Positions 1 through 64,000 of a stretch of DNA of 64,000 nucleotides are shown piece after piece. The stretch lies in NCBI GenBank assembly GCA_902729315.2, contig LR746267.1, positions 5,001-69,000 on the forward strand, written 5' to 3'. Each line of letters starts with the position of its first letter. The first letter of the stretch is position 1. The notes under the pieces are model-generated. The model saw only the letters and a program-made list of their open reading frames with translations, did not search any database and was not told the DNA's origin. Position numbers and translations under genes: made by a program. Origin of the DNA: Spirodela intermedia. Its lineage: Eukaryota > Streptophyta > Magnoliopsida > Alismatales > Araceae.

Positions 1-2177
1 ACCGTGGACGTAGCGCCACCTGAGGTCGCTTTAGCCCAGGTCATGCCGGCCCAGCCCAGCGAGGCTGCGCTGGCTCAGGACGTACAGGCACAGGCCCAGG
101 TGACCCAGGCCAAGCCTGAACAGCCGGCTCAGGCTGCACCGGTCCACTCTCTCTTGCCCAGGCAAGGGGCAAGAGCCTGCGGCCCAAAAAGAAGATAGGA
201 CGCCGACTTTTACGTCCCCCCTCGGCCACGTCCTCTAAGCCTACCTCAAGTCAACAAATCGAACCAACTAGGATCCCAACACTAGTTGAGACCCCTATAT
301 TGACCCCAAACACATCCATTGGGCACACTATTACACCTAGTGGGCTAGACTCTACTGTGCCCCATAGGCCAAACCCGACTATACCCACTAGACACCTATC
401 ATGGGCGCAACGAGTGTCTAACCCCTTTGTCCCCTCCACAGAGACTGTCACACCACAGGAACCGCTACGTCATGTACTATTCCCAATCTATGATACCACT
501 GTCCCAGTGCGAAGCTATAGCGATGATGATGGGAGGAGGACAATAGCTTTTACTTATGAGGAGGTCTCCCAGATGGCAGCCGCATTCCAATATACCTTAG
601 TTGGTCGTTTCACTACGAAACGACCAACCATAGGTGACATAGAGAAGATTTACATGGCACCTGGAAATTTTCAGGGCCGAGTCTCCATCGGAGCTCGAGA
701 CTATCGTAGCATATACATCCGCTTTGAGCTAGAAGCGGATTATCGCCGAGCATGGAGCCGACCCACTTGGAGAATGGGAGAGTCTACCCTCCATACCCAC
801 AGATGGACACCACAAAATGACATAGGGCACCAAGCACATCAGTCTCATGTGGTTCCATTATGGGTGGGCTTCCCTGGCCTACCTGCCCATTTATTTACGC
901 CAAAGGCACTTGAGTCTTTGGCAAATGCGGTGGGAACATTCATATGCCTTGATCCAGGCGTAAAAATGTTCAACCGACCCGGATATGCACGAGTTTGTAT
1001 AGAGGTGGACCTAATGGCCCCCCTCCAGAGGACTCTCGTTATACGTAGTGGAGATGATGAACTTTATCAGCCCATCATTTATGAGAGACTACCGTATTTC
1101 TGCACACATTGTGCGATCTTGGGCCACACTGTCAGCACATGCCGTCAGAAGGCATGTACACCACAGACGACTACACGAGCCTTTCTAGTACCGATCTCAT
1201 ATGACGATTACCTCGTCGAAATGAGAAAGGATGCTCAGAGTGCTCGTCATCCTCAGAGGTCGATTGCCCCTATGGCGGCTCCACCTTCCTTACCTCGGAA
1301 GGCACAGGAGAAGCCTAGCTCACTGATTGAGACACAGCATACACGGCGAAAGCCGGCAGCTGGACGCCCTTCTTCCACCTACACAGGGGGGAAGAAAGGA
1401 ACACGAGAGGCTACACCTTCCCCCTTGAGCAAGGGAAAGCAACCCCTAACCTCAAACACCTTCGAGGTCTTAGGGGCTTTAGATGAGAGAGACGTTGAGG
1501 GACCTGCACAAAGGGGAACTAGGCCTTCCAAAGGGCTAGCATCCTCCACTACGAGGGACTCACCTAGTCCAACCCCCCATACTAGATCCCCCCGGGTTAT
1601 CCGACCCCCCATACTCACCCACCCCACTCCACCCATTAGTGTCTCTCCACCACCCAGCTCCTCCCCGCCCATTCACTCGTCCCCACGTAGTAGGAGTCCT
1701 TCACCTCTTAGTCCCCACCGACCGAGGTCTACCCCTTTCTCTGAGGGTATAGGCTTGGGCTCTATCCATCCCCCTCAAATCCCCGTTGATGATCTATTAG
1801 GAGGGTCTACCCCCAGCATACTTCCTATTAGTACATCTTACGTAGCCCCCCATTCTGATTCTTATACCCTCCCCCCCTCTCCCCTATTACAACCGTCAGA
1901 TCAGTTTCCTATACTTGATCCACCACCCGCTGATTCTAGGGAGAGCCCCGATAGAGGACAGTGCTTAACGAATCGTCAAGCACCACACCCATCCTCCTCA
2001 TCTAGTGCTCATGATACTACGGGCCACACGACTAGTACCCATGAGGATGGTAGCTCTGAGACTGACATTGAGACTACCTACCTAGAGGAGGGATATCAGA
2101 CGGAGGTTAGGACCACACGACTCACTAGACGCTCACCTTACTCCACGAGATCTAGGACTCGTGGGGCCACTCACTAG
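1..2177 (+). CDS. LINE ORF1, gag-like RNA-binding protein (5' partial, probable frameshift near the N-terminus)
   Basis: The frame is open from 120 to the stop at 2177. There is no in-frame ATG before about 573, so translation probably began further left. A second open frame (4-198) encodes an Ala/Gln/Pro-rich stretch of repeated AQ motifs and ends at 196-198. It is probably the real N-terminal part, separated by a frameshift at about 150-195. The body contains a DUF4283-type domain (for example WVGFPGLPAHLF) followed by a CCHC zinc knuckle (CTHC, then H and C in CTHCAILGHTVSTC, about 1099-1141). The C-terminal third is Pro/Ser/Arg-rich and low complexity. Such proteins bind LINE RNA to form the ribonucleoprotein used in retrotransposition. 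The family role is established knowledge; activity of this copy is unknown. Confidence 0.8.
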
Positions 2178-2180
2178 ATC

Positions 2181-5057
2181 ATGATACCTAGCATCATATG
2201 GAATTGTCGAGGTATAGGCAACCTCGAAACCCAATTCTATATCACTAGCCTTATCAGACAGTATCGACTAGGTATAGTAGGCCTCATTGAGCCTATGATA
2301 TCACCAGATCGTATCCAACCCTTACTTAGGAGGTTAGGTATGGATCATTTTCACTCCAACCCCACGAATCATATTTGGATCTTTTGGACTAGACCATACT
2401 CTATGGAGTTGCTAGTCGAGGGACCCCAGCATATCACTATGACGGCTCGAGATCTCACCCAAGAGTTCACCTTCTCGGTCATCTATGCATCACATAGATC
2501 CGAAGAAAGAGAAACTCTTTGGGCGGACCTAGTTCAATACGTGAGGGACTACCCTACACTAGTTGAGTCTCCTTGGTACCTAGCAGGTGACTTCAACTGT
2601 GTCCGTAATACTAGTGAACGTCAAGGTGGGCGAATCCCTAGGGCCCGTAATATGGAGATGTTCAATGATTGTATTTTTCGATTAGCTCTCATTGAGCCAC
2701 CTACATCAGGCGAGGCATGGACGTGGAGCAACAATCGAGGGGACGCTTTGATTTATGAGCGTATCGATCGTTGTTTCATCAACAGCATCGCCATGATGCG
2801 ACATCCCATATTAGTCACGATATTACCCCGTTATAGGTCAGATCACACCCCGATCCTCATACTCCCTAAACAGAGTATGAGCACCCACAGACCCCCCTTC
2901 AGATTTCAAACCATGTGGCTCCAACATGAAAACTTTCAGAGTTTCGTACGGAATCACTGGTACGGACAGATCTCAGATTCTCCTATGGAGAACCTTAGCT
3001 ATAGGTTAAGGAATCTCAAACTCCACCTTAAATGGTGGAACCGACATATCTACGGGAATGTCCATACCCAAGTTGATGCATTGCAAAAAGAGTTAGCAGA
3101 AGTTGAAAGACTACTGCAAGCTAGATATTCAGATGCTGCTTGGGAAAGGAGGAGTAGAGTGAGTGACCAGCTTGATGAGGTTGTGCGACGACAGGAGTTA
3201 TTCTATCTCCAGAAATCACGCATCCAGTGGTTACAAGAGGGTGATAGAAACACTCGTTTCTTTCATGCCTCGGTCGCTCATCGCTCACGTTCAGATTATA
3301 CCTCTCTTTTAGAGACATATGATCATAACCTTTCCCGCATGCAGGAGGCAGGGGTTGAGTACTTTCGTACTCTCTTAACCTCTCAGTCGATTGAGATTTC
3401 TGATGATATGCTCACTTCGATCCCGTCATTGGTCACTCACCGTGAGAACTCTCTCATAACAGCCATACCCACGGGAGAAGAGATCAAGGAAGTAGTTTTT
3501 TCTATGAGTAGACATCGTGCACCCGGGCCAGATGGTTTCCCAGTTGATTTTTACATTTCATGTTGGGATATTGTTGGCACTGATCTCATCCAGGCCATCA
3601 AGGAAATCTTTCGTCGTAAACTCTTTACACGAAGTTGGAAGGCCACCTTCCTTGCACTTATACCGAAGGTGACTACCCCAACCTCATTTAGAGACTTTCG
3701 ACCTATCAGTTTGTGTAACGTGTGTTATAAAGTTGTATCTAAGATCGTTACACGTAGATTGAGTAGTTTCCTTGATAGACTTATATCTCCAGAACAATGT
3801 GGATTTGTCAAGGGACGGTACATTCACGATAACATCATGCTAGTACATGAACTAGCACAGTCCCTTGGCCATGATTGTCGAGGCTCTAACATCATCATCA
3901 AATTAGACATGGAGAAGGCCTTTGATAGGATAGAGTGGAGTTTCCTCATTAAGGTTCTTAGACGCTTTGGGTTCACCGATGACTTCATTGACTTAGTCGA
4001 TGCATGTGTTAGGGAGAATCACTTCTCTTTATTAGTGAACGGTAGCTCCACACCATTCTTCACGGCCACGAGAGGTCTACGACAGGGCGATCCACTATCA
4101 CCCACCCTCTTCATCTTAGTTGAAGAAGTCCTCAGTCGATCCCTCACCCGAGCGATCAATCAAGGACTTATCCGACCATACTACTCGAAGAGGGGTTGCC
4201 CGATCATCTCACACTCCCTCTTTGCTGATGATGCGATACTCTTCCTCAATGGATGTGAGACATCCATTAGAGGGCTCATGAGTATTATCTCGAGGTATGA
4301 GCGAGCTACAGGTCAACTCGTAACTGCCTCGAAGAGTAGCTTCATAGTAGGCCCTTCTACCCCCATAGGGACCATACGACGCATCCAGGGCCTAACAGGG
4401 TTCTCTCGTGGACACTTACCTTTTGACTATCTAGGATGTCCTATCTTCCTCGGCCGTAGGCGCATACACTATTTTGACGCCCTAGTGGGCAAGTTGAGGA
4501 AGAAACTAGCAGGATGGAAGTTACAACTTCTATCCCCTGGAGGACGGATCCAGTTGATACGTCATGTCCTCATGAGCATGCCATTACACCTTTTGGCAGT
4601 CCATGAGGTACCAGACACCGTCTTACAGACTATTAGACGGATATGTACGTCCTTCCTTTGGGATGGACAACTTGAGGGACCTCGTCGTCAACGCCGAGTT
4701 TCTTGGGAGAAAGCATGTCGACCTACGGATGAGGGTGGCCTAGGTATTAGGCGCCCTCAAGATGTACTTAACATGCTTCAAAAGAAACTCGTTTGGAGGA
4801 TGAGGACCACACCATCGGTGCTAGGTACTTTTGTGACAGCCAAATATGGTGAGTGGGCTCGACAGCCGGCCGACATCAAAGGAGTCAAACGATGGGCAGA
4901 CTGGCAGCGACATTGGTTAGAGATGGTGCCTCTTATTCGTTGGCGAGTGGGGAGAGGCGAGATCAGTGCCTGGTACGACACTTGGCTAGATGACATACCA
5001 TTGGCCTGTTTTACCACTTTCACATCTTCTTGGCCTCACTTGACGGTAGCCCAGTGA
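2181..5057 (+). CDS. LINE ORF2, endonuclease and reverse transcriptase (3' part displaced by insertion)
   Basis: The product of 958 residues begins with an APE-type endonuclease: WNCRGIGN near residue 8, GDFNC at 136-140, and SDH at 220-222. A reverse transcriptase follows, with APGPDGFP, the LDMEKAFDRIEW block, GLRQGDPLSP, and the catalytic FADD at residues 681-684. The connector downstream (for example LGCPIFLGRRR, then SFLWDG) is typical of plant L1 elements. The frame ends at a TGA formed by the first bases of the inserted LTR (5055-5057), so the stop is created by the insertion. The zinc-binding and RNase H part lies at 12697-13911. Start chosen at the ATG directly after the ORF1 stop. 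Confidence 0.92.
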   Translation: MIPSIIWNCRGIGNLETQFYITSLIRQYRLGIVGLIEPMISPDRIQPLLRRLGMDHFHSNPTNHIWIFWTRPYSMELLVEGPQHITMTARDLTQEFTFSVIYASHRSEERETLWADLVQYVRDYPTLVESPWYLAGDFNCVRNTSERQGGRIPRARNMEMFNDCIFRLALIEPPTSGEAWTWSNNRGDALIYERIDRCFINSIAMMRHPILVTILPRYRSDHTPILILPKQSMSTHRPPFRFQTMWLQHENFQSFVRNHWYGQISDSPMENLSYRLRNLKLHLKWWNRHIYGNVHTQVDALQKELAEVERLLQARYSDAAWERRSRVSDQLDEVVRRQELFYLQKSRIQWLQEGDRNTRFFHASVAHRSRSDYTSLLETYDHNLSRMQEAGVEYFRTLLTSQSIEISDDMLTSIPSLVTHRENSLITAIPTGEEIKEVVFSMSRHRAPGPDGFPVDFYISCWDIVGTDLIQAIKEIFRRKLFTRSWKATFLALIPKVTTPTSFRDFRPISLCNVCYKVVSKIVTRRLSSFLDRLISPEQCGFVKGRYIHDNIMLVHELAQSLGHDCRGSNIIIKLDMEKAFDRIEWSFLIKVLRRFGFTDDFIDLVDACVRENHFSLLVNGSSTPFFTATRGLRQGDPLSPTLFILVEEVLSRSLTRAINQGLIRPYYSKRGCPIISHSLFADDAILFLNGCETSIRGLMSIISRYERATGQLVTASKSSFIVGPSTPIGTIRRIQGLTGFSRGHLPFDYLGCPIFLGRRRIHYFDALVGKLRKKLAGWKLQLLSPGGRIQLIRHVLMSMPLHLLAVHEVPDTVLQTIRRICTSFLWDGQLEGPRRQRRVSWEKACRPTDEGGLGIRRPQDVLNMLQKKLVWRMRTTPSVLGTFVTAKYGEWARQPADIKGVKRWADWQRHWLEMVPLIRWRVGRGEISAWYDTWLDDIPLACFTTFTSSWPHLTVAQ

Positions 5058-5154
5058 CGTGACTCAGTCGTTGTATGTTAAATCACGCAAATTTAAAATT
5101 TATAAAACTAGAAAATACGAATTTTCGGATATTTAGAAGTATTTCAAAATAAAT
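5055..5154 (-). repeat. LTR terminal fragment (100 bp)
   Basis: This stretch matches the first 100 bases of the LTR at 8164 with no difference that I can see. It begins exactly at the LTR terminus (TGACGTGACTC) and joins LINE ORF2 directly. It breaks off inside the LTR and continues into a polypurine-tract segment of opposite sense. Confidence 0.9.
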
Positions 5155-5157
5155 TAT

Positions 5158-5228
5158 CATGATTTAAGTTGGGGGGTGTGATAAGTCTTCATTATCATGA
5201 GTTAATAATCAGTAAATAATCAGTAAAT
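5158..5228 (+). other. Polypurine tract plus truncated LTR start, patchwork junction
   Basis: A polypurine tract (AAGTTGGGGGGTG) is followed at 5179 by TGATAAGTCTTC, the outer end of the LTR in plus sense. This is the reverse complement of the arrangement at 9915-9939. After about 42 bases the LTR ends in a short direct duplication (CAGTAAAT occurs at 5211 and again at 5221) and joins the integrase segment. The small duplicated patch looks like a templated-insertion scar of end joining. Confidence 0.8.
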
Positions 5229-6440
5229 GAAGCTATTCCTACTAGAACTAATGATCATAAAATCGTGATGAAATTTGTGCAGGAAAATATTTTTTCGAGA
5301 TTTGGATGTCCTAGAGTGATTATTAGTGATGGAGGAACACATTTTACAAATAAAAATTTCAGAGAACTGTTGAAAAAGAATGGAGTACACCATAGAGTAG
5401 CCACTCCATATCATCCCCAAACAAATGGGCAAGCTGAAGTAGCAAATAGGGAAATTCAGAGAATTTTGAGAAAAATAGTTAGACCAGATAGGAAAGATTG
5501 GCCCACGAAATTACAAGATGCATTATGGGCTTATAGAACAGCTTATAAAAATCCCATAGGTATGTCCCCATTTCGTCTCATTTTTGGAAAGCCATGTCAT
5601 CTTCCTGTGGAAATAGAGCATAAAGCATTATGGGCTATAAAAAATTTATGTATGGATGAAAAATCAGCTGGTGGGCATAGAATTTTTCAGTTACATGAAC
5701 TAGAGGAGTTGAGGAATGAAGCTTATGAAAATCATAGAATATATAAAGAAAAAACTAAAACTTTTCATGATAAATACATTAGCAGAAAAAAATTTGATGT
5801 TGGACAAAAAGTGTGGTTATATGATTCTAGGCTGAAATTATTCCAGGAAAATTAAAATCAAAATGGAAAGGGCCTTATGTGGTGGAAGAGACATATGATC
5901 ATGGGGCTGTAATGATTAAAGATCCTAAAAGTGATCATAACTTTAAGGTAAATGGACAGCGGCTTAAACATTACATAGAACATGAACGCCTTGCAGAAAA
6001 AGAAATTTTATTATTAAAAGAAATTCAAGAGTAAGATCAAGGAGTCCAGCTGGAGACATTAAATTCAGCGCTGCATGGGAGGCAACCCATGGTTTTTATT
6101 TCATTTTGTTTGATTTTTTTTAAGCTCTGTTTTTCTTAGAATTTCGCAGTACTTGTTTCTGTATTTGTTTTTCTGTCGAAAAAGTGCAGGAGGAGTGTAA
6201 GATGAAGTGGAAAATTAAAAACGAGGTTGAGGTGATGTCTTTCTGAGCTTCATCATTTATGAAAATATTTTTAATGCTTAACTTTGCAGATATGCATGCT
6301 TCACTTGAAAATTATATTTTCTGTATATTCTGTTTCGAGTTTTCTGTGTCATTGAGGACAATGTCATTTTTAAGTTGGGGGGTGAAGTATTCATTATTAA
6401 TTTATGCTGTAGGACGATTAAGAATATGTGTTTGCATTTT
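5225..6440 (+). repeat. Left arm of a 1.2 kb inverted repeat (integrase and 3' region)
   Basis: This arm pairs with 11126-12340 in reverse complement. The arms are nearly identical: I see a one-base deletion inside the integrase frame, a few changes in a T-rich run near 6170, and one change in the G-run near 6377. The spacer is 4.7 kb. Such high identity means the rearrangement is recent or that the arms are being homogenised. Confidence 0.9.
5265..6035 (+). pseudogene. Ty3/gypsy integrase fragment, left copy, frameshifted
   Basis: The frame from 5265 reads as the C-terminal part of an integrase core: ISDGGTHF carries the second catalytic Asp, and [10 protein letters not shown] carries the Glu. 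The region containing the first catalytic Asp and the zinc-binding HHCC module is absent. Compared with the right copy, one C is missing in the run near 5843 (TTCC against TTCCC). This shifts the frame and stops it at 5855; the homologous sequence then continues to about 6035 in another frame. Downstream is the GGGAGGCAACCCA motif often seen after the integrase in plant Ty3/gypsy elements. Confidence 0.85.
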
Positions 6441-7947
6441 TTTTTTCTTCTAATGTTTGGGGATAAGGATCAGGTAAGATCTTACCACTCCTTAATGCAT
6501 TCACTGTCCTAACATTTTCATTTCGTGGGTTTTTTCCTAGATTCATGCTACTAGACTCCCCATGCTGAAATCCTATTGTTGGGCGGTTCCCTGGATTTTC
6601 TATGGGCTGACTAGGTAGCTGTCCCTCTTCTCTCTTATTCCCAAGGGCCTCTATAATTTGTTTCTGGTGCAGCATCATTTGGTTCATAGTTTGTTGCATC
6701 ATTTGGCTCATTTGCTGCATCATTTCCATAGCATCAGGTTGGATTTGAGAGGACTGATTTTTCTGAAATCTGTTTTCTTGTTTTGGACGAAATTCAGAGT
6801 TTGAATTGGGTCTAAGTGCTTCTGGATTTTGAATATTATTTGGGTCTCTCCATGAAAAACTATTCCTCCAATTAGGATTATAAGAATTTGAAAAAGGTTC
6901 CCTGTTTCTATTAAAACCGTGAGCTACTTGCACTTGTTCTTGCATAGGGTGAAATGATTGATCTAAATTATAACATTGAAATTCAGAATAATCGTTTTCA
7001 CCATACATAGGACATGTACTATTCGAATTAAGTTGAGGGTTAAAAGGCTTTCTAATATTGTCAATAAGTAAATCAATTTTTTCTAATCTTTGATTAATCT
7101 GATTAACCTCATTTCTAAGTTTAGAATCATCATCATGATGCAATTCATAAATTCTTCTCTTCTTATCCCTGTCATATAATTCAAAAGAGGCTTGATCTCT
7201 AGAATTTTCACTTAAATTCTCATAAAGACTGTAAATCTCATCAGGAGTTTTCTCCATAAAAGCTCCTCCACATATAGAATCAACCATATTTCTATGTTGT
7301 TCTAATAATCCATCATAAAAAATTCTATTGAGCTGCCACTTGGGTATAGCATGATGAGGACACTTTCTAAGTAAATCCTTGAATTTTTCCCATGTCTCAT
7401 GCAAAGTTTCTCCTGGTCTTTGAGAAAAACTCCATATATGTTTTCTCATATTTTGAGTTTTTCCTAAGGGATAAAATTTTCGAAGAAAGGCCTGTTCTAT
7501 ATCTTTCCAGCTAGTTAATTCTCTATCTAATGTGGATAGCCAATGACTAGCTTTGTCCCTAAGTGTATGAGGGAATAATTTCATCTTAATAATTTCCGGT
7601 GTAACTTGAGGGAGATTAACTAAATCACAGACCATATGAAATTTTTCTAAGTGCTGATGAGGTTCCTCTAAAGGCAATCCATGAAAATTAGGGAGCATTT
7701 GAAAAATTCCTGGATTTATTTCGAATTTAACAGTGGGTGCTAATGGGACTCTAATGTTAGATGCTCTTTGAAATGAATCAGGGATATAATGATTTTTCAT
7801 GGCCATAGGATTGTTCTCAGTTTGACCTGTACTTCCTTCAGGATCCATCAAAATTAATTTTTCTTTCGGATTTTTATTTTTGAATGAAATAATGAAAGGA
7901 TTTTCTAGCCTTGGATGCAAGGATCTTCTACCATGCATAAAAATCAA
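6418..7947 (-). CDS. Athila-like gag protein, C-terminus replaced at a rearrangement junction
   Basis: The 509-residue frame carries a retrotransposon gag domain with the usual sequence of blocks: HLEKFHMVCDL, LRDKASHWL, FLRKFYPLGKT, RPGETLHETWEKFKDLL and CPHHAIPKW. These resemble Athila-lineage gag proteins. A Met/Gln-rich segment (MMQQMSQMMQQTMNQMML) and a run of basic/Gly residues follow. The last residues after about 6441 come from the inverted integrase arm, so the protein is truncated and ends in a few unrelated residues. The PBS and LTR lie just upstream on the same strand. Several ATGs are possible; the one before DPEGSTGQTE, near 7850, is an alternative start. Confidence 0.85.
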   Translation of the reverse strand: MIFMHGRRSLHPRLENPFIISFKNKNPKEKLILMDPEGSTGQTENNPMAMKNHYIPDSFQRASNIRVPLAPTVKFEINPGIFQMLPNFHGLPLEEPHQHLEKFHMVCDLVNLPQVTPEIIKMKLFPHTLRDKASHWLSTLDRELTSWKDIEQAFLRKFYPLGKTQNMRKHIWSFSQRPGETLHETWEKFKDLLRKCPHHAIPKWQLNRIFYDGLLEQHRNMVDSICGGAFMEKTPDEIYSLYENLSENSRDQASFELYDRDKKRRIYELHHDDDSKLRNEVNQINQRLEKIDLLIDNIRKPFNPQLNSNSTCPMYGENDYSEFQCYNLDQSFHPMQEQVQVAHGFNRNREPFSNSYNPNWRNSFSWRDPNNIQNPEALRPNSNSEFRPKQENRFQKNQSSQIQPDAMEMMQQMSQMMQQTMNQMMLHQKQIIEALGNKREEGQLPSQPIENPGNRPTIGFQHGESSSMNLGKNPRNENVRTVNALRSGKILPDPYPQTLEEKKNANTYS

Positions 7948-8070
7948 TAAATTCGAGAGAAAAAGTTAGTAACTGTTACCCTCCTTCAGGATGCTCCAGT
8001 CCTTGCCGTGCTTCTTTTCGTTCCCTTTTTCTAATAAAAATCAGCAAAAAGAAAATAAAACAAGAGTAAA

Positions 8071-8092
8071 GTTTTTTTTTTTTTTTTTTTTT
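8071..8092. repeat. Poly(T) tract
   Basis: A run of about 22 T lies between the gag start and the PBS. On the element's sense strand this is an A-rich leader tract. Confidence 0.7.
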
Positions 8093-8140
8093 GTGTACTC
8101 TAAGAGAAAAACAGAAAAATACTAAATATTATGCAATACA

Positions 8141-8158
8141 TCCCCGGCAACGGCGCCA
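8141..8158 (-). other. Primer binding site, tRNA-Asp type
   Basis: On the minus strand the bases are TGGCGCCGTTGCCGGGGA, directly downstream of the LTR end. From knowledge of plant elements this is complementary to the 3' end of tRNA-Asp, a primer common in Athila/Tat-type Ty3/gypsy elements. It fixes the orientation of the element as minus. Confidence 0.88.
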
Positions 8159-8658
8159 AAATTTGACGTGACTCAGTCGTTGTATGTTAAATCACGCAAA
8201 TTTAAAATTTATAAAACTAGAAAATACGAATTTTCGGATATTTAGAAGTATTTCAAAATAAATATATCAATTATAATTCAATAAAAATCCCAAAAATAGT
8301 GGTAATTTTCCAGGTCGATCACAGGGATGTAATATAATATCTGGTAATTATTCAGAATTTTTCTCAATGAGTACGATTTTCTTACGAATTTTATACTAGG
8401 AAATAAAAAGGAAATATATTTAAAATTCACAAAAAGAAAAGGAAATAAGGGTGCGGACGTCAGGATGACGTCAGCGCCCGGCGAACGCGAATCAGGCGGA
8501 AACAGAGTTCCGCCCGGCGATTCTTACGTAGGCGATTACAGACGACTCAATTAATCAAATTAAGATCTGTAAAAGCCGGAAGAATCGTAATTGAACGAAG
8601 TATAGTTTGGTAAATAAAAATCAACAAAGTATCACTAAATGAAGCGTAAATTAAATTG

Positions 8659-8946
8659 AAAGCAGGAAAACAGAGTTCCGGCGTCGCGACGGCGATGCGT
8701 CGGCGATGCACCGGAATCCTGAGCGTTCGGGAGGATCGTCGTGCAGTGTCCACGGCCTCGAAGGCTCTCCTTGGACAAAGACGACGTGGGCAATCTCTAG
8801 ATAAAGCAGGAAAACAGAGTTCCGGCGTCGCGACGGCGACGCGTCGGCGATGCACCGGAATCCTGAGCGTTCGGGAGGGTCGTCGTGCAGTGTCCACGGC
8901 CTCGAAGGCTCTCCTTGGACAAAGACGACGTGGGCAATCTCTAGAT
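8659..8946. repeat. 144 bp tandem duplication inside the LTR
   Basis: Two copies of a 144 bp GC-rich unit (8659-8802 and 8803-8946), each starting AAAGCAGGAAAACAG and ending at CAATCTCTAGAT, differ at only a few positions. The LTR at 27632 has one copy; the LTR at 34373 has two diverged copies (about 34865-35165). Confidence 0.88.
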
Positions 8947-9418
8947 CTTCTCGCGAAGTCTAGAGACCAATGAAGTGGGTCGTCGAATCGTCTCCGGCGG
9001 CTGTCACCCGGCGGAGCGGAAAAACGGCGACTTTGCGGCTCTCCGGCGGCTGTCACCCGACGGAGAGGGGCTGGATGGAGGTGAGGCGCGTGTTAGGGAG
9101 CTTCATCCTCAGGTCCGCGCAGCAAGAGGAGGCTCTTCATCGCATCTGGTACGCTCTCAGGAGGTGGCGACTGGTCTCCCGGCGGATCGTCCTCTTCCCG
9201 ACGACGGCTTGTTCGTCGATCAATCGGAGATGATTTACTCGATGGATTGCGATCCTTTTATCGCGAATCGTTCAGAAATTTTAGTAGCAATGCTCCGCGA
9301 ATCGCGTTGACGAGATTTTCGCCGATGATCCAGCGATTCCGGTTGCTTAATCCTTCACCGGCGATCTGCAGGAAAGTCGCGATAATCAGTTAAAAATATA
9401 TGAATTTTGACACTGGGA

Positions 9419-9430
9419 GGATTCGAACCC
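9419..9430 (-). promoter_or_regulatory. tRNA-like B box (T-arm) in the LTR
   Basis: The minus strand reads GGGTTCGAATCC, which contains a perfect RNA polymerase III B-box/T-arm core. The flanks (for example GGGCGGGCGACC before it) look like the 3' half of a tRNA. Decayed LTRs keep a similar site (GGGTTTGAATCC near 28690). No A box or full cloverleaf could be built. Confidence 0.45.
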
Positions 9431-9926
9431 GCGGCGGTCGCCCGCCCGTTACAAGGTGGATTTAGTCCCACATCGGTTGTGGGCGGATTATTCGGGCGAA
9501 TATAGAGTAAAGTTAGCTTTCTAGGCAAAGTCCTCTCGCGTGTACGACCACTCCTTGCCCCACAGCCGGCTGACCACCGGTGACGTGGAAGGGGAGTGGC
9601 GCACACGTGCCCCTATCGATCCAAGCAAGCCGCTCGAGCCCCTGCTCGCGGCTACTCCCCGACTGCGCTTCCGACCCGCTTGCGGGCCCGGCTGGCCGGC
9701 GGATCCCCCATTTTGCAATATTTTTATTTTTATTTCTTGTTCTTCATTTATCTCAAAACTAAGACTGTAAAAATCGTATAAAATCACATAATTACCCAAA
9801 AATTCACGTTAATCAACTGAAAACCACTTTTCATGCTTTAACACAAATATAAGTCTATTTATCATGAGTTAAGGCTAAAACTATATTATTTACTGATTAT
9901 TAACTCATGATAATGAAGACTTATCA

Positions 9927-9939
9927 CACCCCCCAACTT
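9927..9939 (-). other. Polypurine tract (plus-strand primer site)
   Basis: CACCCCCCAACTT on the plus strand is AAGTTGGGGGGTG on the sense strand, directly next to the LTR edge. It is the expected priming site for second-strand synthesis. A similar G-run (AAGTTGGGGGGTGAAGT) occurs inside the 3' region at about 6372 and in the right arm at about 11185, and could be an internal PPT. Confidence 0.85.
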
Positions 9940-11125
9940 AAATCATTGCTAGTCCCTTAGCAATGGAATTACGAAAATAAAAATTTACAAATCTCAAACA
10001 TCACATTTCAATACAGAAAAGAAATACAATTAGAAATGATGCACCTTTAAACACTTTGGATTCTTATATCAAGTATTTAAGAATGATGTCAAGCGCTTAA
10101 ATGTTTAAACACTCCTTGGAATAACAATCTAGACTTCACTTCTTCTATTCACATCTTTATCACTTCTTCACTCATAGATGTATTTACAAGATGTTCCAAT
10201 TATCAATACTCATCCAAGAATAATATTGATCTTACATTTCCCTTTTTCTATGACTTGATTTTTGAAGTTTGCACTATATTTCTTCCTTCTTTTTTTTTTT
10301 TATATATATATAGTGGATAAGTAGCTTTTCCTGTAGACAAATTTCGACAATAAGAATGATGTCTCACACCCTCCATGTGTACTCTTCATTTTCAGGGCTT
10401 TCACTTTATCCACTTATTTTTCAGCAAGTGTTTTTCTATGCACGATTTTCGACAATGAGAATGATGTCTCACACCCTCCATGTGTACTCTTCGTTTCTAG
10501 ATTTTTCACATTGCTCTCTCTTTTTTTTTTTTTTGAAATAAGTGATTTCTCCTCACAAGTCCTATAGATCAGGGTGCAAAAATCTCCATTAAACTCAAAT
10601 GATCAATCAAATTTTCACATCAAGTAAATATTATCCATCAAGATCATGAAGTGAAAATCTGTAAAATCAAATCCATGTTATCTATCATGTATCCAAGGAG
10701 TATTCCAACATTTCATGCTACTAGATCATTCTTTTGACTCAATAATAATCTTCCTAGTATCTTTTGGTATCAATCAATCTAATTGATTTAATTTTTCATG
10801 CATGCAATATGATGTAAGGAATTTGTAAATTAGATAGTTCTGACAATTCCGTTTTCTGTTTTCAGTTCTATTTTTAGCAGGAATAAATTTGTCAAAAATA
10901 AATCAAAACTATCTTCTTTATAGCTGTAATTTCGAATTTCAGTAATATATATCTAGGGGATTGAAATGTGAGAAAAGGGTCTTCTAGAATTTCAAATTTC
11001 GGGCTGTTTTTTGTCTGCTGTTTTTGACAGTCTGTTGTTTCTGACAGAAAACCAGAAAATAGATGTTGCAATTTTTCCGAATTTTATTTTATTTTTATTT
11101 TTTTAGTTGCTGTTCTAAGTTGAAT
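9940..11125 (-). other. 3' non-coding region of the Athila-like element
   Basis: This AT-rich region has no long reading frame. It holds a pair of direct repeats of about 45 bp with the core GATGTCTCACACCC (at about 10360 and 10461), about 101 bp apart. The same pair is kept in the decayed relative at about 36651 and 36757, so it is a family feature. Confidence 0.7.
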
Positions 11126-12340
11126 AAAATGCAAACACATATTCTTAATCGTCCTACAGCATAAATTAATAATGAATACTTCACCCCCCGACTTAAAAAT
11201 GACATTGTCCTCAATGACACAAAAAATCGAAACAGAATATGCAGAAAATATAATTTTCAAGTGAAGCATGCATATCTGCAAAGTTAAGCATTAAAAATAT
11301 TTTCATAAATGATGAAGCTCAGAAAGACATCACCTCAACCTCGTTTTTAATTTTCCACTTCATCTTACACTCCTCCTGCACTTTTTCGAAAAAAAACAAA
11401 TACAGAAACAAGTACTGCGAAATTCTAAGAAAAACAGAGCTTAAAAAAAATCAAACAAAATGAAATAAAAACCATGGGTTGCCTCCCATGCAGCGCTGAA
11501 TTTAATGTCTCCAGCTGGACTCCTTGATCTTACTCTTGAATTTCTTTTAATAATAAAATTTCTTTTTCTGCAAGGCGTTCATGTTCTATGTAATGTTTAA
11601 GCCGCTGTCCATTTACCTTAAAGTTATGATCACTTTTAGGATCTTTAATCATTACAGCCCCATGATCATATGTCTCTTCCACCACATAAGGCCCTTTCCA
11701 TTTTGATTTTAATTTTCCTGGGAATAATTTCAGCCTAGAATCATATAACCACACTTTTTGTCCAACATCAAATTTTTTTCTGCTAATGTATTTATCATGA
11801 AAAGTTTTAGTTTTTTCTTTATATATTCTATGATTTTCATAAGCTTCATTCCTCAACTCCTCTAGTTCATGTAACTGAAAAATTCTATGCCCACCAGCTG
11901 ATTTTTCATCCATACATAAATTTTTTATAGCCCATAATGCTTTATGCTCTATTTCCACAGGAAGATGACATGGCTTTCCAAAAATGAGACGAAATGGGGA
12001 CATACCTATGGGATTTTTATAAGCTGTTCTATAAGCCCATAATGCATCTTGTAATTTCGTGGGCCAATCTTTCCTATCTGGTCTAACTATTTTTCTCAAA
12101 ATTCTCTGAATTTCCCTATTTGCTACTTCAGCTTGCCCATTTGTTTGGGGATGATATGGAGTGGCTACTCTATGATGTACTCCATTCTTTTTCAACAGTT
12201 CTCTGAAATTTTTATTTGTAAAATGTGTTCCTCCATCACTAATAATCACTCTAGGACATCCAAATCTCGAAAAAATATTTTCCTGCACAAATTTCATCAC
12301 GATTTTATGATCATTAGTTCTAGTAGGAATAGCTTCATTT
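11126..12340 (-). repeat. Right arm of the 1.2 kb inverted repeat
   Basis: This is the reverse complement of 5225-6440. The outer boundary is at 12340, where a protease fragment of opposite sense begins. The inner boundary is at 11126, where the sequence continues normally into the element's 3' non-coding region. This arm is therefore in its original context and the left arm is the displaced duplicate. Confidence 0.9.
11530..12300 (-). CDS. Ty3/gypsy integrase, C-terminal part (right copy, intact frame)
   Basis: The 256-residue frame has the second and third catalytic residues of the DDE core (Asp in ISDGGTHF, Glu in [10 protein letters not shown]), the [16 protein letters not shown] and [23 protein letters not shown] blocks, and a C-terminal segment with [17 protein letters not shown]. 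The latter is the DNA-binding domain found in plant Ty3/gypsy integrases. The N-terminal zinc finger and the first catalytic Asp are missing because the homology breaks at 12340. It cannot be a complete integrase. The stop at 11530 is the natural end. Confidence 0.88.
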
Positions 12341-12696
12341 CCAGCTGATTTTGTAGTGCTGGAAATGGATTTTAATGGACAGTTTTATGATACACCAATC
12401 ATCCTAGGGAGACCATTTTTGCATACAGCAAAGATGAATATTGATTTTCCCACAGGTATTGCGAAAATTTCATGTGGAGATCAATCAGTAGAAATTAAAA
12501 TTTTTGAGGTATCAAATGATCTTAAGAAATCCCAAGTATATGATTGTCATACCATAGATCTTCTAGATGATTTTGATGATCCAGATGTTATTGATGACTG
12601 TGTGCTGGAAGAATTAGAGGAAATAGAGAATATAAATTTAGAAGAAAAGAAAGAGGAAGATCATCTGAATTTAGAGTTGAAACCGCCCAACCCATC
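12341..12696 (+). pseudogene. Retroviral-type aspartic protease, C-terminal fragment
   Basis: The frame 12356-12712 begins with [12 protein letters not shown]-like sequence and contains IILGRPFLHTAKMNID, the conserved ILGRPFL block of plant Ty3/gypsy proteases. An acidic linker (DDFDDPDVIDD, then EELEEIENINLEEKKEE) leads to LELKPP, where the reverse transcriptase would start. The catalytic DTG part is missing upstream and the RT is missing downstream. The fragment is of opposite sense to the adjoining integrase. The LINE resumes at about 12697. Confidence 0.8.
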
Positions 12697-13911
12697 TGGA
12701 CACTTACCATAGATGGCAGTTTCTCTTGTAGCTCCTCTTGGGAGCACTTTAGAAACCGCTCCCCAAAGACATTTTGGGGAAATCTCATATGGCATCCGGC
12801 TATCACACCTCGTGTTTCGTTCTTCCTGTGGAAGTTCATGCACCGAGGACTACCCACCGACGATCGAGTGATTGTCACCGATCAGGAGGTGGAAAGGAAA
12901 TGTCATTGTTGCTCCATCACGACAGACGAAAGTATGGAACATTTATTTTTCCATAGTGATATCACTGTCGAGTGTTGGCGTCAACTTCTAGCGAATTGGC
13001 TTCCAATGCTCTCGTACAGACCTACGAGACCACCACTAGAGGTCTTTAGGAGAGTCTTTGACTCACCGACGAGTGTCAATGTTTGTCCTTTCATCCGTAT
13101 CTCCATAGCATATATGTTATGGGAAATATGGAAGGGACGTAACTCATCTCGATATGCAGGCCAAGTGATGCGTGCCACAGAGATTATGAGGCACGTAACA
13201 CAATGGCTTCGGAGTACTCATTCCTTAGTGCCAAATAAAACGAAACGCTCGCGTTCTGTTTGTGAGGCTTTTGGGCTTTGGGGACTCCATATCATACCTA
13301 CACAGACCTGGACTACTGTCCGATCTGTTAGATGGACACCACCGAGGGCTGGACAGTGGAAACTCAACGTCGACGGAGCATCTCAAGGCAACCCAGGATC
13401 ATCTGGAGGAGGCGGTATCTTACGCGATAGTACAGGATGCATTCTCTTTGCCTTTTCGAACTTTTATAATATACAAACTAATACTGTGGCAGAGGCTATG
13501 GCAATACGGGATGGTTTGTTTCTTTGTGAGGAGCAAAATATTACTAACATTGTCTTAGAATCTGATTCCAAAGTGTTAGTGGACATGTTACGTGCAGACT
13601 CTTGTCCTCATTGGAGGCTCAAGAATATCTGGGCAGACATCATGCGATGTCGAGGACGCATCACAACTATTACGCATCAATTCCGAGAAGGGAATCAGAC
13701 AGCTGACGCCCTTGCTGCGCATGGAGTCAGATCGCGTCGGAGGACAGTCTTCTCTTTTTGGCAGGACATGCCCCTGGAAGCCCGAGGTGCTCATAGACTT
13801 GAGCGACTCGGCATACCCTCTTTACGCATACACCGCACTCCACTACCGGCCTCTCCACGACAGTGGCGTATTGCTTGGAGGAGATCAAGGGTGGTTACTA
13901 TTGGCCGCTGA
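12697..13911 (+). CDS. LINE ORF2, 3' part: zinc-binding region and RNase H
   Basis: This continues the LINE ORF2 interrupted at 5055. The first part reads FRNRSPKTFWGNLIWHPAI and VSFFLWKFMHRGLPTDD, followed by CHCCSITTDESMEHLFFHS, the zf-RVT motif that follows the RT in plant LINEs. The second part is an RNase H domain: LNVDGASQGNPGSSGGGG with the first catalytic Asp, then NTVAEAMAIRDGL with the Glu, LESDSK with the second Asp, and FREGNQTADALAAHG with the final catalytic block. Comparison with the decayed copy at 29.4-29.7 kb indicates that about 50 codons between TVAQ (5054) and WTLTIDG (12700) were lost. The stop is at 13909-13911. Confidence 0.87.
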   Translation, partial: WTLTIDGSFSCSSSWEHFRNRSPKTFWGNLIWHPAITPRVSFFLWKFMHRGLPTDDRVIVTDQEVERKCHCCSITTDESMEHLFFHSDITVECWRQLLANWLPMLSYRPTRPPLEVFRRVFDSPTSVNVCPFIRISIAYMLWEIWKGRNSSRYAGQVMRATEIMRHVTQWLRSTHSLVPNKTKRSRSVCEAFGLWGLHIIPTQTWTTVRSVRWTPPRAGQWKLNVDGASQGNPGSSGGGGILRDSTGCILFAFSNFYNIQTNTVAEAMAIRDGLFLCEEQNITNIVLESDSKVLVDMLRADSCPHWRLKNIWADIMRCRGRITTITHQFREGNQTADALAAHGVRSRRRTVFSFWQDMPLEARGAHRLERLGIPSLRIHRTPLPASPRQWRIAWRRSRVVTIGR

Positions 13912-15097
13912 AAACCACAATGGAGATACAGCACAACACGGACAACAAGGCACATCGTAATCCACCCGGGTACATTACTTCCAATCATTACTCTCCTCAT
14001 AATCACATCACATCTACTATCTATCATGCTCAAGTAGTGAGGACATAGAACTATCAGCATATGTTGGCATCGGCCCACTTTTGAACTATAGGTCTATAGC
14101 ACATCAGACCTGCCAAACTAGTTGTGAATCGGCAACCTAGCACCTCTCTCAAGATCTTATTAGTACCATCAGCCAGCTTGAACCCATGAGAAGGTAAAGA
14201 TCTATATCCATAGGATTGACCCTCTCTCCTCTCTCTCTCTCTCGATTCTCTATTTCTTTCTCCCTCCCTTTCTCTCTCTAGAAAAAAAAAAAAAAAAAAA
14301 AAAAAGAAAAAAAGAGACAGCCTACTTCTTTTCCCGGAATCACTAGCCCATCATAGACAATTAGTGGAGGGTGAGGGAAAGGGCCCTAAAACCAAAAAAC
14401 AAAAAAAAAAAAAAAAAAGGGCAACCTTTTTCCCTTCCCTTAATCACTAGCCTAATGTACACCAAATAATGGGCATTAGTGGAGGGTAAAAGAAGAGGCT
14501 CTCAAGGAGAGAGAAAGAAGAGAGAGAGAATAAGAGAAAAGAAAAGAGTTAGAACCAGAGACCAAGTCATTCCTCGTGGGGTGAAAGGTCCCTTACCTAC
14601 TTAGAGGAAGTACGGCAACTGATGATACTAACAAGATCTTGGCCAGAGGGATTAGGCGCGTGCAACACTAGCAAGGCAAGTTCATATTTGGGCTTATTGT
14701 CATGCTTCAGCATAGTTCTATCCTCCTCACTGCCCTAATCACTCTTTTCTCACCACTTTATATCAATGTATTTATCTCTTAGAACCACTTACTGCAGCAA
14801 ACTCTTGTCTTGCAGGAACATTGCATGGCGCACAACATGGAGCTCTCGTCCTACTCCTGTTGAGCAGATCTTCCAACTTTCATAAACTCAAAGGCTTTTT
14901 CAACCCACTACAAATCAATCACCTTCCTCAAATATGATGAACGTCATGGAGTCTATCTCTAGTATCATCACATCCCCTCTTCAAAAGAGGTCCTTCATTC
15001 TTCATGTCATCCTCGCCCCTTGTGCGAATGAGATCCCACTTATGTAACCTCGGAATGAGGTCAAACTTTTATCACTCAATCAAATTTCTTCTTCTTA
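13912..15097 (+). other. LINE 3' region, A-tracts and unassigned sequence
   Basis: After the ORF2 stop, 13912-14220 is non-coding. A CT microsatellite lies at 14226-14245 and again before the A-tract at 14281-14304, the likely LINE tail. A second A-tract follows at 14401-14418. The two tracts are each followed by a related sequence of about 90 bp that shares ATCACTAGCC and ATTAGTGGAGGGT (about 14339 and 14440). From 14560 to 15097 I see no gene and recognise nothing. Confidence 0.55.
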
Positions 15098-15168
15098 AAA
15101 ACCCTAAACCCTAAACCCTAAACCCTAAACCCTAAACCCTAAACCCTAAACCCTAAACCCTAAACCCC
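15098..15168. repeat. Interstitial telomeric repeat, left of the tubulin copy
   Basis: About ten perfect CCCTAAA units (C-rich strand on top), the Arabidopsis-type plant telomere sequence. It starts after a short A-run (TTCTTAAAAA) and ends exactly where the presumed tubulin 5' UTR begins. Confidence 0.95.
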
Positions 15169-16901
<1,733 letters not shown>

Positions 16902-16906
<5 letters not shown>

Positions 16907-16978
16907 CTAAACCCTAAACCCTAAACCCTAAACCCTAAACCCTAAACCCTAAACCCTAAACCTTAAACCCTAAACCTG
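16902..16978. repeat. Interstitial telomeric repeat, right of the tubulin copy
   Basis: About eleven CCCTAAA units with one CCTTAAA variant. It begins directly at the tubulin poly(A) tail and ends at the first 5S-like unit. Confidence 0.95.
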
Positions 16979-17562
16979 ACCCCCCTTAGTGGGAGAGTTG
17001 CCACCGGATCCCATAAGAACTCCAGAGTTAAGCGTGCTCGAGTGGGAGTAGTCCCTCGGATGGGTGACCTCCCTGGGTACGTGTGCATGCGTTGCAAGAC
17101 GCTTGCTGTGCATGTGCTGAAAGGCACCGCTGCATGATTGTGTGTTGCCCAGCACGTGTTATGAACCCCTTCGTCACTATGCCAAGATGCCTGGAGCATC
17201 GAAGAATGTGCCGAGAGGCACCCTTGCCCACCATGTCGAAAGGTATATGTGGCATCCATCTCACTATGCCAAGATGCCCCCAGCAAAGAACGTGCCGAGA
17301 GGCACCCCTGCCACTATGCTGAGAGGCATATATGTGGCATCCATCTCACCATGCCAAAATGCCCCCAGCTCCAAAGAATGTGCCAAGAGGCACCCCTGCC
17401 ACGATGTCGAGAGGCACAAGTGGCATCTATCTCCAAAGAATGTGTTTGAGAGGCATCAAAGTGCTTGGGCGTGTGAAGTATCAGGATGGGTGACCTCCTG
17501 AGAAGTTCAGCCCAAGACAGTTATCAAAACAAAAAAAAAAAAAAAACTCAAAAAAAAAAAAA
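16979..17562 (+). mobile_element. 5S-rRNA-headed retroposon, unit 1
   Basis: The head (about 16985-17080) closely resembles plant 5S rRNA: GGATCCCATAAGAACTCC, then AGTTAAGCGTGCTCG (box A) and GGATGGGTGACCTCC (box C). A body of short tandem repeats follows, including hairpins such as GTGCCGAGAGGCAC (17208-17221 and 17292-17305) and ATGCTGAGAGGCAT (17316-17329). A second box-C-like stretch and the tail GAAGTTCAGCCCAAGACAG lead to an A-tract at 17526-17562, interrupted by CTC. Short stop-free frames across the repeats are not supported as genes. Confidence 0.75.
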
Positions 17563-17617
17563 ACCCTAAATATACCCTAAACCCTAAACCCTAAACCCTA
17601 AATATACCCTAAACCCA
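17561..17617. repeat. Telomere-like repeats between units 1 and 2
   Basis: CCCTAAA units interspersed with the variant CCCTAAATATA (twice). They are joined to the poly(A) tail of unit 1 on the left and to the CCCCCCTTAGTGGGAG start of unit 2 on the right. Confidence 0.9.
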
Positions 17618-18140
17618 ACCCCCCTTAGTGGGAGAGTTACCACATGATTGTGCTGCCCAGCACGTGTTATGAACCCCTCTGTCACCATGCCAAGATGCCT
17701 TAAGCATTGAAGAACGTGCCGAGAGGCACCCTTGCCACTATGCTGAAAGGTATATGTGGCATCCATCTCACTATGCCAAGACGCCCCCAGCGAAGAACAT
17801 GCCGAGAGTCACCCCTGCCACCATGCCGAAAGGTATATGTGGCATCCATCTCATTTTGCCAAGACACCCCCAGCGAAGAACGTGCCGAGAGGCACCCTTG
17901 CCACCATGCCGAGAGGCATATATGTGGCATCCATCTCACCATGCCAAGATGCCTGCAGCTCCAAAGAATGTGCCGAGAAGCACCCCTGCCACGATGTTGA
18001 GAGACGCAAGTGGCATCTATCTCCAAGGAATGTGTCTGAGAGGCACCAAAGTGCTTGGACGTGTGAAGTTTTAGGATGGGTGACCTCTTGAGAAGTTCAG
18101 CCCAAGATATTTATCAAAAAAAAAAAAAAAAAAAAAAAAA
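17618..18140 (+). mobile_element. 5S-headed retroposon, unit 2 (head deleted)
   Basis: It begins CCCCCCTTAGTGGGAGAGTT like the others, but most of the 5S-like head is missing and the sequence jumps to the repeat body. Hairpins are seen at 17882-17895 (GTGCCGAGAGGCAC) and 17906-17919 (ATGCCGAGAGGCAT). The tail carries a box-C-like GGATGGGTGACCTC and an A-tract at 18116-18140. Confidence 0.72.
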
Positions 18141-18153
18141 CCTTAAACCCTAA
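18139..18153. repeat. Short telomere-like repeat between units 2 and 3
   Basis: CCTTAAACCCTAAG, about two degenerate telomeric units, joined to the poly(A) tail of unit 2. Confidence 0.75.
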
Positions 18154-18534
18154 GATGCTCCCAACACCATGCCAAGATGCTCTCAGCTCCAAAGAATGTG
18201 CCGAGAGGCCATCCTACCACCATGCCGAGAGGCATATGTGGCATCCATCTCACTATGTCAAGACGCCCCCAACTGTGAAGAACGTGCCGAGAGGCACCCC
18301 TGCCATCATGTTGAAAGGCATATATGTAGCATCCATCTCACCATGCCAAGATGCCCCCAGCTCCAAAGAACGTGCCGAGAGGCACCCCTGCCACGATGTC
18401 GAGAGGCGCAAGTGCCATCTATCTCCAAAAAATGTGCCTGAGAGGCACCAAAGTGCTTGGGTGTGTGAAGTACCAGGATGGGTGACCTCCTAAGAAGTTC
18501 GGCCCAAGACAGTTATTCAAAAAAAAAAAAAAAA
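18154..18534 (+). mobile_element. 5S-family retroposon, unit 3 (5' truncated)
   Basis: The 5S-like head is absent; the copy starts within the repeat body (ATGCTCCCAACACCATGCC). It keeps the repeated hairpins, the box-C-like GGATGGGTGACCTCC, the end GAAGTTCGGCCCAAGACAG and an A-tract at 18519-18534. 5' truncation is usual for products of incomplete reverse transcription. Confidence 0.72.
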
Positions 18535-18552
18535 CTCTAAACCCTAAACCCC
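18535..18552. repeat. Telomere-like repeats between units 3 and 4
   Basis: CTCTAAACCCTAAACCCC, two to three telomeric units directly after a poly(A) tail. Confidence 0.85.
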
Positions 18553-18989
18553 CTATAGTGGGAGAGTTGTCAGTGGATTTCATAAGAACTCTGGAGTTAA
18601 GTGTGCTCGGGTGGGAGCAGTCCTTAGGAAGTCTTTGGGTATGTGTGCATGCGTTGTGAGACACTTGTCGTGCATGTGCTGAAAGTCATATGTTGAGAGG
18701 CACCTTTGCCACCATGTTGAGAGGCATATGTGGCATCTATCTTACCATGTCAAGATCCCCCAGCTCTGAAGAACGTGCCGAGAGGCACCCCTGCCACCAT
18801 GCCAAGATGCCTTGAGCATCAAAGAACATGTCGAGAGTCACCCTTGCCACCATGCCGAGCGGCATATGTGGCATCTATCTCTGAAGAATGTGCCTAAGAG
18901 GCACCAAAGTGGTTGGGCGTGTGAAGTATTGGGATGGGTGACCTCTTGAGAAGTTCGGCTCAAGACAATTTTTTTAAAAAAAAAAAAAA
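18549..18989 (+). mobile_element. 5S-headed retroposon, unit 4
   Basis: It has the head with AAGAACTCTGGAGTTAAG and box A, but part of the box-C region is lost. The body contains the repeated hairpins. The tail has GGGATGGGTGACCTC and GAAGTTCGGCTCAAGAC, and ends in an A-tract at 18976-18989, followed by CCCTAAACCTTAAA. Confidence 0.72.
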
Positions 18990-19003
18990 CCCTAAACCTT
19001 AAA

Positions 19004-19793
19004 AACTCCTTTTAGTGGGAGAGTTGCCATTGGATCTCATAAGAACTCTAGAGTTAAGTGTGCTCGGGTGGGAGCCAACCCAGGATGGGTGACCTCCTTG
19101 GGAAGTCACTGGGTACGTGTGCATCGAAGAACATGCTGCCCAGCATGTGTTGGGATGAGTGACCTCCTTGGGAAGTCCCCAGGTACATGTGCATCGAAGA
19201 ACGTGTTGCCCAGCATGTATTACGAACCCCTTCATCACCATGCCAAGAGACACTCTTGCCACCATGCTGAGAGGCACCAAAGGGCTTGGGCATGTGAAGT
19301 ACCGAGATAGATGACCTCTTAAGAAGTTTTTTTTTTTTTTTTTTTTTTTCTTTTTTGTTTTTTTTTTTTTTTTTTTGGGATAACTATCTTAGGCCAAACT
19401 TCTCGGGAGGTCACCCATCCCGGTACTTCTTGGCACATATGCCTCTCGGCATGGTGGCAAGGGTGCCTCTTGGCACGTTCTCTAGAGCCGGGGGCGTCTT
19501 TAGTGAGAGATGGATGCCATATATGCCTCTCGGCATAGTGGCAGGTGCCTCTTGGCACGTTCTTCGAAGCTCAGAGCATCTTGGCATGGTGACAGAGGGG
19601 TTCGTAACACGTGCTGAGCAGCACGATCATGCAGCGGTACCCGGGGACTTCCTAGGGAGGTCCACCCATCTGGGGACTACTCCCACCCGAGCACGCTTAA
19701 CTCCGGAGTTCTTATGGGATCCGGTGGTAACTCTCCCACTAAGGGGGGTTTCCTCTTGAGAAGTTTGACTCAAGACAATTATCAAAAAAAAAA
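19004..19793 (+). mobile_element. 5S-headed retroposon, unit 5, split by an inverted unit
   Basis: The head and box A/C sequences are clear (AGAGTTAAGTGTGCTCGG, then GGATGGGTGACCTCC). There is a duplication of the 5S 3' half (about 19085-19195). The tail is interrupted at 19330 by unit 6 and resumes at 19752-19793, ending in ten A and CCCTAAA repeats. Confidence 0.75.
19330..19751 (-). mobile_element. 5S-headed retroposon, unit 6, with target-site duplication
   Basis: This copy is on the minus strand: a T-rich tract at 19327-19376 is its poly(A) tail, and its 5' end (CCCCCCTTAGTGGGAG in sense) is at about 19748. It is flanked by CCTCTTAAGAAGTTT (19315-19329) and CCTCTTGAGAAGTTT (19752-19766), a 15 bp target-site duplication with one mismatch inside the tail of unit 5. 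No telomeric repeat flanks this copy. That shows where the element begins and ends, and that the telomeric repeats at the other copies belong to the target. The 5S-like head is the most complete of all. Confidence 0.82.
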
Positions 19794-19813
19794 CCCTAAA
19801 CCCTAAACCTTAA
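19793..19813. repeat. Telomere-like repeats between units 5 and 7
   Basis: CCCTAAACCCTAAACCTTAA directly after the poly(A) tail of unit 5 and before the CCCCCCTTAG start of unit 7. Confidence 0.85.
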
Positions 19814-20119
19814 CCCCCCTTAGTAGGAGAGTTGCCACTGGATCTTAAAAGAACTTTAGAGTTCAGTGTGCTCAAGTGGGAGTAGTCTCTGATTGGGTGA
19901 CCTTTTTGGAAAGTCCCTAGGTACCACTGCATGATCGTGCTGTGCCTAGCACGTGTTACGAACCCCTCTATCAGTATGCCAAGATGCCCTAAGCTTCAAA
20001 GAACGTGCCAAGGGACACCCCTACCACCATGCCGAGAGTCATATGTGCCAAGAAGTACCAAGATGGGTGACCTCTTGAAAAGTTCAGCTCAAGATAGTTA
20101 TCCCAAAAAAAAAAAAAAA
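19814..20119 (+). mobile_element. 5S-headed retroposon, unit 7
   Basis: A short unit of about 300 bp with a decayed 5S-like head (AGAGTTCAGTGTGCTCAAG, ATTGGGTGACC), one repeat block, a box-C-like AGATGGGTGACCTC and an A-tract at 20105-20119. It is similar in layout to unit 6 and is probably close to the basic element without repeat expansion. Confidence 0.75.
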
Positions 20120-20276
20120 CCCTGAACCCTAAACCCAACCCCTTTTAGTAGGAGAGTTGCCACTAGATCTCATAAGAACTCTAGAGTTAAGCATGCTCGG
20201 ATGAGAGCAATCCCGTCGTCACCATGCGTTGCGAGATGCTTGCTATGCATGTTCGGCCCAATATAATTATCCCTAA
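20119..20276 (+). mobile_element. Telomere-like repeats and 5S-headed retroposon, unit 8
   Basis: CCCTGAACCCTAAACCC (20119-20137) is followed by the head of another unit (GGAGAGTTGCCACTAGATC, AGAGTTAAGCATGCTCGG). It breaks into a short tail ending GTTCGGCCCAATATAATTAT at about 20270, followed by CCCTAAACCTAAG without a poly(A) tract. It is the last unit of the block. Confidence 0.68.
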
Positions 20277-20636
20277 ACCTAAGACCTTGCTCAATTTTTT
20301 TCTCTCTCCTCGCGGGAGCTTCTCTCTCTTCACTTTCAACTAACCTCCATCTGAAATGGCGATATCTCTTTCGTGTGACTTCCAATCGCGCTGAAATCAG
20401 TTCCATTGGATTCGGAAGCCAAAATCTATCAACTTCGAGCTTTTAAGCGTCGAAAATAGTGGATTGAAGCCTTCGTTGTCGGAATTTCTTCATTGAGAGG
20501 TATTTTTCTGGACTTTTCGTTCTAAAGGTAATATCTCTCTCATTACTTGGACCAAGTTTAATATTTTTAAATCATTTGAATCGTATTTCTGTGCTCTATA
20601 TTTTTCTCTTCTTCATCATCTTCATCTGATGCTTAC
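20277..20636. other. Non-coding sequence upstream of an unrecognised reading frame
   Basis: A pyrimidine-rich stretch (TTTTTTTCTCTCTCCTCGC at about 20295) and AT-rich sequence. It could be the leader of the reading frame at 20637, with a possible 5' splice site (AAAGGTAATATC) near 20527. I see no gene in it. Confidence 0.35.
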
Positions 20637-21427
20637 TTGATGAGTAAATCAGAGATTTCATCGACGGACTCATGTCCGTCGGATGAAAAAAATGAGGGAA
20701 GATGCGACCTAATAGGAAACCGCCACATGGGGCGACTCGTCCGCGGCGATAAAACGCCATCCGAGGAACCCATTGATGGCCCGGACATTGGGGCAGCCAA
20801 AGGGCGGAATGGCCGCCTTGAGAACAGCAGTGATTCGCCGTTGGCCGACGTCCCCTCGGTTTCCGCAAACGAGGGAATGGCTCTTGAGCCATTCCCTCGA
20901 TCTGTGGGAAAGGGAGAGGGCACGTGGCGCCGTCTCCCTGACCTCACCGTTGATCGTGAGATTAACGGTGAGGATCGACGAGAGGAAAGGCGGGCGATGT
21001 GGGGGCGGTGTCAGCTGACGTGGACTCATCAGCTTCGGTCCTTGATCTGACCGTTAATCTTGCGATCAACGGACAGGAGGGAGCCGAGATAAAGGCGCCG
21101 CATTCTGCTGATGCCGTTACCTCGGTCCTCGTACCCATGGTGTCTACCCCAGCGGAGGCTGACGCGAACTCGTCAGCTTCCGGAGAAAATGCGTTAGGTG
21201 GCGGCTTTTCCTCGGAATCGACCCTTCATCATCTGACCGTTGATCTTGAGATCAACGGACAGGAGGAAACCGAGATAAAGGCGCCGCATTCTGGCGACGC
21301 CGTCACCTCGGTCCTGACAGCCAACGCATCCCCGCTAGCGGGGGCTGACGGGGGCGGTGCCACTAGGGTGGCGGCGGCACCCGCTCAGGCTGAGGCAGCA
21401 ACACCCAAGGCCATGAAACCCATATGA
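20637..21427 (+). CDS. Unrecognised GC-rich reading frame with repeated LTVxxxING motif, one probable frameshift
   Basis: I do not recognise this protein. Two overlapping open frames (20637-21050 and 20999-21427) are best joined by one frameshift near 20980-21000, because a motif repeats across both: DLTVDREINGE, DLTVNLAINGQE and HLTVDLEINGQE, spaced about 100 and 190 bp apart. IKAPHSADAVTSVL and IKAPHSGDAVTSVL are also duplicated. The composition is acidic, Ser/Ala-rich and apparently disordered. It ends where decayed Ty1/copia sequence begins, so it may be the gag-side leader of that element, or a captured host gene piece. Confidence that it is translated is low. Confidence 0.35.
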
Positions 21428-23700
21428 CCTCAAATATGTGCAAATTTGTTGATTATGCAAAATGTGATGGGCAAAGAACTAGCATTGAGATTCTACCATA
21501 TGAAGGGATTGGGAGCTTGAAAATAGATCATTAAGGTACTTTAAGAGAAAATTTACATGTGCCTAAATTGAAGGTTAATTTGATTTCACCACAAAAATTT
21601 GCTAAAGATATTAATTGTCATTTTGAGGACGATGAATGTTCATTGTGCAACAAGTTATTGGGGTTGAAGATTGGACTTGTTAAGAAAAGAGACAACTTGC
21701 TCTACTAGGAAGAGGATGATCATGCATCAATTCCTTTACATTAATCACCTTGGAGTGGAGGAGTCAAGGAACACAAAATGAATAATTTATTTTTACAACA
21801 CTACCATGTTGGGCATCCTTTCTTTGATCTCTTAAAAATATAGTTTAATTCTATGTTTGAAGGTGTTGATGTTAAAAACTCTAATGTTTGAGGCTTGCCA
21901 ATTAGCTAAACACAAATACTCTTTATTCAGAAATTCTGGTGAACATAGTACAATCATTTTATATCTTATACACAATGATATTTGGGAGCCATCACGTATG
22001 ACAAACTTGTCTAGATGCAAATGGTTTATCTTGTTTGTTGATGACTATACTAAGTTTACTTGGATTTACCTATAAAAATCAAAATCAAACACCACTCAAG
22101 TGGTGAAATCTTTTCATGAAATGATTTATAATCAATCTGAAACTATTGTCAAGAGGTTCAAAGATCAAACAATGTTAGAGATTATTTCAATTCACATGTG
22201 TCCTCTTACTTTGATCAAAAAGGGATAATTCATGAGTCATCATCTTGTGTCAATACACCCCAGCAAAATGGGGTGGCTGAGAGAAAAATTGGGCACTCAC
22301 TTAACATAGCTAGAGCTCTTTTGTTTCAACAATAAGCTATGAGACAATATTGGGGTAAAGTTGTATTCACTAGCATTCATCTTATCAATAGGATTCCAAC
22401 TAAAACTCTAGAATATCAAAGTCCTATAGAACTACTAAGTAAATTCTATCCTCATGTGAAACTAAAGACTCACCTTCATCCAAGGGTATTTAGATGTATT
22501 GCTTATGTTTATGCTCAAGGCAACTTAGTGGGAAAACTTGATCCATGATCTATAAAATATATATTTGTTGGGTACTCAACTACACATAAGGGTTATAAGC
22601 ATTATAATCTCACTTCTAAAAAACTCTTCATCTCAGCTAGTGTGACTTTTAATGAGTTAGAGTCATATTATGGGGTGAAAAATTCATTAAGAAACAAAAC
22701 TCAATTACTTCACTAAGTTATAGGACATAAATGAATTCATAATTCAAGAGACTAATATTAGAGTGTAAACTTGTTGACACTACGGTTGATCCCAACTTAA
22801 GTTTGGGAGAAGGTAAGGACTATGATCAAGTAGACAAAAGCTCATATCAACAGTTGATTGGGAGGTTGATATATCTAAATAATACCTGTCCAAATATAAT
22901 ATTTGCAATGAATGTATTCAATCAGCATATACACCTACATGCAGCAAATCGATTGTGGGCATATTTAAACACAACAACATGACAAGAAATTCTATTCACA
23001 AAAAGAGAAAATTCATCTATTGAGATCTACACAAATTTAGATTATACATGGTCTGTCATACATCGCAAATTAACATCTAGTTATTGTACATTTTTTTGTG
23101 GAAATCTTGTGACTTGGAGGAGCAAGGAGCAACAAGTAGTCGCACGATCGATTACTGAAGTAGAATTCAAAGCATTGGCCCTAGGGAAATGTGAAGGTTA
23201 ATAGATTCAAGATCTACCAGATGAATTGAGAATCAATCAATCAAATCATATGAAACTACTTTGTAACAACAAGTCAGCAATCACTATTGCCTGAAATCCT
23301 ATACAACATGACAGGATTAAACACATTGAAGTTGATCAACATTTCATCAAAGAAAAAATAGAAACTAGAGATGTAGATCTGATATATGTTGGGACATCAG
23401 AGAGGGACTCACAAGATTAGTTTTCAACAAGTTGGGCATGGAAAATATCCATACCTAACTTGAGATGGAGTGTTGAACTTTCTAGGATTGTTTTCCTTTC
23501 TATTTATTTCTTTTTCCTTGACCATTAACACATCCACTTAAAGACATGTAATGGGCCTGGCCCATTAACTCATGTAACCCCTACTTAAGTGGGCAACCAT
23601 GATAATTGACACATTCATTTTGGGTTGCAGAAAGCCTGCTACACGAAGTGGTGACTGGTTCATCTTCCTGGAGGAGGATCATGAAGATCAACTCCTTTCA
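21428..23700 (+). mobile_element. Decayed Ty1/copia retrotransposon
   Basis: Fragments appear in the normal copia order but in changing frames with many stops. At about 21790 there is a GAG-pre-integrase block (HYHVGHPFFDLL). At 22010-22075 lies the integrase (FILFVDDYTKFTWIYL). At 22230-22320 the sequence reads NTPQQNGVAERKIGHSLNIA. Around 22620 there is the start of the RT leader (LFISASVTFNE). At 22840-22990 come the RT end (SYQQLIGRLIYLN) and at 23080-23400 the RNase H (TWRSKEQQVVARSITEVEF, then IKHIEVDQHFIKEKI). The RT catalytic YVDD region is deleted. A purine-rich GAGATGGAG followed by TGTTGAAC at 23471 looks like the PPT and the start of the 3' LTR; its end is unclear. Confidence 0.8.
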
Positions 23701-26700
23701 TTCTCTAAGTTGCACGAATCTCAATCAAGATCAATTGTCAACATCAAAAATGTTGCCCTTTGAGTAGCAGTCATGGAGATTGAGATTTGGGTGGTTCAAT
23801 ACAAGTCGTCAATTCCCCCTCAATCTACATTCCTATTCAGGCTCCCATTAGAATCAATCCCAGAATGATTCGTATTGTGATCTGCAAACCACATCAATCC
23901 TTGAGTCAAAAACCCTTTGGGATTTTGAAAGCCTCACAAGAAACTATTCCATTTTAGAAATATAAGAAGACCATGAAAATTCAGTTTCAAAACTTATCAA
24001 TCAGTAGTACATTTGACAAAAGGTGAGAAAATCAAGCAAACAATTGGAGGAATTAAGATCTTTTTTCAAATGTCAGTTTGCATGTGAGACTAGTGTCTCT
24101 CATGCATTCTTCTTTTTCTTTTGTATTCACATATTTGGATGAATTTAAAGATTGAGAGCTGCTTAGAGGGTGGGATCACCAAGTGTTGATATATGGGGAA
24201 CGCATTGATTTCACTTGAGCTTTTATACATCACAATTGTAGAATTATAGCCATTAGGAGGTGCTAAAAGCCACTTACCAAGTCAGTCACATATTCAACAG
24301 CAATATCTTCCACCAGGGGAACAGTCTTTAGAAGTGGCTGTAGAAAATCCAATGGCATCAAAATGGTATTAGACATGTTAGAAGAATAGGAGATGAACAT
24401 CTACCTACAGATAATAATAGTGCATACCAAAAGAGGTGTCAGAATTTGAGTGCTACCTTCAAAGCACCTTGGGAAAAAAATTGCCTCTAGAATTACCACT
24501 ATTAAGAAATTAGAAAGATAATATTTATAAAAAGGCTAATTGGTTTTATATCCCTAAAAAAAACATTTATGAAAAAAAAAATCTATCCTGCCAACTCCCT
24601 AATATTTATGCCTAGTATTCTAGTCAAATCTCCATTCAACATTCAAAAAATATTTATATTATATATTTCACAATCATTTGATTAACGTGTTTAAAAAATT
24701 ACATATTGAGAAAGCAAGTCAATATGAGAGGGGGAGTACATGTGAGTGTTTGGGATTTGGAAAGATCCTGATAGTAAAGATGACAAGGATTTATTTTTTG
24801 GGGGGAGAGTAACAGCTCATGAAGAGGCTGTCAAAGAGAAGGATCTAGGTCTCAGAAGGAGTCTGGCATCAAATACGCTTTCAGGGAGAAGGAAAGTAGT
24901 ATTATTTTATGAGAATTGATAAGTTGGAAAAAAAAAATAGGAGATGCATTGATAGATCACCTATAGAACATGAGTTTTGATAGAGTTCAATGACTTTAAT
25001 ATGAAATTATTTGATTATACTAATGAAGACTAATTAGTGCTGCGAGCATTGATAATCCTCTGTCGTTTCTTATTTTTTTATTCAAGCGTAATAATTTATC
25101 AGTACAAGATAGATCATTCCATTTGAGCCTAAATAAGGCAAGTAACTTGAGGATGATTCATCAACACCACATTTCCTCTCTAATGAAATAAAAAATAAGA
25201 ACATTTACTTATTTATGGATTTTCCTCGGTGTAGCACTAGTCTTGAATTCACAAAAGTTCAACCTCTCTCACCAAAACGTCAACTGGCCAGAGAGTAATC
25301 CAACATAAATAAGTTCAATGAGCTGATAATAGGAATCCAACAGCAAAGCTTTCCAATCAAGTTGATAGACCAAAAAAATGATTGCTGAGCAGTAGATTGG
25401 AACTGCATTCACCAACAAATTTCTTCTAACTTTGGGTGCTCTGAGAACTGATTAACCTGCCCACCAAAAATATCATCAAGGTAGTAAATGGTGCAAAAGA
25501 GGTACTTCTGACCAAAGATGCAGCACCATCAGTACGCTTCTCAATGTAAGAATGTAGCTGGGGAGGTAATGTTGTGATTGATCATCTAGTACTAAAGTTA
25601 CCCAATCTCATCAAAAAAGTACAACACTCAGAACACTCGGAACAAGAAAAGTTCAAGACTACTATAAGAGGAAAAAAAACACCCAACTAAGAAGATGCGA
25701 AAAGAAAACACATTTTAGAAAACAATTGAAGAGCTTACAGATCCTCTTAACCACTCAGCATAAAGAAAGGTGTGCGAGCAAGAAGACTAGGGTTTTCCAT
25801 AGGACATGAAATATAAGCCAATCCAAGGAAGAATCACATGTCATCTTTTAAGCTAGTTACTCTCTTCATTCAATGTTCACTCTACAAATAACTCAGAAGG
25901 GAAATCACTGATAATTTCAACTAAGGAAAATGGTTGTGAGATTCCGAATTGTCACCCAATACAACCGAGATTAGTCGAGTTCTGGCCACTTCTTCAAAGG
26001 AGTCCGGATAGGAAGAGCTCTGACTTTGATCATCCGAGTTGGCTGAGTTAAATCAGAAATAGCTAATTTAGAAAGCCATAATTCAAACAATGCCACAATA
26101 ACATTATATGTGTAAGTCCAGCGTCAACCCCGTTTCCAAAAGAAGAAAGCAATAAAGAAGTAAACAGAAGAGAAAATCAGGCACAAAAACATCAAGTGAG
26201 GCACCTTAAAAATTGAAAGTGTTGGACGAGCAAGTTGATCATCCAAGTTGATGATGGAGACTCCTACACATAAACTATCAGTGTGCTCAATCGTCATCCA
26301 AATCAATCAGTCCACAATACCAACAGTAATCTACTATTTAATATATATTGTTCATGAATGAGATTAAGACATTGGTGCCTTTGGATAATTGAATAAAGAA
26401 AAAAATGAAACTTCATGAGCCCTGAAATTATAGGCACTGAAATTATGTACTAAAAATGATCATGAAAGATCCAAAAGAGTTGAGAGCATCAGAGGAGCTA
26501 CGTGACATGATTGTCAACCATTTTAGTCAAAGTCACCCACTTCTATGACCATATGAACGGCAAAGGACTAAAATGTACCCAAGTAGCTCTTGATATGCTG
26601 ATAGCTAGACCGGAAATTTATTTTTTAAAAAATATATTGTTCCATTCAGCCAATTGTAATAGAGAATTAAAAAAGTGTAGGGATTTGAGTTGTCATGCCC

Positions 26701-27315
26701 CGAAATATTTTTCATGCTCACCTAGTGGCCACCATATTATTACTATTATACTATTTATTAGCCCCATCATCATTATCATCGTCATTCTGTTCTTGCGACA
26801 CATTTTATACTTGTTACATCTTGAAAACTAACCTAGTTCGGACAAAGCACCATGTCTGATTTGAAGCATATGAAAGGTTGCTTTGCAATATGGTGGCCGG
26901 AAATGTGCATCTGAGGAACACTCCCACATCCGTAATATGTGCGGTATATACATGCTATGTCCTCTTTTTCTCACTCTCTCTGAGGTACAAACCTGAAGAA
27001 AACAACGATAAACAAAAGGTAGAGTAAACCAAACTAAATGAGCATTATGCCTGACATATTTTTTTGTAGCTATAACATTACAAAAGTAGAATTTGGAAAT
27101 GGTTCTTATGGTCAATGTGAGAAAGTCAATCCATATTTTATGGTCAATCTATTTGGCATGATCATCAACTGCTATTTGACACCCAGTCGACAAAAAAATA
27201 GACAAAAAAAGTGTGATACATCCTCGTCACATTTGAGACGTCAGTCCATGAGCTTGTACCAAAAATTTCACTAAAAAATTTGTAATGTTACATGGAAGCT
27301 TTGACTTCTATTCTT
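23701..27315. other. AT-rich sequence with possible exon relics on the minus strand
   Basis: No intact gene is seen. Two exon-like pieces on the minus strand are bounded by AG and GT. One, at about 24280-24338, encodes PLLKTVPLVEDIAVEYVTDL followed by GTAAGT. The other, at about 25462-25565, encodes LHSYIEKRTDGAASLVRSTS and continues for another 14 residues before GTTAAT. I do not recognise the protein and could not chain them with confidence. Elsewhere only short frames occur. Confidence 0.3.
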
Positions 27316-30300
27316 AAGGGGTCGCCTCTAATTGATATGTCATGTTCTCATGAGTATGCCATTGTACCTACTTGCGGTACATGAGGTACCGAACATCATC
27401 TTACAATTTGTGAGACAGATATGTACCTCCTTCCTATGAGATAACCAACTCAATGGGCCTTATCACCAATGTTGAGTTTTTTGGGAGAAAGCATGCCAAC
27501 TGATGGAAGAGGGTGGCCTAAGGATTAAACACCCGAAAGACATCCTTGACATACTTCAAAAGAAACTTGTATGGCAGATGACAATGACAAGATCCCTCCT
27601 AGGGACTTTTGTGTTGGCCAAATATGGTGATTGATGTGGCTTGATCGTTGTATAATAAATCACATAAATTTAAATTTTATAAAATTAGAAAATAATAATT
27701 TTTAGATATTTAGAAGTATTTTTTAACAAAATATCAACTATAATTTAGTAAAATTTCTTAAATTAGTAAAAAAAAGAATCTAAGTCCATCATGGGATATA
27801 ATATAATATTATGTAATATTTTTTAAAAAATTCTCAAAAGATATGATTTTTTATTAATTTTAAACTAAAAAATAAAAATAAAATATATTTAAAATTCGTG
27901 AATCAAGTGAAAACTGAGTTCCACTTAGTGATTTTTACATAAACAATTAAAGATGATTTAGTTGGTCAAATTAAGATCCGTAAAAGCCAAAATAATCATA
28001 ATTGAATGAAGAATAGTTTAGAAAGTTGACATCACACAAATTATTAGTAAATGAAGTAAAAATTAAGTTGAAAGTAAGAAAAATATAATTTAGGCGTCAC
28101 AACAGCAATACGTCAATAATGCGTCAAAATTTTGAGTGTTCGGGAGGATTGTCGTGTAGTGTCCATGGCGTCAAAGGCTCTCTTTGGACAATAACGACGT
28201 GAACAATCTCTAGATCTTCTTACAAAGTCAAGAGATCAATAAAATAGGTTATCAAATTATCTCTGGTGGTTGTCACCTAATAGAGTAGAAAAACAATAAC
28301 TTTGCGACTCTTTGACGACTATCACCCAACAGAAATGAGTTGGATGGAGGTGGGGCGTGTGTTAGGGATCTTCATCCTTAGGTTCGTGCAGCAAGAGGAG
28401 GCTCTTCATCGCAACTGATATGCTCTCAAGAGATGATGACATGTCTCCTGAAGGATCGTCATCTTCCCAACAATGGCTTATTCATCGATCAATCGAAGAT
28501 GACTTACTCAATAGATTTATGATCCTTTAATCACAAATCATTTAGAAATTTTAGTAATAATACTTCACAAATCACGTTGATGAGATTTTTACCACTGATT
28601 GGGTGATTCTAGTGGCTTAATCCTTCATTAACGATTAGTAAGAAAATTACGATTTAATTAAATAAAAATATGAGTTTAAGCTCTGATAGGATTCAAACCC
28701 TCACTAGTCGCCCACCTATATGAGAGAGTGAAATAAGTATTTGAATACCTTTATATAGTGGCATTGTCATAGTATATCATTATTATAAATAAGGAGTAAT
28801 TTAGATATTAAAATCATCAAAAACATTCCAAGGAAGGTGTGACCAAGGTTTAGTCCCAAATCAGTTATATGCTGAATTTTATGACGAATATATAGTAATA
28901 TGAGATTTGAGAATCAATGAGTCCCTTTCTCGCATGAGTACGACCACTCCTTGCCCCACACCTTGCTGGCCACCAATGACATGAAAGAAGAGTGATGCAC
29001 ACGTGCCCCCAATTGGTCACCCTTAATTGCTTGAGCCCTTGCTCGTGGCTCTGCCTCATTGCGCTTCCAACTTGCTCGTGGGCTCGGCTGGCTAGCAGGT
29101 TCCCCCTTTTTACTATATTTTTATTTTTTTTTCTTTTTCTTTATTTATCTCAAAAATAGGATTAAAAAAATTATATAAATTCACATAAAATCAAATAATT
29201 TACCAAAAAATTACATTAACCAATTAAAAACTACTTTTCACTATATTTATCATGAGTTAAGATTAAAATTATATTATTTATTAATTATTAACTCATGATA
29301 TTAAAGACTTATCAATGATTGAGCTAGCCAACCAACCAACATAAAAGAAAGAAAGTAGTGGGCAGATTAACAAAGACATTGGCTCTAGATGATGCCTTTA
29401 ATCTGGTGGTGAGTAAGATGAGGCACTATCAACACCTAGTATGACACTTGGCTCCTAGATACCCTATTGGCTTCCTCTACCTCCTTTATGCCATCCTAAC
29501 CTTGTCTCATGATGGCTTAACTTCTCAATAGAGATACTAGATTGTTCCACGAGAGGCACAAACTCTCGTTAGATTTACTACTAGAGGTCTTGTTGATAGA
29601 GTTGAGCTCTAGTGATGATCAGCTCATTTAGACTCTCACCCTAGATGAGAATTTCTCTTATAGTTCCTCTTAGAACTATTTTAGAAACCGTTCCCCAATG
29701 TAGTTTTGGGGAGATCTCATTTGGCACCTTGCTATCATACCTCGAGTCTCTTTCTTCATATAAAAACTAATATATCGAAGACTTCCTATTGATGATCATA
29801 TGTTCATCACAAGATGTGACATTTGTTATAGGTGTCATTGTTGCCCCACCACTCTAAAGAATGAAATTATAGACCACTTATTTTTTCATAATGTCGTTGC
29901 TATGGAATGTTGGAACCAACTCCTAGCAAATTGGTCCTTAGCATTCCATCATCTTTCATCTCTTACACTCTTAGAGATTTTTAGGGGAGTCTTTGATTCA
30001 CTGTAGAGATCTTGGAGCAGCCCCTACCTACATATCCTTATAGCATACATGTTATGGTAGATATGAAAGGAACAAAAATTTTCTTGTTTTTCAGGTCAGC
30101 TAATACATGCCCTAGAGATCATGAGGCATGTTACACAATGGCTACAAAATACTCATCCTCTAGTGTCACCTATAGCAAAACACTCAAGCTCTATCTATGA
30201 GGCCTTTGGGACCTAGGGAGTCCAAGCCACATTTACATACATAGAGATCTCTACTCGGCTCATCCGATGGAGATTGTTGCATGTTGAACACTTGAAGCTA

Positions 30301-30440
30301 AATGTTGATAAAGCAACCCAAGGGAACCTTAGACATACAGGAGGACGAGGCATCTTATGAGATCATATAGGGAGAATTCTCTTTGCCTTCTGTTATTTTT
30401 ATTAGGTTCAATCTAACACTGTAGTAAAGGCTATAAGATC
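27316..30440 (+). mobile_element. Decayed LINE copy (same family as at 1-14.3 kb), split by a solo LTR
   Basis: Sequence from about 27316 to 27631 is homologous to LINE ORF2 (about 4550-4845), with VLMSMPLYLLAVHEVP and LQKKLVWQM readable between stops. It resumes at 29315 after a solo LTR and continues through the zinc-binding block (about 29640-29960) and the start of the RNase H (LNVDKATQGN at about 30300). It is cut at about 30440 by another LTR. It is 5' truncated and has many stops. It supplies the roughly 150 bp that the first LINE has lost between 5054 and 12697. Confidence 0.85.
27632..29314 (-). repeat. Solo Athila-like LTR with target-site duplication
   Basis: The LTR runs from TGATGTGGCTTGATC to GACTTATCA and is about 1683 bp. 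It is flanked by GTGAT (27627-27631) and ATGAT (29315-29319), a 5 bp duplication with one mismatch. Removing it rejoins the LINE frame (ATGGTGAT to TGAGC, compare ATGGTGAGTGGGCTC at 4847). It is clearly diverged from the LTR at 8164. No internal sequence is present, as expected after LTR-LTR recombination. Confidence 0.88.
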
Positions 30441-33400
30441 AAATTATTATGAGTTAATAATTAATTAATAATATATTTTAGTCTTAACTCATGATAAATA
30501 GACTTATATTTGTGCTAAATTATGAAAAGTGGTTTTTAGTTGATTAATGTGAATATTTGTCTAATTATGTGATTTTTTATAATTTTTATAATCTTATTTT
30601 TGAGATAAATGAAAGAAAATAAGATAAAATAAAAAGTATAAAAAGGGGGGAACCCGCAGACTAGTCAGGCCTACAAGTGGGTTAGAAGCATAGTGGGGTA
30701 AGGATAAACTAGTACGGGACATGTGTGCATCATTCCCTTTCTACGTCACCGATGGCCAACTAGTTGTGGGGCAAGGAGTAATCGTACAAATGTGAGATAA
30801 TTGATGTCGGACTAAATCGGCTCTTGAAGGTTGTCAATAATTTTAATACCTAAAATACCCCTTATTTATAAGAATGAGATACCTTAATTACATTACTTTA
30901 TAAAAGTACTCGAGTACTTATTTCACTCTTCATGTAATCAAGTGACATGACTTAGTTGTTGTATAGTAAATCATACAAATTTAAAATTTATAAACCTAGA
31001 AAATACCAATTTTTAGATATTTAGAAGTATTTCTAAATAAATATATCAATTATAATTCAATAAAACTTTCAAAAATAATGATAATTTTCAGGTCAATCAC
31101 ATAGATGTAATATAGTATCAAGTAATTTTTCAGAATTTCTCTCAAAGAATAAATTTTTTTATGAATTTTATACTTCAAATTAAAAATAAAATATATTTAA
31201 AATTTGTGAAAAAGGGAAATAAAGGTTGGAACGTCAAGATGACATCAACGCCCAACAAATGTGAATCAAGCAAAAATAGAGTTCCGTCTAACGATTCTTA
31301 CGTAAGTCATTACAAATAATTTAATTGATCAATTAAAATCTGTAAAAGTCAGAAGAATCGTAATTGAATGAAGTATAGCTTAGTAAATTTAAATCACACA
31401 AATAATCATTAAATGAAGTGAAAATTAAGTTGAAAGTAAAAAAATAGAGTTCCAACATCACGATGGTAATGCTTCAGTGATGCACTAGAATCTTAAGCAT
31501 TCAAGAAGATTTTCATGTAGTGTCTATGGCCTCAAAGGCTCTTCTTAGATAAAGACAACGTAGGCAATCTCTAGATCTCTTTGTGAAGTCTAGAGATCAA
31601 TGAAATGGGTCGTCGAATCGTCTCTGACAACTGTCACCCGGTGGAGTAGAAAAATGACAACTTTGCGGTTCTCTAGTGGCTGTCACCTGACAGAGAGGAA
31701 CTAGATGGAGGTGAGATGCATGTTAGGGAGCTTCATCCTTAGGTCTACGCAGCAAGAGGAGGCTTTTCATTGCATCCGAGACACTATTAAGAGGTGGCGA
31801 CTCATTTCTCAACGGATTATCTTCTTTTTAGCGACGGCTTATTCATTGATCAATCAGACATGATTTTCTTGATAGATTCGTGATCCTTTTATCGCAAATT
31901 GTTTAGTAATTTTAGTAATAATACTCTACAAATTGCATTGACAAGATTTTTGCTGATGATCTAGTAATTTTGGCGACTTAATCCTTCACCGGCGATCTAT
32001 AGGAAAGTCATGATAATCAAATAAAAATATGAGTTTTGGCTCTAGGAAGATTCAAACTCGCACCCATTGCCCCCTTGTACGAGAGAGACTGAAATAAGTA
32101 CTTTTAATGCCTTTATCAAGTGACATCATCATAGTATATCTCTATTATAAGGAAGGGGTACTTTAGGTATTAAAATCTTTGAAGCCTTTTGAGCAAAGGT
32201 GTGACACAGGTTTAGTCCCACATCATTTGTGTGTCAAAGTTTTGGATGAATATATAGTAATATCACATTTGTAAGTAATGAGTTCCTTTCTTTTGCATGT
32301 ATGACCACTCCTTGCGCCATAACTAATTGACCACCGGTGACGTGGAAGGAGAGTGGCACACACATATCCCCATCGGTCCTAGTTGCTCAAGCTCCTACTC
32401 ACATCTCCCCCTGACTACACTTTCAACTCACTTGTGAGGCCCGGCTGATTGACAAATCTCCCTCATTTTACTGTATTTTTATTTTTATTTATTTTTCTTC
32501 ATTTATCTCAAAATAAGACTATAAAAAATATATAAAATCATAACAAATCACATAATTAGCCAAAAAAATCATATTAATCAACTGAAAACCACTTTTCACA
32601 TTTAACACAATATAAGTCTATTGATCATGAGTTAAGGTTAAAACTATATTATTTACTAATTATTAACTTATGATAATGAAAACATGAGTGGGCGACTAAT
32701 GAGGGTTCAAATTCTACTAGAGTCAAAACTTCTATTTTTATCTAATTAAATCACAATTTTCTTGCAGATTGTTGGACAAAGATTAAACCATCAAAATCAC
32801 TCAATCATCGGTGAAAATCTCATCAATGCGATTCACAGAGCATCATTACTAAAATTATTAAAAGATTCTAGACAAAAAGATCGTGAATCCATCAAGTAAA
32901 TCATCTCTGATTGATCGATGAACAAGGCGTCGTCAAGATGAGGACGATCTATTGAAAGACGAGTCACCACCTCCCAAGAATGTACTAGATGTGATGAAGA
33001 GCCTCCTCTTGCTATGTGGACTTAAGGACGAAGTTTCTTCAGATATACAGCATCTCTATCCAACTCATCTCTGTCAAGTGACAATTGTCAAAGAGCCACA
33101 AAGTCGACATTTTTTCACTTCGTCGGGTGACAACCACCGAAGACAACTTGATGACTCATTTCATTGATTTCTAGACTTCGCAAAAAGATCTAAAAAGAGT
33201 CTTTGAGGCTATAAACATTACATAATAATCCTCTCGAATGCTTAAGATTCCAATGTATTGCTAATACATCACCACTACAATGCCAAAACTCTATTTTATT
33301 ATTTTTTACTAGTTTAAATTCTATCATTATTTTTTGAACTTTGAAAGGAGATCTAGTAAATGCCTAAGTCATCTATGTCCAAAAAGAGCCCTTGAAGCCA

Positions 33401-33970
33401 TGGACATTGTACAATACTCATCCCAAACACAGAACTCCAATGATTGTTGTCGCGAGGCCAAAACTCTATCTTTCTTATTTTCAACTTAATTTTTACTTCA
33501 TTTAGTAATACTTTATATGATTTCAAGTTTCTAAATTATTCTTCATTCAATTATGATTCTTATGACTTTTATAGATATTAATTTGACAAATTAAATCATT
33601 GGTCATCGCTTATGTAAGAATCATTGAGCAGAATTATATTTCCACCCAATTTATATTCATCTAACATTGACGTCATCTTGATATCTGCACCCTTATTTCC
33701 TTTTTTCTTAATTTTAGATATATTTTATTTTTAGTTTTTAGTCTAAAATTTATAAAAATATATATTCTTTATGAAAAATTCTAAAATATTACCTAATATT
33801 ATATTACATCCCTATGATTGACCTAGAAAATTGCCACTATTTTAAAAACTTTTATTTAAAAAATAATTGATATATTTGTTCAGAAATACTTCTAAATATC
33901 CAAAAAAATGTTTTTTTAGTTTTATAAATTTTAAATTTATGTGATTTATTATACAACGACTAAGTCACAT
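30441..33970. mobile_element. Athila-like LTR (plus) interrupted by another LTR of the same family (minus)
   Basis: 30441-30942 is the first part of an LTR in plus sense, cut into LINE sequence. At 30943 a second LTR in minus sense begins (TGACATGACTTAG) and runs to about 32683, where its last bases are missing. From 32684 to 33970 the first LTR continues in plus sense, ending at GACTAAGTCACA. The two outer pieces add up to about 1790 bp, one LTR length. This is one LTR inserted into another in opposite orientation, giving a large inverted repeat. Confidence 0.8.
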
Positions 33971-34085
33971 TGCCCCTAAACCTCACTAAGTGAGAGTGCT
34001 ACCACAAGATCCTATAAGAACTCTAGAGTTAAGCACAGCTCAAGCTAGAGTAATGGTAGGATGGGTGACCTCTTGGAAAGTTCAA
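33971..34085 (+). repeat. Isolated 5S-headed retroposon fragment
   Basis: After CCCCTAAACC, the sequence CACTAAGTGAGAGTGCTACC is followed by AAGAACTCTAGAGTTAAGCA and AGGATGGGTGACCTCTTGG. It is the head of the same family as at 16.9-20.3 kb, with a degenerate telomere-like CCCCTAAACC at its 5' side. Confidence 0.72.
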
Positions 34086-34372
34086 GATCCACATGTGGAA
34101 AAATTAAAAACCCTTACCGATATGTCCTCCTACCATTGCCATTCCCTGATGTATGTCTACACCAATCATTACCAAAAATGACCCTCATTTTGGCAACTAT
34201 TATGAATTGTTTCTAAAGGGGAACCCTCTCTTGCCTTTGCCCATCTATCCTAGGAATCTATCTTAGGAAGAGGTTAGGCTTGGGTACCCACCTCCCACAC
34301 CCAAAAGGGTAAAATTGTCTTTGAAAGCTAGAGTAGTACTACCATGGGTAACTCCCCTAGGAAGGGGCTAGG
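34086..34372. other. Short unassigned spacer ending in 5S-like sequence
   Basis: No gene is seen. At 34329-34372, GCTAGAGTAGTACTACCATG with GGGTAACTCCCCTAGGAAG resembles the 3' half of 5S rRNA (the region around box C) and runs up to the LTR at 34373. Confidence 0.5.
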
Positions 34373-36227
34373 TGACATGACTTAGTCATTGTATAATAAA
34401 TCATGTAAATTTAAAATTTATAAATTAGAAAATAGTAATTTTTAAATTTTTAGAAAAAATTCAAAAAAATAAAAAAAAATTAATTTGATAGAGATTTCAA
34501 AAATCGTGAAAAATTTGCAAGTCAATCATAGGGATGTGAGATAATACGAGATAATATTTCAGAATTTTCCTAAAATAATTTGAATTTTTATGGTTTTTAG
34601 ACTAAATGATGAATAAAAAATATCTTTAAAAATTTATAAAAAAAGAGAATAAGGGTGTGATTGTCAAGATGATGTCATGCCCAGACGAATGTGAATCAGA
34701 TGAAAGTAGAGTTATGTTTGGTGATTCTTACATAGGTGATTACAAATGATTTAATGGGTCAACTTAAGTTCTATAAAAGCCAAAAAAAATGTCATTTAAT
34801 GAAGAAGAGTTTCAAAACTTGAAAGCACACAAAATATCACTAAATTAAGTGAAAATTAAGTTGAAAATAAGAAAGGCAAAGTTCCAACCTTGCAATAGCA
34901 ATCGCTAAAATTCTGTGTGTTTGAGATGATTCTCGTGCAATGCCCATGGCCTCAAGGGCTCTTCTTGGACATAGACTACCTAGGCATTCATTGGATCTCT
35001 TCTTGAAGTCCAAAAAATGATGGTGGAAGATGAACTAGTCAAAAAGAGTTTTGATATTGTAGTGATAATACATCAAAATCTTGAATGTTCAAGAAGATTG
35101 TCATGCAATGTCTATCGCCTCAAAATTTCTCTTTGGACAAGGATGATGTGGGTAATCTCTAAATCTTTGTGTGAAGTTTAGAAATAAATAAAATGAGTCA
35201 CTAAGTCATCTCAGTAGTTATCACCCGGTGGAGTAAAAAAATGGTCACTTTACGACTCTCCAACTACTATCATCTAACAAAAATGAGCTAGATGGAGGTG
35301 GGGTGTGTCTTAGAGAGCTTCATCCTTAGGTCCACACATCAAGGGGAAGCTCTTCCTTGCATCTGGTAAGCTCTTAGGAGGTGACGACTTGTCTCCTGGT
35401 GAATCATTCTTTTTCTAATGATGACTTGTTTGTCGATCAACTAGAGATGATTTACTCAATAGATTTGTGATCCTTTTATCTAAAATCGTTTAGCCATTTT
35501 AGTAATGATGCTTTGCAAATTGTGCTGATGAGATTTTACTAATGATTGAGCGATTCTAGTAGCTTAATCTTTGGCCGACAATCTGTAAGAAAATCATGAT
35601 TTAATCTAATAAAAATATGAGGTTTGACTCTAGTAGGATTTAAACCCTTGTTAATTACTCGCCTACATGAGAGAAAGTGAAATAAGTACTCAAATATCCT
35701 TATAAAGTGACATAATCAAGGTATCTCCTCATTCTTATAAGTATAAGAGATTTTAGGTATTAAAATCATCAAAAACCCCTTCAAAAAGTTAATTTAGTCC
35801 CACATCAATTATTTTACAAGTTTTGAGGCATATATTTAATAACAAAAGATGTTACAATCAATAAGTCTCTCTCGCGTGTGTGTACAACTACTTCTTACCC
35901 CACATTTGGTTGGCCACTAGTGACATGGAAGAAGAGTGACACACATGGTCCCCCTTCTAATCTGTCTTTAGCCATTGAAGTCCACTACTCGTGGCTCTGC
36001 TTGACTGTGCCTCCAACTTGCTTACGGGCCTGATTGGCCTGCAAGTTCCCCCCTTTTTATATATTTTTATTTTATCTTATTTCTATTCTTTTATCTCAAA
36101 AATAAGATTATAAATTATATAAATTCATATAATTAGTCAAAAATTCATATTAACTAATTAAAAACTATTTTTTCATAATTTAATACAAATATATGTCTAT
36201 TTAACTCATGATAATGAAGACTTATCA
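34373..36227 (-). repeat. Athila-like LTR, decayed, next to its internal region
   Basis: The LTR runs from TGACATGACTTAG to GACTTATCA, about 1855 bp, and contains two diverged copies of the 144 bp block (about 34865-35165). It is followed by a PPT remnant (CACCCCTCAACTT, 36228-36240), so it is the 3' LTR of a minus-strand element. Confidence 0.85.
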
Positions 36228-38483
36228 CACCCCTCAACTTAAATTATTTCTAGTTCTTTAGTAATAGAATTATGAAAATTAATTAAAATTTACAAATTCC
36301 AAACATCATATTTCAATGCATAAAAATACAATTGTAAATGATGTACCTTTAGATACTTTGGACTCTTATATCAAGTATTTAAGAATGTTGTGAAATACTC
36401 AAATATTTAAGTATTCTTTAAAATAACAATGTAGACTTCACTTCTTCTATTCACATCTTTATTACTTCTTTACTCATAGATATAATTCTCAAAATATTCT
36501 AATTATTAATATTCATTTAAGAATAATATTGATCCTATATTTCTATTTTTTATAGTTTGATTTTTAAAATTTGTATTATATTTATTCTATTTTATTTTTT
36601 TTATATAGTAGATAAGTAGCTTTTCCTGTAGACAAATTTTGACAATAAGAATGATGTCTCACACCCTTCATGTGTACTCTTTATTTTCAGGGCTTTCATA
36701 GTATCTACTTATTTTGCAGCAAATATTTTTCTATTGATAAGTTTTGATAATGAGAATGATGTCTCACACCATGTATGTGTACACTTCATTTTCAGATTTT
36801 ACATTACTCTTTTTTTCTAAATTTTAAAAAAAGTGATTTCTCTTCAAAAGTCTTATAAATTATGGTGCAAAAAGCTTTATTAAACTCAAATCATTAATTA
36901 AATTTTTACATCAAGTAAATACTATCCATCAAGATCATAAAGAGAAAATTTGTAAAATCAAATCCATGTTTTCTATCATGTATATAAGGTATTCCAACAT
37001 TGCATGCTACTAAATCATTCTTCTAATTCAACATCAACATTGTATGTATTTATAGATCATGAATCATTCTATTTTGAAAAAAATATTTCCTCATTTTTAT
37101 CTCATTTTTTAAGGCTCTCATTCATTAATAAATATTTTCTATTAATGCACCATAAAATGTGATCTGACCATATAATTTTTAAATTAGCTCTTAGTTGATC
37201 TAATAATTTTTCATCTAAAATGATATATCTAATTCTTCCACTCACTCATTTCTTGATGAATTCTTTTATCTGCATAATCTTTCCTTGCTCTATTGTATCT
37301 TCGGTACATATTTGTTCAATTTGTGGGAGTAAAATACTTCAAGTTTAGACTTAATTCTAATGAGCTATGGGTTTTGAAGGATGAGAGAATTATCTACTTT
37401 AATCTCAGATCTAATAAATTTATTAAAATTCAAATTTTCTCCTCCAAAATTCTCTATGTTCATTATCATTATTTTTGTTTCTCCCTATTAGTTGAATCAA
37501 CTCTTTTTCTAACTTTTCGTTTCTCAACTCATTAAATTTCTTATCTTCTCAAGAGCTATCTTTTAATTTCAGTATATGATATGCATCATCATCATCAATA
37601 TCACTGTCCATAGCTGAAAAGTAGTGATTAAATTTATTAATTTTGTCTCTTACATCTCCCAAATCAGTTGATTTTTCCTCACTTGAAATTTATTTTTCTT
37701 CATTTCTGTCCGTACTCTCTTCTACTAAAATTTGGATGGTTTTTTCACAATCAATTATTGTTTCTCCATCTAAGGGTTCTTTGTCCTCACCATCCTCACT
37801 ATATTTAATCATCAATCATGAGTAATAAGTAATTTTATTGATATTTTCTACTATTATATTCTCAACCTTAATATTCTCATTTCCTTCTAATGATTTGTGT
37901 ATTTTCTCTTCCTCTACTAATTTGGGGTAAGGATCAAATAAAATATTCTCACTCCTTAATATATTCATTTTCTTAACATGTTCATTTTGTGGGATTTTTC
38001 CTAAATTTGTCCAATTAGACCCTTCTTTGTAAAATTCTACTGTTGGATAGTTTCCTAAATTTTCTATAGGCTAACTAGATAGTTGTCTCTCTTCTCTCTT
38101 ATTTTCAAAAGCCTCTATAAATTATTTTTACTACAACATCATTTGGTTCATTGTTTACTACATCATTTGACTACTACATCATACCCATAAAATCAGATTG
38201 TATTTCAGATGGTTTATTTTTTTAAAATTTATGTTCTCTTTTTGGACGAAATTCAGAATTTGAATTGGGTGTAAGTGCTTATAGATTTTGAATATTATTT
38301 GGGTCTCTCTATGAAAAATTATTCCTTCAATTATGATTATAAGAATTAGAAAAAGATTCCTTATTTTTAATAAAACCGTGAGCTACATGTGATTGTTCTT
38401 ACATAAGCTAAAATGATTGATCTACATTATAACATTGAAATTCGAAATTATCACTTTCACCATACTATAAATTAATAATATTT
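36228..38483 (-). mobile_element. Internal remnant of an Athila-like element (3' region and gag, pol deleted)
   Basis: 36228-37060 matches the 3' non-coding region at 9927-10770, including the GATGTCTCACACC repeat pair. Then comes unassigned sequence to about 37915, with acidic codons on the minus strand, and 37920-38465 matches gag (compare 6455-7010) with stops. The protease, RT and integrase are missing. Confidence 0.75.
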
Positions 38484-40105
38484 TATTATTATCATAAGTT
38501 AATAATTAATAAATAATATATTTAAAGCCTTAACTTATGATAAGTAGATATATTTTTGTGTTAAATTGAGAAAAATAGTTTTTAGTTGATTAGTGTGAAT
38601 TTTTAGTTAATTATGTAATTTTATGTAAATTTATATAATTTTTATAACTATATTTTAAAGATAAAATAAAATAAATAAAAAATAGAAAAAGGAGAAGAAC
38701 TAGCAGTTGACTTTGAGAGCACTGCACGCAAGTTGAATGCACAAACTAGGGGAGCCATGAGTCGAGGGGCTTGAGTGACAAAGAACTAGTTAAGGCATGT
38801 GTGTATTACTCTCTTTCCATGTCATTAGGGGCTAGCAAGTTGTGAGGCAAAAAGTAGTCGTACAAAAGTAGATATATGAGAGAATAATATTGAAAACAAG
38901 AGGAGGTAGAGACATATGTATCCCATATTTTGAAAAATAGTCCATGTGAGACTAAACTTATGTTGGTGTTCATTGATAGGTTTTTAACATTTTTATACTA
39001 AAAATGCTATGAAAATACCTCCATGGCATCATTGAGTTAAAAATATACAAGTAATTCTCTAACTCTCTCTCACAGAAGCAAGTGATCAGCAAAGATTAGA
39101 AACCCATTACATAATGTTAGTTGAAGATTAAATTACTCAAATTATTCTCCCTGCAATGAAAATTTTATCAACATTATTTGTGGATCATCATTAGCAATTG
39201 ATTAAGAATTTTAAATATAAAAATTACAAATTATTCAAGAAAATTATCTCCAATTGATTAACAAATGTGCCGTCATTGACAATAAGACAATCTATTAGGA
39301 GATGAACCATTCTCTCCTTAGAGCATCTCAAATATGAGGAAAGACTTCTCTTTGTTGCATGTACTTGATGCTGAAGCTCTTTAAGATGTATTTCACCTCC
39401 ATTGAACTCATATCTCTTGGATGATAGCTGTTAGAGATCCAAAACTCATTGAACTTCTATTTTGCTAGGTAATAGCTGCCAAAAATAATTCATTAACTCA
39501 CCTCATCAATTTCTAGATTTTGCAAGAGTATCTGGAGATTACTCATGTCATCTTTATTGAAGAAAAGCCTTTAGAGCTGTGAACATCATACAATAATCTT
39601 CTTAAATGCTCAAAATTTCAATGATCACTTACACAACATCAAAGCTCTATTTTACTTGTTTTGAACTTGTTTAGCTTTTAATTTGATGTCATTTTGTGTG
39701 ATTTTTAAGTTTCAAAAATCTTATTTAGTTAATTATAATTATTTTAGCTTTTATAAATTTTAATTTAATCATTTACACAAGAATCATGAGGTAGAACTTT
39801 TTTTTCACCCAAATTGAGTTCATCAGAGTGCTGACGTCAACTTGACAACCACACCTGAATTTTCCTTTTTTGTGACTTTTTAAATAGATTTTATTTTTAT
39901 CATTTAGTCTAAAAATCATAAAAAATCGTATGCTTCAATAATAATTTTAAAATTTTATCTAATATTATCTTACATCCTTATGATCTACTATAAAAAAATT
40001 CACTATTTTTGAAGCCTTTTATCAAATGATAATTGATATATTCATACTCAATATTTTAAAAAAAACAATTTATGTGATTTATTATACATTGATCAAACCA
40101 CATCA
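38484..40105 (+). repeat. Athila-like LTR in the opposite orientation
   Basis: The sequence runs from the ATTATCATAAGTTAATAATT region to CAAACCACATCA, about 1620 bp, in plus sense. Together with 34373-36227 it encloses the internal remnant with LTRs pointing away from each other, which a normal element cannot have. The bases outside the pair (CTAGG on the left, AGTAA on the right) do not form a duplication. Confidence 0.78.
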
Positions 40106-42238
40106 AGTAACTTAGAAAATATACACGAATATATAACAATAAAGCTAGGAAGTAGAACATGCTTTCATGAAATCTACAACTTCTTTGAAATGATAATCAT
40201 TTTGTAAGACACAACATAGCTATAGATAAATTCAAAAGATATGTGTTGGTCAATGTAAGGAATTAGGGCAAAAAAAGACAACTAAAAAGTATCTAGAGAT
40301 CAAACTAGTACAAATGTATGAAAATCCAACCAATGCCCATTGGTCATGGGACTGCATTTATTTCTCACTAATCAATGAATCATTGTGTTAAATCAAATTA
40401 TAGATTGCATCTACAATTGCTACCTCTCCAGCAATATCTTTCACTATTTCTTTGCTTTGGATGGCTCAGCTTTTATGATGCAACTTATTAGAATTCACAT
40501 AGGATATCTCACTTTTTAGATTCACCTCTTCTTGACACAATGCCCTTGGGTAGTTAGCTGCTACAGACAAGTGTATGTCATGCAAACCTATGTAAAGATA
40601 CTAAATATATATACTATATAATTTCTCTTAAAACAATGCTAAGAATGAAAGTAGCCACATATGGGGCTCCACATGAGCCTCACATTTTAAGAGAAAAACA
40701 GGTTGTAGGACTAAGTTGATACATATGTGATTTACAAAACATGATAGTAAAGAATGAAAAAAGTTGGACAGATGAATTTGGAAAAGGCTTATCTTTCTAT
40801 TTCTTGCTTCCTTTTCATGAACATTGGGGATTTATACAAGCTCATAAGAACCTATAAATAAAGATAGTATAAATAGGTTCATATTTTTAATTATAGAAAT
40901 ATATATGAGATTGAAATGATAACAATGATCTAATTATTGCTAATTGATTTTCAATTTTAATGGCTCAATAACTCTGATAGAAGAAAATTGAGGAGATAAT
41001 CAAATTCATAACCACTTCCTGCTCATGAATTATTAATTCACAAGTTTACTATAACTCCATAATGATGATAAATATATGATTGTTTCAACTCTTTAAAGAT
41101 GTTAGAACAAATGAATTACATTAGCAAGCACAACAGCTGATGTTGTTAGTTAAACACGTCTTATTGAGAAAACTCTAATTGTCAAGTAATGATAAATAAT
41201 AATTAATTATAATATTCTACAATTTTACCTACCTCATCTTATTTTACAATTTTCAAAATGATAATCACTAAATATCTAACCAATTAGCAGAAACTTTTTT
41301 CATGTAAAACCAAGTGCTAAAAAAGGAGTATGTTTCCCACTTTCAACAGGTCACTTCTTCAACCAAAGCTAGTTGCAAACATTCTAATTTTCTTTTATAC
41401 CATTATTTGCTAAAAGCATCATAACAAATGGGCTGATGCAAACATTCTAATTTTCTTTTATACCACTAATTTTCTTTTGTACCATTATTTTCTTTTAGAA
41501 TGTATATCACGTAACTCAAAAATTTGAAACTTTCCACAACACTACATTGAAGCATTCAAGGCCAACTAATGGGCTGATGCTGATGATCCTTTATTCCACA
41601 AGATGGATAAGTGACTACATTGTGTATTATTCAAGCTAAGCGCTAAACATTTGTGGCTTGGTCCAATGGTGTCGGATTAAACTTCCTGAATTGGGGTGAT
41701 GCTGCAGCCAATAACACCTGTCCATCATCATAACTCATATTCCTTCCAAACGTATTTTGAGAAGAAAAAGTTTTCCCTACCAACACCTCAGTGTCATCGT
41801 TGGAAGAATATCACGAGGGTTCTTTATAGGTGACCAATCGTTCTTCACACCTACAAGGGGAAGAACTTCCACATTGAAATCGCCACTATGCTACTCCCAC
41901 TTTATTGACTCAGACTCCGCACGAATCTTCTTCGGACTAGTGTTGCTAAAATTATCGAAGCATGCGAGTTAATTCCTTGAAAATGAACAAGAGCTTACCT
42001 CCGGCAACTTCACTAGATGCCTCCACCCAGGCAGCAGATCAGAAAGTGCACCGTCACGGAAGAAGACAGTCATGGACCAAACTCCAAACCACCCCCGGCC
42101 CCTTTCCCAGCCCTCCGCGTTCTGCTATCCACTTAAAGGAATGACCGGATGCCATGTTTTCTCAGCAACTCGGCGACAAAAAAGATTACAAGTTTTTCAG
42201 CTCCTGTACAGTCAACGCGGGAGACATTATGCAGTGTA
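40106..42238. other. AT-rich intergenic sequence and CUL4 3' flank
   Basis: I see no gene in 40106-41750. A short direct repeat (CTAATTTTCTTTTATACCA) occurs at about 41384 and 41447. 41750-42238 is richer in GC and probably contains the 3' UTR of the CUL4 gene on the minus strand. Confidence 0.5.
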
Positions 42239-45200
42239 TCACGCGAGGTAGTTGTATATTTGCGGGTTGTTCTTGTCCCGCTCAAGGTACTCCCTGTCGA
42301 TGAGGCTCTCGATCCTCTTCTTTATGTCACCCGGTTTTATTGGGAACTTCAGCTGCAAACCAGCAGAGAAACAGCACACACCCGCGTATATCTGTTATGG
42401 AGACTGCGCTCAAGAAGGGGGAGCCTATGAGAGGCAAGAGAGATGAAGGCTACCTGCTGAAAGAGCTCAGTTATCAGGAGCGTGTGGCTGAGTATCTTCC
42501 TCGTCTTCATGATGCGGACAATGGCCGCGTCCACCTGAAGGAAAAATCCATGTCAACACTTAAGTGCCCAAGATAGATGCACACCAATGCCAAACGACAG
42601 ATGGCAGGCCATTCGTGTGTGGTGTCACTTCTTTCCTCCAGCGGGCTTCTGGCGATCATGATGATTAGGGTGAAGATGATAGTGATAGTTTAGGTAGAGT
42701 TAAACGCAGGACTCGATCATATGGGGTGCATGGAGATCAATGGGAATCAATCATAATGGAAGAGGAGGACCTGATACTGTCGGTCCTGGAAAACCCTCTC
42801 AGTTGTGCTCGCATTCTCTTCAACTGTCTCCTTCATCTGTATCGCATTGATCTGACAGCGCAGCCAGTTAGACTGCGAACGAGGCAAATATATTAAAGAA
42901 AACGACTTTCGGTGGAAAGGTGGCTTACCTTTATGCGGTAGAGAGGAGCGCTGAACTCCTCATTGAACACAAATTCATCATCATCCTCCACTTCTCTTCC
43001 TTTAGGGTTCTGAGAAGCATTCCCAAGAAGAGAATTCACTCTACTGTAATAAAATGCAGATCCCAGACGCTGATATTTAGGAGGAAAATAATTCACCTTC
43101 TGAAGCACACGAACTTTGCCGCATGCAAGGGACTGCAGGGTCCTGCGTAATTCCTTATCCTCTATGCTGGTTGAGTCCTTGACGTCTTGGAAAGTGAGCT
43201 TTTGGGCATCGTTGAACAGCATCAAAACGACAGTCTGCAACATGCAAGGAACCGATGCTTGATTTTTTTCATAGCGACAATCCTCCATGCCATTCCAATC
43301 ACATCATCCCAAATTTACCTGGAATAGTGAGACTGCCAATTCCTTTTTACCCCTGGGGAAATGGGCTTTCAGCACACAATGGCCCAAGGAGTTCTGCCAC
43401 ATCAGGCGTCTGCCACTGTGCTTACTCAAGTAGAATTCCTTGAATATATCCTGTCATGTCAACAAGTATGTGTTGAGGAGACAAAAAACAGGAGCCGGAG
43501 AAACACTGAAGAATGGCCAACAAAGTATTCATAGACATACCTGGTAAACATTAAGCTCATGAGGAAGCCTAACGTCCATCGGTGGATATGTAGGCCAGTA
43601 CCTGCCGACACATCTCAATGGAGAGTGAATGCAGCAGAGAGGAAAATGTCGTCCCAGAATAGTAATAATAACCATAGACCAATTGTAGAAAATATGGAAG
43701 GGGCAACAAGTAAACATACCCAGTTGTTAAAACATGTACGCTCATCTCAATACCAGAAGGAAGCTTCGTCCTCGCTTGAGATGACTGCTTAAAAGAATCA
43801 TTGATTTCTTTTGACAATTCAATGTCCTGTAAAAGCATTCGCGAGACATTATATGAGCTCAAATTGGATGCGCAACACATCCTCGAATTGGACGGAGAAT
43901 AATAATAAATATTTTAAAATCAAACAACTTGATGGTAAATCCAAAACATACACACAGATAATTAGGATACTACCTCTTGGTTCTGCTGCACTAATGCAGA
44001 AAAAGTAGACGCTTTCTAAAAAGACTGCGGTTGCCTGGGGGCCAGAGACAGGGCTAAGGTAGATACTATCCTTACTGGACGAGGACAATTTAAGGAAAAC
44101 TTTGGAAAGAGAGGAGTCGGAACATATTTAGAACAGATGTGACACCAGCATCTGATTATTGCCGGGCCTAGGACAGAGTGAGAAGACAGATAAGAAAGGT
44201 CACCCAAGCAAGAAGAGAGGTTTCATCCAAAGAATAGTCGATTATGTGAGGCAATTCTGTTCAATACGCCCATCTATTGTTTTTCTTAATGGAGTGTGCC
44301 AAGGTAAACACGAAGATATCTTAAGGCAAAAAGAAACAGATTCCCGTGAAAATAAATTAGAAGAACATATACAGAGGATGACAGGATGAATGTCCAGAAC
44401 ACAAAAAAGATGCCAAAAATGGAGGGAATGATATTTCTAAGACCAAAAAACAGCAGAAATACTGCACCCCAAATTCTTAGATTTAATAAGATGGCAGAAA
44501 ATAGTAGAAGGTCAGGAAATACCCATAAAAGCAAGCAACCTCAATATTTCTGCAAATAAAAAAAATAAAATAGACATACGAATAAACATCAGAGGTTAAA
44601 TAAACGATCTTGAAGAAGCCTACACATTGTATGAATGATTTCCAGGTTTCTTCAGATTAATTTGCTTGTCAGAATATTCCCCTAAAGTTATAGTAATCCT
44701 TTACTTTTTACAACGTTTACATTCGATCAAGTGTTCATCGTGTACAAAGGCCCACCTTCCGCAAAAATAGGTTTTACGGTGAATTTCTGAAGCCAATTCT
44801 GTACCTTGCATTACTGAAACAATCATAGCTACCTAAGAATCACCCCATTGTTTCCTACTTCCGGTACAATTCATCGACGTCCTTCCAGGTAAGAAGAACA
44901 TGGGTCATCATCTTGCACAACATAAAAAAATCGTGTCCCTCCATTTTTTACTTTTCTCCTAAGCTGAAATGACTGATCCTCAGGCATCCAAGGAAATGAC
45001 AATTTTACAACACAGTGACAGCCCACTTTTGATATACAGATCAAGAAACTCCAAATTATATGTCCTAGTTCCCATTTGATTTTAACTTTGAAGTGTAGAC
45101 TGTCTGTCAATGAAAACATGCATCAATTAGAGTTTTTCATAGGATGATTTGGCCAAATTTTCCATGGAGTCATATAGAAAAGTAAACATCCATATTTATC

Positions 45201-48200
45201 GTTCTCAGGGTAAAGAATGAAAAAACTCACAAAAAGGAGTTATACAAGGAAACCTATAGGCATTTACTAAATAACTAAATGACGAAGTCATAAAACAATG
45301 GCAACTAGAGGCCTAAAAAAGCTCTTATAATACAAAAATCCTTTGTCAACAAGTCCTGCACAGAAAGTTATAAGCATTTACTAAACATCAACAAGGACCA
45401 GATTCATAGTAATAAATGAAATATGTCAAAAGACAAAAAAATACGTAACAGTGTGTAGATGTTAGAAAAACATTACCAAAAATAATTATTATTCCTTCAA
45501 ACATTACCAAACATTTGGAATAGCTTCTGAGATTCCAAGGTGGACTTGAATTTTCCAAAGCTCATCACGATGATGGCATTGCATCCCGAGGTCAACAAGA
45601 AGAGGATTTCCGAAATTTATTTCACTAATTTCATCCGAATTCCTCTCTCTACATATAAAACTCTAATCTCACTGAGCTCGGACGGGAGGGGGTTTCCTAA
45701 CTCAAAAGGGGGAAACCTTGTATTCTTCTGTGGGTTAGTTCCTACTGCCATCCCAATTAATGCAAAGGGAGTGATAAACAGAATCACAACAGTTTGCAAT
45801 ACTTCTGATTCTAATCAATTTTGAAGCTAACCATACACAAATTTAACATACTACTCGTCTTTTTTTTCTGTATCTTGACTGGATTTAGAGTAATCAGGCA
45901 AAAACTTTTGGGACAAGGAGGAAGGACTCATACCCTTGGTGAATGAGAAAGCTTCATATGATTAACAGTAACCCCCTTTAATAGAATTAAACCCTTGTAA
46001 TATGAGTAATAAATAACAGGGAACGTAAGGATTATATAGAAAAAGGGTATCGTACCAAATTAAAAAAATCCAATAAAAAAGGAGAAGAAATTATAGACAC
46101 CCAAACCTTAAACATCCCCTCCAATTTATTTGTAAACTGGCTACCACACTCCGCTTTGAGCTGAAATAGGGAAAAAAATAATGCAATGAGAATTTCCTGA
46201 AATTTATTATTTTCTAACCGTGAACAAATTTCTGAAAATATAGATTACTTTGGATATCATTGACTTCTCAGCATCAATGGAGGCACTCTTTCCCAACAAC
46301 AACCGTTTAGCAAGATCCTTTTTATAGAATGCCTCAAACACATCTTTACCCTGAATAACACAAAAGACGAAACTTTTAGCAAAAGAAAACGCAAGAAATA
46401 AGTAGAAAACAATACAAAAGTAAATACCTCTGACTTTTCAAGGGGAAAAAAATAATTTCATATTTCATTACAGCTTCAATAAAAAGAAAAAGAAAAACAG
46501 CGAAAAACGCATAAAAGTGGCTTACTTGTATGAATCTGAATAAAACTAGAACTTTATCAAGAGTTCCTTCCAATTCTTCTTCAGATGTACCTTTGTTACC
46601 AGCCCGAAGCTTCTCATCGAGAAACTTAGCAATGAGTTCCGCTGGCCGGTTCTAATTTAAGGAACAAGAGATGCAATCATCAGTTGAATCAACACTCAGA
46701 AGACAGCAGCATACAGCACGAGTAGATCAACAATGTAGTTTGATAATAGAGATAACCAACCCAGGACAAGCTAAAACAGCTATACAAGAACATGCAACGT
46801 TCTCATTGTTGGTGTGTAGAAGCCTCATGCCACAAAAAATCGATTGAAACACAAGCGAAAATTGAAAGAACATAAGCATAACTAATATGTCAGGACGAAA
46901 GAGTAAATATTTTTCACGAGAGATCAAACATATGCATGAATACTGAATAGATTTTTCTTTGTGCTACAGAAAAATACAAACACGACAAAGATCGGAAATT
47001 ATGCAGATGCTGATGGCATCCAGAGAAAAAAGAATCTGTATATTGAGGGAATCAATGCCTCCTGATTTGGATTGTCCTGTGAGCCAACATATAAACAATC
47101 ACAAAACGAAGTAAAAAATGTACACAAACTTTATAAAAGTCATAGCTTACAAGGAATAGCTTGCACCATCATTGGGTGATTTTTAACGAATTGGAAAACT
47201 CCTACGATTAGGTGCAGCAGGAACCAAACGAAGATCTATATGATACAGCACAAAAACACTTCCTTCAATTCTCCTGAAATAATCTACAAAACATGAAGAT
47301 AGGAGCCAATCATGCTTACCTAATGTCGAGCACACATGATTTCCAGACTCAGACAATTCTAATCAGGATAAGGCATCCCAATCCAATTCAAGCAAAGTAC
47401 TGGATCCTCATGAAAGATTGATACGAAAAAGGAAAGGACAGAATCATCTAGAAATTGACTAATATCACTAAGGCCAATTTTGTGCTATGCCTCTCACAGA
47501 GTTCCTTGTACCATCAATATCATGATTAGAAAAAAAGAACTAAAGGGCCCCATTTGCAGCTAACAATGAAAGAAGAACAGAAGAAAGAGCGGTACTAGCA
47601 AAACAAGATGGAAAAGTGTGGGGGGAATAATTACTCAATAGCCATTTTATTAGAATCATGTCTAAGTATACGCCAAAAATAGTCAGATCCCTAGGGAAAG
47701 CTGAATTGGCCATCTGATCAGATCCATACGTTGAGATGGCAGATCCACATGACAGTGGTGCTACAAGATTCACGAATATTATATATTTACGATTCAAAAT
47801 GTAGATAGTGATTACTAAATATATATTTGACTTTAGCAAAAGTTGAGTTTAATTCGATTAGACAATGAAATATAGTAGGATAGATCAAGATTAGGATCAA
47901 CATGATTAAAAGTTGAAAACTGTTATTATCATACATGTAAACGAAAACATGAACGAAAAAAATCTACGAAAGAACAATGGATGGATTTTCTACAGTAAAA
48001 TTGCACATTAAAAAATCTGGAATGACCTTTGTTTATAGGTCTTTGCAAACAATGGAAACGAAAATGTAGCTGGACCAAATTTCACCTCCAAAAATTACTT
48101 TAGAATCATTTACTCTGCTTTTGCAGTACAACATACAAGCTTTAAAACAAAAGGCGCGATTAGAATTCTCAATTAGGACTTTGAGTAGCTATTTTGCCGA

Positions 48201-51200
48201 AATACCTCAAATGTTTCTTGAATATCAAAATTTTTAACTCAAATAGAATAGAAACCCATTCCAACAGAAGTTCGGTAAGCAAATAGAACAAAAAGATTAA
48301 AAATAGAAGGAAAGAAATATGGCCCACCTGACGGAGATTGATGAGATGCTCAAATGCATCCTTTATTGTGTTGGAAAATGATTCATTTCTGAAAAAACCT
48401 TCCTCCCAAATAGTATCAACAGTAGCCTTAAAGTCTAGGAGACAGGAAACTAAGTCCTTATCTTTTTCTTCATCCATAACAATTCCCTGTCCAGTTCCCC
48501 GGATGTAAGAGCTGAGGGCTTGTCTTAATAATTCCAAGGCATTAACCCTCGAAAACAAGTTATACATTCGTCGGAGATCATCAATGCGACTTCCATTCAT
48601 CAGCACTGTGAATCCCTAAACAACAGAAAAGTATTATCATAATTAAAAGAAATGTTTCAAGAGGGAAAGTGTAAATAAGGCAATGTAGGGCTGTTCACCT
48701 TATCAAGAATTGCAGATACATGGCAAGAAAGAAGTTGCCTTTCAGCAGTTGCCACCAGAGGCTTTCCCGTACTTCCATCTAGGTAGAGCAAGCATCTTTC
48801 ATGCTCTTCATGTAGCCTCAACTGTTTACATACATCACAATGTTTCTTTCGAATCAAAACTTAAGCTTATGATGTATGATTTATGTGAAAAAAGTTACAA
48901 ATATTCTATCAAATGAATAAAAAAGTAAAGAGATGAGAATGAAACATGACGTAAGCACTGAAAACATGAGAAACATGATAAATCAACTCTGAAGAACGCA
49001 CCTCCACATGTTTCAAGTAATCAGGAACATCCGATTCCTGCATGTATTTCACACCTTCAGAGGCATAAAATTCAGAAGTGCATTCAAGAAATGGTTTTTC
49101 AAATCTCTCTGTGTAGATTCCTATGGCAGTAAACATCTTCAATAGATGATTGAGAAGCGTTCTATCAACTGCTTCACCTGATCTGATATGCATATCGAAA
49201 CCAAATGAGCATATAGACTGTGAAGCAATGATTACAAAATAAGAGAATAAATTACAACCAATCCGCTAAGATTTAAAGCAAAATACCCAGCATTCATAAA
49301 TACATTAAAAAAGGAAATCAGTTTTACTAAACGAACTGTTGAAACGTCTCTCCCTGGTGTTACAGTTATAATCAGGCTATTTTTAATCTGATTTAAGTCT
49401 CTAGGTAACTTTGAATTAACTTTAGAATATAGCAAGAATCATGAATGAGAGAAAAGAAATACAAAATTAGAAGATAAAAAGATAATTCAATATTTAAAAG
49501 ATTATACACTGAGTCAAGAATTGTACAAGACATCATCAAGATGATAATTTACACACCAGTCTCTCTCAACAAAGCCATTATGCTTTCAAGAATACTAATC
49601 AGTGTATTCGTCATATAGAAAGCGTTTGATGTACATTGGACTGTAAAGGCCTCAATTGATGTTGTGGATAATTCCCTCTTAATATATTAAGAAAAAAATG
49701 AAAATGTCTTTTGGTAGATATACTCTTAGATTTTTGAGATCCAAAATCTCAGCTCGAACTCTCTTTATTTATAAGACTTCATGAAAAAGAGCATTACACT
49801 TCTACTTTCATTTTTCAACTGTATCTGCTCGGAGAATCCAGTGATATAGGTGAAGAACCATTTGGCATATGACATTTCCCTGTCAATTACTTAAATATCT
49901 TTAAAAAGACTAATCACTAGTTTAAAAAATTGTTGTTCCCTTATTACAGAACAACTGAATCCATGCTGTTTCATATTCATCCATTTTATACCTCAATTCG
50001 AATATAGTGCAGCGTACTTTTTGCAAAGAAAGGAAATTATAGTATAATTGTTTATTTTATTTAAGAGATATTTGAATTCTTCAGATTACATTATCCTTTA
50101 TTGCTGTGGCAAGGTCTTCTTATTTTTCTCACAACGCATAGATATGGGAGCGGCAGAGGATAATCTACTCATGAACATGTCACACTTTCATTATCTGTTG
50201 GGAAGATACTTTATGCCGAATCTTACCGTCGTTGTCCCTAAAAGTTTTTTAATAAATTGATCCCTGAAGTCAAGAACATGAAAGATGAAAGCGGAATAAA
50301 GAACAGTAGATTGGAAATATTTTAAATAACAATTGGTACGAAGAAGGTGGAATGGAACCAGACTTTGGTGTATCTAATCACAAAAAATGTAAATGAGGAA
50401 ATCAAACAATGGTTGTAAAACTTTGATGTTTACTCCGGTTCCTGATAAATATAGATTAAAATAAAGTCTCCAATGTATTAGTCTTCTATGTAGTTTTGGC
50501 AGAAATTACGCAAACATCTTAAAAAACCATCCTCAACAAAAGAAAGCACTGAGGGATTCAATCTAAATTATACGCCCCAGTAGATGGTCTTAGGTGAGAA
50601 AAGATACTTACAAAGCAAATAATATCGGTAAATTCCACAGAAAATAGATGACTGAAAATAGACTAAAACACGTTTATCAAATGGCAACACGTCACATTTC
50701 ATCTTTGAGCTCAACAAGCTAGCACAGTCAGCTTCAAAAGCCAAGCCTTACAAACATTAGGGATGTTATCAGCAAACAAATCAAAAAATTAAAAAAACTG
50801 AGGGCCAGACCTAAAACCAAGTTTCACCGGATCGGGCCAAGTAAATGAACCATGCAACACACCCCAGTCCCATCTATAATATCACATCCATTCTTATAGA
50901 CACAGCCCCTCAACCATTATGCAGCTGGCTAGTATGGCCTGAGACCTGACACAAGAACCATCAGGACATGGACCCCATAGAGAATAGGTAGGCTGCCCTA
51001 TGTATCCTAAATCCTAGTTTACATAATTGTTCCCGAGATATTTCCATGAAATGTAAAAAAAAAAACACTTTGGACAAAAAGAAATAATCTGATACAATAC
51101 AAAGCTAATCCCTGCAATTATATGCCAAAGATAGGGAGAAGTACTTGACGGTTCATCAAAGAATATTGACATAAAATTGGAATGGGATAAGATACGCGTT

Positions 51201-54186
51201 TGAAGATCATAATGTTTATTGGAATTGTCCATCAAACCACACTTTGTGAGGTATCATCGCAAGCAATCGAATTGAGAAGATAGTAGACCACCGCCTTGCT
51301 TTTGTCACCTTATTCTTGTGTAAAATGGTCAATGCACCGACCTACTGTTATTTGAGATGCAATGCCTTTAATGAACTTCCCCCAAAACAAACATCAGAAA
51401 AAAAGCCGTTTATGCCAGAACAACCATCAATGTCTCTTTTCAACGAGATGTATATAGATTTCCATTGTTTGAAAAATCCCTCCGAAAGAACCACGATTTC
51501 TATCACCTATGCCCACGATTTTTATCTTAGTTCAAACCAGAAATGTTGTTTATCGAACACAGCTTATGCAAGCCTCATAATGAGTAAAAACCGATACTGT
51601 ACCATAGTAAACATAGATTATAGGTCCTCAGAGAAGAACAGTATCAGTATGCTACAACTAGAACAAAGAATGAGAAAGTGGTATAACTTCAAAATCCCCA
51701 ATGTTTAGCATTGCAGAAAACAACGAACAGAGTTAGGGATACATACCTCTCCCGCTCAATTAATCTTAGAAGCCCAGTGACGGTTTTATGCTCTACTTCC
51801 GTGAAGAATGAAAGATGTTTGCGAAAAAGCTGCAAACCCATGTCCCATAAAGACCGAACATTTGGAGTTTGCTTGACATACGTTCTATCGAGATACAATG
51901 CTATACCACGAATCATTAGCATCTGATCACAGAAGTCCTGCCAACATTTCTCTACCAAACACAAGAATACTACCAAGTCAGGGCTCTGCCCAACCAATGA
52001 TTGTAGTGCTGTAGATATGTGTACTTCACATTCTCTCTGAATACGTCGATAAAGATTTCCCCCCATCCTGTGAAGACAAAGATCACTAACAGCCTACACG
52101 CAACAGGAAGAGTTTATTGGCACTGCACTTACTAAATAAGTTAAGACATGATTAAATAGTAACTACAACAAGACATATCGGATGAATTCACCTGATAGAG
52201 CTTTTCTAAATCACAGGGGTCAGGCTGCTTTAAAAATATACCGGTAATAGCTGACTTCAATTTTGCCCAGGTGTCCTCTTCAAAATTGGTTGGTAATTTT
52301 GGCTTGCCTTAGTGAGGGAAAAAAAAAATCAATTAATAAATATAAATGCATAATAAAAAGTTACAAATAAACTCTCAACTGACCAAGAAAAATGACTTTC
52401 AGAAAAAAAAATTGAATTATTTTCAAGAAACATGGGCATATTTATGAAAATACATAACATTGATCACGAAAAGTGAATGTATAAAAGATCTCCCATTGAA
52501 ATTCAATCTATTCATGTTGAAGTTCCCACTTAAATTGAAACTGGCAACCAAGAAGCTGGAATTTTTCCTGCATCTATAGGTCGTGTATTTGGGAGATGAA
52601 GCTGGAGAATGCTGACTTTAAGTGTTTTAGACAATCGCAAAAGCTGCCACAATGACTTCAGAGATTGGAAATGTTCTTCAGCTGCTACAATGTTGGGATT
52701 CCACATGTCCTCCTTATGTAGCGATATTTTTTTCATAGAGTGTCATTCTTAATAGACTATCTAGAACGGAAAACAACAAGCATAGATTTAGAGAAGGATT
52801 TAAACGGATGCTTTGAACCGCCTAGATCTATCCACTCTTTGAAGGAATAGGTGAGAGACTAAATGGGCCATAAACCTGGAGTAGTACCAAATAGGTCAAA
52901 CTCAACGACTGGAAAAATGTTATGCAAAACGAGTACAAGGCTAGCTCGCTAAAATGTCATCTGACTTACAATATAATGAATCATCGGATTGGTATATAAA
53001 ACCTCCATTTCTTGGCCGATCATTTTGCTAATTTGAATCATATATAAGTTATATCTCATCCCCTACTTTTACCTTTACAAATCAATTAACAGAACAATGT
53101 TCTTCCAGTTGCCAACCACCTATCAAAAAACCAATATGATGAATCACTGATTTATTTCTCCTTCCTACAGCTATATACATCCCTCAGAATGACCTGCTAT
53201 TTTCCTTCTTCCCCTTTATATTCATTCATAAATACTTGCATCTTCTACACCATGTGGAATTTCATCTTCTACGACTAGAACAACGACATAGCATAAGTGA
53301 GGATAGCATACGTGACCCAGGAATTGGTATAAGCGTTACTGTACAGTGGTGAAACCATAGATAAGTTTTATTTCCCCACTTGGGTCACCATGTGTGTTAG
53401 AGATGACGGCCAAAAAGAAAAGGGAAAGTGAGTAATTATCCTTAGATCACAGCGTCACTTTGCCTATGCACACCAGCCGTGATTAGCGCCAGCTATCATG
53501 GAGTCCTCTGCGCTTTCGGAAAAAAACTAGGAACACATCTGGGATCAGCGTAACGCTTGAAAATGTCTCTTCAGGAGCCTGCCTTCTTGGTCCAAGTGCC
53601 AAAGAATAGCACCCATTCATTTCGCCCACAACGGTGGCAGAAAAAATCAGAGTCCAGAGCATACACGATAGAAACGTGAACAGGAAATATGGGCGGCTAA
53701 ATGAATCGAAAGTTAGGAAATGCTAGGGGGGAATGGATTGGACCGAAGACAACATAGATGCAGAGGAACAAGAGCACCTTTGACGAGTTTAATCACCAGT
53801 TGCTTTTTGGCAGCGGGCTGCGGAGGAATAGCCTTCTTCCTGGTAAGATTGGCAGCAGCCCCCGTGGTGAGCACAGTCGACGGGATGGGATCAGCGGCGG
53901 CGGCCTTGAGGCCATCATGCTCGACGAGCATAGCGTCCTCGTCCGCAAGGCCACCTTCATCGCCTGGGGCCTGTTGATGCTGCGGCTGATGGAGCCCATT
54001 CTTGTCGAGGGCGCATGCCGCGCCTGGGGTCTGCTGGGACTTGGCCTTCTTCATGACAGGAGAGCAAGGCGAGCGGTGGGAAGGAGGAACGAACGGTCCC
54101 CCACTGTGATTGGCGCTTGCGCTGTTCCTGACGGCGGAGGAAGAGGTGGTGGATGTAGCGCGCAGTGGCCGCTTAGGGTGAGTCAT
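42239..54186 (-). CDS. CUL4: Cullin 4, scaffold of CUL4-DDB1 ubiquitin ligases (17 coding exons)
   Basis: Exons (minus strand): 54186-53778, 52307-52192, 52093-51747, 49182-49002, 48821-48699, 48615-48328, 46651-46526, 46350-46249, 46160-46107, 43826-43720, 43601-43541, 43450-43319, 43234-43097, 43009-42929, 42851-42771, 42534-42454, 42352-42239. All introns are GT-AG and phases agree, giving 2541 bp and 846 aa. The N-terminus is a Ser/Pro/Ala-rich extension longer than in Arabidopsis CUL4. The cullin repeats follow (for example [28 protein letters not shown]), which in this family bind DDB1. Then comes the cullin homology domain ([38 protein letters not shown]), which recruits RBX1. The winged-helix end has the neddylation site IVRIMKTRK (Lys792) and finishes YNYLA. 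No residue known to me as essential is missing. The protein acts mainly in the nucleus in light signalling, DNA repair and chromatin control (family knowledge). Confidence 0.95.
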
Positions 54187-54819
54187 CAATTAGACGAGAT
54201 CAGGGGAGGGCATGGGCATCGGAGCGCGAAGCTTTCCCCAGAGGAATCCAGAGAGGGCGAGCGTGGGTCTGCGCGGCCCTCGGCGTTGGAGTGTGGGCAG
54301 CTGACGGGGGAGGTACTCGGGAGCGAACGACGAGGGGGCTTGGGGAAGGAGCCCCCGAGCGGTGGAAGAGGGGTTCTTCTCGGAGGGGCCGCGGCGTAAG
54401 AAAGGGCAGTTCAGAGGTTCGAAAACGAAGAATCATCCAGGATGGGCTGGGCACGTCCGGCTCGCGGCGCTGGGCCAAGCCTTGCCGGGCGTCCTGTCAG
54501 GCTGCTGGACTCGGGCCCCGGACCTGCGGAGTTTAAAGTCGATCCTACGGAGCCCAAACCCGGCCCGTCATCAGGCAGCGGCGACACAGAGTGGGCGGCA
54601 CACCCGCGAGGACAGGAAGAGACGGGCTAAGGATGGGCGTAACTGGGCTGGCACCAACGAAACAAACCGTAGGGTATTTGGATGGGGTGATCTCGAAAAT
54701 CTGGGGTTAGCTCCAATTGTTCATTTCGACGGTCCCAGACTGTAGCCGTCCTGAACAGGATCTCCTCCTGTATCCTTCCTCCCCCCGGTGACCGGGCGGT
54801 GCCGGAGTGGGTGGTGGGG
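54187..54819. promoter_or_regulatory. Shared intergenic region between CUL4 and the DUF1365 gene
   Basis: The 633 bp, GC-rich interval separates two divergent start codons. It contains TGGGCY (site II) motifs at 54443-54448, 54471-54476 and 54644-54649, and an inverted copy (AGCCCA) at 54551-54556. Site II motifs are bound by TCP factors at promoters of many plant housekeeping genes. No TATA box is obvious. A bidirectional promoter is inferred. Confidence 0.55.
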
Positions 54820-57800
54820 ATGGAAGTGGTGTATCTGATCGGCTCCCTCGTGTCCTCTACGCTCACCTCCGCCGTCCTCTCGCTTCGCCTGGTGCTACGC
54901 TGCCTTGCGTCCTGCCTTTGCCGCCCTCCCGGGGGTGACTTCGAAGCCGCCGAAGGGGATGATGCGCCGCTGCTCCGGTTGTACCAGGGCCACGTGAAGC
55001 ACGTCCGACGAAGTCCCCATCACCACGCCTTCGAGTACCCCGTCCGCTACGCCCTCGTCAACCTAGAACGCCCATGCTCATCTACTGCCTCTCCTCTCCC
55101 CTCTTCCCTCTTCCCGCCTTCCTTCTTCGCCGGCCACCTCTCCGCCGATAATGCTCGCGCTGTCACCGACACCAACGGCCCTGTGTAAGATCCTCGAGCA
55201 CTTCCCGCGCCCTCTCCTCTTCCTCTTCTTCAGTGCGAATGATTACCTGTGATCGGAGCATTCTCTCCCTCATTTTTAAGTCCACATTTTTTTGGGGTTA
55301 CAAATTGGATAGGAGCTGATGAGGCCTTGACGATCCTCGTTCCCCATCAAACAATGATGGCTGCTCACGACTCGGGGAACCTGCAGAATCTACACAACCC
55401 ACAGTTTCCACATGGGGCTGTCTCCCATGCTCCGTGAATCCTGTGGCCGGGGAGAAGCCTCCCTACGGCCATCAGGCGTAGGTCACACACCTTTAGAAAT
55501 CCATTCCTCTCGTTAACCATTCTGAACTTTGGAAGCCGCACACGAGGTTCTCTCTGTTTTACATTTATAGGTCATATTTTCCCCCTTCCATGAGGATAGC
55601 AAGAGACAGGGCGCTCAGCCGATTTGGACCGACCTCTTGGGATGAGTGTGTGTGTGTGTGTTGTATGTTGGTGAGCTCCAGCCTTGGTCTCTTGACTAGC
55701 CTTCTAAGGTTTTTCTTCTTTATGATGGTGATTCTCTCATCAGTATTTCCAGCCCTTTGCACCGCAGAACGTTGTTGAAATTTCTTTGGGGCAAACTTCC
55801 CTGAATCTCCTTTGCCACCATCGCTGCGTCACAAGATGCCTCCATCACGAAAGGCTCCCAGCTCGCTGATTTGATCCTGCGTGATCAGGGGGGCATATCT
55901 TAGAAGATATGACAGGAATGCACTGCTCAGTTTACACTTCCCACTTGGAGAGTCGGGATAACTATTGGGAATTGGGGAAAAAGCATCATGCTATGCTAAA
56001 TGGTTTCTCAGCCTTGATCTTTTCTCATAGACGCCCTTCGCTTCAGCAGGTCAACTTACATCAAAGTAACATAAGACGCGTCATCCACTCACAAGTGTGG
56101 CAATCTAAGCACATGAAATGTTGATTAAGATGAAGGCATTAATCCCTCATGGCTGATGATCTACAATCTTGCATTTGAGTCTCGTTTCTTTGGTGCTTAG
56201 GGTAATCCCCTAGATCTCCCATATAGTGGCACCACAATGACACTTAGTACAGGTCGGTTCTCCAATTTTCTAATGAAACTATCGTGACCTCTAAAAGGCA
56301 TTGGCCTTATTGTGAGCTTAAAACTCAAATCTCATTTACAGTTGAATGCCTATTTCATCTAGAGGAGGGACTCAGTGAATTCCTACGAATGTTGTTTTAC
56401 CTTATAGCTTGTCATCACTACAGTGACCTGATTCTTTAGATCTCCCCTCATGTAAGTCGGGTTACTCATGTGTGTGAAACTTAAGTAATCTTCAGCCTTA
56501 TTCTTAGTAGAATTTTTGTCTTTCTTATCATCAAGAATTTAGCGATTGAATCTACCAGTAAAAGCGTATGTATGCACTTTCTTGTTATTCATACTTCTTG
56601 TCTGTTTTTAGTTATGATTTGAATTCATCATCTGTGGGAGTGTAGTTTTACCATTGTGCATTGGAAAGAAACTATGCTTCTGTTTTCATTAGTGTGCTTA
56701 CTTTGCAAGAAATTTCTCTTAGAAAAGTGTGTTGTGAATCACCCTCATCTCCGTAGTATCTAAGCACATAACATGTCTTTTGAATTGGACCGAGAAAGAA
56801 TGGCCTACATAACCTTCTTGTGAGTACAGTGCAACGATGTATAAACGCATAACTTGTAATTCATTTACTACCAATGCTATTGACGTTTTAACTTCTATTA
56901 GAATAATTCACAAGGTCTATTTTAAATTTTTCATTCTACAGAATTTTAGGTATGGTTCAACCCGAGTGTGTGACTCATCTTTTAATTGCTTCCTGATGCG
57001 TCATATTCAAGCAGCTTGCATGGTCATTCTACTTAGTAATTATAGAGGAAAGAAAACGTCAGGAAGACTCTATTATGTTAAACATCTAATTATTTACGAT
57101 TTCCTTTACTGAGAAACTTGACTACTGCTTTTGTTCTCGTAACGAACTTTTATAGTATCTCAGAACAAATGATGCTTGAAATTGCATGATTGTGGGAACA
57201 TTTTTCTTGTGCTTTCTTGGCATGTCCATTGGTAAGAAATGGATGTCATATCAATTGACCAAGTTAACTTTAGCCCTAAAATTTCATTGACTCAACATGT
57301 CCTTTGTGATATGCTTTCCACATAAAGAGGATTTGGTTATCTTTCATTATTCTAATATACTCTAGCCTTTACCAACATATAAATAAACAGTGATATACTA
57401 TTATACTTTCATTTTAATCCAAATACTTTAGTTCAAGCCATTGATTTCAGAACCTGGCGAGATAATAACTTCCATAAATTTCTGGTGGTATTGTCTTGGA
57501 GGTTGTACTTGTAATTCTCTGGATGATCATATTATTTTGTACGGTTCATTTACGTCCCGTCACTAACAACACCACAAGAATGGTCTCAATTTCCATTTTA
57601 CGGATGTCAGGGTGTCAAGAAAGGGATGGGTTTTGATTATCTAGCATCAAACCAGCCTGACACCAAGCATTGATTGGTGTATTAGGCTAGAATTCATTCC
57701 CTTATGTTCCTTTTGTTTGAACTGAAGCCAATTAGGCATAAATAGTTGAGGTGATCGACTGCTAGTCTCTATCTCAGTTAGATGTCGGAATTCCCATGTT

Positions 57801-59147
57801 TCCTTTACATGTGTCTACAATTGGTCTTTGCACTTTGGACCTCTCTCGTTAGGTAAATCTACAATTTAATACATGCTATTAATTCACCGCATTAGTTGAT
57901 GTCTATTTCCTCACGCTATTCACAGGCTGCTGCTCACGATTCCACCGAGTGTTGGGTACGAACAGAATCCTCTGAGCATCTACTACTGTTATGATGTCGT
58001 ATCCAGAGCAGACAGTAAGCATGAAGCAGGAGCAGGTGATGATGGGGAGTCCATGGCAAGTACTAGAACCTGTCTAAGGAAATGCATCGCAGAGGTTAGG
58101 GAACAGTCGTCCTCTTTATACCTACCCCACTTTCCCCGGCGACAGGCCCTGGTTTTGTTGATGGATGGCTTGACTTTGACCCAGGTCACAAACACACCAT
58201 GGGGCGAGAGGGCGTCATTCGTTTTCGACCCAAGATCTGACCTGGTTGCCAAGCCCTTGCACGTGAGCCCCTTCATGGTGAGCGCCCGCCCACGCATTTA
58301 CTCTCATCTCTCGTTCCACGTCCTGGCCCGCCGCTGCAGCGCAGGGCTTCAAATATAGTTATCCTCTGGGCTGATCCTGGCTAGCCAGTTCCTCTGTGTG
58401 AAGGAAAACTGGTGGGTTCTCTGTGTGTTTTTCCCTTCTTCTAATGAACGGCACTCTTTCTTCTACAAGGGTGATTTATGTGCTCGTTTATTCTGGAATT
58501 GGATGGTCCTTTCAAAGGGACGTGTCAGGCTATCTGATCGCGCGCCTTTCTACGCTTGGAGATGGGCTTCCCTGCTCCTTTATTCCCCAAACAAGCAGAC
58601 TGATAGGATCCCCAACGCAGGATATGCTGGGGAACTGGAAGATACACGCAGGCGAACCAGGCGACAAACTCTTCGTTGGAATCTCAGTCCAGCACCCGGA
58701 GATGGGCAGCTATTTCACCGCGACCTTAAGTGCCAAGGAAGTTTCTTCATCTCGACCCAGCCCTGCGCTCTTCTTCTGGCTGATGCCTCAGAAGGTGGCC
58801 CTGTGGATCTACTGGCAGGTGAGCGGCGGCGACTTGATGTTTCAAATCTTGCCCGAGTGAACTCGAGAGGTTGTCTCCTCTCAAACCAGCATTTGTCCCG
58901 AAAATATTTGCAGGCTGTGAAGCTCTGGTGGAAGAACGTATCATTCATCCAGCATCCGAGGTATTCGAATCCAGCGTACAGAGAGGACGCCCTGTCGCGC
59001 GATCGGGAGCTGCGCTGCCCTCTCACCAAGGGGGGGGGAGGGGGGCCGCGAGACGACGACCGCCGTTCAGACAGCGCGGCGGCCGAGGGGGGAGGGGGCA
59101 TGGCCCGGTGGTGTGTGTGGAGAGACGCCGAGTGGCCCTGGTCCTAG
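54820..59147 (+). CDS. DUF1365 family protein (5 coding exons)
   Basis: Exons: 54820-55184, 57926-58094, 58185-58277, 58621-58818, 58914-59147; all introns GT-AG with consistent phase, giving 352 aa. The start is the ATG at 54820. A hydrophobic N-terminal segment (about residues 3-31, VVYLIGSLVSSTLTSAVLSL) looks like a membrane anchor. DUF1365 blocks follow: LYQGHVKHVRRSPHHHAFEY with YPVRYALVNLE, then TIPPSVGYEQNPLSIYYCYD, TPWGERASFVFD, PLHVSPFM, and NWKIHAGEPGDKLFVGISVQ. Exon 5 adds AVKLWWKNVSFIQHPRY and a low-complexity Gly/Asp tail ending WRDAEWPWS. The function of the family is not established; in bacteria it often sits beside lipid or fatty-acid modifying genes. The first intron is 2.7 kb. 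Confidence 0.88.
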
Positions 59148-59568
59148 CTGTTGTGCTCGTCGGTTCGAGTTGGTTTCGTTTGGCTTGCCCTTCCTTTCTT
59201 TGTTGTAGACAATAATAAGGTTTGATCGGGCATTCTTCATTGTATTATTAACCATGTTGTCCCTTGAAATGCATCCATGCATGCATGCATCGAAGGAGAA
59301 GCAACTGTCGCATCTGGAGAGAGGGAGAGAGGAGGAGAGAGAATAGCGGTCCAATCCAACGGCCAGGATGGCCTTACAATTGCGAAGTTCCGTGTGCAAA
59401 AGCCCGACATCAGACGCATTCTCCTTTCAATGATAAACCCTACGCACGCGGCGTCTGGCTCCCCACCCTCTCCCGGCGATTGCTTCATGCCTCATGCTCT
59501 GCGATCTAGCTGGTGAAGTGGGTTCAGTCGGTACGTCCTCTCTGATCTCCTTCGTTCCTCGCCAAGTC
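59148..59568. other. Intergenic region with ATGC microsatellite
   Basis: A short CATG/ATGC run lies at about 59271-59290. The interval presumably holds the 3' UTR of the DUF1365 gene and the promoter of the next gene. An in-frame upstream ATG at 59494 is an alternative start for that gene. Confidence 0.5.
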
Positions 59569-62328
59569 ATGCTCGAGTGCAGCACCGTCCGCAGCGACCG
59601 CGCGGTGCTCGCAGAGAAGTCTAAGAAGGGGAGGAAAAAGAGGGAAGAGGAGGATGACGACGAGAAGAGCAACTCCCCCCATGTAACGGCGGCCCTTGTC
59701 CGGGCCATCGCCTCCTTCCTCGAGGGCAACGGGTTCTCGAGGACCCTAACCGCGCTCCGTTCCGAGGCACAGCTCGAGGTGACCCAGGGCCACTGTTCTA
59801 GTGTCTCCCAGATTCCCGGGGAACGAGCAAAGATGTTTTGTTGTTGCTTGTATCGTGCCTTTTCAGTGGATGGTGAATGCTCTAAGCCTTCTCCTACGTC
59901 TGCTGTTTGTGGCACAGGTTGACGATGGCTGCAAGGTCCCCGTTCTGGACCTAAAGCATATGGTGTGCAAGTACCTGGAACTGAGGTATCCAGTGATTTA
60001 TTTTGTATCAGCCCAATTGTTTTCTGAGCATCTGTCATCGATGCTCGCCAAAATTCTTTGGCGATTCCATTTGTTCGTGAATCTGACATTCAACCTGAAA
60101 AGGCTCATGAAATGCGTGTCTGGTTAGTCCATCTCCATTCTCATGACTGCTGAATTCACTGTGAATTGCAGCGATGATGCTGCTGTAGAAAAAGCCGACA
60201 ACCAGAGTGAGCAAGGTATGTACTGTGATGGCGTTAATTTGATGAAGTTCTCCTTTATCAGGGTGGGAACGCGTTCGTATTGTGCCATTTTCTTGAATTC
60301 CACTCTGAAAATCTCTTCTAATACAAGTGCAAAAAACTAGTTAAAGTTGTGCAGTACAACGCTCCTCAGGAGGAGAAGGAAGGATGTGTCCAGGATCATC
60401 ATGAGAAGCCCATCTCGAAGAAAAAGAAGAGGAAGTCTAAAGAAGCTAGTGACCAGGTCGGGGTAGAATCCGAGAAATTTGCATCTGAGAATGGCGTTGT
60501 CCTACAGAATCAAGTGAAAGAGTTGCTGCCTGAAAGAAGGGCTCTTCCACTGGAGGTTGCGTCTGCTGAAAGTCAGTTGCCTGAGGGCCGAGTGAAGAAG
60601 TCCAAGGACCAGAAAAAGAAGAAATCTAAGGAATCTGATGAGACCATTAATCCTGTTGAAGAAAGAGTGGAAAATGTATGTCCTTTGCTCGACAGTGCAT
60701 CTCATATGTTACTCGAATCGAGTGATAGATCCAAGGATAAGAAGAAGAGTGACAGGAAGAAGAAAAAGGAGGAACAGAAGAGTAGTAAGTCAACCTCAAA
60801 TGAGATTAATAGTGAGGTTGCTTACAAGATCTCTCAGGAAGAAGAGGGCAAGACCGATAGTCAGATTACAGACTCTCTGTCTGAGAATGTATGTTCCCAC
60901 ACCACTGGCGAAGATAACAATGCTAAGGGCAAAGATAAGAAAAAAAGAAAGCATAAGCTGATTGAAAGTTCGAGTGGGCATGAGGCTGATATCCAAAATG
61001 GAGTCGAGTCTAAAAGTAATAAGAAAGAAAAGCATATTAATCTTGCAAGCAAACATGGGACAGTAGATATTGATCCGAAGATTGAGAATGTTTCACCTTC
61101 AGGGAGTATGAAAGTCAAGAAAAGAAAGAATTTGCCTTCTGAAGAACCTGCGCTTCAGATTGACAATGGTGCTTGTTTGGAGAATGCAGAGCAAAGACAA
61201 CCAGAGCTTGACCTTCTCTCGAACGGGGAGGATCATTTCCCTGGAAGAAAAAGGCAAACAGAACAAACTGAAATTCAGATCAATGAGAATCTTGGGGAGA
61301 ACGAACTGGAAAGGAATGGATCATTGAAATCAAACAAAGCAGAGCTCAAAGATTTAACGGTGGGCCTCTCTTTCATTTCTTCTTTTTCTCAATCGTGGGA
61401 ATATTTTCTGAAGATGTCCCATTTCGACCACATTACTCTTAAAAAAGGGTAACGGGAACCGTTTCGACGCAATTGAGGTGTTATTTATTTTGGTTCTCAC
61501 CTCCATCTTCATCTGATACCCAAAATGAGATATTCAAGACATTATTTCTTTTGAGAATTTTCTTTTTCCATTTACCGCAAATAATTGCAGAATTATTTCT
61601 TATCGGACCAGTAAAATAGTATATAACTTCCCAAGCGTCCTTGGTATCTACATTCTTAATCAGGGGCCAAGCAACCGTGCAAGAAAAGCAGACATGTTAG
61701 CATTCCCCTGATTACTTTAGATATCAGTTATCCTCTAGGCAGATAATGCTTTGGCTATGAATACCGGAATAAGTTGTCCTTGTTGTCCCAAATTAATCAG
61801 AAGATCGCCATGATACTGGGTGCAGTAAATATTCCATAATTCAATATTGCTCCTCTTGAAAAACATATCTTTCTGGTTTTCCCTCACAGAAATTTGGTTC
61901 CATTAGTACCAGAACTGGCGTGCTCCGTGTGGTCTGGCATGTTTATAAATATATCATGTGGGATGAATTTTTAATATATAGACTTAGCTCTGTTCTATTT
62001 CTACCATAATATTTGTTTGACTAAAGATACCTCTCCTGGTGCCCTCTGTGCAGCCAAAGACTGTAAATGCATTTCAAAGAGTAAAGGTTGATGCTGTCAA
62101 GTTTGCTGATGATAGGCTTCAGGATAACTCCTATTGGGCGAAGGTACTGATCTATTGTTTTGACGTGGTCATTTAATAGATGGTTTCTTGGTTCTTGAGA
62201 CTTTTAACACGCATTGTATTAGTCTTTTGTGACCTTTTTTTTTCTGTTTCTTTTCGTTTTTATCAGGCTGGTGCTGAAACCGGATATGGGGCAAAGGCCC
62301 AGGAAATCCTTGGTCAAGTTAGAGGAAG
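59569..62328 (+). CDS. Nopp140/SRP40-like nucleolar phosphoprotein with LisH and SRP40_C domains (3' end outside window)
   Basis: Exons: 59569-59778, 59918-59985, 60172-60215, about 60347-61359, 62054-62143, 62267-62328. Phases agree and give about 495 residues so far. Near residues 33-64 is a LisH motif (VTAALVRAIASFLEGNGFSR), a dimerisation element. The large fourth exon is Lys/Glu/Ser-rich with clusters such as SKKKKRKSKE and KKKRKHK, typical of nucleolar localisation and of casein-kinase-2 targets. Exons 5-6 carry the start of the SRP40_C domain (NAFQRVKVDAVKFADDRLQD, then YGAKAQEILGQVRGR). In relatives a further basic stretch (FRHEKTKKKRG-type) follows; it was not found before 64000, so the last exon probably lies beyond. 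If exon 6 is read through, a TAG ends the protein right after GR. Related proteins act as chaperones of snoRNPs and Pol I transcription. Confidence 0.82.
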
Positions 62329-64000
62329 GTAGTTTGCCAGTTTTTCTGATCTTCACTTCACATATGTAAATCACTCTCGAATCAGTTTAGTTACTAAAAA
62401 ACCGTAGATTCTGGCTCCTAAACGTATCTTCTAAAAAATTTTAGCAACTAGCATTGGTGCTACCTTAAATATGGCCGATCGAATCTTGTTAGAATTTGGG
62501 GTACTGAAATGGAAGAAAAGCATAGTAGTGTCAGATTTTGAAGATGGATTCTTGTTTTGGTGTTTGCTTGTCTCTTACCGAATTAATATGAGGCTGTTTT
62601 ATGCATCTGCATGTTTTTAATCATATTTGCCTCGGTTTAATGATGGCCGATCAGTGGGGATACATGGTGCGGTGTACAGATATAGTTCGCATACTAGGTG
62701 ATCTCTAGTTTGTCATTGTTTAGATCTAAATTATAGATCACTGGATAGTTATCATCCCCTGAATTTAACTGCCGCAATTTCCCACCAAATTAGGGGCAAA
62801 CATGATATTATCTGACAATTAGAAAAAAAAACATGGGATTTGAGCTTTTTGACTTTCAGTGATCAATTTATTTTCTGTAAGAAATGCTGCAATTGGGAAT
62901 GACATATATTTACAGTCATGTGAATTCTGGTGTAATTGATGTTTCAATCTTTGAAAGTTTGAAGTTGTGTCTTAATCATTTATGATGCTTATTTGACCTG
63001 TAAACGGTAGATTATTCTGAGTCTCATTCAATTGGTGATGTAGTGGTGAGCAAAGGATCTCAAACTCGGCTGTAAGATGACCCAAACAATACAAAATTGT
63101 GTTTCATCTCTGAAAAATAGGATGTTCTTAGGCTAAAGTATTGGTGTTGAGAGAGAATTGTCTGGCGTTTTAAACTTAATGTTGCCGTCATGTGCATTCT
63201 TTTCATGCGGTCTAGTGTACCTGGTATTTTGCGTCTGTGATAAGCTCCCAGTCAACTGTGCAGTGTTAGGCAGTCTGTATGTCCAAATCCTAAAACGAAA
63301 AACTTTGGATAGTTTGACCGAACATTAGCTGGCACGGTTGAACATACAACTGACCGGTCTTGGTATAAATTCAAGCGAAGAAAAACTTAAGAGATGATTC
63401 AGAATGGTTTAAGCTTGCCAACGGATTCAGACTAGGATAAAGGACAGCGTGTTAGTTTTTTGGTGGAAGCTTGCCATGAGCCTTCACAAAAGTGATTATC
63501 ATGCTGTAGAATTATTTCAGGATTACCAAGGGATCAACGAGGGTCACATCTCAGAGAAATGGTAATTAGAAAGACAGAAGTTACTGCCGTTTAAAACATG
63601 TTTTTCTGAAAAGGATCATGCGCTCGGCTGACGGAATCACTTTTCTGATGATGGGTTCCAAATGGACCTTTGCTTGTAACGACCTCTGAGCAATAAGGTG
63701 CAACGATTGTTTTTTTTATTTAATGAAATCAAAAATATCTTATATTTATCAATATTGCCTGTTTGTATTTCGCAGAGTATGGAAGTAGCACGAGTAAATT
63801 TTTCCCTTTATGGTTTGCATGTAGAGTGAAGTGATGAGTGTGCTTGGTATTTGTATTGTCTAGTAGATATTAGCACCGGTTTCATTCAACATAATGACCA
63901 AAGCTTCTCTGGTTGCGCTAAAATTACATATCTTGCGGCCAGATATTTGAATTTGGAATGATTCTTTCCCACTGATGGGATGCATTTTCTGCTCGAGATA
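62329..64000. other. Probable last intron or 3' flank of the SRP40-like gene
   Basis: AT-rich and free of long reading frames to the end of the window. I see no other gene. It starts at GTAGTTTG, a plausible 5' splice site. Confidence 0.5.

What the first reader, a model, noticed from the sequence alone, without database searches (positions are those of the whole stretch)
16875..20137. Recurrent poly(A)-to-telomere junctions with one polarity: a candidate telomere-primed retroposition process
Seven A-tracts (tubulin, and units 1, 2, 3, 4, 5 and 7) run straight into CCCTAAA-type repeats, always with the C-rich strand on the right. In that polarity the first cDNA strand (poly T) is joined to the 3' end of the G-rich strand, which is the strand that ends at a chromosome tip. 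New telomeric repeats then lie at the 5' end of each inserted unit. The block can be read as alternating rounds of telomerase extension and RNA capture, comparable in outcome to Drosophila HeT-A/TART, the TRAS/SART elements of silkworm, or telomere-attached Penelope-like elements, but with a 5S-derived and an mRNA-derived template in a plant. I know of no such described plant system.
Basis: partly seen in the sequence, partly recalled or inferred. Interest (0 to 1): 0.92.

Follow-up and report, generated by a model that had tools for sequence, protein, structure and literature searches.

The report
RNA copies stacked on plant telomeres
At the chromosome ends of a small flowering plant, probably a duckweed, copies of a LINE retrotransposon, of a 5S-RNA-derived SINE and of ordinary gene mRNAs are joined tail-inward to telomere repeats again and again, which suggests that reverse transcription and telomerase take turns in building the ends.

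Summary
The junctions are real and are a genome-wide feature of chromosome ends. The exact string A10-CCCTAAACCC occurs 68 times in this 136.5-Mb genome. Sixty copies lie within 60 kb of a chromosome end, 59 of them with the poly(A) towards the centromere. The opposite polarity occurs 0 times.

Three kinds of RNA are the templates: an L1-type LINE with endonuclease, reverse transcriptase and RNase H domains; the 5S-derived SINE; and at least six host mRNAs. All four mRNA copies tested lack the introns of their parent genes. The window's tubulin copy starts 33 bp after the parent's TATA box, directly behind telomere repeats, and ends in an A30 that the parent lacks. A telomerase gene is present.

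Priming on very short telomeric ends fits better than insertion into long arrays (inner tract at most 50 bp in 69 of 84 junctions) but is not proven. An expected age gradient was not found. A 2025 review knows no comparable system in plants; green-alga, lycophyte, insect, fungal and mammalian parallels exist.

The parts
34..5054 (+). LINE-A, first part: ORF1 (120-2177) and start of ORF2 with endonuclease and RT (2178-5057); 98% identical to the LINE on contig C30
   Evidence: domains read on the C30 copy
12687..15097 (+). LINE-A, second part: end of ORF2 with RNase H, 3' UTR; separated from the first part by an LTR-element-like insertion (5055-12686)
15097..15101 (+). short A-tail (A5) of the LINE
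15102..15167 (+). telomere-type tract between LINE 3' end and tubulin 5' end (66 bp)
15169..16874 (+). full-length, intronless alpha-tubulin mRNA copy with 5' and 3' UTR; parent gene at G000:C3:5384957-5387760 with three introns
16875..16904 (+). poly(A) tail A30, absent from the parent gene
16905..16976 (+). telomere-type tract (72 bp)
16977..17530 (+). 5S-derived SINE, unit 1
   Evidence: 5S_rRNA 23.6 bits, below the gathering score of 38
17531..17622 (+). A-tail (A16-CTC-A14, after CAAAA) and telomere-type tract (59 bp)
17623..18115 (+). SINE unit 2 (internally deleted)
18116..18153 (+). A25 and degenerate telomere-type tract (13 bp)
18154..18518 (+). SINE unit 3, 5'-truncated at about position 188 of unit 1
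18519..18551 (+). A16 and telomere-type tract (17 bp)
18552..18975 (+). SINE unit 4
18976..19003 (+). A14 and telomere-type tract (14 bp)
19004..19326 (+). SINE unit 5, first part (its rest is 19752-19783)
19327..19751 (-). SINE unit 6 with its poly(T) side at the left; inserted into unit 5 with a 15-bp target-site duplication (19315-19329 / 19752-19766, 1 mismatch); no telomere repeat at its 5' end
   Evidence: (5S_rRNA 30.3 bits, gathering score 38)
19784..19817 (+). A10 and telomere-type tract (24 bp)
19818..20104 (+). SINE unit 7
20105..20143 (+). A15 and telomere-type tract (24 bp)
20137..20281 (+). remnant of a further SINE, ending TTATCCCTAAACCTAAG without a poly(A)
20287..20663 (+). 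5' end of a further, older LINE copy (76% to the C30 LINE)

Best explanation
The block is a stack of independent retroposition products made at a chromosome end. An L1-type LINE of this genome supplies the reverse transcriptase. Its own RNA, the 5S-derived SINE RNA and occasional host mRNAs pair through their poly(A) with the TTT of the telomeric G-rich strand (..GGGTTT-3'), and the first cDNA strand is made from there. The cDNA's 3' end (the 5' end of the RNA, or a truncation point) becomes the new end of the G-rich strand; telomerase adds TTTAGGG repeats to it; the cycle can repeat. The result is head-to-tail units with 5' ends towards the tip, poly(A) towards the centromere and telomere repeats between. 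The short inner tracts suggest that capture happens when the telomere is nearly gone. Subtelomeric recombination then copies and reshuffles the stacks. SHOWN: RNA origin (spliced mRNAs, poly(A) tails); uniform polarity and terminal location; many separate events; the LINE's coding capacity; a telomerase-type gene; real telomere arrays directly outside such units on some contigs. INFERRED: that the LINE's enzyme does it; that priming is at the free end rather than at an internal nick; that telomerase adds the outer repeats; the link to telomere shortening.
For: Genome-wide polarity and place: 68 against 0; 60 of 68 within 60 kb of an end, 59 of them poly(A)-inward; 2 more inward at 60-400 kb, 3 on the small contig C30, 3 interior. 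59 of 99 SINE 3' ends have telomere behind them, 54 of the 59 inward, none interior. 14 distinct LINE 3' ends of 43 match LINE-A-telomere under the gap limit, all 14 inward, subtelomeric or on C30; two more have longer tails. Templates: alpha-tubulin, VDAC/porin, U2B'', eL34, a glycine-rich RRM protein and an unnamed possibly plastid protein; parents with introns for 4 of 4 tested. Tubulin copy begins 33 bp after the parent's TATA box with no CCCTAA in the 221 bp of parent DNA read there, and ends in an A30 not in the parent. LINE domains. Telomerase RNA-binding domain at C1:8638861, over cut-off. 36 contig ends: 12 telomere array, 15 LINE (longest match 5'-to-tip in 15 of 15), 1 LINE by translated match, 4 SINE, 1 eL34 mRNA (labels it LINE through its A-tract), 3 unclassified. 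C3R, C18R, C11L and C12L run from a telomere array straight into such units. Inner tract median 23 bp, 69 of 84 at most 50 bp, in the stretches fetched without regard to the pattern 17 of 19, against terminal arrays of about 300-2200 bp. 71 of 84 junctions are A(n)-CCCT, i.e. placed at the TTT of the G strand. One LINE fragment lacks a poly(A) and joins by ..ACCCC|TAAACCC (C9R), as an internally primed product would.
Against: No junction was seen in raw reads; the assembly was taken as it is. If growth is only at the tip, age should rise inward: tract length, A length and tract purity showed no significant trend over 17 arms and 68 junctions (P 0.22, 0.44, 0.30), and LINE identity is not monotonic (C11R distal 69%, proximal 88%). 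Inner tracts may have shrunk later. 65 of the 84 junctions come from stretches chosen because the pattern hit there, or from right tips, so their phase and polarity shares are biased; the genome-wide counts are not. 5 of 59 SINE-telomere junctions point outward. The LINE also sits at 15 interior places of 43; 4 of 4 of those read have ordinary flanks, so it is not telomere-specific.
Confidence: 0.68

Rival explanations
1. Endonuclease-dependent insertion into existing telomere repeats, as in TRAS/SART: the LINE endonuclease nicks the G-rich strand at TTT|AGGG inside the array, and LINE, SINE and mRNA insert by ordinary target-primed reverse transcription; the outer repeats are simply the old array.
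For: Gives the same polarity and the same A(n)-CCC phase (71 of 84). The LINE carries an endonuclease domain (Pfam Exo_endo_phos) with the motifs WNCRG, IYAS, GDFN and SDH unbroken in the copy read (their meaning is recalled). The same SINE makes target-site duplications elsewhere (unit 6).
Against: Inner tracts are too short for random insertion: 69 of 84 at most 50 bp; under a uniform 0-300 bp model P is about 2e-39, though junctions are not fully independent and tracts may shrink. A LINE fragment without poly(A) is joined to telomere. A review passage says that only full-length TRAS/SART elements are found at telomeres; here 5'-truncated copies are common. The LINE is also inserted at non-telomeric places.
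Confidence: 0.22
2. Few original captures, then spread by subtelomeric recombination, break-induced replication or tandem amplification; most units are DNA copies, not new retroposition events.
For: C9 left arm: SINE-telomere units of similar size with short A-tails in tandem. The same LINE-A22-telomere junction sits on C4R, C5L and C14R, with different DNA further in on C4R and C5L. The U2B'' retrocopy recurs at C1:11105395, C1:11382101 and C18:4491738. The last stretches of C1 and C6 have LINE 3' ends at identical spacing and identical last 400 bp.
Against: All 84 junction signatures differ. Six different mRNAs, six clear SINE truncation points (47, 102, 188, 220, 264, 312 on unit 1 or unit 6) and four LINE truncation points with longer or near-identical matches (2586, 4006, 6681, 7991) make at least 16 separate events (my count). 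So it is an addition to, not a replacement of, repeated capture.
Confidence: 0.07
3. The telomere pieces are copied from RNA: the reverse transcriptase jumps at the 5' end of one RNA onto C-rich telomeric RNA or the telomerase RNA and then onto the next poly(A), so a stack could arise in few events.
For: Many tracts are only 2-5 repeats long.
Against: Tracts of 110-221 bp also occur beside long A-tails. Real terminal arrays lie directly outside units. No telomere piece is seen at the 5' end of the non-telomeric SINE unit 6.
Confidence: 0.02
4. Assembly artefact: telomere-containing reads were misjoined to cDNA-like sequence.
For: No raw reads were seen; C1 and C6 share identical ends, and many contig ends begin with N.
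Against: The same architecture recurs on many arms with diverged copies, graded decay of repeats and different templates; the probable source paper reports long nanopore reads and telomeric sequence at all pseudomolecule ends (passages).
Confidence: 0.01

Closest known systems
Zepp, LINE-like element of Chlorella vulgaris telomeric regions (named in passages of PMC10088271; the original paper is not held)
   Same: A LINE accumulated at chromosome ends of a green-lineage organism that keeps telomere repeats
   Different: Described for one LINE in a green alga; SINE and host mRNA capture is not mentioned in the passages seen
TRAS/SART of Bombyx (passages of PMC4700185)
   Same: Telomerase-type repeats interrupted by elements with endonuclease and RT; one polarity expected from cutting between T and A
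   Different: Sequence-specific and full-length only at telomeres; here truncated copies, SINEs and mRNAs, and LINE copies elsewhere
HeT-A/TART/TAHRE of Drosophila (listing abstracts and passages)
   Same: Head-to-tail units at chromosome ends; 5' end to the tip and poly(A) inward is recalled for Drosophila
   Different: There no telomerase repeats; here telomere repeats between units and a telomerase gene
Endonuclease-independent human L1 at dysfunctional telomeres of DNA-PKcs-deficient hamster cells (Morrish 2007, seen only through passages of PMC4700185; 'human L1' and 'hamster' recalled)
   Same: L1-type reverse transcriptase uses a chromosome end as primer; poly(A) joined to telomere repeats
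   Different: A laboratory mutant situation; here in a natural genome, repeated, with SINE and host mRNAs
Telomere-attached Penelope-like elements: Athena, Terminons, and those of the lycophyte Selaginella (passages of PMC12477314)
   Same: Attachment to G-rich telomeric 3' ends; a plant case exists
   Different: Different RT class; the LINE here has Pfam RVT_1, endonuclease and RNase H
MoTeR/FoTeR of fungi (MoTeR: search listing; FoTeR: abstract and section 19 of PMC12857005)
   Same: Non-LTR elements embedded in telomere repeats, 3' side followed by short C-rich tracts (3-8 copies in FoTeR)
   Different: Telomere-restricted dedicated elements; no SINE or mRNA capture in the parts seen

Membership tests
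L1-type plant LINE (for the LINE here) | Apurinic-type endonuclease and reverse transcriptase in ORF2 | tested here: met
   PF03372 2.5e-9, PF00078 7.7e-35 on the C30 copy; 91 relatives with E <= 0.001, the named ones mostly plants
L1-type plant LINE (for the LINE here) | RNase H domain and an ORF1 with zinc knuckle | tested here: met
   RVT_3 2.5e-22, RNase_H 1.2e-6; DUF4283 1.2e-21; zf-CCHC_4 3.5e-5 but below its cut-off
L1-type plant LINE (for the LINE here) | Intact, active copy | tested here: inconclusive
   In the C30 copy ORF2 is broken by a frame change and stops; in the window copy it is interrupted by an insertion; other copies not read through
TRAS/SART-type telomere-specific LINE | Insertion confined to telomere repeats | tested here: not met
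   15 of 43 LINE 3' ends are interior, none of them in the LINE-telomere list; 4 of 4 read have non-telomeric flanks
TRAS/SART-type telomere-specific LINE | Only full-length copies at telomeres | tested here: not met
   Copies truncated at 2586, 4006, 6681 and 7991 joined to telomere
TRAS/SART-type telomere-specific LINE | Endonuclease cuts the telomere repeat | not testable with these tools
   Needs a cleavage assay
HeT-A/TART telomere system | Head-to-tail units, poly(A) towards the centromere | tested here: met
HeT-A/TART telomere system | Replaces telomerase | tested here: not met
   Telomerase_RBD gene present; terminal telomere arrays at 12 of 36 contig ends
Penelope-like telomere elements | Penelope-type RT without endonuclease | tested here: not met
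   LINE-type RT with an endonuclease domain
SINE | Head derived from a small pol III RNA, A-tail, target-site duplication | tested here: met
   5S_rRNA matches 30.3 and 23.6 bits, both below the gathering score of 38; A-tails; 15-bp duplication of unit 6, one copy tested
SINE | Pol III transcription | not tested
   No expression data
Processed mRNA retrocopy | Introns of the parent absent | tested here: met
   4 of 4 tested: tubulin, VDAC, U2B'', unnamed protein; eL34 and the RRM protein not tested
Processed mRNA retrocopy | Poly(A) not encoded by the parent | tested here: met
   Tubulin only
Processed mRNA retrocopy | Target-site duplication | tested here: inconclusive
   Flanks are telomere repeats on both sides, so a duplication cannot be recognised

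The most novel reading that the evidence does not exclude
In this flowering plant, LINE-driven RNA capture is a standing second way of lengthening chromosome ends beside telomerase. Whatever polyadenylated RNA is at hand (LINE, SINE or host mRNA) is reverse-transcribed from eroded telomeric 3' ends and then re-capped by telomerase, so that ends are rebuilt in alternating rounds and new intact retrogenes (tubulin, VDAC) are born at telomeres.
Probability: 0.4. Interest if true: 0.95.

Novelty: new variant of a known kind. Interest (0 to 1): 0.88.

Why it matters
A 2025 review states that telomeric retrotransposons of the Drosophila kind have not been found in plants (passages of PMC12477314). 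Here telomerase repeats and retroposition alternate at many ends of a plant genome, and the captured RNAs include ordinary, nearly unchanged mRNAs. That makes an old question testable: whether a LINE-type reverse transcriptase can act on natural, unmutated chromosome ends. It gives telomeres a role in producing retrogenes, leaves a fossil record of past telomere states (length of the inner tract, order of capture), and may suit fast-growing clonal plants for experiments.

Tried and rejected
Rejected: one tandemly duplicated unit (six mRNA templates, different truncation points). Rejected: end-joining of cDNA in either direction (68 against 0). Rejected: telomere repeats belonging to the RNAs or to the parent promoter (parent tubulin has none in the 221 bp read; unit 6 and 4 of 4 interior LINE ends read have none).

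Tried without success: an age gradient along the arms. No significant trend in tract length, A length or purity; the first version handled ties wrongly and is replaced. LINE identity was dropped as an age measure because the 3' UTR varies between subfamilies. A first telomere-tract finder lost tracts behind long arrays and was replaced. Two BLAST-derived 'truncation points' (115 and 137) proved to be internal deletions or divergence, 162 follows a second A-run, and LINE points 1387, 1885 and 3482 were weak; none of these is counted. labels C12R as LINE through an A-tract; it is eL34.

Papers: searches listed nothing I recognised as this system in a flowering plant; only titles and abstract starts were seen, except for the papers cited by passage. 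One search (5S-derived SINE phrases) found 0.

Full report
What was checked. The window is contig C4, 5001-69000, of a 136,496,439-bp genome in 32 contigs. Contigs C1-C18 carry most of it. Size, 18 large contigs and a 13.4-Mb contig 9 agree with the published assembly of the duckweed Spirodela intermedia clone 8410 (136.6 Mb, 18 pseudomolecules, largest 13.4 Mb named Si09; passages of PMC7645714). That identification is an inference from size and number, not a sequence match.

Genome-wide counts. A10-CCCTAAACCC: 68, of which 59 lie within 60 kb of an end with the poly(A) inward, 1 within 60 kb outward, 2 inward at 60-400 kb, 3 on the small contig C30 and 3 interior; the backwards-read control gave 0. 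Poly(A) running into the G-rich strand (A10, 0-8 bases, GGGTTTAGGG): 0. Ends within 60 kb make up 1.6% of the genome. LINE 3' end 17-mer: 43 copies, 21 within 60 kb, 5 at 60-400 kb, 2 on C30, 15 interior; 14 of the 43 match with A-tail and telomere under the gap limit, none of them interior. SINE 3' end 14-mer: 99 copies; 59 have telomere within 30 bases, 54 of these inward, 5 outward, 0 interior.

What the units are. The LINE has ORF1 with DUF4283 and a weak zinc knuckle, and ORF2 with endonuclease, RT, zf-RVT and RNase H domains. The endonuclease motifs WNCRG, IYAS, GDFN and SDH are unbroken in the C30 copy (their significance is recalled), but ORF2 of that copy is broken further on. The SINE's head matches the 5S rRNA model at 30.3 and 23.6 bits, below the gathering score of 38. 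Six host mRNAs end in A-tracts joined to telomere: alpha-tubulin (this window), VDAC/porin (C18R), an unnamed, possibly plastid protein with a broken frame (C18R, outermost behind a 2-kb telomere array), eL34 (C12R), a glycine-rich RRM protein (C2L) and U2B'' (C1R). For tubulin, VDAC, U2B'' and the unnamed protein the genome holds a parent split into exons, at C3:5384957-5387760, C1:675421-683563, C1:8544038-8546659 and C7:5632775-5636004.

The tubulin unit as the clearest case. Three introns are gone, and the exons are 99-100% identical. The copy starts 33 bp after the first T of the parent's TATAAATA, and the 221 bp of parent DNA read there hold no CCCTAA. It ends where the parent reads on without an A-tract, and an A30 follows. 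Telomere repeats lie at both sides: 66 bp outside, 72 bp inside. So an mRNA was copied to or near its cap, its poly(A) sits on telomere repeats, and telomere repeats were placed on the cDNA end.

Chromosome ends. Of 36 contig ends, 12 show telomere arrays in the first 200-400 bp after any N, 15 LINE (longest match with the 5' side to the tip in 15 of 15), 1 LINE by translated match, 4 SINE, 1 eL34 mRNA and 3 unclassified (with C12R corrected). C3R, C18R, C11L and C12L show telomere array, then unit, directly. No G-rich run of two or more heptamers was found in the 21 left-end stretches of 10 kb. Many left ends begin with N, so their outermost bases were not seen.

End priming or internal nick. 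Polarity and the A(n)-CCC phase (71 of 84) fit both. The inner telomere tract is short: median 23 bp, 69 of 84 at most 50 bp; 17 of 19 in stretches fetched without regard to the pattern, and 28 of 38 where the A-tail is 18 or longer. Terminal arrays measured 306-2217 bp where they were read past 400 bp or to their end. Random insertion into such arrays would leave longer inner tracts; later shrinkage is possible but would have to be fast. One LINE fragment on C9R is joined to telomere without poly(A) through ACCCC|TAAACCC. Against simple outward growth: no significant inward trend in three measures, and recombination between ends clearly occurs. I therefore hold end priming as the better reading, not as shown.

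Relation to what is known. A review of 2025 says that telomere-associated elements are rare in plants, naming Penelope-like elements in Selaginella and subtelomeric Retand, and that telomeric retrotransposons like those of Drosophila have not been found in plants (passages). Another paper names Zepp1 of Chlorella among elements inserted in telomere repeats (passages). TRAS/SART are full-length only and sequence-specific (passages); the LINE here fails both tests. Endonuclease-independent L1 events at dysfunctional telomeres (passages) are the closest in mechanism. The mixture of LINE, SINE and host mRNAs at natural telomeres, in a flowering plant with telomerase, is what I have not seen described in searches.

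Noticed in passing
window 5055-12686: An LTR-element-like insertion splits the LINE's ORF2; near-identical integrase-like ORFs lie at both its ends in opposite orientation (5220-5855 + and 11530-12384 -).
   Followed up: no
window 7346-7452: A match to the plant snoRNA family snoR71 (51.9 bits, gathering score 40) lies inside that insertion, overlapping a long minus-strand gag-like ORF.
   Followed up: no
G000 C1 11384387-11466831 and C6 10087721-10170165: LINE 3' ends at identical spacing and identical last 400 bp: the ends of C1 and C6 share a long stretch. The probable source paper puts 45S rDNA near the ends of exactly these two chromosomes.
   Followed up: partly
L004 (C1, about 11.104-11.106 Mb): The stack with the U2B'' retrocopy borders a GC-rich repeated stretch that looks like rDNA spacer, some 360 kb from the contig end.
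   Followed up: no
L031 (C9R), reverse-complement positions 4060-4763: A chimeric unit: a piece resembling organellar 16S rRNA (recognised from memory, no search) followed by a LINE ORF1 piece without poly(A), between telomere tracts.
   Followed up: partly
L017 (C9L), 1418-5293: About 50 tandem copies of a 78-bp unit resembling the LINE ORF1 repeat region in reverse orientation, between the telomere array and the SINE stack.
   Followed up: no
G000 C11:952752: A17 followed by two telomere repeats at what looks like an exon-intron border of an interior gene, the only interior case that is neither LINE nor SINE.
   Followed up: partly
L019, L045 (LINE-B): A second LINE type (about 69-73% to LINE-A, 3' end AATATAATC..) is also joined by its A-tail to telomere repeats.
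   Followed up: partly
window 15301-16635; L035 (C18R): The tubulin copy (from 15283) and the VDAC copy keep long open frames and could be young retrogenes.
   Followed up: partly
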